64,000 nucleotides of DNA, from the NCBI GenBank assembly GCA_905221615.1, contig CAJNDT010006003.1:380417-444416 (forward strand). Direction: 5' to 3'. The position numbers and the translations under genes are program-made. The DNA is from Symbiodinium sp. CCMP2592. Its lineage: Eukaryota; Sar; Dinophyceae; Suessiales; Symbiodiniaceae. Under the pieces are notes generated by a model, which worked only from the letters and a program-made list of their open reading frames with translations, was not told the DNA's origin and did not search any database. Numbering within the stretch: the first letter of the stretch is position 1; each line of letters begins with the position of its first letter. This document shows positions 1 through 64,000 of this stretch, piece by piece.

Positions 1-930
1 ACAGCACTACGTCAGTTTACGACGGAGCCAGCCCGAAGACTTGCGTCAAACGTGCGCCTCCATGCGCTGCATAAGGAGGCAACATGAGAGGCTTGGATAT
101 GCTGCGCGTTACTACATGAAAAGCTTGGATCTGCTGCGCGTGCCATGTCCGGACTTGAGATCTGGCAGCAAAACAGCACGACAGGCTTGCATCTGCTGCA
201 CACAGTCACTTGAAGCTGACATGTCCGCTCGTTTCTCAAGCCCCTCAATGTGAGATATGCAAAGCACCTCTACTTGTTTTTGGGGCCACGCCCCTCCCGT
301 GGTGACAGACTTGACCTCAAAGAAAGCACAGTTTTACAGAACTTACAAGACTCGGCAAGAGTCTCGGGTATGCAAGCAGGTTTTACTTCCACAGCTTTCT
401 TGCCAGGCCGCCTATAAGGCAAGTCTGATACTTGAACTTGGTTGCCAAGCCTTCCGTGCTGCTATAGACCGCTCTGGTTGTGCTGCCAAGCCTCTGAAAA
501 CACGTCTGATGCTTTGATTCTGTTGATAGGATGCTCCAAGCTTGCAGCGCCCGCATGTGCACTTTTTTACAAGCCATTTTTCGAACTTTCTGCAGGTTTC
601 TGCGGTGTGAAAAGTCTGGCTTTCTGCGTTGAGCGACTCTGCTTTGCTGTCCATTAGGAACTGCCATCGAAAAAGCAAGCTCCAAGCTTGCAGTGCACCG
701 TATGTGCGTTTTTTCATAAGCATTTTTCGAACTTTCTGCAGGTTTCTGCGGTGTGAAAAGTGTGGTTTACTGCGTTTAGTGACTCTGCCTTGCTGTCCAT
801 TAGGAACTGCTGTCGCAAAGCAACCTCCAGGCTTGCAGTGCACCGCGTGTGCACGTTTTTGATATGCCATTTTTTCGAACTTTACGCTGCTTCTAGCAGT
901 TCCTGCGGTGTCAAACCGGCTGTCAAAAAT
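1..930. repeat. Higher-order repeat, copy 1
   Basis: This stretch recurs about 1,519 bp downstream. The clearest match is 56-250 against 1575-1769, nearly identical over about 195 bp; similarity continues in weaker form through 320-560 against about 1820-2000 and into the satellite block. The left edge runs off the window. Short ORFs here recur in both copies and are by-products of the repeat. Confidence 0.85.
500..930. repeat. 149-bp satellite, block A
   Basis: Tandem copies anchored by the motif TCGAACTTTCTGCAGG or close variants at 581, 727 and 875, a spacing of 146-148 bp. Each unit also carries GCTTGCAGTGCACCG and TTGCTGTCCATTAGG. No coding function is visible. Confidence 0.9.
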
Positions 931-1197
931 GACACATAGCATGTTCCCCTGCGCAAGAATGACACAACATGGCCTTCCACAACGTGACGAAGCATGCAGA
1001 CATGAACGAATGCTCACTGTCAACATGTTAACACTGAGGCTTCACTGCATCCGCCACGACTCTTCCGTTCGTTCGCATGGCCGCAAAAGCAGCCCTCTGT
1101 CACAACCGATCCACTCCTCAGAATGGTGGCAAAAACGAACATGAGAGACTTCGCAAGAATGGCCGCTTTTACGCGGAGATGCTGCGTTTCTTGCGCT
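930..1197. other. Non-repetitive spacer in the satellite region
   Basis: Between the first 149-bp satellite block and the ~100 bp repeats. It shares no obvious unit with its neighbours, and its short ORFs show no recognisable protein. Confidence 0.4.
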
Positions 1198-1570
1198 CAG
1201 AGCCTGTGCAACACGACTTTCACCAGGTTACGACGGAGCCAGCCCCACGACTAGCGGCGACAACAGCTTGAGCACTCGCTCACTGGCCTTGTTGATCGTC
1301 TCCTGCACATCAGAACCTGCGCAGCACTACTGTCACCAGGTCACGACTGAGCCAGCCCAAGATTGGCAGCAAAAGCTTAACCACCCGGCCTTCTTGATCT
1401 GCAGCACAGCAGAGCCTGCACAGCACTACGTCAGCTTACGACGGAGCCAGCCCGAAGGCTTGCGGCAAAAGTTTGAAGACTGGCCTTTTTGATCGCACGT
1501 CAGAGCCTGCACAACACTACTATACTGTCACCAGCTTACGACAGAACCAGCTCTAAAACTGGCGGCAAAC
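1198..1570. repeat. ~100-bp degenerate tandem repeat
   Basis: The motif CAGAGCCTGCACAGCACTAC or a close variant occurs at about 1198, 1311, 1410 and 1501. It is followed each time by a TTACGACGGAGCCAGCCC-like segment, absent or diverged in places. Spacing falls from about 112 to 91 bp. Confidence 0.75.
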
Positions 1571-2345
1571 GTGCGCCTCCACGCGCTGCATAAGGAGGCA
1601 ACATGAGAGGCTTGGATATGCTGCGCGTTACTACATGAAAAGCTTGGATCTGCTGCGCGTGCCATGTCCGGACTTGAGATCTGGCAGCAAAACAGCACGA
1701 CAGGCTTGCATCTGCTGCACACAGTCACTTGAAGCTGACATGTCCGCTCGTTTCTCAGGCCCCTCAATATGAGATATGCAAAACACCTCTAATTACTTGG
1801 TTTGGTGCCAAAAAAAAGCACCGCTTTAGAGAACTTACAAGACTCGGCAAGAGTCTCGGGTACGCAGGTTTTACTTCCACAGCTTTCCTGCCAGGCCACC
1901 TAAGGCAAACCTGATACTTGAATTGTGCTGCCAAGCCTTCCGTGCTGAAGACCCTGCAAACACGTCTGATGCTTTGATTTTGTTCATAGGATGCTCCAGG
2001 CTTGCAGTGCCCGCATGTGCATTTTTTACAAGCCATTTTTTCGAACTTTCTGCAGGTTTCTGCGGTGTGAAAAGTCTGGATTTCTGTGTTCAGCGATCCT
2101 GCTTTGCTGTCCATTAGGAACTGCTATCGAAAACGCAAGCTCCGAGCTTGCAGTGCACCGTATGAGCGTTTGTTCATAAGCCTTTTTTTCGAACTTTCTG
2201 CAAGTTTCTGCGGTGTTACAAGTTTGGGTTTCTGCGTTCAGCGCTCCTGCTTTGCTGTCCGTTAGAAACTGCTATCGAAAAAACAAGCTCCAGGCTTGCA
2301 GTGCACCGTATGTGCACTTTTTTGATAAGCCATTTTTTCGAACTC
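1420..2345. repeat. Higher-order repeat, copy 2
   Basis: Second copy of the unit that starts at position 1. It begins with the AGCACTACGTCAG motif near 1421, repeats the ~195 bp block at 1575-1769 with few changes, and then enters the 149 bp satellite. Small deletions distinguish it from copy 1. Confidence 0.85.
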
Positions 2346-2830
2346 TCTGCAGGTTTCTGCGGTGTCAAAAGTCTGGTTTTCTGCGTTCAGCGACTCTGCT
2401 TTGCTGTCCATTAGAAGCTGCTCTCGAAAAAAGCAAGCTCCAGGCTTGCAGTGCACCGTATGTGCACTGTTTTGATAAGCAGCTTTTTTTCGAACTATCT
2501 GCAGGTTTCTGCGATGTCAAAAGTCTAGCTTACTGCGTTCAGCGACTCTGCTTTGCTGTCCAGTAAGAACTGCTATCGAAAAAGCAAGATCCAGGCTTGC
2601 ATTGCACCCTATGTGCGTTTTTTCATAAGCCATTTCTTTCGAACTCTCTGCAAGTTTCTGCGGTGTGCAAAATCTGGTTTTCTGCGTTCAGCGATCCTGC
2701 CTTGCAGTCCATTAGGAACTGCTATCGAAAAAGCACGCTCCAGGCTTGAAGTGCCCCGTATGTGCACGTTTTTGATAAGCCATTTTATCGAACTTTCTGC
2801 ATACATGTCTGGGCATCAGCGTTCCTGGGG
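1930..2830. repeat. 149-bp satellite, block B
   Basis: Six tandem units anchored by TCGAACT at 2041, 2189, 2338, 2490, 2639 and 2788, with a period of 148-152 bp. Units share the order of internal motifs with block A but differ at scattered positions. Apparent ORFs across it (for example 2213-2566) are products of the repeat. Confidence 0.92.
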
Positions 2831-4880
2831 GGTTTGCAGACATAGCACCAAGTATTCAACATGACTCGCAAATACCGGTTCCCTGAAGCAACAACGCGAT
2901 TGGCACAAGTTTCGGGAAGCGGGACAAGAAACAACTTCTAGCCAACGTCGATCAAGGATGTGTGCTCCATGGACGCATGGCTGCATTGCACGATGCCGTT
3001 TTACTGCACACGCCCCTTCAAAACAATTTCGTCGATACGCCAAAAAAGTGGCCAGAAAGCTGGCTCCACCTGGCTCGGCCCCTCCTTGGCGACATCGGAA
3101 AACTTTTTTGGGGATATGTACGTGCAACGACATGAGAACACACTCCCTTCAGGACGTGCGTCCTTCATGTCGTGCAAAAAAAAACTTCCCGAATTCGGGA
3201 CGAACACCGTCATGAATTCTCACGGCGACGTTCTGGGTGGCCTACATGCCGCCTCTTCTTGTCCGCTTCAGGATCGCGCCCGGCCGTCGACTCGGTCGAG
3301 TGCTGGACGGTCTCACCGAAGCGGCACAAGAGTAGGTGGCGCGTAGCGTCCACGGCCTCCCACAAGGGCTTGCATTCCGTACAGCAACGCGGCTCACACC
3401 CACTCGCACGTTTGTCTATTCTCAGATACACACACACACACACAGACAGACACACCCACAGAAAGACATGCGCGTACAAAGGACCTGCAGGTGCGAGGGC
3501 TGCACATCCAAGGGTTCTTCCGGCCTTGGACGCAATGATGAATACGTATCCCTATCGTCTAGAAGCCATACCTATCAATGCAAGCACACCAAGAGCACTT
3601 TTGGCAGCAATATCCAAACTTCGAGCTTTCCCAAGTTGTGATGGCATCCGTGCATGGGCGGCCAGAAGAGCCGCCCTCCGGAGGGCGGGTAAAATTATGA
3701 TTTGCAGCACCCGGCTGCAAGCGTGCTCTTCACTTCAACTGGCATGGCACATCTAGACTTTAGGGATTGCCTGACGCAGGCAGACTGCGACAGATTCCAA
3801 GGGCTGCGTGAAGAGACCCTATAGACACATTGCCGACATGTAACTATAACTTTGGCACTGACATCCAGGGCGTCCTCTTCACGGTCACGACCGGGTGCTG
3901 CGGTCTCAGAGGCAAGGGACTGGAAGTTGCTGCTCCGCTTTGTTCGCAAACAAAAGGGGAAAGTTTGGCGTTGAGCACAACCCATCAGACTGCTGAGGTC
4001 TTCACGTGGCACAGACAGGCCTCCGGCGTCGGTTCTGCAACGACAAATTTCTACTATCCTCTATTCCTTCGTTTACAGCGGACCTGCATGCCTATCCAAT
4101 CTATGCTGCCGTTCACCTTTGCCATGCCGCTGAGGTCTTTGCTCCACGCCAGAAGGCCTTATTGCAGAAAACACTTCCGCTTCCGCCCAACTGTTTGTCA
4201 CGGTGCGTCACGCATCGGTCCTCTTGTCTGAGGCCTGCGCTCACTGCGAGCCGGCCTCCAACACCCGGGGCCCGCGCCTACCTTTGGCCACTCCCTGTCC
4301 CTGCGCTCCAGCCTCGAACTCGTGCTCTTTTCAACAGCTGCAGGAGGCCTGAAATTTAAGTGTCACTCTGCCAATTCCGCCCCCGGCTTCCCTGGCTGTC
4401 ATCCTGCCTGGACTCCTCGTGTGCAGTCCTCGCAACAACAACTTCATCCATCACCCCGACCGCGGTCATTCCCCGGTCTATAGATCGCGTTGGCTCGGGT
4501 CCCGGCTGCTCTGGAGCAGACCTGACGTCAGCAGCTCATACAACTACAATTGCAGCATTGCTCTGTCGTCATGATGTTTCGGGCGCCATGCTCGCTCTCT
4601 CGCTGCTTCTTGGCCTCTTCATAACTGCTTATGCCCTCACAACTCCAAAATGGATCTGAGCCGGAGCTATTCCGGCCTCACGTCGTTGGTGGCCTGTCTT
4701 CCCGCCTCAGCGCCGAGTTAAAGGGATGCATGGGTTTCCTGTGCACATTCTTGAAATCTCGGCTCCGAACCTCGCTTCTTGCCCCGACCCATCTCGTCTA
4801 GCACCCTTGAAGCTGTAGCCTACCTGCAAGCCTTCACGCAATGCAACATCAACTTCCGGACCTTGCATGCTCTGCCTGGT
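2831..4880. other. Mostly unique DNA, no recognised gene
   Basis: Composition is more even and GC-richer than the flanking repeats. Overlapping ORFs of about 90-195 codons occur on both strands, but none shows a family motif. The one at 4360-4659 (+) ends in a hydrophobic stretch that could be a membrane segment. Exons of a spliced host gene could be hidden here, but I cannot define any. Confidence 0.4.
3428..3462. repeat. CA microsatellite
   Basis: A run of CA dinucleotides with CAGA interruptions. Confidence 0.9.
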
Positions 4881-4881
4881 A

Positions 4882-4956
4882 CGCTGGTACCAGCCAAGCC
4901 TGGTACCAGGCAAGCACCCAAGCCTGGTACCACCCAAGCCTGGTACCAGGCAAGGA
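4882..4956. repeat. Tandem repeat built on a 12-bp palindrome
   Basis: Repeats of about 16-25 bp built on the perfect palindrome CCTGGTACCAGG and the word AAGCCTGGTACCA. The palindrome can pair with itself or with neighbouring copies. Confidence 0.85.
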
Positions 4957-4962
4957 TGGTAT

Positions 4963-5034
4963 GTACATATATACATATATTTTCGCAAAGGTATCTATGT
5001 ATATGTATATGTACATTTATGTATATGTATGACC
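4963..5034. repeat. TATG/TATA microsatellite
   Basis: Degenerate alternating TATG and TACA units next to the left flank of the LINE. Confidence 0.85.
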
Positions 5035-5058
5035 TGAATTCACATCTCCGAGGACCCC

Positions 5059-5072
5059 AATTCTGCATATGT
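5059..5072. repeat. Candidate LINE target-site duplication, left
   Basis: AATTCTGCATATGT, found again exactly at 10380-10393. The pair brackets the LINE coding region, as a target-site duplication would. Confidence 0.65.
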
Positions 5073-5344
5073 TTTTCCTACGTGCAGACGAGAAAGTCTG
5101 AGCACAGAAGCCTAGCCAATGAAGTGGGAACAAGACATCGAATCATGTATCTTAGCATCGAAAAAGTGAAACATACAGAGTACAGCCTACACTTTAAACA
5201 ATTAATCTGCCTGTGACATAAAGAGACGCATGAGGGGAATATCATGAAGCTTGTATTGTGTGCCTGTAGGAAGTCTTATATATTTCCGAGAAACTGATAA
5301 GTGCAGCTGGGCAGCTTGCCTGAAGGTCGCGGTGCTGCTCCGCG

Positions 5345-5384
5345 CATTCGGTGAAGAACATTCGGTGAAGAAAATTCGGTGATG
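5345..5384. repeat. ATTCGGTGA short tandem repeat in the LINE 3' region
   Basis: Three ATTCGGTGA words at 14 bp spacing (5346, 5360, 5374), 49 bp past the end of ORF2. A related array with 15 bp spacing lies at 9006-9050. Confidence 0.8.
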
Positions 5385-5432
5385 TATGGTGACAAAGTTT
5401 TCCGGTGTTGGTATGTTGCTAACGGCTTTAAC

Positions 5433-8400
5433 TTAATTATGTTGTGGCTTTGTAGCAAATATTCCCTGTCTTGTCTGTGCTTGCTGTATTACGTATTGCC
5501 GATGCTCATTGTTCGCATCATCATAGCTTTCGGATCTTTCTAGCAAAGCAAATGCATCTTTAAATGTCTCCAGTAGCCATGATGCTCTTGGTTTACCAGG
5601 ACGTCTATATTCAAGTCTAGGCCTGTTTGTATATGGATCTAACATGACTTGTTTCATAGGGTCTTTCGAATCAGTCCTCAATATGTGTCCCAGTAGTCTT
5701 ACCTTTCTTGTCATCCATGTTAGGGAAAACTTTTCAGTCGGATGGCGGTGTTCAGTTCGCAGGATATCTCAAACTTTCTGATTCGTGAAAGTACGGTCAA
5801 TAAAAGCGGGAGGGATCTTTAGGATTCGGCGAAGTCCTTTCATCTGAAAAGCATTCAATTTGTTTAAGTCAGGTTGTGTCAGCTGTATGCATTCAAGCCC
5901 ATAGAGTACCTTGCTTTTCAAAATTGAATCGAACACCCTTAGCTTCCATTTCACTGTGTTTTGAGCCTTGTTCCAAAAAAGTTTTAGTCTATTGCATGTG
6001 ACAGTGGCATCTGCAATGCGATTACAAACCTCTCGGTGATTATCCACCGTGTCTGTCAGTATTGAGCCTAAGTATGTGGCTTCATGTTTGCGCGGAACCA
6101 GTGACCCATTCATATATTTAACACTGGATGTTCCTTGATTCAGGGTAAGGTTAATGCATTTGTCGTAATTCAAGCTCATGTTATAGTACCTGGATTCAAC
6201 TTGAATTGCGTGTAGCAGCTTGTTTATTGTATGGGTATGGGTTCCAAAAAGTAGCGTGTCGTCTGCGTATAAAATTTCTGCGAATTCTATTCCAGCTAAG
6301 GGCTCTCTCTGCTTTGGAGTGTTTAGCTTGGCTTTAATATCCTTGAACATTGCAGACATTAGTAACGTAAATAGAAATGGTGAGAGGGGGCACCCTTGAC
6401 GAATTCCAGACTCCTGCGATTTGTATTTTTATCCTGAACTGTGGATCTTGGTACATGTCAGCAATCAGCTGAAACATATTAGGGGGTACTTTTAATCTGC
6501 GTAGAACCTGTAAAAGCTTTGTTTGGTTCACTTTGTCGAAAGCTTTCTCCCAATCTAATAGAATAAGTGACAGGTTTGAATGTTGTCTTTCGGCTAGGTC
6601 CAATAATCTTCTTGCTATGAAAATAGCTTGTGTCGTTGACTTCTTGGGGCGAAAACCGTACTGTGTTTTTTGAACCCATGGGTCGTATGCGTGTAGTAAT
6701 CGCGTTCTTATCATACCTGCTAGTATTTTATAGAACACTTGCAATAATGCAATTGGTCTGTAGTTTTGCATTTGCGTGGCATCTCCTTTCTTGTAGATAG
6801 CTTCTAAATTGGCCTTTTTAAAAGACTCCGGGAACTCGTGGCTTTGAATCATGTCGTTGTATAGCGATAGCAAAGAATTTCGAATTGTAACGGAAAGCCA
6901 TTTCACTAGCTCTGCTCGGCATCCATCTGGTCCTGGAGTTTTGTTTTTTTTTGCGCATCGATTGTCTTGTCAAGTTCCGGTAGAGTAAACAGTTCGTCAT
7001 TCATATTGCTTGTACCTTCTATAAGTGGAGTTGCCTCTTTCCCTGGATCTAGATCACTCTCTTCCGGTTGGGCCCACTGTACCTCGGCAAAATATTCCGC
7101 TGCCGTTGATGGAAAATCCTTTTCTTTGATGAACTCACCATGCTTGTTTTTGAATTTGTATCGTTTGGGTTGGAAGGTCTTTCTTGCTTTCTTTAGGCCA
7201 TCCCATTTGTATCCTTCCTTTGTCATTTCTTCAAGTTCCTGTAGTAGCATCCGTTCTTTGTCTTTTTTCCCTTGCAAGCGAATGTTCCTGGTTAAGTCTC
7301 GGGCCTTTATGAGATCATTTTCTTCGATCGCTTTCTGTTTGGCCTCGATTAAATTCCAGGTTGTTTCAGAAAGATAGGGTTTTTTCTGTTCAGCAGGTAT
7401 ACGTGTGAAGTATTTATCCGCCGATTCGATGAGTATATCAGCAAGAGTGTCAAAAGCTTTTTTGCAATTCCAATTGTCCAGCTGCCGTTGTTCTTCTATT
7501 TTCTGCTCGACGAAAAGATTGTAAGCCTGTTTTTGGGTCTGGGTAGGAGTCCTGTAGCTTTTCGAGAAAGGTTGTCGTTTGTCGCTCTTTTTCTGGGCCA
7601 ATTTCAAGTGCACATCGGCAATCAGAAGGGCATGATCCGCATCCAAGATCGTTTCTTGAATGGTTGTGATATTGGAAATCGCATTTTTCCATCTGTCGTT
7701 GATAAGTATGTAATCCATTTGGGCATGCGTGTTCATATCAATCTCCGTTCGGTTAAACTGTGTTGTACTCAAATTCCTATATGTAGCAAGGAACGGAGAG
7801 GGCTTGTCAAACCAAGTATTCATAGGAATCATTTTACGCGATAAACAAAACTCCGTGAACAGTTGTCTATTTTGTCGTTGCTGTTCGCTTAGGTCCTGTA
7901 TGGTAGAAGTGGGGGTACGATAAATGTGCTTACCAATGATTGTACATTCCTGTGGCAGTTGTTCGAGTAACCTGGCATTGAAATCTCCGAGAAGGAAATT
8001 CACCTCATGTGGTTTCCATTTGTCCATCTGCTGTTCTAAGCCCGCATAATGGCTGTTTTTTATCCTTATCGTGTGATTGGCATGGGGGGCGTGGGTTGCA
8101 GCAATATTTATTGGGATAGGTTTCGTATCGATCGTCATTGAAATATTTTTGTTGTCAATCGCTTGAACGTTGATTTCAAGGTTTAGCTTCGCTTTGTACA
8201 CAAATGCACATCCAAGCTTCTCTGCCGCCCGTTGTTTGATTCTCATACGTTCTCGCTTTGCTTCGTCCTGTGGTATCTTTTCTTTTTTGCACTTATCATT
8301 ATATATTTCCAGCTCTTTATCGGTACGTTTTCGTATGTCGTCGTCTACGATGCTTGAGAAGTAAAAGATATAGTTGTCGTGTATTTCTTTTCCTGTGTAG

Positions 8401-9023
8401 TTTACGTGGGTTTCCAGCAGGGCAAGAACATCGATATGATGTTTTTTCATAACATAGATAATTTGTTACCTTGCTGTAATGTAGTTCATTCCTCGTATGT
8501 TTAAAGTTGCGATTCTCAAATTTTGATTGTGTGTGCTAAGTTGATGTTTCGGCGGCACGTGAATATTGCATTCATTCTCATGCATTTGGTGCGTGTCTCC
8601 CGCCTCTGTTTTGGAAGTCAGGTTCTTAGAATTATTGATAGTTGCTAGGATTCTTTCTTGAGCCAAGGTGAGGGTAGCTGGATGCTTGGCCAAAGCCTTC
8701 CAGCACTGTCTCACTCTTCTGTATTCTCTTCTATGAAAGGTTCGGGCCTGTCGTCTATTAGATTTATGGATATACTGCTGCGTTATGGACCTTTTACCTC
8801 TTCTGTGTATGCGTTTTGGGTGAGACTTGGGTTCACTCGTTTCGTTCGCGCACCGTCCTTTGGAAAGTGGGCGCGTCTCCCGCCGTACCAGTCGGTTGGG
8901 GGTAGAGTAAGGCAAAGCGCTGAATGGAGGGTTTATTCTATACATATCATCCCTATGTATGTTGTGGTGTGCAAATGCCGGCCGCTGAGAGCCTGCACCT
9001 GCACTCATTCGGTGACGAGACAT
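5433..9023 (-). pseudogene. LINE ORF2: endonuclease plus reverse transcriptase, broken
   Basis: Encodes the LINE replication enzyme, which nicks target DNA and copies the RNA into it. The N-terminal part ends in the first endonuclease motif (RIATLNIRGMN). An in-frame TAA near 8466 interrupts it. The endonuclease then continues with LLETH, LLGDFNARL, MDYILIND and DADHALLIADV, which carry the expected E, D/N and final D-H residues. A one-base shift in an A9 run near 6950 precedes the PGPDG linker. Reverse transcriptase shows NYRPIALL, LILLDWEKAFDKV (motif A), a second frameshift near 6421 just before RQGCPLSPFLF (motif B), and ILYADDTLLFGT (motif C, catalytic DD). A TGA at 5769-5771 splits off the C-terminal part with KVRLLGHILR and RPGKPRASW. 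The lesions suggest an inactive copy; sequencing error in the homopolymer is possible for one of them. Confidence 0.93.
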
Positions 9024-9050
9024 TCGGTGACGAAGCTTTCGGGGAAGATG
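9006..9050. repeat. ATTCGGTGA short tandem repeat at the ORF2 start
   Basis: ATTCGGTGACGAG-type units at 15 bp spacing (9007, 9022, and a degenerate one near 9037), overlapping the first ATG of ORF2 at 9023. It resembles the array in the 3' region at 5345-5384. Confidence 0.8.
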
Positions 9051-9197
9051 TGATTTTGGAATCGCAGTGTTAAGATCTTTTTGCTGCTCGATTGTTGAAG
9101 GTACGCTCGTAACAGTGTGAATGTTTTTCCCCGCTCGTGCTGGAAGGCAGTGTCCCTACAAGACAAAGTCAGGTTTCAGGATGCGTCTTGCAATCCT

Positions 9198-10322
9198 CTA
9201 GAGGTGCTCGTCGTATTTCTTTCCGAACTCGTCATTTGTGATGGCCCTCACATCGAAGATAAATGGGACTTTGGTTTTGAGTGTCAACGTTGAAACCTTC
9301 ACATAGGATCCCTTGCCCTCTGGTGTGAGACCTACCGCCTTCAAGAAATCGCCCGTAGTCAGTACTCCTTCTGCTGCTGGGTTGCCTTTACCTTTGCCTT
9401 TGTTGCCGATGACCTTGCGTGACATGATATTCCCGTAAGCGGTGATGAACTCGTCTTCGAAGGCTCGCGCTGAGTAGAGGGTGTTGTTGACGTAGATTTT
9501 CGCCATACCTTCCAGATGATCGTATGCTAACCAAGCAATGTATTCTCCTGTCTCCGTGTTCTGGATTGTGAGGTGCTTCCAGGAATGTTTCCATTGCAAG
9601 GTTGGGGTCATCTTCGTGATCACCGCCATGATGGCCTTGAGAGGCTCTGTCTGCATACGATCAAAGGCCGATATACATGGCTCTATTTTGATCGTGCCGT
9701 TGACCGAGTCCTTGTTGTTGCCGCCTTGGAGTTGGCTTAACTTCTCGTTGGACCACTCCTTGATGCCCTTTTTGTCGTATTTCTGGCTGACTGACTCCAG
9801 TACTTGCTGCTTCAAGGCATAGTCTCCCAAGTCTACCATCGTAAATGGTGACAGCTGCTTACCCCGACGATGTTCGAATTTGAACCTTGTGATTTCTTTG
9901 TCGCTGATGCCTGCTTCCGCCGCAATGGAGTTGATCATGGTTTCGCGGTGTTCCATCAGCAAGAGTTTTTCTTGTTCGTTTGGGTCATTGTATTGCCACC
10001 AGTTCTTCACCATCACTTTGCCTGCAACTGCTGTTCGCTGTCGATCTGCTTCATTGTAGAGGAGGAAAGCCAGTTGGGATTGGGATGACTTCATCTGATC
10101 TTTAAGGTCTCTAATGTCGTCAAGGATGTCGTGGATCTGGTTGTCATGGCTGGCTCCATCTTCCATCTCTGCACGTAGATCTTTGGCATCTTCTTCTTTC
10201 GGCTCTCTTTGCTTTTCTTGACTTCTTCCTTTCTTGGGGTGCACTGGTGTTGAGCCTTGAGAGCGATTTTCCGTGCTTCTTTTCCCCCCCGGCCCATGTT
10301 GCCGGGGTCCGTTCGTTTCCAT
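9198..10322 (-). CDS. LINE ORF1, RNA-binding/chaperone-like protein
   Basis: A 374-residue intact frame if started at the ATG at 10322; the frame stays open upstream only through an AT microsatellite, so this start is preferred. The N-terminus is rich in Lys, Arg, Gln and Gly. Around residues 60-105 an acidic, Leu/Ile-spaced stretch ([13 protein letters not shown]) looks like a short coiled coil, followed by a mixed alpha/beta region with no motif I recognise. A short Gly/Lys patch (GNKGKGKGN) lies near the C-terminal third. Its place directly before the endonuclease/RT frame on the same strand fits ORF1 of a LINE, which coats the element RNA. The function is inferred from position, not from a recognised fold. 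Confidence 0.75.
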
Positions 10323-10379
10323 TGCACGCGTTAGGGATCTATCCTGTTTCACCTGCGCAGTGCCTGAACCCACACGGCT

Positions 10380-10393
10380 AATTCTGCATATGT
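10380..10393. repeat. Candidate LINE target-site duplication, right
   Basis: AATTCTGCATATGT, identical to 5059-5072. Confidence 0.65.
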
Positions 10394-10410
10394 ACATGTA
10401 TGAATGTGAA

Positions 10411-10438
10411 TATATATATATATATATATATATGTACA

Positions 10439-10486
<48 letters not shown>

Positions 10487-10566
10487 TATACACACACATG
10501 CCTATACATATATATATATATATATATGTACATATATATATATATATACATACATATCTAGACATA
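10411..10566. repeat. TA microsatellite
   Basis: About 150 bp of almost pure TA with short ACAC and TACATA interruptions. Ile/Tyr-rich ORFs across it are artefacts. Confidence 0.95.
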
Positions 10567-10844
10567 TATACATGCACAGGTTCGAACACATCTTTATATG
10601 AATATACAAAAAATATGTGTATTTTTATGCAGATAGTTATTATGTAATGTCATACCTCTTTATCTAGATGTCTATATCTTTAAATTTATATACCGTTGTA
10701 TTTATCTACATGTAGATATACATATCTCTATATTTGGTTTTCTGTATTTCAATCTTTTTTCCGATAGTTTGCTTGATTTCTGAAAAAAATCTGTTGAAGA
10801 TACGGAACGAATGGGCTCGGTGTGGCCCAGACGTTGAAAAAGTA

Positions 10845-11225
10845 GACCCAAGATATAGGCCCAAGCAGGGTTTAAGTAAATTGACATACACAGGCCCAGA
10901 CACGATTTGAATCACTTGACATTCATAGTCCCAAGCGGGTTTAAGTACATTGACAGATCCAAGCGGAGTTTCAGCAAGTTGACATACAGAGGCCCAGACG
11001 GGGTCTAAGTCAACTGACATGCCTAGACCCGGACGGGGCTTAAGTAAATTGACATTTACAGGCCCAGGCGAGGTTTAAGTCAACTGACATACATAGCCCC
11101 AAGCCGGGCTTAAGTAAATCGACATGCATAGGTTAAGCAGGGTTTCCAGAAGATTAAGATACATAGTCGTAAGCGGGGTTGAAGTAAGTTGACGTGCATG
11201 TCCCCAGGCTTCAAGCCGGGTTAAG
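10845..11225. repeat. ~37-bp degenerate tandem repeat
   Basis: About nine to ten units centred on TTTAAGTAAATTGACAT and AGGCCCAGAC-type words, spaced roughly 31-40 bp. The 10567-10844 interval before it is AT-rich and holds nothing I recognise. Confidence 0.8.
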
Positions 11226-12660
11226 GCATTCACATACCACAACTTCCATAACCAATTGCTGCGCTGGCGCACCTCGGCTGCGCCGCTAAAGGCCGTTCAA
11301 TACAAGGCGCAGCCTCTAAAATTTAGGGCTTAGGGACCCAAGGCTTTGGTCACGCGAGGTAGAGAACATTCCACAATCTTGGACCCTAAACTCTAAACTC
11401 TATCTGGATCCTGATCAACCTACCTTTTTCAGGACTTGTATACAGGTGGCTCCCTGATAAGGAACCCTGAAAGAAGGTTTTAGTGGATTCAGATAAACCC
11501 TACGTCCCTAAGTCTCTGAAGGCTTTGCTGTATGAGCTCGTGGCTGGGGTTGGTCCATGCTGTTCTTTACGCCCTTTGAGGTGCAAGTGCTGGCAATCCC
11601 CCAAAAGACCTTTGCGACCCTACGCCATAGCCTCAAGGTTCTCCCCTAACCCTGGATCCAAAGTCCTAAACCCTAAACTTAACCGGCCCTAAATCATAAC
11701 ACCTATGCCCTGAACCCCTCCGACCCATCAAACCTACCTTAGCCCCAAATAAACCACCCTTCTCTAAAAGCAAGTCATAACAAGGAACCCTAGAACCACA
11801 AGCCAAGCAGCATCTGTGCGCCAAACCTGGGTTCGATGTTGTGGCTCGCTCCTGGCCATGCCCGGGGAGCCCAGGCCCTGAAACCCCAACATGGCTGTAT
11901 GTCTTGGTTAAGGGTTTAGGTTCAGGAAACTAGGAACTGGCCTACCTTATTTGGGATCCTCATTCCAAGCAAACTACTGTTTGGGGTTCTATACTGGGGC
12001 TAGGGTCGCCCATGTTCTGCCATTCTTACTTCTATGCTCAAAGCCTAAACTCCAAAATCATGCTTTCTAAACCCTGAACTCTAAACACGAAACTCTTAAC
12101 CCGATCCTTATTGACAACCGTGCTGAGAGCTTGTGAGTATCGAAACAACCCTCAGTGTTGCCTGAGAAAACACAGGTGGGAACCTTTCAAAACCCACAGC
12201 AACTATACATACCAACACCATAGTGCAAAACCCCCTCTAACAGACTCTAACATCTGCCATGCCCTAAACTTAAACCTAAACCCTAAACCCTAAACCCTAA
12301 ACTGAAACCCTAAGCGCGTCCTGACTGTCTGAGGATGCTGGCCACCTTCTTCAGGCCCCGGACCTGTCAGAAGTTTATCAAGATGCAAATGCTTTTTACT
12401 AGTTAGGCTAGGGTTTTGCGGCTACAGCATAAATAACCAAACAACACCGAAGATGCCCTTCTAATTTTGAGCCCTTAGACGTTTGCAATTTAAGGCTCCG
12501 AATTGGAGATTAAGGTTGCTCAGGGTTCGGTTTCGGGGTTCCGGGTCTGGGATTTCGGATTGTGGGTCTAGGGCAGTTCTGAGAGGCTTGCCACGTAAGC
12601 TGTGAATAATACTTTAGAATATAGATACTTTCACATATACAAATATAAATATATGGTCAC
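11226..12660. other. Gene-poor DNA with scattered telomere-like words
   Basis: Contains many isolated CCTAAAC and AACCCTAAA words but no ORF with a protein motif. The 12320-12660 part switches to the G-rich orientation (GGTTTAGGG-like words). Confidence 0.5.
12240..12312. repeat. Telomere-like CCCTAAA tract
   Basis: Four near-perfect CCCTAAA heptamers within a degenerate tract. This heptamer is the plant-type telomere unit, which is also reported from dinoflagellates. Confidence 0.85.
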
Positions 12661-12683
12661 CCCCCCATGATCCATTGGAGCAT

Positions 12684-12719
12684 ATGTATATATATATATA
12701 TATGTATATATCTATATAC

Positions 12720-12755
<36 letters not shown>

Positions 12756-12790
12756 AATGTATGTGTATATAAACATATGTGTATACTTAT
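12684..12790. repeat. TA/TG microsatellite
   Basis: TATATA runs followed by (TG)n. Confidence 0.95.
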
Positions 12791-13560
12791 GGACTATAGA
12801 AGGCTTTGGTTTACGGCTTTGGGACGGAAGTTCTGGGCTACTCCTGTGCCTGCGAGTGTCGCTCGGTAACTCCAGGGGCCAGCAGGCAAATATCCAAATC
12901 GCCTCAGTGCCGGAGATTCGGGGTTCAGGGTTTGAGGCTTGGGCGATTCAAGCATCTGTCGATTGCGGTTTAAAGCTGAGACGATTCAAGCGTTTTGGGC
13001 CCTGTAGCTTTGCAATCAGCTGCTGCTGTATGTTCATCTCCCTCTGTCACCTTGCCCAGCAGCTCAGAAGCAAGCCTTCAAACGCTTGTTGTGTAGAAAT
13101 TTCCCAGAAGCTAAAGCGACAAGGCCCGCGCAAAGCCCACATTGGCAAGAAGCTTCGTTAATTCGGGGCCTAGGACTCAGAAACCTGTTGTATATGATCT
13201 CAACTCCCCAAACCCTAGACGTGCACAGAACGCGTAATTGAGAGGTTTATAAAAGTCAGCCTCGAAATAAGCCCCGAATAAGCCTTTATCCCCCAACTAC
13301 ATACCGATTTCCCAGAGTCAGCCGCGAATAAGCTCGGAAGTAACGCCTTGCCAACCGTCCAGGGCCCCACCCCGCTCTCAAATAAACATTAACTCCGAAG
13401 ATTAACTCCGAAAACACAAATACAGCCTTATTTTTAGAGAGCGGCCTGCCATGGGGCTTGGGTTTTTTGAGTACTGTGTTTCTTGGTCTCATATAGAATT
13501 TTGCTATGCGCGCATGCATGTACGCATGCTACTGTTCACAAAGGTGTAGCAATTATGCAG
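12791..13560. other. No recognised gene
   Basis: Mixed-composition DNA. One open frame (12667-13161, +) begins inside the microsatellite and shows no family motif, so I do not call it. Confidence 0.4.
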
Positions 13561-13564
13561 CATG

Positions 13565-13632
13565 TATGTGCATGTATGTATACATATGTATATATATATA
13601 TATGTATATCTATATATATATATATATATACG
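13565..13632. repeat. TA microsatellite
   Basis: TATG and TATA runs. Confidence 0.95.
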
Positions 13633-13639
13633 TGAATGC

Positions 13640-14070
13640 CCGGCATGTTTATTCTTACAGATACACATGCAAGCAAGCATAAACTCAAAAGACTGTACAT
13701 GTGTTTTTGTATATATTCGCATTACCGTGGAATGCTCTACCACCACAATCCACTAAGCCGCTTCCAAGCGAAATGAAAGAATCATTTAAGTAGTTGCCTC
13801 ATGTATCATTCCAGCTTATTTTAACACTTTAACCTACCACGTCAACACCCGGTAATCTCAGGTGCAGAGCCGACTTGCCGTGTTCTGATTCCCTGATGTC
13901 CTGACTCGGTGGTGAAGGTCTGTGTGTTTGCGAGAGTACTACGCAGTTGAGTCTGTATTGTAGTATTTCAGTATGTCAATACGACTTGCTTATGTGGCGT
14001 CTCAGACCAATCCGCAACCCCAATGACTCGCAAAACTGTATATATTTCTGCCAGTAGGGGAACACATATA
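13640..14070. repeat. ~470-bp diverged duplication, copy A
   Basis: Shares ordered blocks with 14110-14560, including GGTGCAGAGCCGACTT, CCGTGTTCTGATTCCC, TTCCAGCTTATT, AGCGAA.TGAAAG and ATATTTCTGC. The copies differ by many substitutions and small indels, so the duplication is old. Confidence 0.8.
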
Positions 14071-14109
14071 TTATACACATCTGGTTTTATGGTGCTGCAA
14101 CTAACGATG

Positions 14110-14560
14110 CACACAGAAACCCGGGCATGCCTTCGCTTACTAATACAAGGATACATACATTCACAAGCCTATGCATGCACTGCTTTTGTGTTTGCACTAC
14201 CATGGTACGCTCTACTGCCACAATACGAAGTGCACGGCAGATACGCCGGCGCTCGTAAGCGAAGTGAAAGGAAATATGAAACATGAATAAAATTTCAAAC
14301 ATCGTTCCAGCTTATTCTACAACTTTAACAACCGGTACTCTCGGGTGCAGAGCCGACTTTCCGTGTTCTGATTCCCCTAGGTCTTGACTCGTTGAAGGCT
14401 GTGGCGTGTGAGTACTCAGTTCAATCTTTATTGCAATATTTCAGTACAGCCGCATTACTCAATGACTTGCTATAATGGGCCCCACAACAACGCACAGCTA
14501 ATGTGACCGTGGCAAGACGGTATTTCTGCAAATCGGCGAAAACATATACACTATACACTT
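14110..14560. repeat. ~470-bp diverged duplication, copy B
   Basis: Second copy of the block at 13640-14070, in the same orientation. Confidence 0.8.
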
Positions 14561-14669
14561 GTGCGGTGCCATAACATATCCTGCCATAGATTGTATCCGG
14601 GTTTTACAATGTCTGTAAGTTGCCAGGTTAAGAGGTCGGTGACATCATCCATGCTGAGACCAGTATGTA

Positions 14670-14745
14670 TACGAATGTACAGATGGATGGGTAGACAAAC
14701 AGACAGATGGATAGATACATGGATAGGCAGATAGATAGATGGAAG
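14670..14745. repeat. GATA/GACA microsatellite
   Basis: Degenerate GATG, GACA and GATA tetramers. Confidence 0.85.
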
Positions 14746-15335
14746 ATGGCCAGACAACCTATCTACACGTATGTCTGCAATATTTGTGTGTATAAAAAGG
14801 TAACCTTCATGTGTAAAACGGACTTTCTAGAGCACCTGGCATCTATTCTATGACATGGTGCGGCAGTATATGACATAGTATACAAACCCGACACGTGTTC
14901 AAAAGATATGGTCGAGGCCCATCTGGATGCCTTCCATCCTCGCGATTCCCCTTGATATATCCCGATGGTTTACATGGTGCTTGGACGGTGAATTGTTCGC
15001 ACACGCACAGCGTTTCTATAAGATGCTCACTTCTTCTAAACAAGTCTGTGTTCATACACAAGGAAGGGCGTTCATACGCACCCCCCACAAATCATGAGTT
15101 GCATACTCAACAGAAACCGGGAATACAAACAAATTCACGTGGTTTGGTATGCTAGATAAGCTTGGCATGTTCTTCCATCAAACATGCAGGGCAGGATATC
15201 AAATCAAATTTACGGTAATGTTTGTGCAATTGGTGCGGGTTCTCGTGTTCTCCGTCTTGGTTGGTGTCTGGCGCACGCGTGGGTGGGGTTAGAATAGCTA
15301 CTCATACGGCCACGAGTGCCTGTAAACAACAGGAT
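14746..15335. other. No recognised gene or repeat
   Basis: Unique-looking DNA. Short ORFs on both strands lack motifs. Confidence 0.4.
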
Positions 15336-15510
15336 ATTGCTTATAAGCAGAAGCAGGGCTAATAAGCAGAAGGCCTGTTTGTAGGCAGCCGGACTGCTTG
15401 TAAGCAGACAGCCTGCATATAAGCAGCCGGATTGCTTGTAAGCAGACAGCCTGCTTATAAGCAGCCGGATTGCTTATAAGCAGAAAGCCCGCGTAGAATC
15501 ATAAGCAGCC
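15336..15510. repeat. TTATAAGCAG tandem repeat
   Basis: About eight copies of GCTTATAAGCAG or GCTTGTAAGCAG at 18-20 bp spacing, alternating with CAGCCTGC and CCGGATTGC to give a ~38 bp higher unit. GCTTATAAGC is itself a palindrome. Confidence 0.88.
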
Positions 15511-15620
15511 GGACTGCATAACATAAGATAGATTAGACAGTAGTCTTGTTTAAATAGACCCTACACGCAGAAGAACAGCCACAGCGGAAGGTTGTCCGGG
15601 CACATCAGCCGTGGCGGAAA

Positions 15621-15780
15621 CCAAAAAAAAAAAACAAAAACAACAAAAAAACAAAGATTTTCGCACTAGTCGGAATCCTTCAGACTAGTGTGTTTTTGTT
15701 TTTGTTTTTTTGTTTTGTTGGTTTGTTTGTGTTTTTTGGTTTGCTTGTTTTTTTGGTTTTTTTTTATTTGGTTTTGCTGA
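15621..15780. repeat. A-rich/T-rich inverted structure with a central stem
   Basis: An A-rich arm (15621-15660) and a T-rich arm (15691-15775) flank the perfect inverted repeat CACTAGTC (15664-15671) and GACTAGTG (15683-15690). The whole could fold into one long imperfect hairpin. 15781-16129 holds nothing I recognise. Confidence 0.75.
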
Positions 15781-16129
15781 AGGTTTAGGGTGTAAGGCTT
15801 GTGCTAGTGTAATTACGGCTTGCAGGACTTCCAGGGGTCCAGAGGGCCTTCCGAAGCATTCAAAGCAACCCTGAACGACAAGTACCGAGCAAGTAGTGCA
15901 CAAAGTGCAAAACACTGGATGTGCACAAACCCAGGCCCCATGGCAGTCCCTTCTGTATTTTTAAGGGTTTAATAAGGGTTTAGCACACCACTAACAAGGA
16001 ATGCTCAAATCAAGGCCTGCATGAGAAGGGGAAGGGGCCTAGGGGGGGGATCCATGAAGAAACAAAAACATGAACTGATTTATGCTTAGGTATATCTGGT
16101 ACAGTATGAAGTAGTAGGCACTGTTGGGA

Positions 16130-16414
16130 CAAGTCGGGTAACTCTCGCTTGTTCATGTAAGGTTTGTTCGCCTTGGCCCCCATCGAGTCTTGCACCGAGG
16201 TCGTCTCGGACACTTTGTATGTTCTTCGCTTCCCTTGCCCTTCTAAGCTGCTGCTATGCTTCACGATTTCAGCTCGCCTGGCGTTCGTATCCATAGACAC
16301 CCAGATGTGCGTCTTGGCGTCTTTCTTATAGTTGGCTTGCAAGTGCCTCTCGGTGTTGTAGCACAAGCGGCATTTCCACTGTTTCCCGTTCTGAACCGCG
16401 TCCTCGATGGCCAC
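16130..16414 (-). pseudogene. Coding-like fragment with a CxxC motif
   Basis: An open minus-strand frame of about 95 residues (MAIEDAVQNGKQWKCRLC onward) whose composition looks like protein, unlike the CCTAAA-type frames around it. It has a WKCRLC motif and a following NTERHLQANYKK segment, which could be half of a zinc-binding module. It runs on to 16010 with a weaker C-terminal part. No family is recognised. It could be an exon of a spliced gene or a remnant. A telomere-like tract starts about 20 bp upstream of its ATG. Confidence 0.3.
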
Positions 16415-16435
16415 GAAGTAACCCCTCAGCGCACA

Positions 16436-16592
16436 CCCTCAACCCCTAAAACCTTAAACCCTAAAGCCTTAAAACCCTAAACCCCTACCTGAATTATCAA
16501 AGCCCTAACTGAACCCTAAACCCCTGAATCCTAAACCTCCAAACCCTAAACCCCTAAATCCTAAACCTCTAACCCCTAAACCCCTAAACCCG
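16436..16592. repeat. Telomere-like CCCTAAA tract
   Basis: Degenerate CCCTAAA and CCCCTAAA units on the + strand. Confidence 0.88.
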
Positions 16593-16744
16593 TGAAGCGA
16601 CGGCCCAGTTGCTCCCAGCCGTCCACTGGCCGCAACCAGCCGAACCGAAGGCTTCGGCACGGCAGCCGTCCAGGGACGCCTCCGTTTTTGTTTTGTAACG
16701 CCGGTATGAACGCATGATTAGACACCGGGATACATAAGTAGATG

Positions 16745-16805
16745 CATATATATATATATATGTTTATGTCATAGATGTGTGAGTATGGGTGTGTGTATAT
16801 ATAAT

Positions 16806-16856
<51 letters not shown>
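16745..16856. repeat. TA and GA microsatellites
   Basis: TA runs followed by about 18 GA dinucleotides near 16820-16855. Confidence 0.95.
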
Positions 16857-16857
<1 letters not shown>

Positions 16858-17246
16858 CATCGGAAGGTGGGAATATGTTTTTGAGGAGGGTAAGCAGGGT
16901 GTGGAGCTTTCCGAGGGGAATCGTAATTTTGCAATGGTGATACAGTTCTATATATATATACACACACATATATACACATAAGATTTGTACTTATTGGCTG
17001 AATGAAATTTCTTGCTAAGATGTACATGCATTTCTCTGTGCTTGTGCCACGTAAAAAAGCTAATGTTTCAGTTCGCAATGGCGAGCTCCCTCAAAGGGTC
17101 CTGTTATGGGGGATAAGAGTAATTCCTAATATAGAAACCCTACATTCTACCATATAGGTACTTTGGACCCTTTGGGATCGTCATTACCGCCATGACCGGA
17201 CTGGTGCTTCCATGCCGTCCTGCTTCCTCTTCTAAGCTTCTCTCCA

Positions 17247-17354
17247 CATGGGAGTTTCCAAAAATTAGGGGTGCCTTATTTGGGGGTCCTTATAATCAGG
17301 ATCCTACAATTCAGGGTGCTATATTAGGGTCCCACATTTTCGGAAACTCCCACA
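17247..17354. repeat. Inverted-repeat element, family B
   Basis: Terminal inverted repeats CATGGGAGTTTCC and GGAAACTCCCACA. The interior carries GGATCC-like words and AT-rich DNA. No ORF; non-autonomous MITE-like. Confidence 0.85.
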
Positions 17355-17546
17355 TCCTGAAGCCTAAAGAGACCTAAACCACCTCAACGCGAAACTGTAA
17401 CATTGCAGCACAACCCTACTCGAGATATGACCTCAACCACACAAGTTGAAGCTTCTGGTAAACGAACCCTCCGAAGCCTAAGAGCCAGCATCGCGAAATG
17501 CTACATCACCAGCACTGCCGCAGGGAATGTGCAAATCAATGCTGCT

Positions 17547-17625
17547 GTAGGGGCCTTAATAATTAGAATAGGGTTTTGGGGCCCATTATACTATAATTCT
17601 GATAAGGAGCCCTCAACCTGGCATA
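17547..17625. repeat. Inverted-repeat element, family F
   Basis: Begins GTAGGGGCCTTAATAATTAG, followed by GGGTTTTGGGGCCC and AATTCTGATAAGGAGCCC. The right end is poorly preserved. Confidence 0.65.
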
Positions 17626-18000
17626 GGTAATTATGTAGGCCCATATGCAAGTCATTCCAACGAGGGCGCCCTGGTGGTCTACCCAGAAAGCCCACCAGCC
17701 TTTAAGTAAGGCATATGCCGCAAATCTTAATATTTCAGGCCCATCCTATGATTTGAGGGATATTCGTTAATCAAGGGGTGTTGGGCTAATGGGTATGTTT
17801 TACCCAATGTCTGAAGGGCGGACTGAATACAAACATCATCGTAAGAAACACTGTTTTCGGGTTTAGGGTAAGCCCTTGTCTGCATTGTGGGCCTTGGTAA
17901 ATCTTCACGGCAGTTCAAAATGCACGGCACAAGATAAGGTCATGGGCCCCATGGGCCCCTTGTGCTTACAACTCGGTGTTTGTGGAGGTGCAAGTAAGAC

Positions 18001-18195
18001 CCCACACCCTAAACCCTAAACCCCTAAACCCTAGACCCCTAAACCCTCAACCCCTGAACCCCTCAAACCCTGGACCCCTAAACTTAAAACCCGAACCCCT
18101 AAACCCTGAACCCCTAAACCCTGAACCCCTAGACCCCTTAACCCCTAAACCCCTCAACCCCTAGCCCCCAAACCCCTAAACCCCAGACCCCAAGG
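18001..18195. repeat. Telomere-like CCCTAAA/CCCCTAAA tract
   Basis: About 25 degenerate units with frequent CCCTGAACC and CCCTAGACC variants. Confidence 0.92.
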
Positions 18196-18481
18196 GAGGC
18201 CTTTCCGGCGCTTTCGATCTTCCGGAAAAGCTTGTCCTGTGCAGCTGCTGTCCCCTTAAACCACAAGGCCTACAGGGCTCAGGGCTGCAAGAGGGTATGC
18301 CTATATCCTGAAATTCCTGCAGACTCTGAGCTTTAACAACGTAAATGCTGTTTCGTTGGTATTTTACACTATAGCTACACATTGCAGAGACTATCCTGGA
18401 ACACTATCTGTTTCTATTCAGACACCTACTATGCCTGCAAACCCTAACCCCGAGCGCTTCCACCTCAAGATTTCCAGCCTC

Positions 18482-18560
18482 ATATAGGGCCTTAATCATT
18501 AGAATGAATAGAGTTTCGGGGCCCATGATAATTTTATTAATATAAAAAGAATCCCCATCA
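18482..18560. repeat. Inverted-repeat element, family F, diverged
   Basis: TAGGGCCTTAATCATTAGAA at the left, then GGGGCCCATGATAAT and an AT-rich right half. Confidence 0.6.
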
Positions 18561-18789
18561 TAGTGTTTGTACTCATTCCTACACTTACTGGCCCAAAACC
18601 CAAGGGAATAGAAGTTGAAACTTGCAAAACGACTACCTTAAAAATAAGAACACCAAAAGTTGAAAAGTTAAGTTCACAGCCAGCAAGCATTACGCCTTCA
18701 AGCCCTGCGCCCTAAGAGCTGACGCCACAAGACGATGAACGCACTAAACCCCAACGCCCGCAGACCATGAACTCTATACCAGGAAACCT

Positions 18790-18905
18790 TGCACCCTGAA
18801 GCGCAAAACCCTAAACTCTACAGCCCTAAAACCCTGAAGCCCTAAACCCTAAAGCCTTGAAACCCTTAAACTATAAACCACTAAACCCCTAGAGCACTAA
18901 AGCCG
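18790..18905. repeat. Telomere-like tract
   Basis: Degenerate CCCTAAA units. Confidence 0.8.
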
Positions 18906-19465
18906 AAAACTCTAAAACACTGAAGCCTTTATCCCGAAAGCCCTCAGTCCGTACAGCCCAGATTCTCAGACCTGAAGCCCCAAGCCGAAATCGAAGCGTT
19001 CGTCACGGGAGACTCTGGAGAATGAATCTCAAGGAGGTTTAGGGTGGAGGGTGTAGAATTAGAGGTTTAGGGTCAAGGGGTTCCGGGTTCATGATTTTTT
19101 TTGAGGACCTTTTTCAAGCTGCAGTACAGTTGGAGAGCTCCAATGGAACAGGCAACTTACTAACCTTTCGACTCTCACTGCTCACCCAGGTCATGGGGTT
19201 TAGGGCCTAGGCTTTTTGTGGTTTATGGTGTTTAGGATTTCAACATTCTGGTATAGTCTGGTCAATGATCTGGGTTGCCAATAGTCTCCATTGTAGGGGT
19301 TTTTTGTGGTCAGGACCCTAGAAAATAATAAAGTTGGTTAACCAGAAAAGGAACTACCAAGGAGACTGGAGGTAGATCTTTTCTGTGCTCCTGTTAGGAT
19401 TGTATAAATAAGGAGCCCTGAAAAACCAAGCTAAAGGAACCCTTAAAGGAATCCCTAAACCCATG

Positions 19466-19670
19466 TACATGGGAGTTTCCGAAAATAGGGGACCCTAATA
19501 TAGTACCCTAATATAGTAGGATCCTTATTACAAGGACGCCAAAATAAGGTACCCCAAATTTTCGAAAACTCTAAACCCTAAACCCACTTTATAGAACCCT
19601 TGTAGATCCCTTTCAGGAACCCTTAAAGGATCCCTTTAAAGGTACCCCGAATTTTCGGAAACTCCCATAG
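19466..19670. repeat. Composite inverted-repeat element, family B with insert
   Basis: Starts with ATGGGAGTTTCCGAAAAT and ends with ATTTTCGGAAACTCCCAT. An internal family-B end near 19565 is followed by TCTAAACCC words and by AGGAACCCTTAAAGGATCCC. The same composite order recurs at 62380-62575. Confidence 0.85.
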
Positions 19671-19863
19671 GATCAACCTTCGGGGGTCCTTTGCTTCGAG
19701 CTCATCCTGAGTGGGCCTGGCAGATGCAGGCGTCCGGAGCTCGGCGGCTTATAGTCTTTACTACCCCAATAAGCCACAGAAACAAAAGCTTAAACTTTCC
19801 GATTCCTACTTAACTATCTGAACCCAAAAAGTTTAAAGGTGAGGTATTGGGGATCTAAGTTGC

Positions 19864-19987
19864 TGGGGTCTGACCCTAAGGGGTCCAAAGGACCCAATAA
19901 TTAGGTACTTGGGTTTAGGATAGTAGTTATGTAGGTTAGGATTATGGAGAGTATATGATTATTCGGTATTTGGACCCTTGGGGTTAG
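19864..19987. repeat. Inverted-repeat element, family G
   Basis: Contains GGTCCAAAGGACCCAATAAT and TAGTAGTTATGTAG. The same order occurs at 38836-38951. Confidence 0.8.
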
Positions 19988-20559
19988 GGCTTTGGGCTTC
20001 AGGGCTGGAGCATCTAGGGTTTTAGGGGTTTAGGGTGCTAGAGTTTGGGGATTTAGAACTTTAGGATCTATAGGGTTTAGGTTTTAGCTGTTGCGGTTTA
20101 CGGATTGAGCTTTTAACTTACAAAGAAATGAACAGGGCTGAGGTTGGGTATGATGCTTAGGGAACCTCGACGGAAATGGGGTTGAAGCCTGCGGGTTAAG
20201 GCTCATGGTTTAGGCCTTGGATGTATATAGGCTTATACCCTACGAACCCAAGGACTCATATATTAAGGCTTTTGGGCCCAAAGACCACACTATGTAAGGC
20301 TTTTGGGCTATTTTGATGCCCAGGGATAAAGCCCCAAAAGAACCCTGTCCAAACCCTCAGCTCCAAGCGTTAAACCTTGAACCTACAACCCCGTCCTACA
20401 ACCTGCGGCCCCCTACACCCCCAGCGGAACACACCTTTAAAACAACTAATTAATACACCACATAAAGCTCTTCAAAAAAACATAAACACTACAAAAAACC
20501 TTGCAAGAGCCCGAAAGTGAGTTCAAAACTCTAAAGTCCTGAACCCCGCCGAACGCCCT

Positions 20560-20690
20560 CAAACCATAAACCCCCACCCCTAAATCCTAAACTCCTAAAC
20601 CCTGAACCAAACCCTACAACCTCAACCCTAAACCCCGAACCCAACCCACAACCTAAACTCTACACCCTGAACCCTATATAAACGAATCCT
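20560..20690. repeat. Telomere-like tract
   Basis: Degenerate CCCTAAA, CCCTGAA and CAACCC units. Confidence 0.75.
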
Positions 20691-20697
20691 AAACTTG

Positions 20698-20806
20698 TGA
20701 TGTAGGGGCCTTAATAACTAGAATATTGTTTGGTGTTACAGTGTACCATAATCATGATAAGTACCCCGCCAAGAAAAATATTCTAATGCTTAAGGCCCCT
20801 ACATCA
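20698..20806. repeat. Inverted-repeat element, family F, best preserved
   Basis: Termini TGATGTAGGGGCCTTAA and TTAAGGCCCCTACATCA form a 17-bp perfect inverted repeat, and AGAATATT pairs with AATATTCT further in. Length 109 bp, no ORF. Confidence 0.9.
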
Positions 20807-20919
20807 ACTCCTGAAGAGCCAAGCTGTCCTCGTTTTCAGGAAATAGTCGGAGATCTCACTGGAAAGCGCCTGGACCCCCCAAAATGGCCCTTTAATGGAG
20901 CCTTATGCTTCTTAATGCT

Positions 20920-21016
20920 GTTGATGATATAAATCCTGCATGACCCATAATAACGGACATCCCATGATTCCCATATATTCCTTATTATGGGTAATGCAGG
21001 ATTTATATCATCAACC
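20920..21016. repeat. Inverted-repeat element, family E
   Basis: GTTGATGATATAAATCCTGC at the left pairs with GCAGGATTTATATCATCAAC at the right, a 20-bp perfect terminal inverted repeat. Confidence 0.92.
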
Positions 21017-24000
21017 GTAGTGGGTAGTGGGTGGGTATAGTAGAGGGTAGTCGGGGGATCTAGGATGTTGGGGACTTTGTCTAAAGTGCTGAAGTTTAAT
21101 TAGGCTTTTGGGTTCCTTCTCAGGCTTACCAGTTATGGAACGTGGCACGTATGATTTCGGGACTAGGTGTTGTAGTAGCAGCCTTTCCTTGCTAAAAAGC
21201 TGCAAAAATATGACGCGAAACCCACTCTATCGAAATAATGTGAGTCGGGTTTAGGAGTTATGACACATAGCAGTGCTTGAAAGGGTAGGTTCTTCAGGGC
21301 TAAACCCGACCAAACCAGGGACAACACTCATTTCCAGGCGACACCCTGGACACTAAACGCACCCCACGACAACTACACGCTGGCCGCAAACCCTGAAGCC
21401 TAACCCTGCGCCCGAAGCATAAACCTCGCCCGGACTCCAAACGCCTACCCCCCCCCCCCTTCCGCAACAACATGTCAAAAGTCCCAAAGCCGGGCCGCCT
21501 CTAGGCCACAGCTCGACGGCCTGGCAGTGCTACCTGAGGCACAGAGGTCTCGTCTGGGTCTAGGCCCCTAGGCCTACGCTTTAGAGTTCCGGCTGTCTTT
21601 ACACTTACTGTAGGTTCTGTGGTCCGCTGTCGAAGGTGTAGTGCTGATTTTCCTTCAGTTTTGGGTTGGTGCCGACTGAACGAGCAGTGGCAGAACCGAA
21701 GGCGTAAAGTTTACGTTTTTAGGGTGTGGAAGTGCAAAAGTTCGATGTAAACACCGCACTCTGACCACACGTGGAAAAAACACACCCTCAAACCGAAAAC
21801 ACGAAACCAAGATTACGGATGGATTTTCCGTGGGTTTAAAGGTGCATGCAAGGGCTGCTGGGTGCCAAGTGTAGCTTTTGCCTGGACCCAACAAAAAACA
21901 CGCGCAAGGTTCCTTTCTCACTTCCTTCTGTAAACCCTTAATAGGGTCGGTTATGTAATTTGAGGCGAAGGAGATGCTCACATTGAATTTGCCGTATAGG
22001 GTCGACATATTGTTGGAAGGGTGGGGGGCTTGAACCTGCCTGTTGATTTCGTCGTGTGCTCAGCTGCCAAACCAAAGTAAACAAGAACCACACCCTCAGA
22101 GCGAAACCACGAAACCCAAACCTACATCGTATAGTAGCAGAAAAAATGATGTAACTAATTCCAATAAAACTACTAGCTTGTATAGACCGTACAAAGCGTT
22201 TCATTGCGATTAACATGCTGCTGAGGGAAGTTCCGCGGACATTTTCTTCACACTGAACGAACAACAACCCTCCGCATGCCCAACAATACATTCATCGCCA
22301 TGATACCACCCCCGCGAAAACAGTTCTACGCATGTTATGCTAGCTACATAAATATGGGGTGCACATTAAGTTTACATTTGCATGCCAAGCTGGTATATAA
22401 TATGAACCCAGGTTTGACGCCTGTAGCCCCATTTGCAAAACTTTCGCCGACAATGCCGGCATGTCATCAGTCCCATCCTGCGATGTCTTCACATCGACGT
22501 TGCATCGGAGCACGACTTGTGACACGAGATGCGACATGCCTTCGAGGGGATGATCCCGGCCCGTTGAAGCAGGAAAACGTGAGGATTCTAGTTCTTTTGC
22601 TTTTCCAGGGCGGGACAGTGCTGCGCTTCCCGAAGTAGATATTCAGGAAAACAGCTGCAGCGCGCCAGCCTTATTCGTGGCCAGTAGATTTTTTATCACC
22701 GTCCGCCCAAGCAACGTCTTGAAGCACGAAGGTGGTTGTGGATAGCCAGTCTGCAGCCAGCAGCTGATTCCACTCCTTTTCCACTACGTGAGAATCAAAG
22801 TGTGCCGGACTCTGCTTGAAATTTTGAATTAAAGTTGGGCTGCAGCATACCAGCAGGTATATACTGGCCGGCCCAACAACCATAACGGGCTATTTTCTTG
22901 GAGGGCCGGCGTCAAACCGAGGGCTTAGGGGGGAGCCTGGTCCGGCTGCCAAAGGCCTGAAGAACATAGGGCCATCATAAGCACAACAGGGTTTTTCAGG
23001 AAAAAATTTAGGCTCCCAATTCAACTGGGTTTGCGGGTTTACCTTACCGTACCACGGTTCCCACACCTTCGCAATATCCTTCCCAGCGTGGTGGCCGAGA
23101 GGCTTCGGCTGAAAAGGCGCCAAGAAGCCTGTCAGCCAGAATACCCGGGACAAGCTTGAGGGATTGCCGATTTCAGTTATCTACTTGAACAGGCATGTGT
23201 AAGTTTTAGAATTTGGGCAAACACTGGGTTGAAGATGATCCCTGATCAGGCCCAATGCCAGAAGTTGTGGCTTCTGGCTTGCATGGCGCCGAATGTACAC
23301 GATACCGCAATGGTTGTGCCACAACCGGAGAACTTCGACCAGAATCAAAGGCCTGACCTTGCCGAGCACGGGGCCCAAACGTAGAATCAATGCCGTCTCG
23401 AAGCACAACCCCGACACCACACTGAAACGAAAACACGATTACAAGACTTACGCCGCAAACCACGCCACAGCCCTGCCTGCTGAAGAGGGATAACCCGGTA
23501 CCTGCCACCACCCCCGTCCATCAAACGTAGCAGGCCTCGAGCCGATCCGTTTCTGAAGTTACAGGTCGGCCCAGACACCTGCGCGGTGAAGTTTTACTGA
23601 TATTTGATACATGTCAACAGGGTCGCGGCTGAAGGCTGATTGTATCCAGGAGAGGGGCACAATTTTCCCGTTCTGCCCCGTTCTGCCGTAACTCCACTGT
23701 TTGCCTCGGGGTCAGCCGACGAAAGGAGTCTTGGCAAAAATCGGAAACAATCTACTGCTGGAAGAGATCACATGTGCTGAAGCCGCAACTTGGCGTTCCG
23801 AGCTTACCGGACCCTCTGAACAACAAGCTAAGTTTCGGGTTTTGCAACCCAGAGGACGATGCGCTTTCTGGGCTGGCAACACGAACTGCCCAATTCAGGA
23901 TGATGCGATCTATTGAGCCAAGGTGTGTTGAAGCATCCTGGTACGGGCTCTTCAAAACCGCCGAAACCCTACCGCGATCCATCAGTAAGACAACAACGCC

Positions 24001-25119
24001 GTCAACGTAATTGGATATCGAAGAAGCTTTCTTCTTGGCGCATGTCTCCAGGTCGTCGGAGCAAGATCTGGGGCTTACAAGCCCAGCGCTTTGCACTCGT
24101 TGGGTTCAGTCATGTACTATGGAAAGATTTGAAACGTTCACGGCTTCGCCCGACGCGACATAGGCCGCGCCGATAAAAGCAATGCCATGAATCTCCTGTC
24201 TTGGGAGTCGGCTGAGAAGCGGCATTTGGCACAAGAGAGGGTGTGGCTGCATAAACGGTGATAGTTTTCGCTTTTGTAATGGCGTCACTTGGCGTAGTGG
24301 TTGCAACTACCAGCTATTGGTTTGAGAGTCTGTTGGGTCAGGGTCTAGGGTTGCAAGATTATGGTTCTTTGCCGCGCAACGTGCAGGGTTCTTGGCTACT
24401 TACCTGAAAGGCGGGATGACATACCTGAAGCCGAAACCAAAGACCGACAGTCTTGCAAGCGTTTTTTGCAGAAAAACATTTAAATCCTAATTAAATCCCG
24501 AAACCCTGTAACCCTCAGCTGATCCCAGCCGCTAGGCCCCCAGAAGAATTTGACAAACAGCGTAAACCCTCTTAAACCCCGAAGCCCAATCTTTGTGGTG
24601 CCAAACCTGAAACTCTCCATCTATCTACATTTGGAGCGCGAAACATCCGTGCGACAAGCCCCAAAGTTGCGCGTGCAATGATGCCGGGGCCTGACAGGCT
24701 AATTTTCGTATACATCGCAGTGTTTTATGGGGACGGTTGCCCGTTTCATTTGTCAGCTGTGTAGCCAGCATAGCTGTTGGGAAAGCTTCGCACTACTGAT
24801 ACGTTTTAGGGCCCACATGCGCCATGCTTGACAGGAAAATTCCTAAACTCTAAACAACCTGTGCATCTCGCTTTGCAACGAAGCCACGGGTTTCCCCCGG
24901 TGTTGGGTTCAGGGTTGACTGAAATCCCGGAAGGCTCAAACCCGAAGCACTGAAAACTACACACGAAACACCGAAGCCTGCTAAATCCCAGCTTGAACCA
25001 TAAGCCAGTCAACCACGCGTCTCCCTAAATCCAAGAATCCTGATCACTAAGCCTCTGAATCCCTGAACCCTTTCTAGCAATGACAATGCAAGGCTTAAAT
25101 GCTGGAGTCGCTGTTTTGG

Positions 25120-25330
25120 AACATTCGTGGTTCCTACATCCTAAAACCTCGTTCCAAACTGCTAGGTACTAATTCCCAAATCCTACTCCTACTTCCTAAA
25201 ACATAGTCCCTAGGTCCTAGATCCTAAAACTCCTGAATAAGAGTTCCTCAATCCTAAAGTCTATGTCCTGGATTCCGAAATCCGAATCCTGGTTCGTGAA
25301 CCCTAGCCCTATAAATCCAAAATCCAAATA
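25120..25330. repeat. Degenerate TCCTAAA-type repeat
   Basis: Many ATCCTAAA, GTCCTAG and ATTCCTA words at 7-14 bp spacing. It looks like a relative of the telomere-like sequence with a changed core. Confidence 0.55.
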
Positions 25331-25576
25331 GCTAAGTTTTGAGGCCAAGTTCCTTTATCCTAGTTCACTTAGGGGCTGAGTACCCTAGCCCAAAAATGTT
25401 AGTTAACCTTTGTAATTCTGGTAGGATTCTAAGAGCCCCAAAAGGTCAAAGGTTACCTACTCAGCTACTAAGTTCGGGCTCTGTGAGGGGAAGCCTCCGA
25501 AAGCTTTGGGAAGCCTTTTTGAGGTAATTGGGAACCTCTTTAGCCAATCTGCGTTGAAAATCTGGAAAGCTGGGAC

Positions 25577-25612
25577 CTAAACCCTAAACCCCTACCCTAA
25601 ACCCTAAACTGT
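25577..25612. repeat. Telomere-like tract
   Basis: Short CCCTAAA run. Confidence 0.8.
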
Positions 25613-25780
25613 GGGGTTGTCTGTGGAGTCTCCGAGACACTAAGGAAGGCGTTGCATCCGTGTGCCGAGTTGGCAGGAAAAGTGAACATAAGATAGAGAA
25701 TGCGTTATGGAATGAGGTTAAGCTTTAACCTCAAAAAACAGATAGGCCTGGCACACATGAAAAGGCATCATGAAGGCCCC

Positions 25781-25835
25781 TATATGGGTGGTTGTCAAAC
25801 TTGTGGTCCCGCTATTATTATACCCTTATCTGTGA
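25781..25835. repeat. Family D inverted-repeat element, left half only
   Basis: ATGGGTGGTTGTCAAACTTG matches the left end of the D elements at 35614, 36371 and 41460. No matching right end follows. Confidence 0.6.
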
Positions 25836-26910
25836 GGCTCTGAACGGGGTCACCATTCGCAAAACACCGGCCCTGCATTTTTGGAAAGGTAAGGGGTAAG
25901 GTTTAGGGCTTCAAGGGCCCTGGCAGCTTCAGCCTTGATGGCAGACAGCACAGCCATCTCGTCTTACGGACGCATCGACAATTATGTCGCCCCAGGGGCA
26001 ACATCCAGTACTTCGAAGCACTGGCGTTGAGAGTTTACAGGAATGTCAATGCCGACACCCAGAACAACATCCGTAAAGAGTGACTCCTTATCAGCACCCA
26101 TAGTTGCGTTAACTCTGTCCAACATTCATCATTGGGACACTGTTCACTACAGAATGTCCGTTGATGTTCGCTTTCATCCCAAAACAAGCAAAGGCTGCCT
26201 GCTCAGATACTCAAGCAGAACCCCTTCAATACTGCAAACGAAATCGAAATGCCGCAAGACCCTATGAAAGACTGCAAAGCCCCATGAAACCTTGTCAAAC
26301 CTACGAAACCCTACACAGCACAGTAGCCCTAAACCTTCAATCGCAATACCTGCCTCAACGGAACCCTTTGACTTTGAAGGAACCCTACATACTATAGGAT
26401 GGACAGACCGGGCCTGATCTGCATCGCGGATGTCCACCGCATGCCGCCGGCCCGGCGGAGCGTGCACGATGCCATCGCAACAGGCGAAGCTCGGCACCGA
26501 GAACCAATAGGGTTTGGGGATCACTGGTTCAGGGGCATACTTACGGGTGTAGGCTTTGGGGGTTTAAGGTTTAGTGCTTAGGGGTTTGAGGGTTTGGGGT
26601 ATGATTCAGGGCTGCTGCCTCCTAGGGTTTAGATATATGGCATTTAAAGCTTAGACTATGGTTTTGGGCTCAGGCTTATGACTTCGGGCTTAGAGGGTTC
26701 AGATTTCGGGTGTGGTCGAGGGTTTAAGTCGCATGCTCGGGGTCTCAACCATGTAACATAATTTAGCACCGCTATTCCTTCGAAAGCTATACGTATGCAT
26801 CTCTGGATCTCCAACCCTCGCCACGAAATCGATTTGCAGCAGCTGTAGCCTCAAATGACATTCGGTGGTCGGCGCAGGCATTGCAGCTCGCTACGATCAA
26901 AAGGCCTAAA

Positions 26911-27016
26911 TTAGAAGGGGCCCCCACCCTTTAATAGTGACTATAAGGATTATATTAGGGCCCGGCCCTATTATATTCCTCTTATACCACTATTACAGGG
27001 TGGGGGCCCCTTCTAA
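26911..27016. repeat. Long palindrome
   Basis: The arms 26911-26962 and about 26966-27016 are reverse complements over roughly 50 bp with few mismatches, meeting at a GGGCCCGGCCC centre. TTAGAAGGGGCCCCCACCCT is the outer end. No ORF. Confidence 0.92.
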
Positions 27017-29052
27017 GGCCTAAATTTCAATAGCCGCACACCCTATAAACTACAATGCAATTGAAAACAACAACCTCTCGGAATGTCCAGTGTTCCCCTT
27101 GCTGTTGAACCACCTCTGAGCCCGAAACTCTTGGCCTTCCAAAAGCTGGTATGTTACACACCCTTGCGAAACGCGATAACGACCTGATAAAAACTGACAC
27201 TGTAAAAGACAGAAAGTATGCAACGCCTTTATGGAAAGCGCAAAGCCTTACAAAACACTGATCAAGCCTTTGTAAGTTAGGAGGTGCCCTGACTTCATGT
27301 GGTGCACGGTGCAGGCAGGGCGAACGAAGAGAGAACAGAGTTCGAGGCTGGGATGCATGTAAAGAGCTCATCTTCTCAGAAGGCTCGCTTTACGGCTTTA
27401 AACCATAAGCTCTAGCTAAACCCCCAAAATAACGGCGCTTATCGTTTTGGGCGTTGGGGTCTGGCGTCTTGGGTTCAAAGGATGTATAAATCTGAGCAGT
27501 TTAAGTTTGCTCAGATTTGGAATGGAAGGAGGCCTGCGAAGATATTGGAACAAGGTTTTATCGGAGAAAGGCCTCAGGCTCAATGTGGAGTTTGGGAATT
27601 TGGTTTTTGGGATATCCGCCTGCATCCGGCGACGCATATGAGCTTTCAGGCTTGAGCTTTGACGTCTGGGAGTGTCGACGAAAAAGTGCCTAAGTGTTAG
27701 GTTGAATAAACCTAGTTGCTGAGTTGATAAGCTCCAAAAAGTGTATACTTTCAGTTCTATAAGAGATCACATTATCCCAAAAAGTGTAAAGTGTGCTCAC
27801 GCGGCTACTAAGTAAACGGAGAATCCCTAAGCCCTTACACCAACACGAAACCATGCAGAAAGAAGGATACCCTCAGATTTAACTGTGGGCAGGCCTACTG
27901 CTCTGGGCCTTCCAACTATATCATTCGTTTTTTAAAGTGCCTGAACAGATTGAACTGGTTTTTGGGGCTTGTATAGCATCGTAGCTTTAACCTATTACAA
28001 GCCCTTCAAAGCCCTAATCTCTCAACCCTAGACCCTAAACCTTACATAATTAACGGTTGCAAGCCCTACAATAACAGCGGGGCTGAGGCACAACTCTTGC
28101 CCATATTATTGAGGCTTGCGGAAAAGGGGGAGGGAGAAAAAAAAGCCCGCACAACCCTGCACAACACTCTAACGACTAAACTTGAACCCCAACCCCCCAA
28201 GCCCCATAAATCCCCAGAGCCTGAACGTCAAACCATGAATCAAAAAACCCTAAACCTAGACCCTAAAGCCTGAACCATGGACTCCAAAACTCTTGGCCAC
28301 ACCCTGTAATTAGGACTTTGCACACACCTTTGGAGCAACCCTAATAGGGCCTTTAGAGCTACAGAAGCCCTCACCCTAAACCCAACAAATCTCTCGACAA
28401 AAACCCAAAACTTAAAGCCCTAAACCCGAATCCGTGCTGCTTTTTTCCCAGCCGGCCGTCCCTTGAGGATTCGGCGCCCAAGCAGCACAGGCTCCGAAGC
28501 CAACATGGGCAAAACCCTAGCAATAATGATATTAACAGGAAAGTGATACGCACAAGACTCACCTTAAGAATGCTACTACAGAACCGTGGAAACAGGAGAG
28601 AGCGAGATCACTAAACCGTTCAATGTGCTGAGGCGGTGATGGAATGTCATTCAGTGTATAAACCGAACATAGGAACAACGAAAAGTATGTTAACAGTGCT
28701 ACTTCGCAAACCTTCAACAGGAACTCTTTAATAACGTGCACCCTTCACAGAATTCTGGCCCAATGCTTCTTCAAAGCAGCGGGCCCTGACAAGAGCCCAT
28801 CTGAGGACATTGAGATGAAGGGGATTACGGTTCCACTCTAGCCTGCCATAGCGTCTTGGGTCTACTATATGGCATGGGTCTTCGTTCTAGCCGGCTAGTT
28901 GAAGTTCTACCGGCCGGGAGTGGCCCTCTAAAGTAGATAGGGTATCTGGCAACTGGCCGAGTCGTTCGTGCCCGGCACTTTCAGGGACTGAGGCACCGGG
29001 CTTTCAGGCATCGGGTTGTAGGGCCGAACAAACCCAAACCCCCCCAACCCTG

Positions 29053-29220
29053 CTTGGAGGTACATGGGTAGTAGTTAAAATAGGTTGCAAGCCGGGTAAC
29101 TGTACTTAAAACCCATAATATTAACGTAGTTATACGTATGGTTACAAGTAGGGTAACTGTACTTAAAACCCATATTAAGGGACTTGTAACTGCACTGATA
29201 ACTACCCATGAACCTCCAAG
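29053..29220. repeat. Inverted-repeat element, family C
   Basis: CTTGGAGGTACATGGGTAGT at the left and ACTACCCATGAACCTCCAAG at the right, with one mismatch. The interior holds two GGGTAACTGTACTTAAAACC words. Confidence 0.9.
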
Positions 29221-29513
29221 TAAACCTCAAAGGCTCAATGGCTGAGCCTTACGATTCTGCTTAACTAGTCAACTGTGATTCTCGTTACCCGAAAAACCTA
29301 GCCGCTTTACTGATGGTAAGCTTACATATGCCCACTGCCCAATTACGGCATATGCTGTTCCGGCTATCTTACTACTTGCCTCCCTTATTTATTGCTATCA
29401 CTTGTCACAGTCTTGTTATTGGTCACTCGTGTAATATTATTACAGTTCAATTTGTAATAGTAGCGGTTGCAAGCATACCTGTCTTCATAGCAACTCGTAA
29501 CAAAATCAACTGC

Positions 29514-29600
29514 ACATGGGGTACGGCCCCCACTCAGTAATAGTTGAATAATATTCATACTATAGGTATACTAGGACCTTAATAGTAGCCCTATTATAGA
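29514..29600. repeat. Dispersed repeat, family J
   Basis: GGGTACGGCCCCCACTCAGT onward matches the reverse complement of 39066-39141 for about 42 bp. Confidence 0.75.
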
Positions 29601-29734
29601 CTCTTACTGCAAATGGGCAGTACTTAAATCGCACATATACTCTGCGTCGTGTCAGTCCCCAGATCTCGCTTCTGAGAGCTTCGCAACTCAAGCCGCGAGC
29701 TTCCTTCCGGGGAGGAAACCTGACCAAGGAAAAA

Positions 29735-29925
29735 TCCTAAACCCTAAAATCCGAAACCCTAAAACCCTAAACCCAAAAACTCTAAACCCCACACCCTAAC
29801 CCTAAAACCCTGAACCCTAAACCCCAAAACCCTAAACCCTAAAACCCCAAAACCCTAAGCCCTATACAACTAAACCCTCAAACCCGAAACCCCAAAACCC
29901 TAAACCACAAAACCCTCTAAACCCT
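29735..29925. repeat. Telomere-like CCCTAAA tract
   Basis: About 24 degenerate units, many as AAACCCTAAAACCC. Confidence 0.9.
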
Positions 29926-30084
29926 AGGCCGCTACACCGACTAGAACGGCTTGGGCAGCTCCGGGCTCAGGGTCCAAACTCTGGGTTGGCAGCTTTGGAC
30001 TCGGGGTTTGCCTTCGTTCCGAACCAAGAGAGACCTTACCTTTGTTTTTTTTTGAAGGCCCTTTTCCTCCCTGCTACAGTCGGA

Positions 30085-30275
30085 ATAAGGTATTGGGAAA
30101 CCTAGAGGTTAACGGTTTAGGGTTTACAGGGTTTTGGTGCTTCACGGTTTTAGGTATTGGGAAACCTATAGGGGTTAAGGGTTTAGGGTTTACAGGATTT
30201 TCGGGCTTGACGGCTTTATAGAGTTTAGGTATTGGGAAGCCTACCTGTTTACCCCTAAACCCTAAACCCTAAACC
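30085..30275. repeat. Telomere-like tract with a duplicated segment and orientation switch
   Basis: TTTAGGG words with a repeated GGTATTGGGAAACCTA unit (about 30092, 30154 and 30227), then a switch to CCCTAAA near 30245. Confidence 0.8.
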
Positions 30276-30356
30276 CGCACCCTGTGAATGTAGGTTTCCT
30301 TTTTTCTCGAAATCACACATCCAAGGGCCCGATAAAACCTCATAAGTCAAAGGGGA

Positions 30357-30470
30357 ACAGGAGGGACCCTTAATGGGGATCTGCCCTATAATGGGCTATA
30401 TAATGGGTATATAATAGCTATATTAAAGGTATATACCTAGGGGTCCTTTTTAAGGGTCCATCCCTTCCCC
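30357..30470. repeat. Inverted-repeat element, family K
   Basis: GGGACCCTTAA near the left pairs with TTAAGGGTCC near the right, with a TATA-rich centre. Confidence 0.7.
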
Positions 30471-30604
30471 CTTGGAATAAGCGGAAGTCGCAAGGCCCAA
30501 CCCCGAGAGCCTAAGCCGTCCCGCATTCAAGTCCTATGATTGGTCGATGGGGTTTGGGGTTCTCTACGTGATTTTGGTTCCAGTGTGCCGGCATCGGATT
30601 CGTA

Positions 30605-30905
30605 CTAGTGACCAGTGATAGTACTTATAACGGTCAGAATAATCATAGAAAATAACAGTGGTAGCAAGAATAGCAGTCATTATACTGCTGATAGTCATAG
30701 CAAAGTACTAATGTTCATAATAATGTCAATAACAACATTAATGACAATACGGTTACTAGTAATAGCAACAATACTGACACAAGAAAACAGTAGCAATAGC
30801 ACTCACAATAACAATAACCATAACATAGCCAATAGTGACGAATATGGTAACTGTCATACTCATAGTAATAATAGAAAGAATGCTAACACTCATCACCATC
30901 AAGGT
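30605..30905. repeat. Period-3 low-complexity tract
   Basis: About 300 bp of ATA, GTA, AAC and TCA-type triplets without a fixed unit, open in some frames but lacking any protein-like pattern. Probably a decayed trinucleotide repeat. Confidence 0.7.
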
Positions 30906-31027
30906 ACAGGCAGTGGTTCTTGTTTGGGGGCTTGAGCTGCCACTTCGGGTGCTTACATGCATTGCCCTCCGAAATTAAGCACCTAATCACTTAACCCTTC
31001 TCCAAGCCCTTAAACCCGACACTACCC

Positions 31028-31118
31028 ATATCCCCCAAAGTAGTTCCTTTTTGGGATTACCTTATAGGATTCTATGTATGAAACCCCAAAAAAGGAACTA
31101 CCTTGGGGCCTTAGGGTA
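31028..31118. repeat. Inverted-repeat element, family A
   Basis: CCCCAAAGTAGTTCCTTTTT at the left pairs with AAAAAAGGAACTACCTTGGGG at the right apart from one base. Confidence 0.88.
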
Positions 31119-31194
31119 GACCCTAGACCCTCTACTCAAGACAAATCCTTTCAACCCGACTCCCGGCTTCCGAAATCCGCGGGGCTTCGGTTCG

Positions 31195-31255
31195 TGTTTA
31201 GCGGCTAGGGTTTGGGGGTTTGGGGTTTAGGATCTAGGGTTTAGGGTTTGGCCGG
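31195..31255. repeat. Telomere-like TTTAGGG tract
   Basis: G-rich orientation on the + strand. Confidence 0.75.
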
Positions 31256-31392
31256 CAGTTAACGCGAGCCGGATGCGAGAAACTGGTAGGTTCCTGAGTA
31301 CTTGGAGGTTCAAGGGTAGTTATAAAGGTTCGTTTTCAGGGCCCCTTTAAAGGGATCTATAGGGATTCTATAAGGGTGTAGGGTTCAGAGCC

Positions 31393-31507
31393 TACTTGGA
31401 GGTTCATGAGTAGTTATAAGTAGCGTTATACGTAGGGTAACTATACTTATAACCCATATTCGGGGACTTATAACCCTACGTTTAACTACCCATGAACTTC
31501 CAAGTAG
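31393..31507. repeat. Inverted-repeat element, family C
   Basis: TACTTGGAGGTTCATGAGTA at the left and TACCCATGAACTTCCAAGTA at the right. Confidence 0.88.
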
Positions 31508-31864
31508 CCGCCCTCAATACTGCAGGTAACATGTTTCCTACTGTTTGGTTTCAATTTGAGAAGGGAAACCAAAAAGAGAAGTGCAAAAGGGTACTACTGG
31601 GGAACCTAGGGTTCCGGTGCATAAGGGGGTTCAGGGTTGAGCTTTTAGAGCTCAAGGCTTTAAGGTTCAGGGTCTCGGACATAGGAGTTTTTAGAATTTA
31701 GGAGAGGGGTACGAAGTGAGGATACCGTTGACGGCATGGTTCTGATGCGCTTCTGAGTCCAAGAGCATCAAATCAGAGCTATCCGAGTTATAGGGTGGTC
31801 CAGGGTGGGCTTCACGGAGCGAAATCTAAAGACAGGCGAGAAACTGTCAGCCGGGGTTTTGTCA

Positions 31865-31970
31865 GAGTAGTATGTGGGCCTTAATAACTCTGGTTTTTTG
31901 AGGGCAAATTTGCTATACACATAATAAGGAACCCCCCAAAATAGTATAAGGCCCCCTATAGTATGTCCCT
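31865..31970. repeat. Inverted-repeat element, family F, diverged
   Basis: GTGGGCCTTAATAACTCTGG at the left; ATAAGGAACCCCCCAAAA and AAGGCCCCCTATA at the right. Confidence 0.65.
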
Positions 31971-32874
31971 CTGTCCTCCACTCGAAGCTTCCACTTCGTT
32001 AGTTTAAGGCCTCTCTGAAAATCATGGCCCAAACCCCTGGCCCAGAACTCGTCAGGTTTAGAGCCAGTTTGGGGTTTAGGAGCTTACGGGGTCAGGGGTT
32101 TAGGGTTTAGGGTGGTTAGAGTCCGTTTAAGGGTCAGGTGTTTGGAGTTTAGGGCCGCAAAACCCTAAGCCCTCCTCTCGGACTGCCTGAGTAACCAGGA
32201 AGCGCGGGGCGGATGACGTCCACGGGGTGGCAGTCGCGCTCTGTGGGCATGTGCCGGGGCCTTGATTGCAAGCAAAGGAATCCCTACCTATAGTCTCCAT
32301 TGATTTTCACTTTAAAACTTTAAGCAGAAGCAGTTGCACATTTTGGATCCTATAAGGTGCAGCCACCTCAACGACACCAAACCGGGTGCAGTACATGGGT
32401 GTGCAGCCCCAAACATCCATTTTGCCGTTCTCATTGTTCTCTCAGGGAGGCGCACTTGCCCACATGATGGGTGGCATACTCTGAGCATAGGGTTTTGGGC
32501 ACAAGATTGGGTGTAGTGGTTCACATAGGCAATATTGCTTAAAGACAGGTTAGGCCCTGGTTAGGCAATTGGGGCTGCAGGGCCTCACTCCAAAGCACAA
32601 AACCCCCAAAACCCCCGTCACGGAATTAATGTGGCCTCACAGCCCTGCAACCAGCCGAGAGTGGTTCTTAAGAAGGGATCTCTCATTCAAGAGCTCCGGT
32701 TTAAGGCTTACCTTAACTCCGAATGACCTCCCTTTTTCGGTGAGGATGGTGCCAACAAGGCGAAGTAACTTCGCAACACCAGCGGAGACTATGCCTAGGG
32801 TTTGAGGATCTCCAAGCTGTAACCTGTTATACTAGCAGCCCTTTAGTCCCAGAATGGCAGTACCAGCCTTAATA

Positions 32875-32982
32875 GCCCCGTGGGAATTGACTATACTATA
32901 TACTATAACTGCCCCGTGGGAATTGATTATACTATATACTATAATTGCCCCGTGGGAATTGATTATACTGTATACTATAACG
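32875..32982. repeat. 36-bp tandem repeat, three copies
   Basis: GCCCCGTGGGAATTGA starts at 32875, 32911 and 32947. Units are nearly identical. Confidence 0.95.
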
Positions 32983-33077
32983 AAAATCACTGCTAAGGAA
33001 TATCTGCATGTCTTACATACATAGATATGCACACATAAACATAATACATCTACATAATACATATCTGTACCCCAAGC

Positions 33078-33190
33078 ATACATACACGCATATCTGCATG
33101 CATACATGCATACATTCATACATGCATACATTCATACATGCATCCATGCATGCATGCATGCATTCATGCATGCATGCATGCATGCATATG
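33078..33190. repeat. CATA/CATG microsatellite
   Basis: Tetranucleotide CATA, CATG and CATT run. Met/His-rich ORFs here are artefacts. Confidence 0.95.
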
Positions 33191-33810
33191 TTTACTTTTG
33201 TAGCTGTCTATGTAAGTACATCCACGACATAATACAGTACATAAAGTTATGGTTTCCGGGGCAGGAGCAGCCGCTGATGCTCACCCGGCGAGTACGTGTG
33301 CGGCAGGTCGTTTTGCAGCCGCCCATGACTGGCAGAACAAGTTTCTACCCGTCGGTTGTGGTTACGATCTTATGATGGAATGCTCAACCCAAAAACTCTG
33401 AACCTAAAACCTCCAAACCCCTAAAACCCTTTCTTGAGGCAAACTGAAATCGAGATTAGGATTTAGCCTCTACTACTTCTAGGCCTAAACTTGAGGATTG
33501 GGGTCTGATTGGTATCTTGTGGTGCAAGATGCTGTGGAGTGTACTCCGGATGCGAAGCGGATACAACCCCTACAGCTAGCGTGCACACTACACCCTACAG
33601 CCACAATCGAAGATCCCTGCACTCTGTGCTCTAACCCATCCAACATGGGAACCCTGGCTCCATGATATACACCCTCGTAAAGCCTCGAAACATCCCTTTT
33701 CAAGCCCCAAGAGTGCGCATAAACCCTCTACGCTGCCGCAAAACCCTTCCACGCCCTGAACTGGGGTTCGAAGTAGCCGGGGAGAAAAGTGTAAGCATTC
33801 TATTCATACT

Positions 33811-33884
33811 GGGAATGGGGAAATGGATTATGGAATAATGCGGATTATATAGGGACTACTATAAGGATCCATTCCCCCATTCCC
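33811..33884. repeat. Inverted-repeat element, family L
   Basis: GGGAATGGGGAAATGGAT at the left pairs with ATCCATTCCCCCATTCCC at the right with one mismatch; 74 bp in total. Confidence 0.85.
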
Positions 33885-33954
33885 TACTTATAACGCGCCA
33901 AACCCGCGTTCGCGCGCGCAGGATCAAGAATCCCAGGAGTAGAAGGATATCCTT

Positions 33955-34014
33955 ATCATCATTATCATCATCATCGTCATCGTCATCATCATCATCATAA
34001 TAATCATCATGAGT
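33955..34014. repeat. ATC microsatellite
   Basis: Run of ATC triplets with GTC interruptions. Confidence 0.95.
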
Positions 34015-34330
34015 GTAGCAGCAGCACATCAGCTTCCTGAGGAGTGCAACTCTTGCCACCACGAGGAGTTCGCTCACGGTTCGCTGCTGCATTTGCCAAA
34101 GCATGCGGATTCCAGGAAACGGGAGTCTCAGAAACAGCAGGCTTGGTAGAAGACGAAGAAGCTGTTGAGGTCACTGCATTGTCCTCGCACAAGTCAACAA
34201 TGTCGTGGGAAAGGTCCACAACATCGTTCGTGTAGGCTTGCAGCGCACGTAGCTGCCGCAAACGCCACTGAGGGTCGGCCATCTCTGGAAGGTCCATGGC
34301 GAGCACAGCCAGACTAGAAACATGCTCATA
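34015..34330 (-). pseudogene. Coding-like island, unknown
   Basis: The C-terminal ~100 residues of a 198-codon minus-strand frame (MDLPEMADPQWRLRQLRALQ onward, then an Asp/Val-rich helix-like segment and a Ser/Thr-rich tail) have a protein-like residue mix and few telomere-like words. No family is recognised. It may be one exon of a host gene or a decayed fragment. It ends beside the ATC microsatellite. Confidence 0.28.
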
Positions 34331-35426
34331 TGCTGACTGCTGAATGGGCATGGAAAGTGGCCTGTGCCCTAAACCCTGCGTGGGCCGAGGCGTTTGAGGA
34401 TAGCATTGCATGCGAAGCCCATGAAAGCATGCGCCTGCCGGTGTTTGCAGCTGGCCCCAAAATCTGCGCTGTTGCGCGCGAACGTGGGTTCGGTGGGAAG
34501 AACCAGACAGTCGTAGTGGCCAGCAGGTCCCGAACAGCGAAAGTATTATATAACCGGAGTTTGAAGCAACCAGGGACAAAAATAGTGTAGACTTTACTTT
34601 CATAATGGCTCCTTTAAGGAACAGATACCAAAAAACGTATTCAAGTAAGGTACTCCAAACCCAGGTTAACGAAGTGGTACTCCAGAAACCAAGCCCTAAC
34701 CCTCAGCCGGCCTCTGTCGGAAAAAACGGTGCCCAGTGTAGGAAGGCAAACCGGGGCCGGAAGTCCGGGGCCTTCCCAAGAGAGCCCAATATATGCCCCC
34801 AATTAAGGAATAGACCTTGAAGCATAAGGGGCTTCATGTCATGATTTCGCTGTAGTCCTTAATGAAGGGGTAGTAGGCCAAGGCTCAGATAAGACAGCGG
34901 CCATACTAACTAGTCAATATTCGTGTTTCGGGATTAGGGCTTATAGTGTTTATAGCGCTTAGGGCTTCAGGCTCGGGGACTTTCTGGCTTATCAGGTTTA
35001 GGGCTGGGCATTTAGGAGCTCATATATAGGACCCGGGCCTGCTCAATATACCTTACAATAGCAGAACCTGGTCCGGTCCCTATCAGTTCTTTATTGGTGT
35101 TTCAATAGTCAGAACCTACAATAAATTTTTATGGTAGTTTAAGCTAATCAATACTAGGCCTTGGAGTCTTGGAGCTTAGGGGCGAACGTGACATCTGGAC
35201 ATTATCAGTGTTAGGACTGCGTTGCTATAAGGGCTCCATTAGGGCTTCATTGTTCTGTGTTAATGGTTAAGAGTTTGGGAGTTCAGGGTCGTGCAGGGTT
35301 TACAGAAGTCTAGGGTTACTGAAGGCTACCTTCGGTTTGGGGCTTCGGAGGCTCGTCCGCAAAGGCCCACTTGAAATAATTAAGAGCGTGTTAACACCAC
35401 CAAATACTAAACCCGTGAAGATAGGT

Positions 35427-35522
35427 CTACCCAGAGGCCGCAAAGTAGTTCCTTTTTGGGGTTCATATATAGAATCCTATACGGTACTGCCAAGAAGGAA
35501 CTCCTTTGGGGCCTCTGGGTAG
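35427..35522. repeat. Inverted-repeat element, family A
   Basis: CTACCCAGAGGCC at the left and GGCCTCTGGGTAG at the right are perfect complements, followed inward by GTAGTTCCTTTTTGG and CCAAGAAGGAACTCC. Confidence 0.9.
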
Positions 35523-35613
35523 GCTTGCAACAGATGCAACCTATGATGCACAATTTGTGGGTAACTCAGAATTTTATAGACCAGCAACTCGCAATACTAT
35601 TCATCTCGACATA

Positions 35614-35714
35614 CATGTGGGTAGTTGTCAAAATTATGGTCCCCTTTTTGGGTCTCTATCATAATACGGCACCTAATATTTAGGGTACCAAAAAAGGGAC
35701 CATAATCACTACCG
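35614..35714. repeat. Inverted-repeat element, family D
   Basis: GGGTAGTTGTCAAAATTATG at the left; AAAAAAGGGACCATAATCAC at the right. Confidence 0.8.
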
Positions 35715-35774
35715 AGTAAGGCCCGGACTTTCATGCTTAGGCGCCCTTCACCTTCTGACCTCTGAACCGTGTAA

Positions 35775-35835
35775 CAACCCTAAGCCTTAAACCCCTGAAA
35801 CCCTAAACCCCTTAAACCCCATATACACCCTGAAC
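35775..35835. repeat. Telomere-like tract
   Basis: Degenerate CCCTAAA units. Confidence 0.7.
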
Positions 35836-36370
35836 CCAAAAGCCTATCTTCTCTAGACTGAGAAGCCGAACAGCTTGGTGTCGGACACACCATGCCCCAT
35901 CCACTTGTACTTGGGATCCTTCAGATGAAGCCGAAGGTTTAGGGCTTAGTGAGCTTGGGTGTAGGGCACAGGGGTTTAGGGATTTAGGTGTTCCGCTCTA
36001 TTAATGATTAATGGTTGGTTCAAGATGCTAGCGGCTTGAGGATTTGGGGCAGTTGAAGTACAGGGTTTAAGATTTAGCGCACTCGGTATTAGATCTTTTG
36101 CGGTTTCGGTGCTGGAGCTTTGCTTACGGCGTACGGAATTCGGGTCCAGGTTGTGCAGATAAACGAAAAGTCTAGGTGGGGCGCCTGCATGCATATGGTG
36201 GTCTTCGGCCGCCGACCCCTATGCTAATTCAACACCGTAGCCGCTTCAGCAAACGGTTTCGGGCTGAATAGCCAAAATCCTGGGCCCGAAACACTAGACC
36301 AATCAGCACTCCTGCTGCCACATGGTCCAGGTCGCACAAGTGGCTTGGGAGCGAAGACCCCTGAGAAGTG

Positions 36371-36480
36371 GACATGGATGGTTGTCAAGATTCTGGCCCC
36401 TTTTTGGGTACCCTAAACATAACGTGCCGCATTATAATAAGGACCAAAAAAGGAACCCTAATTTTGACAACCACCCATGT
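36371..36480. repeat. Inverted-repeat element, family D
   Basis: ACATGGATGGTTGTCAAGAT at the left; TTTTGACAACCACCCATGT at the right. Confidence 0.88.
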
Positions 36481-37990
36481 AAGCTCTCTCGCATGAAGTT
36501 ATGTTCTGTTGAATGTTTGTGTAGCTTAGAGCGGTTCGGGGTGGGTAGGTTTGATACCCAGGCTTCAGACGGCTTAAGAGCCTAAGCTTCAGAGTTCTGT
36601 AAGTTCAACAGGTGCTGATATGTGTTCCTGTTTTCGCCATTGCGCTTCTTCTTTGTATTTAACTAGTGCCCTGTGTAGCACTAGTCACTATGCACTGTAC
36701 CTTGAACTACCACTGCGCTAATATAGGATCTAATATAGAATTCATACTGCAACTAGGTTTTGGTACCTCGGGGTATAGACTTCCTTACCTCATGGAGGCT
36801 ACTACTGCAGCTCTGCCAGCGAGATATTGTTCGCGTCGTTGTTGCGAACAGACCCTGACTAAAATCTATCCCTTAAACCCTAAATCGTAAATCTGTACAA
36901 GCCCGGTATCCCTTACAGAGGGTTACTGTGCCAATGCCCAACCTGAAGTTCGTCGTACACATAAAGCGTAGGTACCTTGCACACATAGGAATCTCATAAA
37001 CCATCACCCACTTCCCCGTCCCGACTGTAAATATTCATACTCAGATGCCCAACATTTCTAAACCAGCTGAAATGATGAGCCCGACAGTGCCGTGCACTGC
37101 ACCTCTGAACTCCCTGAACCCTATGCTTGAGACAATCCTGTTACGCTACATAAGGTGCCCCTTGCGATTTTGTGCCTTAGGATAACGGTTTCTCTTCGGC
37201 TGCAGGTATGTGTAAGACTTCGCCTGACCGGCGAAATGCCCTGATACCTACAGGCTAAACTGGCCTAAACCTCCAAGCCCTGAACTCTTTCGCGCGACCT
37301 TCGCGAAAACCCGGAACACCTGTTTGTGGTGACCGAGGTGGGCGTTCTTCGAGCACAAACACTCTTTCATAGGAACGCTTAACCCAGCTTATAAAGGCTC
37401 ATCCCCTAGCCCTTTTTGAGGGGACCTACTTTTTCTGTATATCACATGCTATAACCATAACATGAGGACCCAAATAAAGAGAACGGTGGGTTATGACCCT
37501 CTGGGACTATGCTAACAGGCTTGAGGCTCCCAAACAAGGTCCCTAAAGCGCTACAACGGCGTAGGGTTTAGGGGCTTAGGGGCTGGGAGGTCTAGGGCTC
37601 ACATTATGACTTCGTAGGTTTAATTGGCTTGGGTATTACCCTAACCCTTCAACCCGTTTAGAGTAAAAACCGTGCCAGAGCTCCGCACACTGGGGGATCG
37701 GGTGGCCCGAGCCAATCGTGGGACTGCAGCAGGCTGGAGGCGCTAAGGTTCAGGGATGCGGGTTTAGAGTTTCGTTGTTTTTTGTCGGCTCTTTTCCTCC
37801 CTGTTGCGATCAGAACAAAGTATGGAGCTTGGGGTTTAGAATGTTCAGGGTTTAGAGCGGTAGGTCAAGCTGACGAGTCATCATGCAGAGCCTAGAAATG
37901 TGAGGCTCTGCCTTCGGGAGTGCGAGATGCGAAGTTTGGAACTGCAGAAGTTTGTGCTTTCGAGCCGGAGGCACCATGAGCCCCACGGTA

Positions 37991-38011
37991 GTATATATAT
38001 ATATATATATA
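37991..38011. repeat. TA microsatellite
   Basis: About ten TA dinucleotides. Confidence 0.9.
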
Positions 38012-38578
38012 CTGCGGGCCCAAAGCGCCTCTGTAGGGATTGCGTTAAGGCCAAAGTATAAACTATTTGGGCACAGGGACGGAGAAGTGCAAAACCAAGG
38101 AGCTGCACAGCTACTGCGCAGGGACGGAACCGCAATCATGGAGTCTTGGCAATAGGATGGTGGTGGATGTCGGGTTCATTAACTTGAGGCGCTTTCACCA
38201 AACGGCCCTGGCTGAATGAATGTGTCTGCAGACCTTCTTTAAGTGCAGCGCAGAGGGAACGTTTCTGTGCGGGCCAAGGATATGCGGAAATCATGCAAGG
38301 GCCTGAACTGGAACATCAACGTCGTATTATCCGGGTTCGCAGTGTCTCGTCGGGTGATATACGCCATTCAAGTGGTGTTCTGGACCACGCATGCTGGCGG
38401 CACTCTTGGTGGGTTGCCTAGTCTAGAGCAGACTCGTGGTTACTATGACTTCGAATGGACCTACGAAGGAAGCAAGCTGGGATACTTCCTCGCACTCAAA
38501 GAAATGCATGCTAGAGGGCTTTTGGGGTTCAGAGCTTGCGCGCCCTTGGAACTTGGAACCAAAAAGAACGTAGTGTGT

Positions 38579-38790
38579 TCAATAACCTCTTGGAACTTCG
38601 TCATAATAAAGAACCCTAAGAACACCAGAAAACACCATGGCAGGAAGCCCCTTTCGCCCAAGAGAAACTCTCTCCGGAGAGGCCTTGTCAAACTGGTACT
38701 CCAGTGGCCGGATGTCGCTAGCTACGTTGTTGACAGTAGGCATGTCTGCGCCAAAGACCTCGGAGAAATTCAACGGCTGCCCAGTTTATG
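38579..38790 (-). pseudogene. Coding-like island, strand uncertain
   Basis: The minus-strand frame with NFSEVFGADMPTVNNVAS and a following PLEYQFDKASPERV segment looks protein-like over about 60 residues. Plus-strand frames across the same DNA (38243-38806 and 38637-38828) are also open, so strand and reality are both uncertain. No family is recognised. Confidence 0.2.
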
Positions 38791-38835
38791 GTTTAGAGAT
38801 CGCTGAGGATTCGCTAGTAAACATATGAGGACTAC

Positions 38836-38951
38836 CTAGCCCTAAGGTTCCAAAGGACCCAATAATTAGGTATTCGGGTTTAGGATAGTAGTTATGTAGC
38901 TTTAAGATGTAGGAGAGTACATGATTATTAGGTACGTAGACCCGTTGGGTA
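38836..38951. repeat. Inverted-repeat element, family G
   Basis: Same order as 19864-19987: TTCCAAAGGACCCAATAATT, then TAGTAGTTATGTAG, then a GATTATT core. Confidence 0.8.
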
Positions 38952-39065
38952 GGGGGCTAAGGTTTACGGCTTGGGATGCCGAGGCTCGCTTGGGTCTTGG
39001 GGAGTTTAGGAAGCCGAGGGCCGGGAGCTGAGGATGTATCGGTTCTGTTGTAGGTACTGCCCCCA

Positions 39066-39141
39066 TGGAGTGATAGTCTAAAGTAGCACTACTATTCTAT
39101 ATTATGAATATTATTCAACTATTACTGAGTGGGGGGCCGTA
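39066..39141. repeat. Dispersed repeat, family J, reverse orientation
   Basis: Reverse complement of the repeat at 29514-29600. Confidence 0.75.
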
Positions 39142-40111
39142 CCCAAGTTCTATTCAATCTATTCGAACTCCTCACGACGAGTCTGCACACTAACACAAAA
39201 AAAAAGGTGATGGCATGGCACTGGTGTGCATGCAACAGCTGTCGGCAAGGTAAAGGTAATCGAACAAAATCGGAGAGCTGTGGAAGCTTGGGAGCTTTCG
39301 AACACCATACTTCACGGTCGAATCAGCCATCAGAGAAAAGTCTCCGCATTGGTCGTGCTACCGTCGTGGTGCTGTCGCAGAGGGGCAGCGGGTAGGCGCA
39401 GGGGCAGGGCGCTGGGGCGGGGATACGGTCCAGGGTCTAGGACGGAATTCAGGCTCGGCCCTATGGAGTTTGCATATGGGAGTTTTAGTCTGACCTCTAA
39501 GAAGCGGCCTTGAGAAACAGGTCAGCAGCTTCAGATAGCGTCCCAGTCAACAATCACACACCGCAACCCAGCCAAGTGGGAGAACTCCAGGATACAAACA
39601 AATCTCAATGAACACGGCATGCCTTGCATAGTTGGTATAGACATGGTTGGGGACAAGAAACGCCAGTATTCGGCTGCAGCAAAAACTGGAGCCTCCTCTT
39701 ACAACTCACCTGCGTAGTTTCTTAGACGAGCCACGGTTTAAGTAATCGTTCGGATGATTCAGGAAATTTACTGTCAGACTACACCAACAATGTGAAACGT
39801 TCAGAACTTTGTTGTGTACTCGGATCATGTTTGCATCTCTTTAAAACCAACACCCCAAACTTTCCAAACCTTAGGCCTCTGTGGAAAACTCTACAGACAT
39901 CGAACATCCACCTCGTGACATGGACAACTCATTAAAATAGGGTCGGAATAGTTGCCGACACCCTTCCCTTCTAGACCGCATAGTTGCAGTACACCTCTGA
40001 GCCTGCCCTAAACTCTAAGCCTGAATGCCTTTCCTCTTCCGAGGCTGAGAGATGCTGCCAGGCTGCCGTTTCGGCCTTCACTCCGGGGATAAAGCCGCGA
40101 TACCTGACCAC

Positions 40112-40230
40112 GCTTGGAGGTTCATGGGTAGTAAAAAACTGGGGTTATCAGTCCCCTAAAATGGGTTATAAGTTATAAGTATAGTTACCCTAGGTAGAAC
40201 CCTACGAATACCTACCCGTGATACTCCAAG
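40112..40230. repeat. Inverted-repeat element, family C
   Basis: CTTGGAGGTTCATGGGTAGT at the left; CTACCCGTGATACTCCAAG at the right with a few mismatches. Confidence 0.85.
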
Positions 40231-40342
40231 CGATTCAACGGGTTTCACGGCAAAGTCTTGGCTTAGAGATGCCCTCAAGCTGCGAGGCTCCCGGGTTCAG
40301 GGTCTGCCCGTGCAACCAGAGGCACAAAGGCGATAGACAGCC

Positions 40343-40440
40343 TACCCATAGGCCCCAAAGTAGTTCCTTTTGGGGGGTTCATATATAGAAGCCTATTATA
40401 AGGTAGTCCCAACAAGGAACTACTTTGGGGCCTATGGGTA
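40343..40440. repeat. Inverted-repeat element, family A
   Basis: TACCCATAGGCCCCAAAGTA at the left is the exact complement of TACTTTGGGGCCTATGGGTA at the right. Confidence 0.95.
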
Positions 40441-40498
40441 CCCACAAGTTGACCACAACATCACAACACGACACGACTACAGCATCGTCCGACAATTC

Positions 40499-40595
40499 CA
40501 TACTTAGTATGGTTCCTTTAAAGGGCTCCTTTAAGGGATCCTTTAGGGTTTAGGGTTTAGGGATCTATAAGGGTTCTATAAGGGGGAGTTTAGGG
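40499..40595. repeat. CTTTAAAGGG segment shared with composite elements
   Basis: CCTTTAAAGGG, GGGATCC and GGGTTCTATAAGGG words occur in the same order, in reverse, inside the composites at 19466 and 62380, and in part at about 31333-31380. Confidence 0.7.
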
Positions 40596-40719
40596 TACTT
40601 AGAGGATCATGGGACTTAGTAAGTAGGTTATAATTGGGGTTATAAGTCCCCTAAGTGGGGGTATCCTAATTATAACCTACTTATAACCTTACTTCGTAAG
40701 TCCCATGAGCCTTCAAGTA
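40596..40719. repeat. Inverted-repeat element, family C variant
   Basis: TACTTAGAGGATCATGGGAC at the left; GTCCCATGAGCCTTCAAGTA at the right. Nearly the same element lies at 62246-62370. Confidence 0.88.
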
Positions 40720-40839
40720 ACCGAGGTTTCAGGACAACAGTATTTCTTTATTCCCCGGTCCAGCTTGAAGTACAAACCTCGGAGCCAAGTGGTCTGCGGA
40801 AGCAGGCAAGCTTTCCTCCCCTTGTGCAGGTATAGTATA

Positions 40840-40882
40840 CACCCAAACCCTATTCTGATTATTAAAGCCCCTATATTAGAGT
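40840..40882. repeat. Family F right half
   Basis: CCCTATTCTGATTATTAAAG followed by CCCCTATA, a lone end of family F. Confidence 0.55.
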
Positions 40883-41302
40883 GATACACACCTTTAGAAG
40901 GTGTTGGGCGGTGATGGTACCCACATTGTGGGGGTCGAGGTGAACCCAATACGCGAAGGAGCTAGGGCTCCGAACGAATGTTAGTTCGACCTTCACGTCC
41001 AAAACCCACAAGCCACAAGACAAGAGCACATGCTCGTAAAGACGGTCGAAAGGATAAAGAAAAGGGAGACCCTAAATCCAAACCCTTTCAGAGTTTCTGA
41101 GTCGGCCGCCCTACAGTTGCATCTCGGCGCGGCTCCTCGTTTTAGGCTTATGTGGTGGGTTTAGGGGTTTTGGCCCGCCTCCTTTGAACTCACATACATT
41201 GGGAGTTAGCGCACTTCCATGCTTTACAGGGATGTTTCGGGGCTATGCAAGATGGCATCAGGCTTTGCAAAGTCTTGGCTTCTATCCGGGTTTCGCTCAG
41301 GC

Positions 41303-41402
41303 TCCATGTGCCTAAATAGTATATACTTAGGCCTCAAAGTACCTATATAGGGACCCCCTCAAGGCCTAAGTACCGACTATAAAGGTACATGGAGCCTTTG
41401 GG
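41303..41402. repeat. Inverted-repeat element, family H
   Basis: CCATGTGCCTAAATAGT at the left and GACTATAAAGGTACATGG at the right. The interior CAAAGTACCTATATAGGGAC also occurs at 61096-61205. Confidence 0.8.
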
Positions 41403-41459
41403 TTTGTAAAGGTCCTATGCAGGTCTGGAGTTTCGGTGTTGCGGGTTTTAGCATTTCAG

Positions 41460-41572
41460 GTGGGTAGTAATCAAAACTAGAGCCCCCTTTTGGGGTACCC
41501 TAAATATTATATAGGTGCCGTATTAGCATAAGGACCCTAAAAAGGGACCCTAATATTGACAACCACCCAGGT
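41460..41572. repeat. Inverted-repeat element, family D
   Basis: GTGGGTAGTAATCAAAACTA at the left; AATATTGACAACCACCC at the right. Confidence 0.82.
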
Positions 41573-42057
41573 TTAGTTTAGGGCTTGCAGGATGCAACTT
41601 TGCTGAGGAGCCTCGGCTCTGACTGTCCTTGTGCGTTAAAGGTTCTGGGGAAGAGGGTTCGAGGTTCAGGGTTTAAGGGTTTAGGGTTTGGGTAGTTCTG
41701 TACGCTGCGGTCAGTTTTGAAGTGCCCAAGGTGCAGCCTGAGCCATAGAGTCGAGTTAAGAAAGCCTAAACCCGACACGTCGCTCTCACGACCAACGTCC
41801 CAATACAACACGCCCACAACATGCAGTCATCAAACTTCCTAATTTGTCCTGCATACACTCACGAAACCCTTATATACGCCCTACAACCCTCATACAAACC
41901 CCTGGCAAACCCCGATAAAGCGCTGAAAACCCTTGTAGCATCTTGAAAAATCTTGTAGAATTAAACCCTACTTCATGTCGCTTGTGCCTATACTATAGCT
42001 GCACCTGATATACCTGGTCCCCAATGTGGATGCCAAAGTCCCAGTGCCCTATATCCA

Positions 42058-42155
42058 AGACCCCACACCCTAAAACCCAAACCCTAAACCCTGGTTCAGA
42101 CCTACTTACTAAACAAACCCTAAACCCTTGTTCAACCGTATGTACTAAACCCTAA
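42058..42155. repeat. Telomere-like CCCTAAA tract
   Basis: Degenerate CCCTAAA units, with ACTAAACCCTAAAC interruptions. Confidence 0.78.
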
Positions 42156-42423
42156 ACTACCTAATAATTTCACGCTAGAATGGCACTTCCCGAGGAGACC
42201 AGTGGTTGTGATCTATATGGACTAGACCCCAAGCCCTAAAGCAAACCGCTTACCCTCAGCCGCGGGAAATCTTAAAGACTGCAATAAACTCAACAGACAA
42301 GCTGATCCCATGCTCCAGCATCGGGTTCGTGGGTGGCACGCTCCTCGCCTTTCAATGGTTTAGGTTGAGGGTGTAAAGTTTAGGGTCAAGTAAACAGGGA
42401 TGTACTGCCTTAAACTGCCAATG

Positions 42424-42536
42424 ATATGGGAGTTTCCGAAAATTAGGGGTACCTTATTCGGGGGTCCTGATCATAAGGATCCTACTGTTTAGGGTGCTAT
42501 AATTATTAGGGTCCCCTATCTCGGAAATTCCCATAT
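42424..42536. repeat. Inverted-repeat element, family B
   Basis: ATATGGGAGTTTCCGA at the left; TCGGAAATTCCCATAT at the right with one mismatch. Confidence 0.9.
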
Positions 42537-43434
42537 GGGAAACGTGGGGTTAGGGTTGATTTAGGGTGTGTCCAAAGTCCGTGGCAGTAGGTCCCACATC
42601 CGGTTTGAGGCATGGGTGTTCGGATCTACGGAGACCCACTACACCCTATTTCAGCGTACACAGTTTCAAGGTCTGCAACTTTTTGCTAAGGGCAGGGTGT
42701 CCTGGTAAAGTGGAGATATTAGAGATTGGGGAACTTTGGGCGTGCGTCCCGCGAAATCATGAAAACTGCGGGGGCCGAGAAAAGCAGCAGAACTGTCAGA
42801 AAAGGTTGAATTTGGCGGTTTACCGTTGAACCCTCAGATAAGGTATTCGAGACGTAACCCCAAAGCCCCTTTACTGAAAACCCTCACAACACTACAAAAC
42901 CCTTCACAAACCCTACTTCAAGCCACCACAAATAACTTCCATCATTCGTCACGAAAGCCCAAAGCCCGGCCGTTTTAAACACTATCATATCCACTCTCGT
43001 TCCTTGCTTGTTTAGTGAACTGAGAGAAGATCCTATCTGTAACCTTGGCTAAACCAAGAAAGGGAACTAAAGTCATGGAGCTGAAGATTACGCCCTAAAC
43101 CCTAAACCCTAATGGACCTGACGACGATGCGTAATCTTGTGAAGCTGCTTTGAAGCACAACAAAACACCTGGCAACCCGAAATCCCAAAGCACAAACCCC
43201 TAAACCCAACATACCCTACCTAGACACCCCAACTACCCTTTATTGTAGCCCCAAATTACCTCTTGATGAGAAATATCAGAGCCCTTTAAAGGGCACTTGG
43301 GGGGTCCTGGTAACCCCGAAACCCTAAATCATCGTGGCATCTTCAGCTCAGGCCAAGACAGAGCTGGATAGAAAGGAGTGAGCAGAGAGACCTTGGCATC
43401 ATGGCACTTAGGAGCCCTAATACTAATTCCTAGG

Positions 43435-43525
43435 CCCTAAACGCTAAAATCCTAAAGCCTAAAACCCGAAAGCCTAAACCCAAAGCCCACACCCTAAACC
43501 TCAACCCGAAAGTCCTGAACCCTAT
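43435..43525. repeat. Telomere-like tract
   Basis: Degenerate CCCTAAA, CCTAAAG and CCCGAAAG units. Confidence 0.72.
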
Positions 43526-43574
43526 CATAAGAACCCAGAGGAAACCCAAAATTCGAGGACCGAAGGATCGAATG

Positions 43575-43677
43575 ACTGTTGATGATATAAATTCTGCTTT
43601 ACTTTAAGGACCCTAAACTATGGGAACAATGGTATATTCCTTATGATGGGTCATGCAGGATTTATATCATCAACAGT
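43575..43677. repeat. Inverted-repeat element, family E
   Basis: ACTGTTGATGATATAAAT and ATTTATATCATCAACAGT form an 18-bp perfect terminal inverted repeat. Second copy of the element at 20920. Confidence 0.93.
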
Positions 43678-44252
43678 ATGTCCAAACAGCTTGCTCCAGC
43701 GCTCCACTAAGGGAGTTCAGAACGGTTTAGGGCTTAGGGTTTATAGTAGAAGCCCAAAAGTTGGAAACCCAATAGCCTCAATCCTTAAGCGCCAGGTATA
43801 GGGAATCCCAGCACTATTTGTTCTCAATCCGGTTTCCAATCTTGCTGGGTTTTCTATAAGGCTTCAGGGTTTAGGGTTGGAGGGTCTAGGGTCGCAGGGT
43901 TAGAGGGCTTTAGGGTTTGGGCTCTATTATGGGTGGCATTGAGGATTCTACTGAGGACATCTAGGACTTCACGGATATAGCGACAAAGGGTGGGTCCAAC
44001 CCCTAAACCCTTAAACCCGTAAACTTAGGGATTTGTCAGTTTGGGTGGAGGCGGGGTAGTCCTTTGAGCCCCCCTTCAAGGTGTAGGGTGTAGTGCTCTT
44101 TTGCAATCTATGGTAGTGTAGGGCTCTAGGGCTTGAAGGATTTTAGGGTGCGGGACTTATCTGAAGGTGTGCTCCTGCTTTCTTTGCCGTTGTAGAAGGC
44201 TCAAAGCTTGGGCTTGAGAGCAGAATACGAAAATGTTGGACGCCTAGCTTTG

Positions 44253-44332
44253 CCCTGGGGCTCTAAAGTAGGTACTGTTTATAGACTTTAGAACTCAAAG
44301 TAGGGACTGCTTGATTACTTGGAGCCCTAGGG
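44253..44332. repeat. Inverted-repeat element, family M
   Basis: CCCTGGGGCTC at the left and GAGCCCTAGGG at the right flank two CAAAGTAG- or TAAAGTAG-type words. Weakly palindromic. Confidence 0.55.
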
Positions 44333-44407
44333 TTGGGTTGTTGAATGTCTGGTCGTGGGGCACCTCGCACCACCTGACATGCGATCTACTGAATTCATGC
44401 TTTAAGG

Positions 44408-44456
44408 TAAACCCTAAACCCTAAACTCCTAAACCCTCAACCCTAAACCCGGGGCA
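44408..44456. repeat. Telomere-like CCCTAAA tract
   Basis: Short run of CCCTAAA units. Confidence 0.82.
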
Positions 44457-44947
44457 TGTTGCATTGACCAGGTCCCGTAAAGGCATCGGCGACGCAAGAC
44501 ATCCTTGCCTTCATGTGTCAGCGACTTTGCGCGACGCATACAACGCCGAGGCAACCCACTTCTACGGGCAGGACGTCCCTAAACCCTATAAACCCTGCCT
44601 TCACCGAGTCGACACTCGACATGACCGTGGCCCGGAAAGACGTTGTAGCTCGGGCGTTCGGCCCAGGACTTCCTTGTGCCAGGCGACGAAGAGGACGGTT
44701 TATAATTAGGGTTGGATTCGAGGCTGCCGGGTTGATGAGCTTGAAGCTTGGAGGGTCTGCAGCTTATCATGCCGAAGCCTGTGTTGTTGTTGGACTCCCA
44801 AAGAGTCTCTGACTTAACGTAAAGCCCTGCAGAGAAGTGGGTTACAAGCTAGCTTATGTCAGGGCTTAAACAACACATCCGTGCGGTTTCCAGGGTTTTT
44901 TGTGGATATTGAGGGTATTGCAAATATGAAGCTCGGCCTCGCTAGAC

Positions 44948-45058
44948 TCCCCCCCGCCTCCCCCCTTCCCCGCCCCCCCCCAGCCCCCCCCCCCGCCCCC
45001 CCCCCCGCCCCCCCCCCGCCCCCCCCCCGCCCCCCCCGCCCCCCCCCTCCCCCCCCCG
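44948..45058. repeat. C-rich homopyrimidine tract, copia insertion target
   Basis: About 110 bp of C runs broken by single G or T. The opposite strand is G-rich and could form G-quadruplexes. The copia element begins at the next base, and a similar C-rich stretch resumes at 59969-59998. Confidence 0.95.
45054..45058. repeat. Copia target-site duplication, left
   Basis: CCCCG, repeated at 59964-59968. Five bases is the usual copia target duplication; the C-rich context makes a chance match possible. Confidence 0.7.
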
Positions 45059-45242
45059 TGAGATGTAACCTGGACGTGTATCCCCTCGCTAGGCGTACAG
45101 GAACACAGGCACTCAGGTGTCTCTTTTGCTACAGGCGCACAGCTGTAGTCCACTGCACTAGAACCTTGAGCAACAGGCATGGATACATGCAAGTGATACG
45201 TGAAACAGACAGGCACCTGGATGTGTAACATTCAGTGTTTCA
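45059..45242 (-). repeat. Copia 3' LTR
   Basis: 184 bp, TG...CA ends, identical by eye to 59780-59963. Confidence 0.97.
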
Positions 45243-45244
45243 AC

Positions 45245-45261
45245 CAGGCACAAATTTAAAA
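45245..45261. repeat. 17-bp direct repeat next to the 3' LTR
   Basis: CAGGCACAAATTTAAAA, two bases from the LTR. The identical word at 51137-51153 lies between pol and the cargo. No classical purine-rich polypurine tract is visible next to this LTR. Confidence 0.85.
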
Positions 45262-45733
45262 CACGTAGAGCTGCATGGCCGTGGAGTCGGCAATCTACAA
45301 GCCTGTTATTGCTCTTGGTCGAATTAGCGGAGTATTGAGCTACATCTGCGACTTGAAGAGAATCTATACATCTCTAGCCTGAAGACAGCTTCAATGAAAA
45401 GAGCAGAACACGCACGAAACGCAAACGGATCTTCAACTGAAAACTTTTGCTTGAAAGTTGCCCACTTGTGTTTCAGTTCCCTCTCCAGGCGGAAAGCATA
45501 CTGTAACATAAAGGTGTAAAGCTTAGCTTTACTTGATGCCAGCATGACATCTTGCGGCAAGGCAAATATATAAGGGCATTAGAAGTATCTTATCCTGAGA
45601 TAAGTATCTTTCTTTGAGAAAGAGTTCTTTAGGAAGTCCCTTTTCCTGAGAAAAGCATCTCCCTATGAAATGGCGAATGCTCAAAGTGGATACCTTCTTA
45701 TGAAAGAAGCATTCCGTGAAACACACAGCCAGT
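45262..45733 (-). other. 3' untranslated region of the copia element
   Basis: Lies between the end of the cargo frame and the 3' LTR. No conserved ORF is seen. Its upstream part in element orientation is a cluster of hairpins, listed separately. Confidence 0.7.
45589..45709. repeat. Hairpin cluster in the copia 3' region
   Basis: Four perfect 6-bp stems in 121 bp: CTTATC/GATAAG (45589-45604), TCTTTC/GAAAGA (45607-45623), CTTTTC/GAAAAG (45640-45655) and CTTCTT/AAGAAG (45694-45709). Loops are CTGA, TTTGA, CTGA and ATGA. Weaker relatives lie between them (about 45627 and 45658) and just after (about 45711). Each stem has a different sequence with matching complement, in non-coding DNA. Confidence 0.88.
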
Positions 45734-48340
45734 TCAGTCGACGAACTCTAGGTCTGCATCCCAGGTTCTATCACGCCAATGATCCTCACCATGCCAACGG
45801 TAGATGTCGACAGTGTGAATCGGCATCACCGGCTGATGACGAACAGGGTCGTAACCGCGGGGATCAGCAGGGGATCTAGGTAGCGATATCTGTGGATCTG
45901 GAGCAACGTCTTCAACTTGTTCCAAAGGAACTTCTTCAGAACCATTGTCCATATCCACGTCCGAAGAATCGGAACCTAGTCAGTTCTTCCCCTTGTTCTT
46001 GCCCTTGGACTTGTCCTTGGATTTGCCTTTGGACTTGCCCTTGTCGGCGTCCTTGCCTTTTCCTTTGGAGGACTTGCCTCCTTTGCCGCCTTCTTTGCCA
46101 CCAGGAGGTTGTGCGGGTTCTTGAGGACGTTGAGAACCAGAAGCTTTAGCACCAGAAGCTGCCTCTTCCTGAGAAGAGCTTGCTCCCTGTGGTGCGGCTG
46201 CAGGACCAGTAGAACCAGAACCACGCGCCTTGTTCAGCTTCTGTCTCTCTTTTCTTCTGTCCGCGGCTTCCTTCATGGTGTCGGGATTGCGGTTGAGCGC
46301 TCTCATCCTGCCTCCAGAGTACTGGTTCGCGTGAACCTCGATGAGGAGCGGAGTGTGAGCGTCATAGTCCCGATCGTTGAGAAGGTACGCGGCGCTGGTG
46401 GAGTTTAACAGCCACTCAGAGACATGGATGTCGAACTCAGTCTTTGAAGACGGAAACTCCGCCCATTGATCGTCCGACATGCTGTGTCCCCATTCCATGA
46501 CTGTAGCCATAACAGGATCCAAACCAGGAAAAGTATTCCAGTCTGGTTGCTTAGCTTCCTTGTATGGCATTCCCAGCGTGTCCTCATACTGTTTCAGAAG
46601 CCACATGGCGTTTGCTGACACATGTCTCGCACGAGGCGAACAGAGGTGTGGGCACTTTGGGCTTTCTGACCATGCCTCCAAGAAGTAATCGAGAAGGCTC
46701 TGGTACATCCCGCCACGAATATCCATCGACTCCTGCTTTCTGCCGGTGGCCCGGTAGAGGGCCATGTTGGCGTCGCCACCGATGAGGTCGACTTGATAGT
46801 GCAAGCAGTCGATGAACATGTTGCCCAACACTTCATGAGCCAACGCCACCTTGTCTGCCGCCGCGTCGTTGTGGAGGTGGAAGACACAAACTCTCAGCCG
46901 GTCGGATCCAGCTCGCTCCAAGACCTTGGTCAGTGACTCATCTGGAACATCACCACGACTGCCCTGGAGACCGGTCGGTAACGTCATGCCATACACGATT
47001 TCCGCGACCATATAGGTTATTGGAAGGGACTCGTGGGCATATCCACTGAGAGTGGAGCCGGCAAGACGGGTGATCGAAGATCCGACACCATTTGTACGAC
47101 TTCCCACCATCAGGTCCTTGGACTCGTTACGAAGGAATTGCCAACCGCGTGACTTGAGGAAGGCCTCTTCGGAGTCATCGATCTGAGCCGCTTCGCAGAG
47201 CATGAACAAATGCGTCTTCGACTGTGCAATCGATTTTATCAAGGCTCCTTTAGATGGTGTAGCATCGTCCCAGTCAATGTGATCAGCAACGGAGCGAGGA
47301 GCGGTACGCTTTCTTCCCCTGCTCATGTTGCCGAGATTGAGGATGAGCGCGGCATACTTGGTCTTGCTGGTGAAGATAGGGACATTGGAGTCCTCTGCCA
47401 GACCAAAACGATGAATATAAGGATTCGGCGTCTTCTCAAGAGAGAGGTCCCCGATCTCCTCTTCATCGACTCCGGCGCTCAAGAAGTAGTGAATCATAGC
47501 ATTCAAAAGTTCTTCTCGAGTTGCCGGATTGCCGCTTGCATCCAGGGACTTCAGCTTATCAAGAAGTGCTTCCATGACTTCCAGTGCTGATTCTCGGATG
47601 TCAGAGGCCTTGCCCATGAGCTTGTCGTCCAAGGTGCTACGAACGTCCCCAGAACGAAAAACAACGTTCTTCTTGTCGGGACGACGCTCATAGATGGGAT
47701 CCATCTTGTTGAGTTGGTCGAATAGATCCACCATAGAGAGAGAGTATTTCTGTCCCTTGTGGTTTGGAACATTTACCCTCCAACTCATATGCTGCACCTT
47801 GTAGGCGAGAACGGGCTCGTAATCAGGATCACGAAGTCCTGTATGATACAAGCCTGAATAGCCATATCCATGCAGCTGCTTGCAGAGCATCCGCATAGGG
47901 CTTTGTCGTTCGATTTCGGTGAGCTGCGTAAGGAAATGTTTGAACTCTTCGAGATCGACGAGCTCGATCTTTTCCTTTGCTTTGCCCATCTTGTCGAACG
48001 CGTTCTCATTCTGGTCCTCTGCATCCTTCGCGGCCTGGTAGTACTCAGGATCCGGAACGGTCTTGCATTTCCCCCAGATGCCTTGATCGTGAAGTTCACT
48101 TTCATCATCCTTCTCGGGAGAAATGTCTGGCATGGATTCCTCACCCTGTGGTGAGCCTTCCTCAGCCATTTCGACGTTCTCGGACTTACCTCCTTCCTGA
48201 CCCATGTGCGCATCAGGTTCGACCTTCACCTCGGATGCCTCTCCCTGTGGAGAGCTTTCCGTGGCTTCGGTCTTCTGTTGTGGAACATCCACCCCAGATG
48301 CCTCCCCATGTGGAGAGCTTTCCGGAGCGTCCGTCTCCAT
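45734..48340 (-). pseudogene. Copia cargo, part 2: EEP-fold nuclease/phosphatase-like protein
   Basis: A 786-residue frame ending at a TGA (45980-45982); the same frame stays open after it for about 80 more residues to 45734, so the stop looks premature. Residues 1-90 are an acidic linker with repeated SPQGE words made by the hairpins. Residues about 330-670 carry the ordered landmarks of an endonuclease/exonuclease/phosphatase domain: LILNLGN (Asn335), LCEA (Glu383), VFHLHND (His488/490), LIGGDAN (Asp523, Asn525) and YDAHTP (Asp660, His662). Family members cut nucleic acids or remove phosphates in a metal-dependent way; the substrate here is unknown. A Lys/Gly/Ser-rich tail (about 745-786) could bind nucleic acid or direct nuclear entry. 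It overlaps part 1 by 115 nt in another frame, and a two-base slip in a CTCT run would fuse the two. Confidence 0.78.
46162..46177. repeat. Hairpin in cargo part 2
   Basis: CTCTTC-CTGA-GAAGAG, perfect stem, read as SSSQEEA in the minus-strand protein. A one-mismatch relative lies directly downstream at about 46181-46194. Confidence 0.85.
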
Positions 48341-48451
48341 TGGCTCGACAGAGATGCCTCTCCCTGTGGAGAGCTTTCTGGAGCTTCAGTCTCCATTGGC
48401 ACATCGGTCGGCTCGGTCTTAACCGGATCAACCTTCTTGCCCTGTGGCAAG
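48140..48451. repeat. Hairpin cluster at the cargo part 1/part 2 junction
   Basis: Perfect stems CTCACC/GGTGAG (48140-48155), CTCTCC/GGAGAG (48239-48254 and 48358-48373) and CTTGCC/GGCAAG (48436-48451), all with CTGT loops, plus a one-mismatch copy at 48302-48317. They encode GSPQGE, SSPQGEAS, SSPHGEAS and LPQGKK words in the protein. Confidence 0.88.
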
Positions 48452-51063
48452 TCCGTGGATCCAGACGACGGTTCGGAGGTATCCATCTGAGTAGCCGCGG
48501 GAGGCTCCTCGATCTCCTCGATCTGTGGACATGGGAGTCGCTCGATGAACTCCTCGATCATAATGTCGTCATATGGTCGAGTGAGGAGCTCATTCAGCTC
48601 AGACTCCTTCTTCGCCTTCAAGTCTTCGTACGCCACTAAATCAGCTTTTGCCTTGCGGGCGAAAGCCGACTTGAAATCGCGCTGGTCAGACTCCGTGAAG
48701 ACTTTCTCCAGAACCGCCAGGAGGTAGCTGCCGTTGAACGGCTGCTTCAGGGTACTGTCATAGAGACAATAGCCCTCAGGGGTTCGCACCGTGTATTTAC
48801 GGCGAACCTCCAGATCACCGGCGTGGCGCTGGATGTAGGAGAAGAAGTCCACTCCATAAGCCTCATTGATGACGCGGACGAGCATCTGGAAATCCTCTCG
48901 CACATAGCCAAGCTCTTCATACACATACCTTTCCCTGAGGAAAGCCTTGTGTGCGGCGAGCTTGCGAGAGTAGTCGGGATCCTCTGTCCTTGGCATCCTT
49001 GCACGAGAGTCATTGTCCCGAGGGCGATCGAATCCAATGTTACCCAAATTGGGCCTGAATTCGTTCGACGCGGCAACGGAGACATCGTCCAGCATCTGGG
49101 CAAGACCGCCAGGATGACGCTTAAAGTTCATCCAAGGTGACGTGTAACCGTTGGAGTAAACCTTCGGTTTCTTGTCCAGCTCCACGAGGTAGTTCCCCTG
49201 CAACTTCCCCATCTCGAAGGCCTTGAGGAAGAAGTGCAGGGAGTACCCCGAAAGAGGATGCTGCAACCACGATGCCCAATCGTATTCACCACCCAAAGAC
49301 TCTCTCATAGAAGTAGTCAAAGTGTGCCAGGGGGTGACCTGAACGAGGGCATCGCCATAGGTGCTAAGCATCGGCTGGCCAGAGGAGTCCACCATGTGCA
49401 ACTTGCCGTGCGCGAAGAGATGCCATGGATTCGTCCTGGCCTTGCGGAGAACCTCGTTGAGCTCCTCCTGCTGCTGGGACTTATGCGCATCAATCTTGCC
49501 GTGGACGGTGTCCCCAGCCTGATACGCATACTTGGTGTCTCCTTCGGAGGCTGTGGCTTGCCGCTCCCGCTCTTCCTTAAGCTCATTGTCACGAATAAGC
49601 TTCTGGAGAGCTGCCGCGTCCAATGTGGGTACCTTCTCCTGAGAGAAGCTTCCCGGTGACGCTTGGCCTGCATCCTGAGATGTCTTTGGCCGCTTCTTGG
49701 GAGCTGGCTTCGAAGGCATTGGATCCGAGCTGCTACCCGGTACCCCTCCCTGTGGAGGGCCTCCGGAAGCAGATGCGGAAGCAGACGCTGAGGTTCCCTC
49801 TTCCTGAGAAGAGCCTACCCCTGCGCTTTGCTGCTTCCTCTCGTGGCGAATGCCACCCGGATCTTGCTCGTGAGGAGGACGGTAGTGATGTGTGAGATAC
49901 ATCGCCGGAATGTCCTGGTACGAGAGCACCACGCCATTGTCTGTAAGAAACAGATTGTGGCCGTGACTCAGGTAGCACTCGTAATCGAGCTTGGCGTAGA
50001 AGACGTAGGTACCGTACTTAATGACGGTCCCAGGCCCAGGAGAAACCACTCCACCCGCATAAACGAGGTGGATGGCCTTCCTGTGCCGCTGCCACGCCGC
50101 CTTCGTCGCCTCCAGCTTTAAGCCGTTTTCCCGGATGCTCTCGTAGTTGCTGTTATCCGAGGCGTGGAAAATCGTTCCAAGCTGGCGGCATCGCTCCAAG
50201 GTGAGCCTTTCCCCGAGAGCAACATCAGAGACCCGCTCGGGTATCCGTGAGTGACCCTGGACGGCGGAGACCCCGATATAGAAGTCGAAGTCAAAGAACC
50301 GCTCGAACTGCAGAGCCACTGGGGCCACCCAGATGTTGAAGCGACCCTTCGAGTTCGCCATCAAGAAGGCGAAGAACTTCTTGGGCTCCCACTCGAAAGG
50401 CCTGATGGGGTGCTTCATCATCGTCTCCAACGGGATCTCCATGTATCGACCCGGCGTGACCCTCGTGTCGTGCCTGGTCAATGATGACAGCTGTTTGGAT
50501 GACTTCACCGCCCATCCACCGTGATTGTGGCGCATCTGGTGAATGTTGAAGATTTCACGATCGAGCTCGGTGAGCTCGTCGCCGGTAAGACATCCAAGAA
50601 AGCACCGGAGGAAGTCGAACTTCCACGTGAGGTGCCGCTGCAACACATGGGTCCCAGGGTGAGCTTCCTCGTACAGCAGGACGTGTGACAGAAAGGCCAA
50701 CTGTCCTTCCAGAATGTTCACCGCGGCCATCTCCCCCTGAGGGAAGTACGCCGTGGTGTCCTGCTGACGGAAAAACCGTGGAACACCTTCTGGGATGATC
50801 CTGAGGGAGGCCACCGGAGCACTCGCAGGATAGGCTCGACGATCCCTTGTAGGATAGCTGGCACTACCGTCGCCATCTCCAACTGTTCGGAGTACACGAC
50901 GGTTTGCCCAGGACGCGCTCTGTTGGTACAAGGACAGGTCGGGGACACCAGTGCGGACGTCAATCTTGAAGTTGCATCCCGTTGTCGGTGTCCAGTAGAC
51001 CTGGAATGGTGCCTCCTCATGAGAGGAGCGTCCAGTGTCCATCGAGGGTCCTGCCGCAGCCAT
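48226..51063 (-). CDS. Copia cargo, part 1: Tpt1/KptA-like RNA 2'-phosphotransferase domain
   Basis: A 945-residue frame between pol and the 3' LTR. Residues about 188-391 follow the Tpt1/KptA order: SSKQLSSLTRH (Arg197-His198, matching the LRH motif), a middle lobe with NSKGRFNIWV (family NDKxRF), SAVQGHS (266-272, matching RAxQGHS), IFHAS and SIRENGL (300-315, matching HGT and SI.xxGL), RHRKAIHL (326-333, matching RxHVHL) and GVVLSYQDIPAMYL at the end. The family transfers an internal RNA 2'-phosphate to NAD+, typically after tRNA ligation. The Arg of RAxQGHS is Ser266 here, so full activity is doubtful. Upstream residues 1-185 and the C-terminal half (480-900) are unrecognised. The last ~35 residues lie past a frame slip and are probably not native. 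No signal peptide or membrane segment is seen, so it is not an envelope-like ORF. Confidence 0.75.
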   Translation of the reverse strand: MAAAGPSMDTGRSSHEEAPFQVYWTPTTGCNFKIDVRTGVPDLSLYQQSASWANRRVLRTVGDGDGSASYPTRDRRAYPASAPVASLRIIPEGVPRFFRQQDTTAYFPQGEMAAVNILEGQLAFLSHVLLYEEAHPGTHVLQRHLTWKFDFLRCFLGCLTGDELTELDREIFNIHQMRHNHGGWAVKSSKQLSSLTRHDTRVTPGRYMEIPLETMMKHPIRPFEWEPKKFFAFLMANSKGRFNIWVAPVALQFERFFDFDFYIGVSAVQGHSRIPERVSDVALGERLTLERCRQLGTIFHASDNSNYESIRENGLKLEATKAAWQRHRKAIHLVYAGGVVSPGPGTVIKYGTYVFYAKLDYECYLSHGHNLFLTDNGVVLSYQDIPAMYLTHHYRPPHEQDPGGIRHERKQQSAGVGSSQEEGTSASASASASGGPPQGGVPGSSSDPMPSKPAPKKRPKTSQDAGQASPGSFSQEKVPTLDAAALQKLIRDNELKEERERQATASEGDTKYAYQAGDTVHGKIDAHKSQQQEELNEVLRKARTNPWHLFAHGKLHMVDSSGQPMLSTYGDALVQVTPWHTLTTSMRESLGGEYDWASWLQHPLSGYSLHFFLKAFEMGKLQGNYLVELDKKPKVYSNGYTSPWMNFKRHPGGLAQMLDDVSVAASNEFRPNLGNIGFDRPRDNDSRARMPRTEDPDYSRKLAAHKAFLRERYVYEELGYVREDFQMLVRVINEAYGVDFFSYIQRHAGDLEVRRKYTVRTPEGYCLYDSTLKQPFNGSYLLAVLEKVFTESDQRDFKSAFARKAKADLVAYEDLKAKKESELNELLTRPYDDIMIEEFIERLPCPQIEEIEEPPAATQMDTSEPSSGSTDLPQGKKVDPVKTEPTDVPMETEAPESSPQGEASLSSQWRRTLRKALHMGRHLGWMFHNRRPKPRKALHRERHPR
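48929..48944. repeat. Hairpin in cargo part 1
   Basis: CTTTCC-CTGA-GGAAAG, perfect. Here the coding phase differs from most copies (read as FLRERY). Confidence 0.8.
49633..49813. repeat. Three hairpins in the linker after the Tpt1-like domain
   Basis: CTTCTC/GAGAAG (49633-49648, loop CTGA), CCCTCC/GGAGGG (49744-49759, loop CTGT) and CTCTTC/GAAGAG (49798-49813, loop CTGA). All sit in the low-complexity Ser/Pro/Gly linker at residues about 415-478. Confidence 0.88.
51013..51028. repeat. Hairpin near the start of cargo part 1
   Basis: CTCCTC-ATGA-GAGGAG, perfect, read as SSHEEAP at residues 13-19. Confidence 0.85.
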
Positions 51064-51225
51064 GCTGGTAACAGAAGAAGAGGAAGTTGTGGGCTACTTT
51101 CTCACTTGAGTTTTGAACCAGCTGATTTGAGCAATGCAGGCACAAATTTAAAAAGAGACCAACAACTCTTCATGAAGCACATGCATTGAATTGCTCCGAC
51201 AGCTCACACATGAAGCAGACATGAC
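51064..51225 (-). other. Spacer between pol and cargo
   Basis: 162 nt between the end of the RNase H frame and the cargo ATG. It contains the 17-bp repeat shared with the 3' LTR boundary. No promoter or splice signal could be assigned. Confidence 0.6.
51137..51153. repeat. 17-bp direct repeat between pol and cargo
   Basis: CAGGCACAAATTTAAAA, identical to 45245-45261. The pair brackets the whole cargo block. Confidence 0.85.
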
Positions 51226-52257
51226 TCACAAACGCTCCTGCATGAACATGACATGTTGCACTGCACTCAAAACCGCGTACTCCTTACGGAGCCAGGCGTT
51301 CAAGAAGGCCTTGTGCTCAATCATGGAACGAAAAGGAGGATGTGAATCAATTTCCTTCAACCACCCAGTTTGAACAGAACTCAGGAGGTTTCTAGGATTA
51401 GCGCTTCGTTTCGTGAGACAGTCAGAAAGACAGTGTTCGGTTCGAACGTGAGAAAGATCAGCAATAGCACCTGAACACGCTTCCTTTCTCAGCATTTGAA
51501 TCATGTGAATGGTTTCCTGTTGTTCGGGTGAGTGAGTAGTAGAAGCGGTAGACACGAGATTATTAGCATCGGTGCGAATGTGAATCTCGGCATCCAAACC
51601 ACTAATGTCCTTCCACAAACCACGAAGCATTTGACAGGTACCAAAACACTTCATCAAGGCGTAAAGCTCAGCGACAGTGGTACTGAGGGTCGTTCTCTTA
51701 ATCTTGGTTGATTCGAAGAAGACCAATGAGCCTCGGGTGTCTCTTCGATTCTTGACCCTTTCATCTGCGATGAAGATAGTCATCGCCCTCTGTGAGGACT
51801 TGTCGCTGTTGTTACGGAAAGCTGCGTCAGGAATTCCAAGAATCCTCGGTGATCCCTTCACTGGCCACACCCGCAACTCTACTTCCTCACTGCGTATCTG
51901 TCGACACAACTTGTTCAACTCCTTGCAGTGACCAACAGTCGGAGCAGCGGATGCTGATGCCAGACGAGAGAACTGGTAACATGCCTGAAATTGCGTCCTC
52001 GACTGAAGCCAGTTGATGCTACCAAGCAAAGAGCGATAGGAAGTGTGAAGAGATTTATCACACGCATCTGCATCCTTAAGATGCTTTGGTATGACAATCT
52101 CCTCAAGCTCTGAAACACACAGCTTTTGATCGATCGAGATATACTTCTTCTTCCCTTGTGCATCAAGAACCCAACGAACACGCTGTCCCGTGAACGTAAG
52201 GTCATTCTTGTCCTCATGGCCGACAGTGAAGTGTTCCTTGATCTTCTTAGGAACCAA
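51226..52257 (-). CDS. Copia RNase H and C-terminal pol, shifted frame
   Basis: A 343-codon frame that continues pol after a one-base shift near 52250. After a short RT tail (YRSLLGSINWLQSRT is the usual copia segment before RNase H) it carries RNase H landmarks: GIPDAAFRNN (Asp), TTVAELYALMKC (Glu), HIRTDANNLV (Asp) and EHCLSDCLTKR (Asp). RNase H removes the RNA template during cDNA synthesis. The shift at CCTAAGAAG is most simply a lost A; with that base the copia sequence would be continuous. The frame ends 162 nt before the cargo ATG. Confidence 0.92.
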   Translation of the reverse strand: MVPKKIKEHFTVGHEDKNDLTFTGQRVRWVLDAQGKKKYISIDQKLCVSELEEIVIPKHLKDADACDKSLHTSYRSLLGSINWLQSRTQFQACYQFSRLASASAAPTVGHCKELNKLCRQIRSEEVELRVWPVKGSPRILGIPDAAFRNNSDKSSQRAMTIFIADERVKNRRDTRGSLVFFESTKIKRTTLSTTVAELYALMKCFGTCQMLRGLWKDISGLDAEIHIRTDANNLVSTASTTHSPEQQETIHMIQMLRKEACSGAIADLSHVRTEHCLSDCLTKRSANPRNLLSSVQTGWLKEIDSHPPFRSMIEHKAFLNAWLRKEYAVLSAVQHVMFMQERL

Positions 52258-55200
52258 GTGAGGAACTCAGGGGTTCCACTTATGATGAGATCATCAACAT
52301 GAAGACTCATCACTCCAACTGTCCTGCGACCTTTGCTGGGACTTCCATGCACAGGGTCAACAAAGTGTTCAAGAAGCTGATCAACCAACTCGGGGGAGAG
52401 CTCTGATAAGCTCTCGACCTTGTATGAAGCCTTCTCTGGAAGGAACAAAGAGACTAGGACCTCAGCTTCTTCTTCAAGGAAGCAGGTCTTGTCACCCTTG
52501 TCCAACCTCAGGTCATGAGCCCTTTCGACAATCCACCATGTCCCTTTACGAAGGATCATGGAAACTCGATAAGGGTAGTCCTTGACCTGATAGACAGGTG
52601 CTGGAGTACGAAGAGCCTTGGCCCTGTGAGAAACGAGAGCATGCCCGTTCTCATAAGGGAACCAACCTCTCTTCTTACAAGCAACACTGCCCAAGAATCC
52701 GAGAAGCTTATCGTCAGTAACAGGTCTCCAAGCATAGTCAACCATCTTCTTGGTATCGGTGTTAAAACACTGAGCGATATCGGGACATGAAAGATAGGAT
52801 CTCTCCTCCGCACGGTCGGAGGAAGAACGGTTTCCTTCATCGTATGCGTAGCATGTCATGGCATGAAGGGCAACCTCCTTGAGGTAGGCAGGTTCCACCT
52901 CAAGAGAGGTGCTTCCTGCTTCAGGTTCCTCCTCCTGAGAGGAGCTTCCTGCCGCAAGGTGGCTCTTGCCCTTCTTGCCTTCTATGCCGTCGTATGCGAC
53001 ATAAGTGCATCGGTCAGCTCTGGTCGGTTCCATGCCTACAGACCTGAGGAATTTGTCCAAACGATTCCACCATCTTCTCGGTGCATCGTTCAGACCATAG
53101 ACCGGTCTGAGACAAAGGCCAACCATCCAGGTAGGCAAACCGATGTCAGGAGGCAACTGAACCACAACCATGCGAGATGACAGATTGTAGTGTTCCCCCT
53201 GAAGGAAAGCGGTCTTAAGATCCAAATGAAAAAGATCCCAATAGTGATTGGCAGCGCACTGCGCAACCAAACGGAAACCATACCGAGTAGCCGTAGGGCT
53301 GTCCGTTTGTTGATCCCAGGCAAACTTGTCCTGAAACCCACGACAAACCCATCGGGCTTTGAACTTGGAAAAGTAACCGTTCTTGTCAACCTTCACAGTA
53401 AGGACCCAACGTCCGGTAAGAAAATTGACATCGGTTTTAAGCTTGCGACGGTCCGTCAACCGAATTGCATCATTGTCCAAGTAACTCTTGAACTCTTCAA
53501 GTTTAGCCTTCCGAATTTCGGCGGCATACTTGCGCTGCATCTCCGGCGTGAGGGTACCTGCCTTGATTTTATCTTGTTTAGTCAACCACGACGCAAAACC
53601 ATCACCATCCAACGGAACAAAGGACGGAACCTTGAAGTCCGACGGAAGGCGAATCAAAACGTCGTCGTCGCCAGCAGCCAAGGCAAGCAAGCTTTCATCA
53701 CGATAGTCAACCGTAGCATCCGAATCAGTATCCTCACCAGCTTCCGGCACCGGCGGTTCCGGGGTGGGTTCCGGGAGTGGGGTTTGCTGGATAGGAAATT
53801 CCCCCTCAGTCACCGGCAAACCAGGAACAGGAGCCGGATCAGAAGAAGAGGAAGCAGGTTCGTGAAAACCTGGAAAGTCACCCGACGGATCGGGATCCTT
53901 CTTTCCCGCAGACTGCCCAGGCAACAACACAACCGGAGGTCCCACAACAGTACGTGACTTGGCCTTAGACACATCTTCAGGATGTGTGCCTCTGGCACGT
54001 GTCTGAGACACATTGCGAGGCGACGGCGGTCGCATACTCTGTGGCACCGGAAAGTGAGGATGCGGCGGAATTGGAACAGGAACAATAGGTGAAGGTGGTG
54101 CCGGCCACGGCATCGGTGGACTAAGAACCTGATCCGGGTTCGCAAACTGAGGCGGAGCCCCAGGAGAATCGGGAGGACCTCCAGGAGGAGGCGACTCCTC
54201 GTGAAACTCCATCGGAAGAGGAGGCTCTTCCGGTGACGGACCATAACCAGGTCCCGGTCCCTGAGGACCGCCTCCTGGCGGATGTCCATCACCGTCCGGA
54301 TCGTGATCCAGGTCGGAATCATCATCTCCCCCTGGTACCGGTACATGAGTACCGCCTCCAGGAGGTTGTGACGGAGGGTCACCACCGACATGCAACTCAA
54401 CAGGATTATCATCTAAATCCTGCTCTGGATGCTGTAGTGGCATTTCCTCATCGTCCACAGGCATATCACCGTGTGGATCATCATATCCTGGATAGTCCAC
54501 ATCATCGTCTGTGGCTGGCGGTTGCGGTGCAACCGGGGCTGGCGCTGGCTGGTCCGTGAAGTCCAAGCCAACATCAGGCCCGCGTCTGGAATTGTTGTTC
54601 TGTGACTCATTCCAGAACACTATCATGGACCAGTGCGTTGATTGCATATCCTTAAGGCAAGGAAGCAACTGTGCCATCGTCACGAAAAACACATGATTCA
54701 TATCACCCTTCTGCCACAAAATGACAACAGCATCAGGATGACGATGAACCAAAGGGAGTGTTTTCCCTTGAGTCCCCCTGTAGACGTTACAGTACTCAAA
54801 CTCCAGATACGGCAGAGTTAACACGCGCACATTCTTAATCATCGGCCGCAAGGCGACCGCGTCAGACGATGTGGTCGTGTGAACTTCCAACTCAGTACCT
54901 GGAAGAAGACTGTCAACATATGACAGAGTCTGGACCAAAGACGATGTAACAAACCGCTGCGGCGCAACAAACCTCAGAGGTGTCGGAAGCTTCCCTTTGT
55001 CATTGTTTGAGAGTAATGAGTACTCTGCTTCTGACGGAAGAACCGGTAAAGCCTCTGAATTGCGGTCTGATCGCAAACACAACGCACACAGTGTTCCATC
55101 ATCAAAATCCTCAAAGATATCTTCGAACAAGTAACATTGTCGGAGATCTGATCGTTCATCACCCACAAGACACTGCGAAAGCAGCACAGCAAACCTTGGA

Positions 55201-58016
55201 TCAAGTGCGTTAGCAGAGTCATAGCCTTCTTCCAACGACTCCAAACGGCCAAATGATCCATCAGGCAGATTAGTGAGAAAAGAAAGCTCACCATGCTGAC
55301 GCTTGCCGTGGTCATCTCCCCCTGAAGGAAGTACACCACGGTTCTTGAAGGTGTGGAATGAAAGTCCTCTCCTCCACTTCAGCGAGCGACTACTCTGCGA
55401 AAGCCAAAACCCACAATGAGAAGGATACATGATGGTCACGAAGTATCCATCACCCTTGTCATCTTGCCAACGGCAGACTTCGGCACAAAAGTGCCAGAAG
55501 GCATTGGTAGCCTTCCTGGTCCAACCATCAGGGATGACAGGATGAATCAAAATGTGATTAGGCTCTGCCTTCAAGATCACTCGCCAAGCGGCCTCAATCG
55601 AAGATTGGATAGACTTGGCGTTCCATTCACCAAACAACACAGGTTCACTCGCATCAAGTCCAGAATGGACTGTGCACGCAGTAAGCCCGGTGAGGCGAGG
55701 TGTGATCTCAACGAAATCGCTCTTGCCTGAAGTGAGAGTGTGGTAACAGATCTCATGCTCATAGCAGAACCCAGAACCGGCACGATCAAGAATATCGTCG
55801 CCGATGCGGTCGAGTGCCTCTTCCTGAGAAGAGCGTCTCGGGACCTCATCTTTCTTCAGAGGAATGGCCACATCATGCCACGGATCTCCATCACGCCTGA
55901 CCTTCGACTGATTAACCCGAAGAACGGCACGATGAACTTCAACCAACACCATGGCACCTTCCTGTGACACAACTATGCCTCTGACCCAGGTTCCTTCAGA
56001 CTTCTTCTTCGACTCATCCTTATGCCAAACAAACACGCGGTCACCCTTCGAGTAAGGACCATCAGACGGCATGACTCTCCGTGCAAGGTCCTTCCGAAGG
56101 TCAAGTGATTGTCTAGCCTCTTGATGAGCCCGCATGGCAATCCTCTGGAGTTCCAGAGTGGTTCGATCCTCCTCGGCAGGTTCAGCAGAGAGCTGTTCAG
56201 GAGAACTGTTCTCGACATCAAACAAGTCTGGTGGCCGTCTTCCTGTAGCTATCTCCAAAGGAGAATAGCCTGAGACGGTAAGCTGGCAATTTCTTGCCCA
56301 AGCCACCTTCTTGACTGCTTGACGAACAGTCACCTTCTCTGCATAACCCTCATCAGCTAAGGCCTTGGCCATGATTGCCCAGGTGCGCTTGAAAAGACGC
56401 ACTGCGGTCTCAGCTCGATTAGGCCAAGGAGTCCGTGGTCCACATGGATACGGAGTAATGCCATGGAACTTGTAGTAAGACATGAACTGTGGCGTGAAAA
56501 ATGCTTGATCTCCTACGATTCCCTTAGGAACGCAGTTGTTCTCCTCTGTCCATTGTCTAAAAGCTCCCAGAGTCTCTGGCGCTTCCAGGCTTGTAAGAGC
56601 CGTAGCCCACAGAAGATTTGAAGCACCATCAATGATGACCAAAGCCAAGTAGGCTTTAGTACCGAACTTGATTTCTTCATGATCAACAAAAATGAGATCA
56701 CCGAAGGATGATGCTCTTAACCCTGCGATTCTGGCTCGCGGAGGCGTAGGCACCGAGGTGCTGCAAACACGACAGCCTTTGACAATGCGGTCGTACTTGT
56801 CATAGATCTCTCCTGGCAGACCAAGCATGCTGGTCCTGCGTCGAAACTGAGCAGGACTCATGTGGTAATGCTTCACATGCAACTTGTAAAGCTCAACATC
56901 ATTGTTCAGCTTTTCCAACATGCGCTGATACTGCGGAGAAGCCCTTGAGACCTCGTGGCCTGGCAACGGAAGCGCGATCCTCCTAGGTTCTAGCGACTGT
57001 GGCTCTGGGGCCTTCGGAGGACTCGGAGGAAGCAAATCTGCATCCCCCGGTTCGGAAGGTTCGTACTCTTGAAGATCCGGATCATCCTCAGGAGCAAGAG
57101 GAGGAGGAGCCGGTTCCTCGGGTGCCTTTCCCTGTGGAAAGCTTCCCTTGGCTCGAATCCTTCTCTTTGCCGGTGCCTTTCCCTGCGGAAAGCTTCCGGA
57201 TGCTCCTGTGTTCTTCGAGCTGTCTTCAGGCTTACCTGCGCTAACCATGTCCTCTGGAGATCCTACCTTTCCACGGGTTGGATCCTTGGACTTGGCTGGC
57301 ACCGAGGTTCTACTCTCGATGCCACCAGGCAGAATCTTGAAAATGGTCTTGCCTTTCCAAGAGTCAGTAGTTCTTGTTGAAGAAAGCTCAGAAGAACGCC
57401 AGTCATCTTCTTGAGTAACGCTCTTTCCCTTGGAGAACTCCATGATCGTCTTGCGCTTGGTGTCCAGATACTCCAACGGAATTGGCACATAACCCGCCTT
57501 GGGTTCGTACTTGACTCTTCTCATCTTCTTGTGGATGCGAATCATTTCCATGTCGGCTTCGTTGATCACCCATTCATCATCAGTCGCCAACACGAGATTG
57601 TCGGGTACCTGTTCATGAGAACAGCATCCCTCGGTCTTCTGATGGAAGCCGTACTCGTAGTGGGAGAAGTAGGTGAGGAAGCTCGACTTCTTATGCTTGC
57701 TGAAACGCACATTCCACATCAGCTGACTGAGTTCAAGAAGATCAAGTACCAGGTGTGAGCTGGGTGCAACCTTCAGCCTCACATCCTTGATTCCCAGCAC
57801 AGGGCTGCTGAGCAAGGCCTTTTCCGGATGGAGCTCGAACTGGAAACGAAGATTGTTCCACAATGTCGAACTCTGTGGATTGAACTGCAAAATCCCGGTC
57901 GTACATGCAAATGACCAACTTCTGGTTGCATTTGGTAGACTCGGAATTGGCAAAGGTGAACTGAGAAGTGGTCTCAGCAATGGTGTACCATATGCCACAG
58001 TTCTGGTTCTTGTCAC
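51915..58016 (-). CDS. Copia pol: integrase and reverse transcriptase
   Basis: A 2,033-codon frame overlapping gag by 275 nt in the +1 frame; its first ATG is arbitrary, and homology begins near residue 50. Integrase: a His/Cys zinc segment (about 380-418, ending CRVC), FVDHEE (Asp445), IVGDQAF (Asp503) and NRAETAV (Glu536), which inserts the cDNA. Residues about 720-1140 are unrecognised and 1150-1440 form a Pro/Gly/Asp-rich linker. Reverse transcriptase starts near 1475: FLTGRWVLTVKVD, HLDLKTAFLQG (Asp1599), PVYGLNDAPRRWW and LHVDDLIISG (Asp1908-Asp1909). About 250 residues separate the last two motifs, against about 55-60 in ordinary copia. The native frame ends near residue 1922 at the shift to the RNase H frame; the last ~110 codons are off-frame. 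Confidence 0.93.
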   Translation of the reverse strand: MTRTRTVAYGTPLLRPLLSSPLPIPSLPNATRSWSFACTTGILQFNPQSSTLWNNLRFQFELHPEKALLSSPVLGIKDVRLKVAPSSHLVLDLLELSQLMWNVRFSKHKKSSFLTYFSHYEYGFHQKTEGCCSHEQVPDNLVLATDDEWVINEADMEMIRIHKKMRRVKYEPKAGYVPIPLEYLDTKRKTIMEFSKGKSVTQEDDWRSSELSSTRTTDSWKGKTIFKILPGGIESRTSVPAKSKDPTRGKVGSPEDMVSAGKPEDSSKNTGASGSFPQGKAPAKRRIRAKGSFPQGKAPEEPAPPPLAPEDDPDLQEYEPSEPGDADLLPPSPPKAPEPQSLEPRRIALPLPGHEVSRASPQYQRMLEKLNNDVELYKLHVKHYHMSPAQFRRRTSMLGLPGEIYDKYDRIVKGCRVCSTSVPTPPRARIAGLRASSFGDLIFVDHEEIKFGTKAYLALVIIDGASNLLWATALTSLEAPETLGAFRQWTEENNCVPKGIVGDQAFFTPQFMSYYKFHGITPYPCGPRTPWPNRAETAVRLFKRTWAIMAKALADEGYAEKVTVRQAVKKVAWARNCQLTVSGYSPLEIATGRRPPDLFDVENSSPEQLSAEPAEEDRTTLELQRIAMRAHQEARQSLDLRKDLARRVMPSDGPYSKGDRVFVWHKDESKKKSEGTWVRGIVVSQEGAMVLVEVHRAVLRVNQSKVRRDGDPWHDVAIPLKKDEVPRRSSQEEALDRIGDDILDRAGSGFCYEHEICYHTLTSGKSDFVEITPRLTGLTACTVHSGLDASEPVLFGEWNAKSIQSSIEAAWRVILKAEPNHILIHPVIPDGWTRKATNAFWHFCAEVCRWQDDKGDGYFVTIMYPSHCGFWLSQSSRSLKWRRGLSFHTFKNRGVLPSGGDDHGKRQHGELSFLTNLPDGSFGRLESLEEGYDSANALDPRFAVLLSQCLVGDERSDLRQCYLFEDIFEDFDDGTLCALCLRSDRNSEALPVLPSEAEYSLLSNNDKGKLPTPLRFVAPQRFVTSSLVQTLSYVDSLLPGTELEVHTTTSSDAVALRPMIKNVRVLTLPYLEFEYCNVYRGTQGKTLPLVHRHPDAVVILWQKGDMNHVFFVTMAQLLPCLKDMQSTHWSMIVFWNESQNNNSRRGPDVGLDFTDQPAPAPVAPQPPATDDDVDYPGYDDPHGDMPVDDEEMPLQHPEQDLDDNPVELHVGGDPPSQPPGGGTHVPVPGGDDDSDLDHDPDGDGHPPGGGPQGPGPGYGPSPEEPPLPMEFHEESPPPGGPPDSPGAPPQFANPDQVLSPPMPWPAPPSPIVPVPIPPHPHFPVPQSMRPPSPRNVSQTRARGTHPEDVSKAKSRTVVGPPVVLLPGQSAGKKDPDPSGDFPGFHEPASSSSDPAPVPGLPVTEGEFPIQQTPLPEPTPEPPVPEAGEDTDSDATVDYRDESLLALAAGDDDVLIRLPSDFKVPSFVPLDGDGFASWLTKQDKIKAGTLTPEMQRKYAAEIRKAKLEEFKSYLDNDAIRLTDRRKLKTDVNFLTGRWVLTVKVDKNGYFSKFKARWVCRGFQDKFAWDQQTDSPTATRYGFRLVAQCAANHYWDLFHLDLKTAFLQGEHYNLSSRMVVVQLPPDIGLPTWMVGLCLRPVYGLNDAPRRWWNRLDKFLRSVGMEPTRADRCTYVAYDGIEGKKGKSHLAAGSSSQEEEPEAGSTSLEVEPAYLKEVALHAMTCYAYDEGNRSSSDRAEERSYLSCPDIAQCFNTDTKKMVDYAWRPVTDDKLLGFLGSVACKKRGWFPYENGHALVSHRAKALRTPAPVYQVKDYPYRVSMILRKGTWWIVERAHDLRLDKGDKTCFLEEEAEVLVSLFLPEKASYKVESLSELSPELVDQLLEHFVDPVHGSPSKGRRTVGVMSLHVDDLIISGTPEFLTWFLRRSRNTSLSAMRTRMTLRSRDSVFVGFLMHKGRRSISRSIKSCVFQSLRRLSYQSILRMQMRVINLFTLPIALCLVASTGFSRGRNFRHVTSSLVWHQHPLLRLLVTARS
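52873..52944. repeat. Hairpins in the reverse-transcriptase insertion
   Basis: ACCTC/GAGGT (52873-52885, 5-bp stem), CACCTC/GAGGTG (52896-52911, loop AAGA) and CTCCTC/GAGGAG (52929-52944, loop CTGA) lie within 72 bp, inside the extra segment between RT motifs. Confidence 0.85.
55818..55833. repeat. Hairpin after the integrase domain
   Basis: CTCTTC-CTGA-GAAGAG, perfect, read as RSSQEEA at pol residues 728-734. Degenerate relatives (CTCCCCCTGAAGGAAG type) lie near 55316 and 50731. Confidence 0.85.
57126..57192. repeat. Two hairpins before the integrase domain
   Basis: CTTTCC/GGAAAG at 57126-57141 (loop CTGT) and 57177-57192 (loop CTGC). Both encode GSFPQGKAP, giving a repeated word in pol at residues 274-282 and 291-299. 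Confidence 0.9.
57609..57624. repeat. Hairpin early in pol
   Basis: CTGTTC-ATGA-GAACAG, perfect, read as CCSHEQVP. Confidence 0.85.
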
Positions 58017-59577
58017 AGAACTCCATGAGGTCCTGTGCGGCCACTCTCGAAGCCATTGCTCTCGTGCATCCCAGGTCCAACACCATCGCGGTCGGCGTCA
58101 AGGGCTGAGAGATGAAGGCTTCCTCGATCTCATTGATCTTCTCTTCGGTGGCCATGAAAGAAAAGTTCGGAGTGTTGAGATGTTCAACGAAGAAGGTTGT
58201 GGCGGCTGTGGTGCCGCTCGGGGCAGCATCAGCAAGCTGGCTCTGTCCGTCTTTTCCGGACTTTCCATCTTTTCCATCCTTGCCAAACTTGCTCTTTCCT
58301 TTGCCCTTCTTTCCTTTCTTTCCTTTTCCTTTGGCTGCATAGGATTCCTCAGACTCATACCAGGACCAGTCATCCCAGGACTGATCGCTCCACTGGTAAT
58401 CTTGCCATTGTCCTTCTGCTTGCCATGCTTCTGATTCTTCGGCAAGATGTGACCTGCCTTTCTTCCTTTTGAAGAAGCGCCTTCCTTTGGATCCTTTGCC
58501 ACCTTTTCCTTTGCCTTTACGGTGGCCCTTGAATCCGCGCCTCATCTTGCGGCCTTGGAAGCGCCGCTGGAACCATGAATAGTTCTCGTCGTCGTAGACC
58601 CAGAAGGCGTCCTCATCCGCTTCGAGGAAACCTTCGGTGCCATCTTCCTCGTCCTCGACCCAGTAGCCTTCATGATCGTTCAAATATCCTTCATCGATCA
58701 CAAGGAAGGTCTTGCGGCCACCGTGGCCGGAAGGAGCGAGGAGTGGATTGTCGACGGTAGTCTTGGTCGTACAGAAGATCTCCAGGTAGACTTCGCGAAG
58801 CTCGGCCGTGTTGTAGTCAGCCAGGACTCGGTTCCGATGCGCCATCAGTGATGTCAACACCTGACGCTGATCCTGTGTCAGATCAGACAGAGACACAAAG
58901 ATCAAAGCGACCAGGTTGGGCGTGATCGGAATGGTCCGAGCATGCTGCTCTCTGAGCCGTTCGTTGGCTCTCTCCATTGCCTGAGCTGGCGTAAGGTTTT
59001 CTTGTTCTTCTGGAGGAAGTCCTACTATGAAGGCTCTGACCTCTGCATTGTTCGGGTCCTCGATCGGCAGATAGGTATCGTTCCACGCTTCTTGCATTCT
59101 CTGAACAGAGAGTTGAAACCTGGTAATCCAACGAAGCATGTCTCCGTTCCCACGGTGCATGTTCATGAACTGCTGGAAGCGATAGAGAAAAACATTCGCT
59201 GCTCCCTTCACGAAAAGCGGCCGCAGGAAACTCTTGAAGTACTTCACTCCGTTGTTCGGGTCCTTCAGGCGATCTCTGTCGAGAAGTCTCTTGTGGATTG
59301 CTGCTTCACCTTCTAGCCGATTTCTCAAAGCTGGTCCACGCTTATCATTGTCTAGCTCAGTAATGTCACACCAGTCATCGATCGCATCTTCATAGGCAAA
59401 CCAACTGCTTCTACCATCATAAGATGGAGGTACTTTTGTGGTCACCTGCTGGAAAGCTGAAAGACGGTGTAATTCATTGAGATGACGATGATTAGTCGCG
59501 AAAGATTCATTTCCGTGGAGGAGGTAGTCATCATCTCCTCCTTCATGCTCAAAGATAGTCGCAGAGTGGCTAGCCAT
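57742..59577 (-). CDS. Copia gag with protease-like segment
   Basis: A 611-codon frame; the ATG at 59577 is the first after the hairpin leader. Residues about 45-260 are mostly helical and include the copia-gag-like FLRPLFVKGAANVFLYRF and an RMQEAWNDTYLP segment; this part should form the particle. No CCHC zinc knuckle is visible; instead there are two Lys/Gly-rich basic blocks (about 343-375 and 415-445) around a Trp/Asp/Ser stretch. Near residue 499 VLDLGCTRAMASR occupies the protease position, with Asp501-Leu-Gly in place of the usual Asp-Thr/Ser-Gly. The last ~30 residues lie past the overlap with pol and are probably off-frame, since the protein-like continuation switches to the pol frame near 57865-57840. 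Confidence 0.88.
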   Translation of the reverse strand: MASHSATIFEHEGGDDDYLLHGNESFATNHRHLNELHRLSAFQQVTTKVPPSYDGRSSWFAYEDAIDDWCDITELDNDKRGPALRNRLEGEAAIHKRLLDRDRLKDPNNGVKYFKSFLRPLFVKGAANVFLYRFQQFMNMHRGNGDMLRWITRFQLSVQRMQEAWNDTYLPIEDPNNAEVRAFIVGLPPEEQENLTPAQAMERANERLREQHARTIPITPNLVALIFVSLSDLTQDQRQVLTSLMAHRNRVLADYNTAELREVYLEIFCTTKTTVDNPLLAPSGHGGRKTFLVIDEGYLNDHEGYWVEDEEDGTEGFLEADEDAFWVYDDENYSWFQRRFQGRKMRRGFKGHRKGKGKGGKGSKGRRFFKRKKGRSHLAEESEAWQAEGQWQDYQWSDQSWDDWSWYESEESYAAKGKGKKGKKGKGKSKFGKDGKDGKSGKDGQSQLADAAPSGTTAATTFFVEHLNTPNFSFMATEEKINEIEEAFISQPLTPTAMVLDLGCTRAMASRVAAQDLMEFCDKNQNCGIWYTIAETTSQFTFANSESTKCNQKLVICMYDRDFAVQSTEFDIVEQSSFPVRAPSGKGLAQQPCAGNQGCEAEGCTQLTPGT

Positions 59578-59779
59578 TGCGCTGTTCTTGGATCGAGCCC
59601 CGGGAGAAACCTCTTCCGGTTATCTTCACCTGAGTGAAGTGTGCCGGAGAGACTCCGGTCACCTTCACCTGAGTGAAGCACACCGGGTATTCCGGTTGCC
59701 TCCACCTGTGTAGAGAGTACCGAACGGGTACCTCCACAAGTGTGAAGCTTCCCGTTTCCCGGGAGCTCCGCTACCACGT
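59578..59779 (-). promoter_or_regulatory. Copia 5' leader with hairpins
   Basis: 202 nt between the primer-side LTR and gag. Two copies of CTTCAC-CTGA-GTGAAG (59624-59639 and 59663-59678) are perfect; 59700-59715 and 59732-59747 have one mismatch each. Three of the copies are preceded by CCGGT or CCGGTT; the last is preceded by ACGGGTAC. Position suggests possible roles in packaging, dimerisation or translation (inference only). Confidence 0.75.
59766..59776 (-). other. Primer-binding site, initiator Met-tRNA type
   Basis: On the element strand this reads TGGTAGCGGAG, starting three bases after the LTR. It is complementary to a tRNA 3' end CTCCGCTACCA. Initiator Met-tRNAs of eukaryotes commonly end in GCTACCA and copia elements commonly use them; the exact host tRNA is not in the window. 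Confidence 0.75.
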
Positions 59780-59963
59780 TGAGATGTAACCTGGACGTGT
59801 ATCCCCTCGCTAGGCGTACAGGAACACAGGCACTCAGGTGTCTCTTTTGCTACAGGCGCACAGCTGTAGTCCACTGCACTAGAACCTTGAGCAACAGGCA
59901 TGGATACATGCAAGTGATACGTGAAACAGACAGGCACCTGGATGTGTAACATTCAGTGTTTCA
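59780..59963 (-). repeat. Copia 5' LTR
   Basis: 184 bp, identical by eye to 45059-45242. No TATA-like promoter box could be assigned with confidence. Confidence 0.97.
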
Positions 59964-59968
59964 CCCCG
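59964..59968. repeat. Copia target-site duplication, right
   Basis: CCCCG, matching 45054-45058. C-rich DNA continues to about 59998. Confidence 0.7.
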
Positions 59969-60008
59969 CCCCCTCCCGCCCCCCCGCCCTTCCCGTGCCA
60001 GCACTAGT

Positions 60009-60063
60009 AAGTAGGCTTATAAATTAACTCTGGCTACTAAGTCCCATGATTCTTTAAGCAAGC
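60009..60063. repeat. Family C variant, right half
   Basis: AAGTAGGCTTATAAATTAAC and CTAAGTCCCATGATTCTTTA resemble the right part of the elements at 40596 and 62246. Confidence 0.6.
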
Positions 60064-60088
60064 TCCATCCGCTGCGCTATACGAACCG

Positions 60089-60120
60089 CAAAAAGGAACT
60101 ACTTTGGGGCTTTAGGGTAA
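60089..60120. repeat. Family A, right end only
   Basis: AAAAAGGAACTACTTTGGGG followed by CTTTAGGGTAA. No left end precedes it. Confidence 0.7.
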
Positions 60121-61095
60121 CTACTCTTACTATAAGTGCGATTCCAACTGTTACTTTTTTCCTACAAGAGCTTGCTGCAGATAGTAGCCACTCGCCGCAT
60201 GCCCGTACAGCCGGGCCGAGGCGGCGGACGACGCGCAGCGTTTCAAATTATCACAGCCTAAGCTCTAAGCCCGTAACTTTGGGGTTTCAGAATTTAGGGC
60301 CTATGGGTTGGGCTCCGGCCATCTTTGACTTGGGCTGAGCAGAAGTATAACCTACATGGCACGGGCCATAGGTGTCGCCATATTAAGGAAGGATGTGGAG
60401 TTTTCCGCGACAGCCCTACCATCTATCTATGCCTCTGATGGGCCTTAAGCACTTAATTTCATTCGAGGAATGCTCTGATTGCGATGGCGGCCCTCCGAGC
60501 ACTCACTAGGTCCGCGACCACATGTCGTCCTGCAGCAAATGGCTTTGTCAATGCCCTCAACCCTAAAGCATTAAACCCTGGACCTAAGAAACCTCAAAAC
60601 TATACCGTGGACCTAACCCTTACCAAAACTTGACATGTATAATCTATAACGCTAGACTATAAATGCCTGAACGCTAGTAGCAGGGTTTCCCCGGTCGAGA
60701 TGTGCTGTGTTCGACAGAGGCTGAAAGAAACCTTAAGCCAGAGGCCATTAGCAACATGTTCGAGCTTGTCTGGAAGTGCGTAGAACAGGACAGGAAGTTG
60801 CCATGGTCTGCCGGTGATACGCAGCGGGCATTCATCCTCAGCGCTAGATGGGTCGGGTGTCGTTCGGTCGAGCGGGCGGGCTTGCGGCGAAACAGCCCCA
60901 TTCTCTACATAGTCCCACAGAAATCATGTGGCCCAGCTTCTCGGTCACCCAATTGCGTAGTAGGAGGCCGCCGTCTCGAGCGTGACAGACAGATCTCGAT
61001 AGGCTTGTGCAAGCGACGAGGACGATGACGCATGGAGCTCCGGGATTAGTCTGCGAGCCCTGGCGCCTCTCACCAGGTTCAGGCAAGTCACATTC
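60121..61095. other. Mixed DNA with one weak coding-like stretch
   Basis: Telomere-like words at about 60550-60620. A plus-strand frame at 60702-61028 begins with a protein-like EAISNMFELVWKCVEQDR segment of about 50 residues and then loses that character. No family recognised; it could be an exon or chance. Confidence 0.22.
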
Positions 61096-61205
61096 CCTAA
61101 GCGTCCATGTACCCATATAGAGATACATGAGCCCCAAAGTACCTAGATAGGGACTACAGTAAGGCCAATGTTATATACTATATGAGTACATGGACCCTTA
61201 GGGAT
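61096..61205. repeat. Inverted-repeat element, family H
   Basis: GTCCATGTACCCATATAGAG at the left; CTATATGAGTACATGGAC at the right. Confidence 0.85.
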
Positions 61206-61270
61206 TGTGCGGTGCGCAGGCAGCGCAAGTGCACGCGGTGCAGGCGACAGGTCGGGCTTCTGCTGTGCCC

Positions 61271-61355
61271 TTACCCATAGGCCCCAAAGTAATTCCTTTT
61301 TGGGATTTCCTTTTAGGACTCTATATATGAGCCCCAAAGTAATTCCTTTTTGGGA

Positions 61356-61388
<33 letters not shown>

Positions 61389-61433
61389 GAGCCCCCAAAA
61401 GGAACTACTTTGGGGCCTTAGGGTGAGGGACTC
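61271..61433. repeat. Family A element with internal duplication and TA expansion
   Basis: The left end occurs twice (CCCCAAAGTAATTCCTTTTT at about 61282 and 61332), followed by a TA microsatellite (61359-61388) and one right end (AAAGGAACTACTTTGGGG). The plain form is seen at 40343-40440. Confidence 0.88.
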
Positions 61434-62196
61434 GGACTGGCAACTGCACAGTTATCCGGGCATTCCGGCGGGTCCGAAGCAGGACCTACTTCAAGGAGTG
61501 GGAGTCAGTCACTGCGGGTTATAAACAAGGTGACTTATACCCCCAATTGAGTTCGTCATAACCTGATGTACTACATCCCATGATCCTCCAAACTCTAAAC
61601 CCATCTAAACCCCAAACTTTAGACCCTAAACCCTGACATGTATGCCGGTTCAACACCGGAGGGGGTAGAGCCTCCTCAAAACGAACTCGCGGGATGCAGT
61701 TTCAGGTGTGTCAATCCCTAATCCCAAAGCCTCAGCGGTTTAGGGTTTAGGGGTTTAGGGTTTCAGGGTTTTGGGTTTTAGCGTATATCTAAAGATCGCA
61801 GCTATTGTCTAGAAAGGGGAGGAAGTTGATACATCAGGGTCTACATTAAAAACCGGCGCATTTACTGTAAGCCTGACTGTCGAAGCGAAAACTCTCAGCA
61901 CATAAAATCAATTATACAAGAGTCTAACAGATCTGGAGTTGAATGCATACGAACCCCACCAATCCCTACAGTCGAGTACTGTGGCCTTCCAGGTAGGTTA
62001 GAGGGAAATGGTAACAAGAACGGCTTCAGGAATCAGTAACCTACCTTTCAGGCAACTGGGCTCCTAGGAATAGATCATGTTTACAACCCCAACCAAAGAC
62101 GCTACTGAACCTACTGTATATAGGTCAAAAAACATCGGAGAACCCAATGAGAATGACGGAAACCCGTGCAAACCCTTCTCCTGCCCTTTTGGAGCC
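61434..62196. other. No recognised gene
   Basis: Unique-looking DNA with a telomere-like TTTAGGG tract at about 61735-61790 and CCCTAAA words near 61590-61635. Confidence 0.5.
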
Positions 62197-62370
62197 CGAC
62201 TTGGAGGTTCATGGGTTAGTATAAACAGTGTTATAAGTAGGGTAGCTACTTAGAGGATCATGGGACTTGGTAAGTAGGTTATAATTGGGTTATAAGTCCC
62301 CTAAGTGGGGTTATCCTAATTATAACCTACTTATAACCTTACTTACTAAGTCCCATGATCCTTCAAGTAT
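62197..62370. repeat. Nested family C elements
   Basis: A left end CTTGGAGGTTCATGGG (62200) is interrupted by a complete C variant (62246-62370) with ends TACTTAGAGGATCATGGGAC and GTCCCATGATCCTTCAAGTA. The inner copy closely matches 40596-40719. Confidence 0.87.
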
Positions 62371-62379
62371 ACTTCTAAC

Positions 62380-62575
62380 TCATATGGGAGTTTCCGAAAA
62401 TCGGGGACCCTCTTATAGTACCCCGAATAGTAGGATCCTTATTATAAGGGCCCCAAAGTAAGGTACCCCTAATTTTCGGAAGCTCTAAACCCTAAACCCT
62501 TTATAGAACCCTCATACATCCCTTTCAGGAACCCTTAAAGGATCCCTTTAAAGGTATCCCTAATTTTCGGCAGCT
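62380..62575. repeat. Composite family B element
   Basis: CATATGGGAGTTTCCGAAAA at the left. An internal family-B end (TAATTTTCGGAAGCTC) is followed by a CTAAACCC run, AGGAACCCTTAAAGGATCCC and a terminal TTTTCGGCAGCTCCCATA. Same order as 19466-19670. Confidence 0.88.
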
Positions 62576-62667
62576 CCCATATTCGGGGGCTGAAGTACAC
62601 CCCTTGATCTGCCTCAGAAGACCGGACGGGTCTGATGAAGACCTGGCAAGGCGAGAGACTTCAGGGG

Positions 62668-63195
62668 TTTGGGGTTGAGGGTTTTGAGATCGGATCAAGT
62701 TTTTTAGGGTCTAGGGCTTCATTGGTCCAGGGTTTAGGAATTTAGTTTGGGGTTGAGGGTTTTGAGATCGGATCAAGTTTTTTAGGGTCTAGGGCTTCAT
62801 TGGTCCAGGGTTTAGGAATTTAGTTTGGGGTTGAGGGTTTTGAGATCGGATCAAGTTTTTTAGGGTCTATTGGTCCAGGGTTTAGGAATTTAGTTTGGGG
62901 TTGAGGGTTTTGAGATCGGATCAAGTTTTTTAGGGTCTAGGGCTTCATTGGTCCAGGGTTTAGGAATTTAGTTTGGGGTTGAGGGTTTTGAGATCGGATC
63001 AAGTTTTTTTAGGGTTAGGCTTCATTGGTCCAGGGTTAGGAATTTAGTTTGGGGTTGGAGGTTTTTGAGATCGGATCAAGGGTTCTCGGGCCTCTAGGGC
63101 TTCATTGGTCCAGGGTTTAGGAATTCAGTTTGGGGTTGAGGGTGTTGAGCTCGGGCCAAGGGTTCTAGGCCTCTTTGGGGCTTCAGGGTTTACGA
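62668..63195. repeat. 78-bp tandem repeat in telomere-like sequence
   Basis: TTTGGGGTTGAGGGTTTTGA starts at 62668, 62746, 62824, 62894, 62972 and, with small changes, 63048 and 63129. One unit lacks about 8 bp. Units contain GGGTTTAGGAATTTAG words. Diverged copies continue to about 63270. Confidence 0.95.
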
Positions 63196-63509
63196 TTCTG
63201 AAAGAATGTGGTAGGGTTTTGAGATCGGGTCTAGGGTTCTAGGGCGCTAGGGCTTCAGGGTTTACGATTTTGAGAAAAAAAAGGGTTTGGCGTACGTTGG
63301 CTTAGGGTTTAGGAGCTTGCGGCTTTCAGAAGTCAGGGTTGCTGTAAGGATAACGGCTCCACGGTGTCTTCTATAAAGGTCCTTCTGAAGCTTCTATTAG
63401 ATTTTCGATTTCAACAGCCACCAAAATTATTTATAGTCAGGGCTCCATATTCCACAATAAGAAATCAACAAGGGTTATCCCGAATCGACGCCTAGTCTAC
63501 TAGGGTTCT

Positions 63510-63619
63510 ATATGGGAGTTTCCGAAAACAGGGGACCCTAATATAGTACCCTAAATAGTAGGATCCTTATTACAAGGATCCCAAAATGAGGTACTCCCTA
63601 TTTTCGGAAACTCCCATAT
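63510..63619. repeat. Inverted-repeat element, family B
   Basis: ATATGGGAGTTTCCGAAAA at the left pairs with TTTTCGGAAACTCCCATAT at the right, a 19-bp perfect terminal inverted repeat; 110 bp long. Confidence 0.95.
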
Positions 63620-63699
63620 GGGCTCTAAAGCCCGAGCCAGGAGTTGACTCCAGCCCTGGCAGGGCGCAGGGAAAACGGCGGTTTGGGGGCTTCGGGCTT

Positions 63700-63870
63700 G
63701 CAGTCATAAGGTTTTAAGCAGGGTTTAGGGGTTTAGGGGTTGAGGGTTGAGGGTTTAAGGGTTTAGGGGTTTGGGGTTGAGGGATTTAGGTGTTTAGGGG
63801 GTTTAGGGTTTAGGGGCTTAGGGTTTGGGGGTTTAGGGTTCTGGGTTTTGGACTTGTAGGCCCCAGGGTT
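63700..63870. repeat. Telomere-like TTTAGGG tract
   Basis: About 20 degenerate GGGTTTAGGGG units on the + strand. Confidence 0.9.
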
Positions 63871-64000
63871 TACAGGGTTTAGCATATGCCGCTCCAAAAA
63901 CCTGGCTGTGGCAGGCTCGTAAATCTATGCCCTATATTATATAGAAGCGAAAGCGAAGCTGCAAAAGTAAGTCTGGGCAGGATAAAGTATACCCTGAAAC

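Follow-up and report, generated by a model that had tools for sequence, protein, structure and literature searches.

The DNA examined here, a window of 64,000 nucleotides from the dinoflagellate Symbiodinium sp. CCMP2592, contains a retrotransposon in which short hairpins recur from the leader to the 3′ region. This raises the question of what the hairpins are: products of base composition, traces of a repeated peptide, inserted sequences, or a structure that is selected in the DNA or RNA of the element.

The host element and its hairpin module

The hairpin-bearing element is a Ty1/copia-type LTR retrotransposon on the minus strand of the window (Table 1), with TG...CA LTRs and a probable primer-binding site as in that type; the latter we take to be initiator-tRNA-like. 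CGGGG stands in the flanks on both sides, probably as a 5-nt target duplication within a C-rich tract. The genomic RNA would measure ~14.7 kb. A reverse transcriptase domain (RVT_2, E=2.2e-15) was identified in pol, with no integrase (rve) match in the window at 1e-3; in L001, a distant relative whose pol is 40% identical, a weak rve match (E=0.026) lies upstream of the reverse transcriptase. The predicted structure of gag contains a confident helical domain, and the best PDB match for this model had E=0.13, hence no Gag fold match; the ORF3 model (mean pLDDT 35) was too poor for use. One report (PMC5890265) describes copia elements as more abundant in Symbiodinium genomes than any other retrotransposons.

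A first-pass annotation had listed 22 perfect hairpins with a 6-bp stem and a short loop. Of these, 21 proved to be perfect 6-bp/4-nt hairpins; the exception, at 45607, lacks the 6+4+6 form, and the one placed at 46162 starts at 46163. The hairpin itself is real, but that description missed an outer stem and an internal loop: the full module comprises an outer stem (at least 3 bp), a symmetric 3x3 internal loop, the 6-bp stem and a 4-nt loop, the 6-bp/4-nt hairpin being its tip. We catalogued 31 modules, 23 in coding sequence and eight non-coding, which bears out the placement of copies in leader, coding sequence and 3′ region: four stand almost adjoining in the leader between the primer-binding site and gag, and four lie in the 3′ region. 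The first 27 were hand-picked from 38 in-element rows with the pairing patterns visible to the picker; of the 11 rows left out, one (47438) was added later. The catalogue leaves out 49922 (G.G/G.A) from the 27 strict-scan rows, plus nine further stem-only rows.

Table 1. Features of the element and its catalogued hairpins, in window coordinates
Feature	Coordinates	Strand	Remarks
3′ LTR (TG...CA)	45059..45242	-	direct repeat, 99%; ends read
5′ LTR (TG...CA)	59780..59963	-	direct repeat, 99%; ends read
Primer-binding site TGGTAGCGGAGC	59765..59776	-	probable; read from sequence
gag ORF, 611 aa	57742..59577	-	helical domain; basic GK-rich/RRFFKRKKGR region; CCHC pattern absent
pol ORF	51915..58016	-	RVT_2
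ORF2	48226..51063	-	weak Tpt1/KptA-like domain
ORF3	45980..48340	-	unknown
Hairpin 1 (5′ leader)	59725..59754	-	
Hairpin 2 (5′ leader)	59693..59722	-	one internal-loop flank imperfect
Hairpin 3 (5′ leader)	59656..59685	-	
Hairpin 4 (5′ leader)	59617..59646	-	
Hairpin 5 (pol)	57602..57631	-	double changes G-C>C-G and T-A>C-G in relatives
Hairpin 6 (pol)	57170..57199	-	
Hairpin 7 (pol)	57119..57148	-	double change T-A>A-T in one relative
Hairpin 8 (pol)	55811..55840	-	
Hairpin 9 (pol)	55309..55338	-	missing in copy C1559, clean 21-nt gap
Hairpin 10 (pol)	54332..54361	-	
Hairpin 11 (pol)	54248..54277	-	
Hairpin 12 (pol)	52922..52951	-	
Hairpin 13 (pol)	52889..52918	-	
Hairpin 14 (ORF2)	51006..51035	-	outer-stem double change T-A>C-G in two relatives
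Hairpin 15 (ORF2)	50870..50899	-	other reading phase
Hairpin 16 (ORF2)	50724..50753	-	
Hairpin 17 (ORF2)	49791..49820	-	
Hairpin 18 (ORF2)	49737..49766	-	
Hairpin 19 (ORF2)	49626..49655	-	double change T-A>C-G in 3 copies, broken pair in a fourth
Hairpin 20 (ORF2)	48922..48951	-	other reading phase
Hairpin 21 (ORF2)	48429..48458	-	
Hairpin 22 (ORF2)	48351..48380	-	unit duplicated in tandem
Hairpin 23	48295..48324	-	unit duplicated in tandem; double change, unclear orthology
Hairpin 24	48232..48261	-	unit duplicated in tandem
Hairpin 25 (ORF3)	48133..48162	-	damaged by 3-nt gap in copies C1559, C5007
Hairpin 26 (ORF3)	47425..47454	-	G.G>A.A switch in copies C3113, C5007
Hairpin 27 (ORF3)	46156..46185	-	
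Hairpin 28 (3′ region)	45687..45716	-	
Hairpin 29 (3′ region)	45633..45662	-	
Hairpin 30 (3′ region)	45582..45611	-	
Hairpin 31 (3′ region)	45474..45503	-	

The density of hairpins is far above that of shuffled sequence. Between 45.5 and 59.8 kb there are 26 perfect 6-bp/4-nt hairpins, compared to 4.1 +/- 1.9 (max 8) in 50 dinucleotide shuffles, and 22 of the 26 carry a CTGA, CTGT, ATGA or CTGC loop (shuffles 0.12, max 1). A strict scan blind to loop sequence returned 27 modules on the element sense strand; in 25 of them the internal loop has homopurine pairs at both flanks, compared to 0.0 in 20 shuffles. When geometries were compared in a grid (loop 3-8, stem 4-8, internal loop 1-4; 30 shuffles), the reported one ranked top in the window element (20 vs 0.07), and the top three entries in L001 were the same geometry and its sub-registers (4 vs 0.13, 5 vs 0.3 and 7 vs 0.57). 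No geometry stood out other than this one and its sub-registers, and the rest were rejected; shuffles and grid together rule out chance or composition as the origin. Rfam 15 gave 0 covariance-model matches at gathering score in 45059-59966.

The first-pass annotation saw no hairpins outside the element. Within the window this holds for the strict scan, with 0 homopurine-flanked modules on both strands of the other 49 kb, and for a covariance model, which found no module outside the element; of the 24 such cases from a looser scan with simple repeats dropped, at least one fell outside, among the matches listed (8 of up to 12 kinds per strand). Beyond the window, sampling of eight 3-kb loci (24 kb) gave one weak covariance-model match, at the very place chosen because it fitted the loop pattern. 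The check for the module elsewhere in the genome covered ~73 kb.

Covariation, conservation and origin of the stems

Stem sequences differ between copies in the element while the shape is common to them. Across copies, stem positions are paired in 96.3% of cases compared to 62.1% when shuffled, and the covariation score (0.951 vs 0.230) was reached in 0 of 500 shuffles, which bears out the covariation first reported. The internal-loop flank positions were nearly always G.G or A.A in the first 27 hairpins (26/27 and 27/27), with no A.G; over all 31 copies A.G occurs 0 times, against 10.6 and 9.7 expected, four of these copies having been added with that feature known. Under a stem-only definition without an internal-loop rule, both positions are homopurine in 30 of 41 hairpins, and A.G or G.A appears in two at position 7 and four at position 9; the rule of no A.G thus belongs to the catalogue only.

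Between related elements, inner stems are two- to five-fold less diverged than flanks. At orthologous sites, copy C5151 differs by 6.1% in flanks, 1.7% in inner and 1.7% in outer stems and at 1/120 homopurine positions; for C1559 the values are 7.8%, 3.5%, 4.8% and 0/104. Flank divergence is 13.3% in C5007 (inner stem 4/132, outer 6/88) and 10.3% in C3113 (3/144 and 3/96). The near-identical copy C380 shows no such deficit of divergence in its stems (2/276, flanks 0.4%), and one pair is broken, one is G.U and one homopurine pair is broken.

Pooling C5151, C1559, C5007 and C3113 (729 pairs), we counted 10 double Watson-Crick changes, 5 single G.U and 3 broken pairs; the count omits site 55322 in C5007, a misassignment, because the C5007 locus does not reach that site. 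Five of the double changes are clear, distinct events, compared to three broken pairs, and a G.G>A.A switch occurs in two copies. We did not count the double change at 48308 as clear, since orthology is blurred there by the tandem units. Compensatory change, for which comparison of related elements had been proposed, was therefore found, and with the low stem divergence it argues for selection on the fold. Not every hairpin is intact in the relatives, where some are damaged or missing. Letters change freely in the apical loop and at the centre of the internal loop; the apical loop drifts fast (7.5% and 19.2%), so that a reading of the loop by a binder is unsupported (P0130, P0134 and P0135 were left out of the loop-residue grouping).

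In the distant L001 the geometry recurs, built from other sequences. A partial relative, L002 (6.7 kb), yielded no module by strict scan or covariance model and one row in the loosest scan; model R1 with default filters missed 3 of 10 of its own L001 training sequences. Scans of viral contigs for relatives confirmed no match.

A selected, repeated peptide (S-P-Q-G-E-like) could in principle have left hairpins as a by-product, and 20 of the 23 coding hairpins do share one reading phase. Counting for the fold, a peptide trace gave matches for both pairings in 60 of 90 unique 7-mers, compared to 17.3 when shuffled (max 31). The remaining three coding hairpins, however, lie in other phases, and we give this origin next to no credence: the non-coding copies, 8 of the 31, together with the compensatory nucleotide changes, contradict it.

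Repeated insertion of mobile micro-elements, proposed in the first-pass annotation, would account for copies in both coding and non-coding sequence, for the tandem duplicates and for gain or loss at one site, where hairpin 9 shows a clean presence/absence difference. It nevertheless fits poorly and is very improbable: many sites occupy orthologous places in relatives, at 57-84% identity for pol and 49-67% for ORF2, the copies have shape rather than stem sequence in common, and the rest of the window is without copies (strict scan). At least some new hairpins stem from local duplication.

Perfect stems could form in DNA as well, as cruciforms, as hairpins in single-stranded cDNA or as recombination sites, and the 21-nt difference would also suit selection at that level. 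We consider this quite improbable. Sense-strand exceptions in inner stems favour G.U over A.C (5 vs 1 in the window, 5 vs 0 in L001), and the purine flanks of all 25 strict modules lie on the sense strand; orientation relative to the element therefore matters. The strand evidence is mixed: distinct changes at orthologous stems comprise four G.U and two A.C, the latter speaking for DNA, and L001 holds 5 other mismatches besides.

Taken together, the covariation, the conservation of stems in relatives and the recurrence of the geometry in L001 give good support, at the level of sequence, to a model in which the hairpins are a selected, dispersed RNA structure, not a peptide motif or sequence-similar insertions. 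The geometry, covariation, conservation between related elements and absence from the other window DNA (strict scan) are established as properties of the sequences compared.

Candidate readers of the module

We propose, with a probability of about 50%, that the hairpins are a dispersed, shape-coded recognition module read by an element-encoded protein, likely Gag, for RNA recognition and packaging. Each copy would fold in the sense genomic RNA, presumably the active molecule, into an outer stem, an internal loop with two G.G or A.A pairs, a 6-bp stem and a 4-nt loop. The purine-framed internal loop may be recognised by an RNA-binding protein of the element, in the way that purine-purine pairs are bound by arginine-rich peptides where the major groove is widened. 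Gag appears the best candidate, with a strongly basic stretch and no zinc knuckle: a CCHC pattern is found in neither the window gag nor the L001 gag-pol, and in 2 of 104 long gag-pol proteins (in one of them far outside gag), compared to an RRFF basic motif in 79 of the 104. About 30 cooperating sites, four of them between the primer-binding site and gag, would allow Gag to select its own RNA and condense its ~14.7 kb into particles, as dispersed packaging signals are proposed to do in some RNA viruses. Packaging, one of the functions first suggested, is compatible with these data and is our preferred reading, as a candidate rather than a demonstrated function. We saw nothing that speaks positively for two others of those suggestions, frameshift structures and recombination sites.

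Alternatively, the hairpins might attract a protein, of the host or of the element, that serves export, stability or translation of the long multi-ORF RNA. A purine-framed internal loop within a helix is a trait of the Rev/RRE type, and the hairpins are spread along the RNA, downstream ORFs included. Four of them, however, occupy the region between primer-binding site and gag, which is the usual encapsidation site, and we regard such a non-packaging role as unlikely, if a serious contender. Less probable still is a role as substrates or guides of an RNA-processing enzyme, such as the Tpt1/KptA-like protein of the element or a host double-strand nuclease. A Tpt1-like domain is predicted in both hairpin-bearing elements examined (window ORF2 8e-6, L001 2e-9), but no constant sequence marks a cut site, given the free variation of internal-loop middle and apical loop.

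Comparison with known systems

A whole LTR-retrotransposon RNA with ~30 shape-recognised modules may constitute a self-recognition code that distant dinoflagellate elements have retained despite drift in their stem and loop sequences; we propose this tentatively, at somewhat less than even odds. We know of no earlier genome-wide, multi-site packaging or RNP-assembly code in a retrotransposon; this would be the first, possibly with family-specific loops against cross-packaging. The module would offer a concrete cis-signal for how copia elements recognise their own RNA, and ~30 covarying copies per RNA in several element families a natural experiment on protein reading of a non-Watson-Crick RNA shape. 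In unannotated data, such elements could be picked out with the covariance model and the peptide grammar. In the literature searched we found no earlier description of these hairpins and no report of dispersed packaging signals in LTR retrotransposons.

Bacterial REP/REPIN and Rickettsia palindromic elements are likewise short palindromic repeats, some of them coding; they have a common sequence and spread by insertion. The window hairpins differ in having a common shape and in being seen only in one kind of element: their stems differ, and none was found in the rest of the window (strict scan, model), the genome being sampled thinly.

Yeast Ty1 is also copia-type, with a Gag that has basic clusters and no zinc finger according to parts of one account (PMC4974528). 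There, the cis requirement is satisfied by terminal sequence of about 380 nt (5′) and 357 nt (3′), up to 5 kb of internal sequence can be deleted, and the parts available mention no repeated module (PMC4974528). Dispersed signals are therefore not general for Ty1/copia, and the sufficiency of terminal sequences in Ty1 counts against the packaging reading.

Stem IIB of the HIV-1 RRE, bound by the Rev arginine-rich motif, resembles the module in its purine-purine pairs within a helix. Its G.G pair is reportedly exchangeable for A.A (Bartel et al. 1991). The RRE is one asymmetric high-affinity site, whereas the window element has ~30 symmetric copies. In the Rev site, the arginine-rich helix enters a major groove that G-A and G-G pairs have widened, as stated in part of PMC4488727.

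Another close parallel may be the dispersed packaging signals of small RNA viruses, described in part of PMC6281560 as many degenerate stem-loops genome-wide with a common recognition feature, and likewise those of hepatitis B virus. The window element also has many dispersed stem-loops with a common structural feature, which a protein would have to recognise. In MS2 that feature is (x)xYA in the loop and a bulged A, as far as the excerpted source goes; here it is a homopurine-framed internal loop between covarying stems. The module would thus extend the idea of dispersed packaging signals from RNA viruses to retrotransposons.

Hairpin module and covariation of its stems

The hairpins lie in a Ty1/copia-type LTR retrotransposon on the minus strand, with LTRs of 184 nt each (TG...CA) and a tRNA-type primer-binding site. 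The first-pass annotation had listed 22 covarying 16-nt hairpins; 21 of these were perfect 6-bp stems with 4-nt loops, while the copy at 45607 failed and the position 46162 was off by one base. Their density exceeded that of shuffled sequence, with 26 perfect 6-bp/4-nt hairpins between 45.5 and 59.8 kb compared to 4.1 ± 1.9 (maximum 8; 50 shuffles).

Features of the element and hairpins named in the text
Feature	Position	Strand	Remark
gag ORF		minus	
pol ORF		minus	RVT_2, E=2.2e-15
ORF2 (second ORF)	48226-51063	minus	weak Tpt1/KptA domain
ORF3 (third ORF)	45980-48340	minus	
Tandem units	48232-48380		~56-63 nt, one hairpin each
Hairpin 5	57602-57631	minus	
Hairpin 7	57119-57148	minus	
Hairpin 8	55811-55840	minus	
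Hairpin 9	55309-55338	minus	
Hairpin 14	51006-51035	minus	
Hairpin 19	49626-49655	minus	
Hairpin 25	48133-48162	minus	
Hairpin 26	47425-47454	minus	

Twenty-seven copies, chosen from 38 scan rows and aligned by their centres on the sense strand, have one architecture in common: an outer stem, then an internal loop of 3x3, then a 6-bp stem capped by a tetraloop that most often reads TCAG, ACAG or TCAT. The first three outer pairs are formed in 25/27, 27/27 and 24/27 copies, and outer pairs overall in 106/135 cases compared to 56.7 with partners swapped (maximum 73 in 2,000). Internal-loop position 7 is G.G in 21 copies, A.A in five and T.G in one; position 9 is A.A in 23 and G.G in four; the middle position is Watson-Crick in 1/27 (7.5 expected). 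A scan blind to loop sequence added four copies, giving a catalogue of 31 (5′ leader, 4; pol, 9; ORF2, 9; ORF3, 5; 3′ region, 4), none of which has A.G at position 7 or 9 (10.6 and 9.7 expected). Both positions were homopurine (G.G or A.A) in 30 of 41 stem-defined hairpins picked with no internal-loop rule, and in a grid over alternative geometries only this module and its sub-registers stood out.

The proposed covariation of the stems was confirmed in 41 sequences (31 from the window and 10 from the distant element L001): standard pairs filled 96.3% of cells (62.1% shuffled), 151 cells had changed on both sides (33 shuffled), further pair types numbered 34 (25 shuffled) and the covariation score was 0.951 (0.230 shuffled). 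None of 500 shuffles matched any of these values; a fifth measure, pairs changed on both sides (9/10), was equalled by 84/500. Because structure served to pick the 41 sequences, comparison with relatives carries more weight.

Related copies and distant elements

Within the 1.098 Gb assembly (5,383 contigs), at least 71 stretches match the RT region, all except three at 98-100% identity (70 of 3,008 candidates scored). The CTNNNCCTGWGNNNAG loop pattern occurs 4,130 + 4,359 times compared to 1,495 + 1,449 for its reverse; these are counts of the loop pattern itself, folded or not. The coding region of the window copy (45980-59577, minus strand) is broken across several frames; in some other copies gag-pol is an open frame of ~2,811 aa and ORF2+3 one of ~1,685 aa. 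By eye, ORFs at 5769-9023 (minus strand) resemble LINE endonuclease and reverse transcriptase; the strict scan found no homopurine hairpins in them.

In element copy C5151 (30/31 sites aligned), divergence was 6.1% in flanks, 1.7% in both inner and outer stems and 1/120 at homopurine positions; in C1559 (26/31 sites) the values were 7.8%, 3.5% (inner), 4.8% (outer) and 0/104. The internal-loop middle (15% and 13.5%, respectively) and apical loop (7.5% and 19.2%) changed at the flank rate or above. For the ORF2/ORF3 stretches, C5007 differed by 13.3% in flanks, 4/132 in inner and 6/88 in outer stems, and C3113 by 10.3%, 3/144 and 3/96. The near-identical C380, in which flanks differ by 0.4%, the inner stem by 2/276 and a broken pair, a G.U and a broken homopurine pair occur once each, is uninformative.

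Compensatory change was indeed seen in relatives: among 729 pairs from C5151, C1559, C5007 and C3113 (one misassigned site removed), 10 were double Watson-Crick changes, five single changes to G.U and three broken. Distinct double changes fall at two pairs of hairpin 5 and in hairpins 7, 14 and 19, with one more in the tandem units, where orthology is unclear. Hairpin 26 switches from G.G to A.A in two copies. C1559 lacks hairpin 9, which is replaced by a 21-nt gap, and its hairpin 25 is damaged, as is that of C5007. Most hairpins are unaltered in the near-identical C6 and C12. Tandem-unit number apparently differs between copies (C6 and C12 compared), and varying units appear to be a route to hairpin gain. 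We put the probability that the hairpins are a selected structure at about 0.95.

The distant copia element L001, whose pol is 40% identical to that of the window over the longest aligned segment, yields 10 homopurine modules by the strict scan, where shuffles give 0, and 12 or 17 rows when the rules are relaxed, an overlap accounting for one of the 17. Eleven of 12 loops end in CA, and the usual internal-loop order, A.A then G.G, is opposite to that of the window. A covariance model, R1, trained on 31 window and 10 L001 copies returned 31 places in the window, all already catalogued. In L001 it hit 10 places, including three that were not among its training copies, and missed three of those that were. 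The partial relative L002 gave no module by strict scan or R1, and one row under the loosest rules. Both contigs have dinoflagellate-type relatives and sit inside GTDB MAGs labelled Euryarchaeota, and are apparently mis-binned.

A Tpt1/KptA (RNA 2′-phosphotransferase)-like domain lies 3′ of pol in both hairpin-bearing elements (L001:8861-10030, E 2e-9), and L001 encodes a distant ORF3 homologue (23%). By eye, the GGDANMAL stretch of ORF3 resembles endonuclease/phosphatase enzymes.

Peptide trace and probable active strand

Among the protein-database relatives of the element are entries under the names Symbiodinium microadriaticum and S. natans. For hairpins in coding sequence, a peptide grammar can be predicted from the fold, pairing S with E, F/L with K and C/W with Q (first rule), and S with E/D, P with G, T with V and A with A (second rule). 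Both rules were obeyed by 60 of 90 unique matching 7-mers, drawn from 158 proteins, compared to 17.3 shuffled (maximum 31 in 5,000 shuffles). Orthologous sites show paired residue changes (for example SSSQEEE / SFSSEKE / DFSQEKI), and the alignments also reveal absences. The related protein P0003 has an additional PRGSSHEEVRGDA adjoining hairpin 8, which looks like a local duplication; the P0016 group (44% identical) shows little trace at eight pol sites. The loop residue is mostly uniform within two ORF2 groups that we drew from the alignment (S/F in 24/24 peptides of one, Q/H in 20/25 of the other). Identity to the window separates the groups (58-67% and 49-55%), except for P0133 (45%), placed in the first.

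By eye, a stretch 5′ of RT in proteins P0101 and P0110 and in the homologous window pol resembles a cytosine methyltransferase, with PPCTPWS and ENP in P0101 and a degenerate window counterpart; Pfam did not recognise it in P0101.

Inner-stem exceptions read on the sense strand were G.U rather than A.C by 5:1 in the window and 5:0 in L001 (plus five other mismatches); changes in orthologous stems were less clear (four distinct G.U, two distinct A.C). The sense strand folded more stably in 10/10 tested hairpins, with z-scores favouring it in only 6/10. Purine flanks lay on the sense strand in 25/25 strict modules, and therefore orientation matters. The best reading, though not a proof, is that sense RNA is the active molecule.

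A candidate role in packaging

No Rfam family matched at gathering score, and such hairpins were not found described in dinoflagellate or copia elements in the portions of the literature that our searches returned. The window gag has no CCHC pattern, its residues 340-450 are strongly basic (31 K/R, 15 D/E) and its helical domain gave no clear structural match. The leader runs from the primer-binding site through four nearly abutting hairpins to the gag start, and the region between primer-binding site and gag start is the classic place for an encapsidation signal.

Gag would recognise and package the element RNA through dispersed hairpin signals, a function to which we give about even odds. 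We prefer it because of the basic, CCHC-free gag, the leader hairpin array and the Rev-like purine-framed loop. The concept of dispersed packaging signals comes from excerpts of PMC6281560. The site read by Rev, as excerpts of PMC4488727 describe it, has a purine-framed internal loop, and the constant feature of the window hairpins is likewise an internal loop framed by purines.
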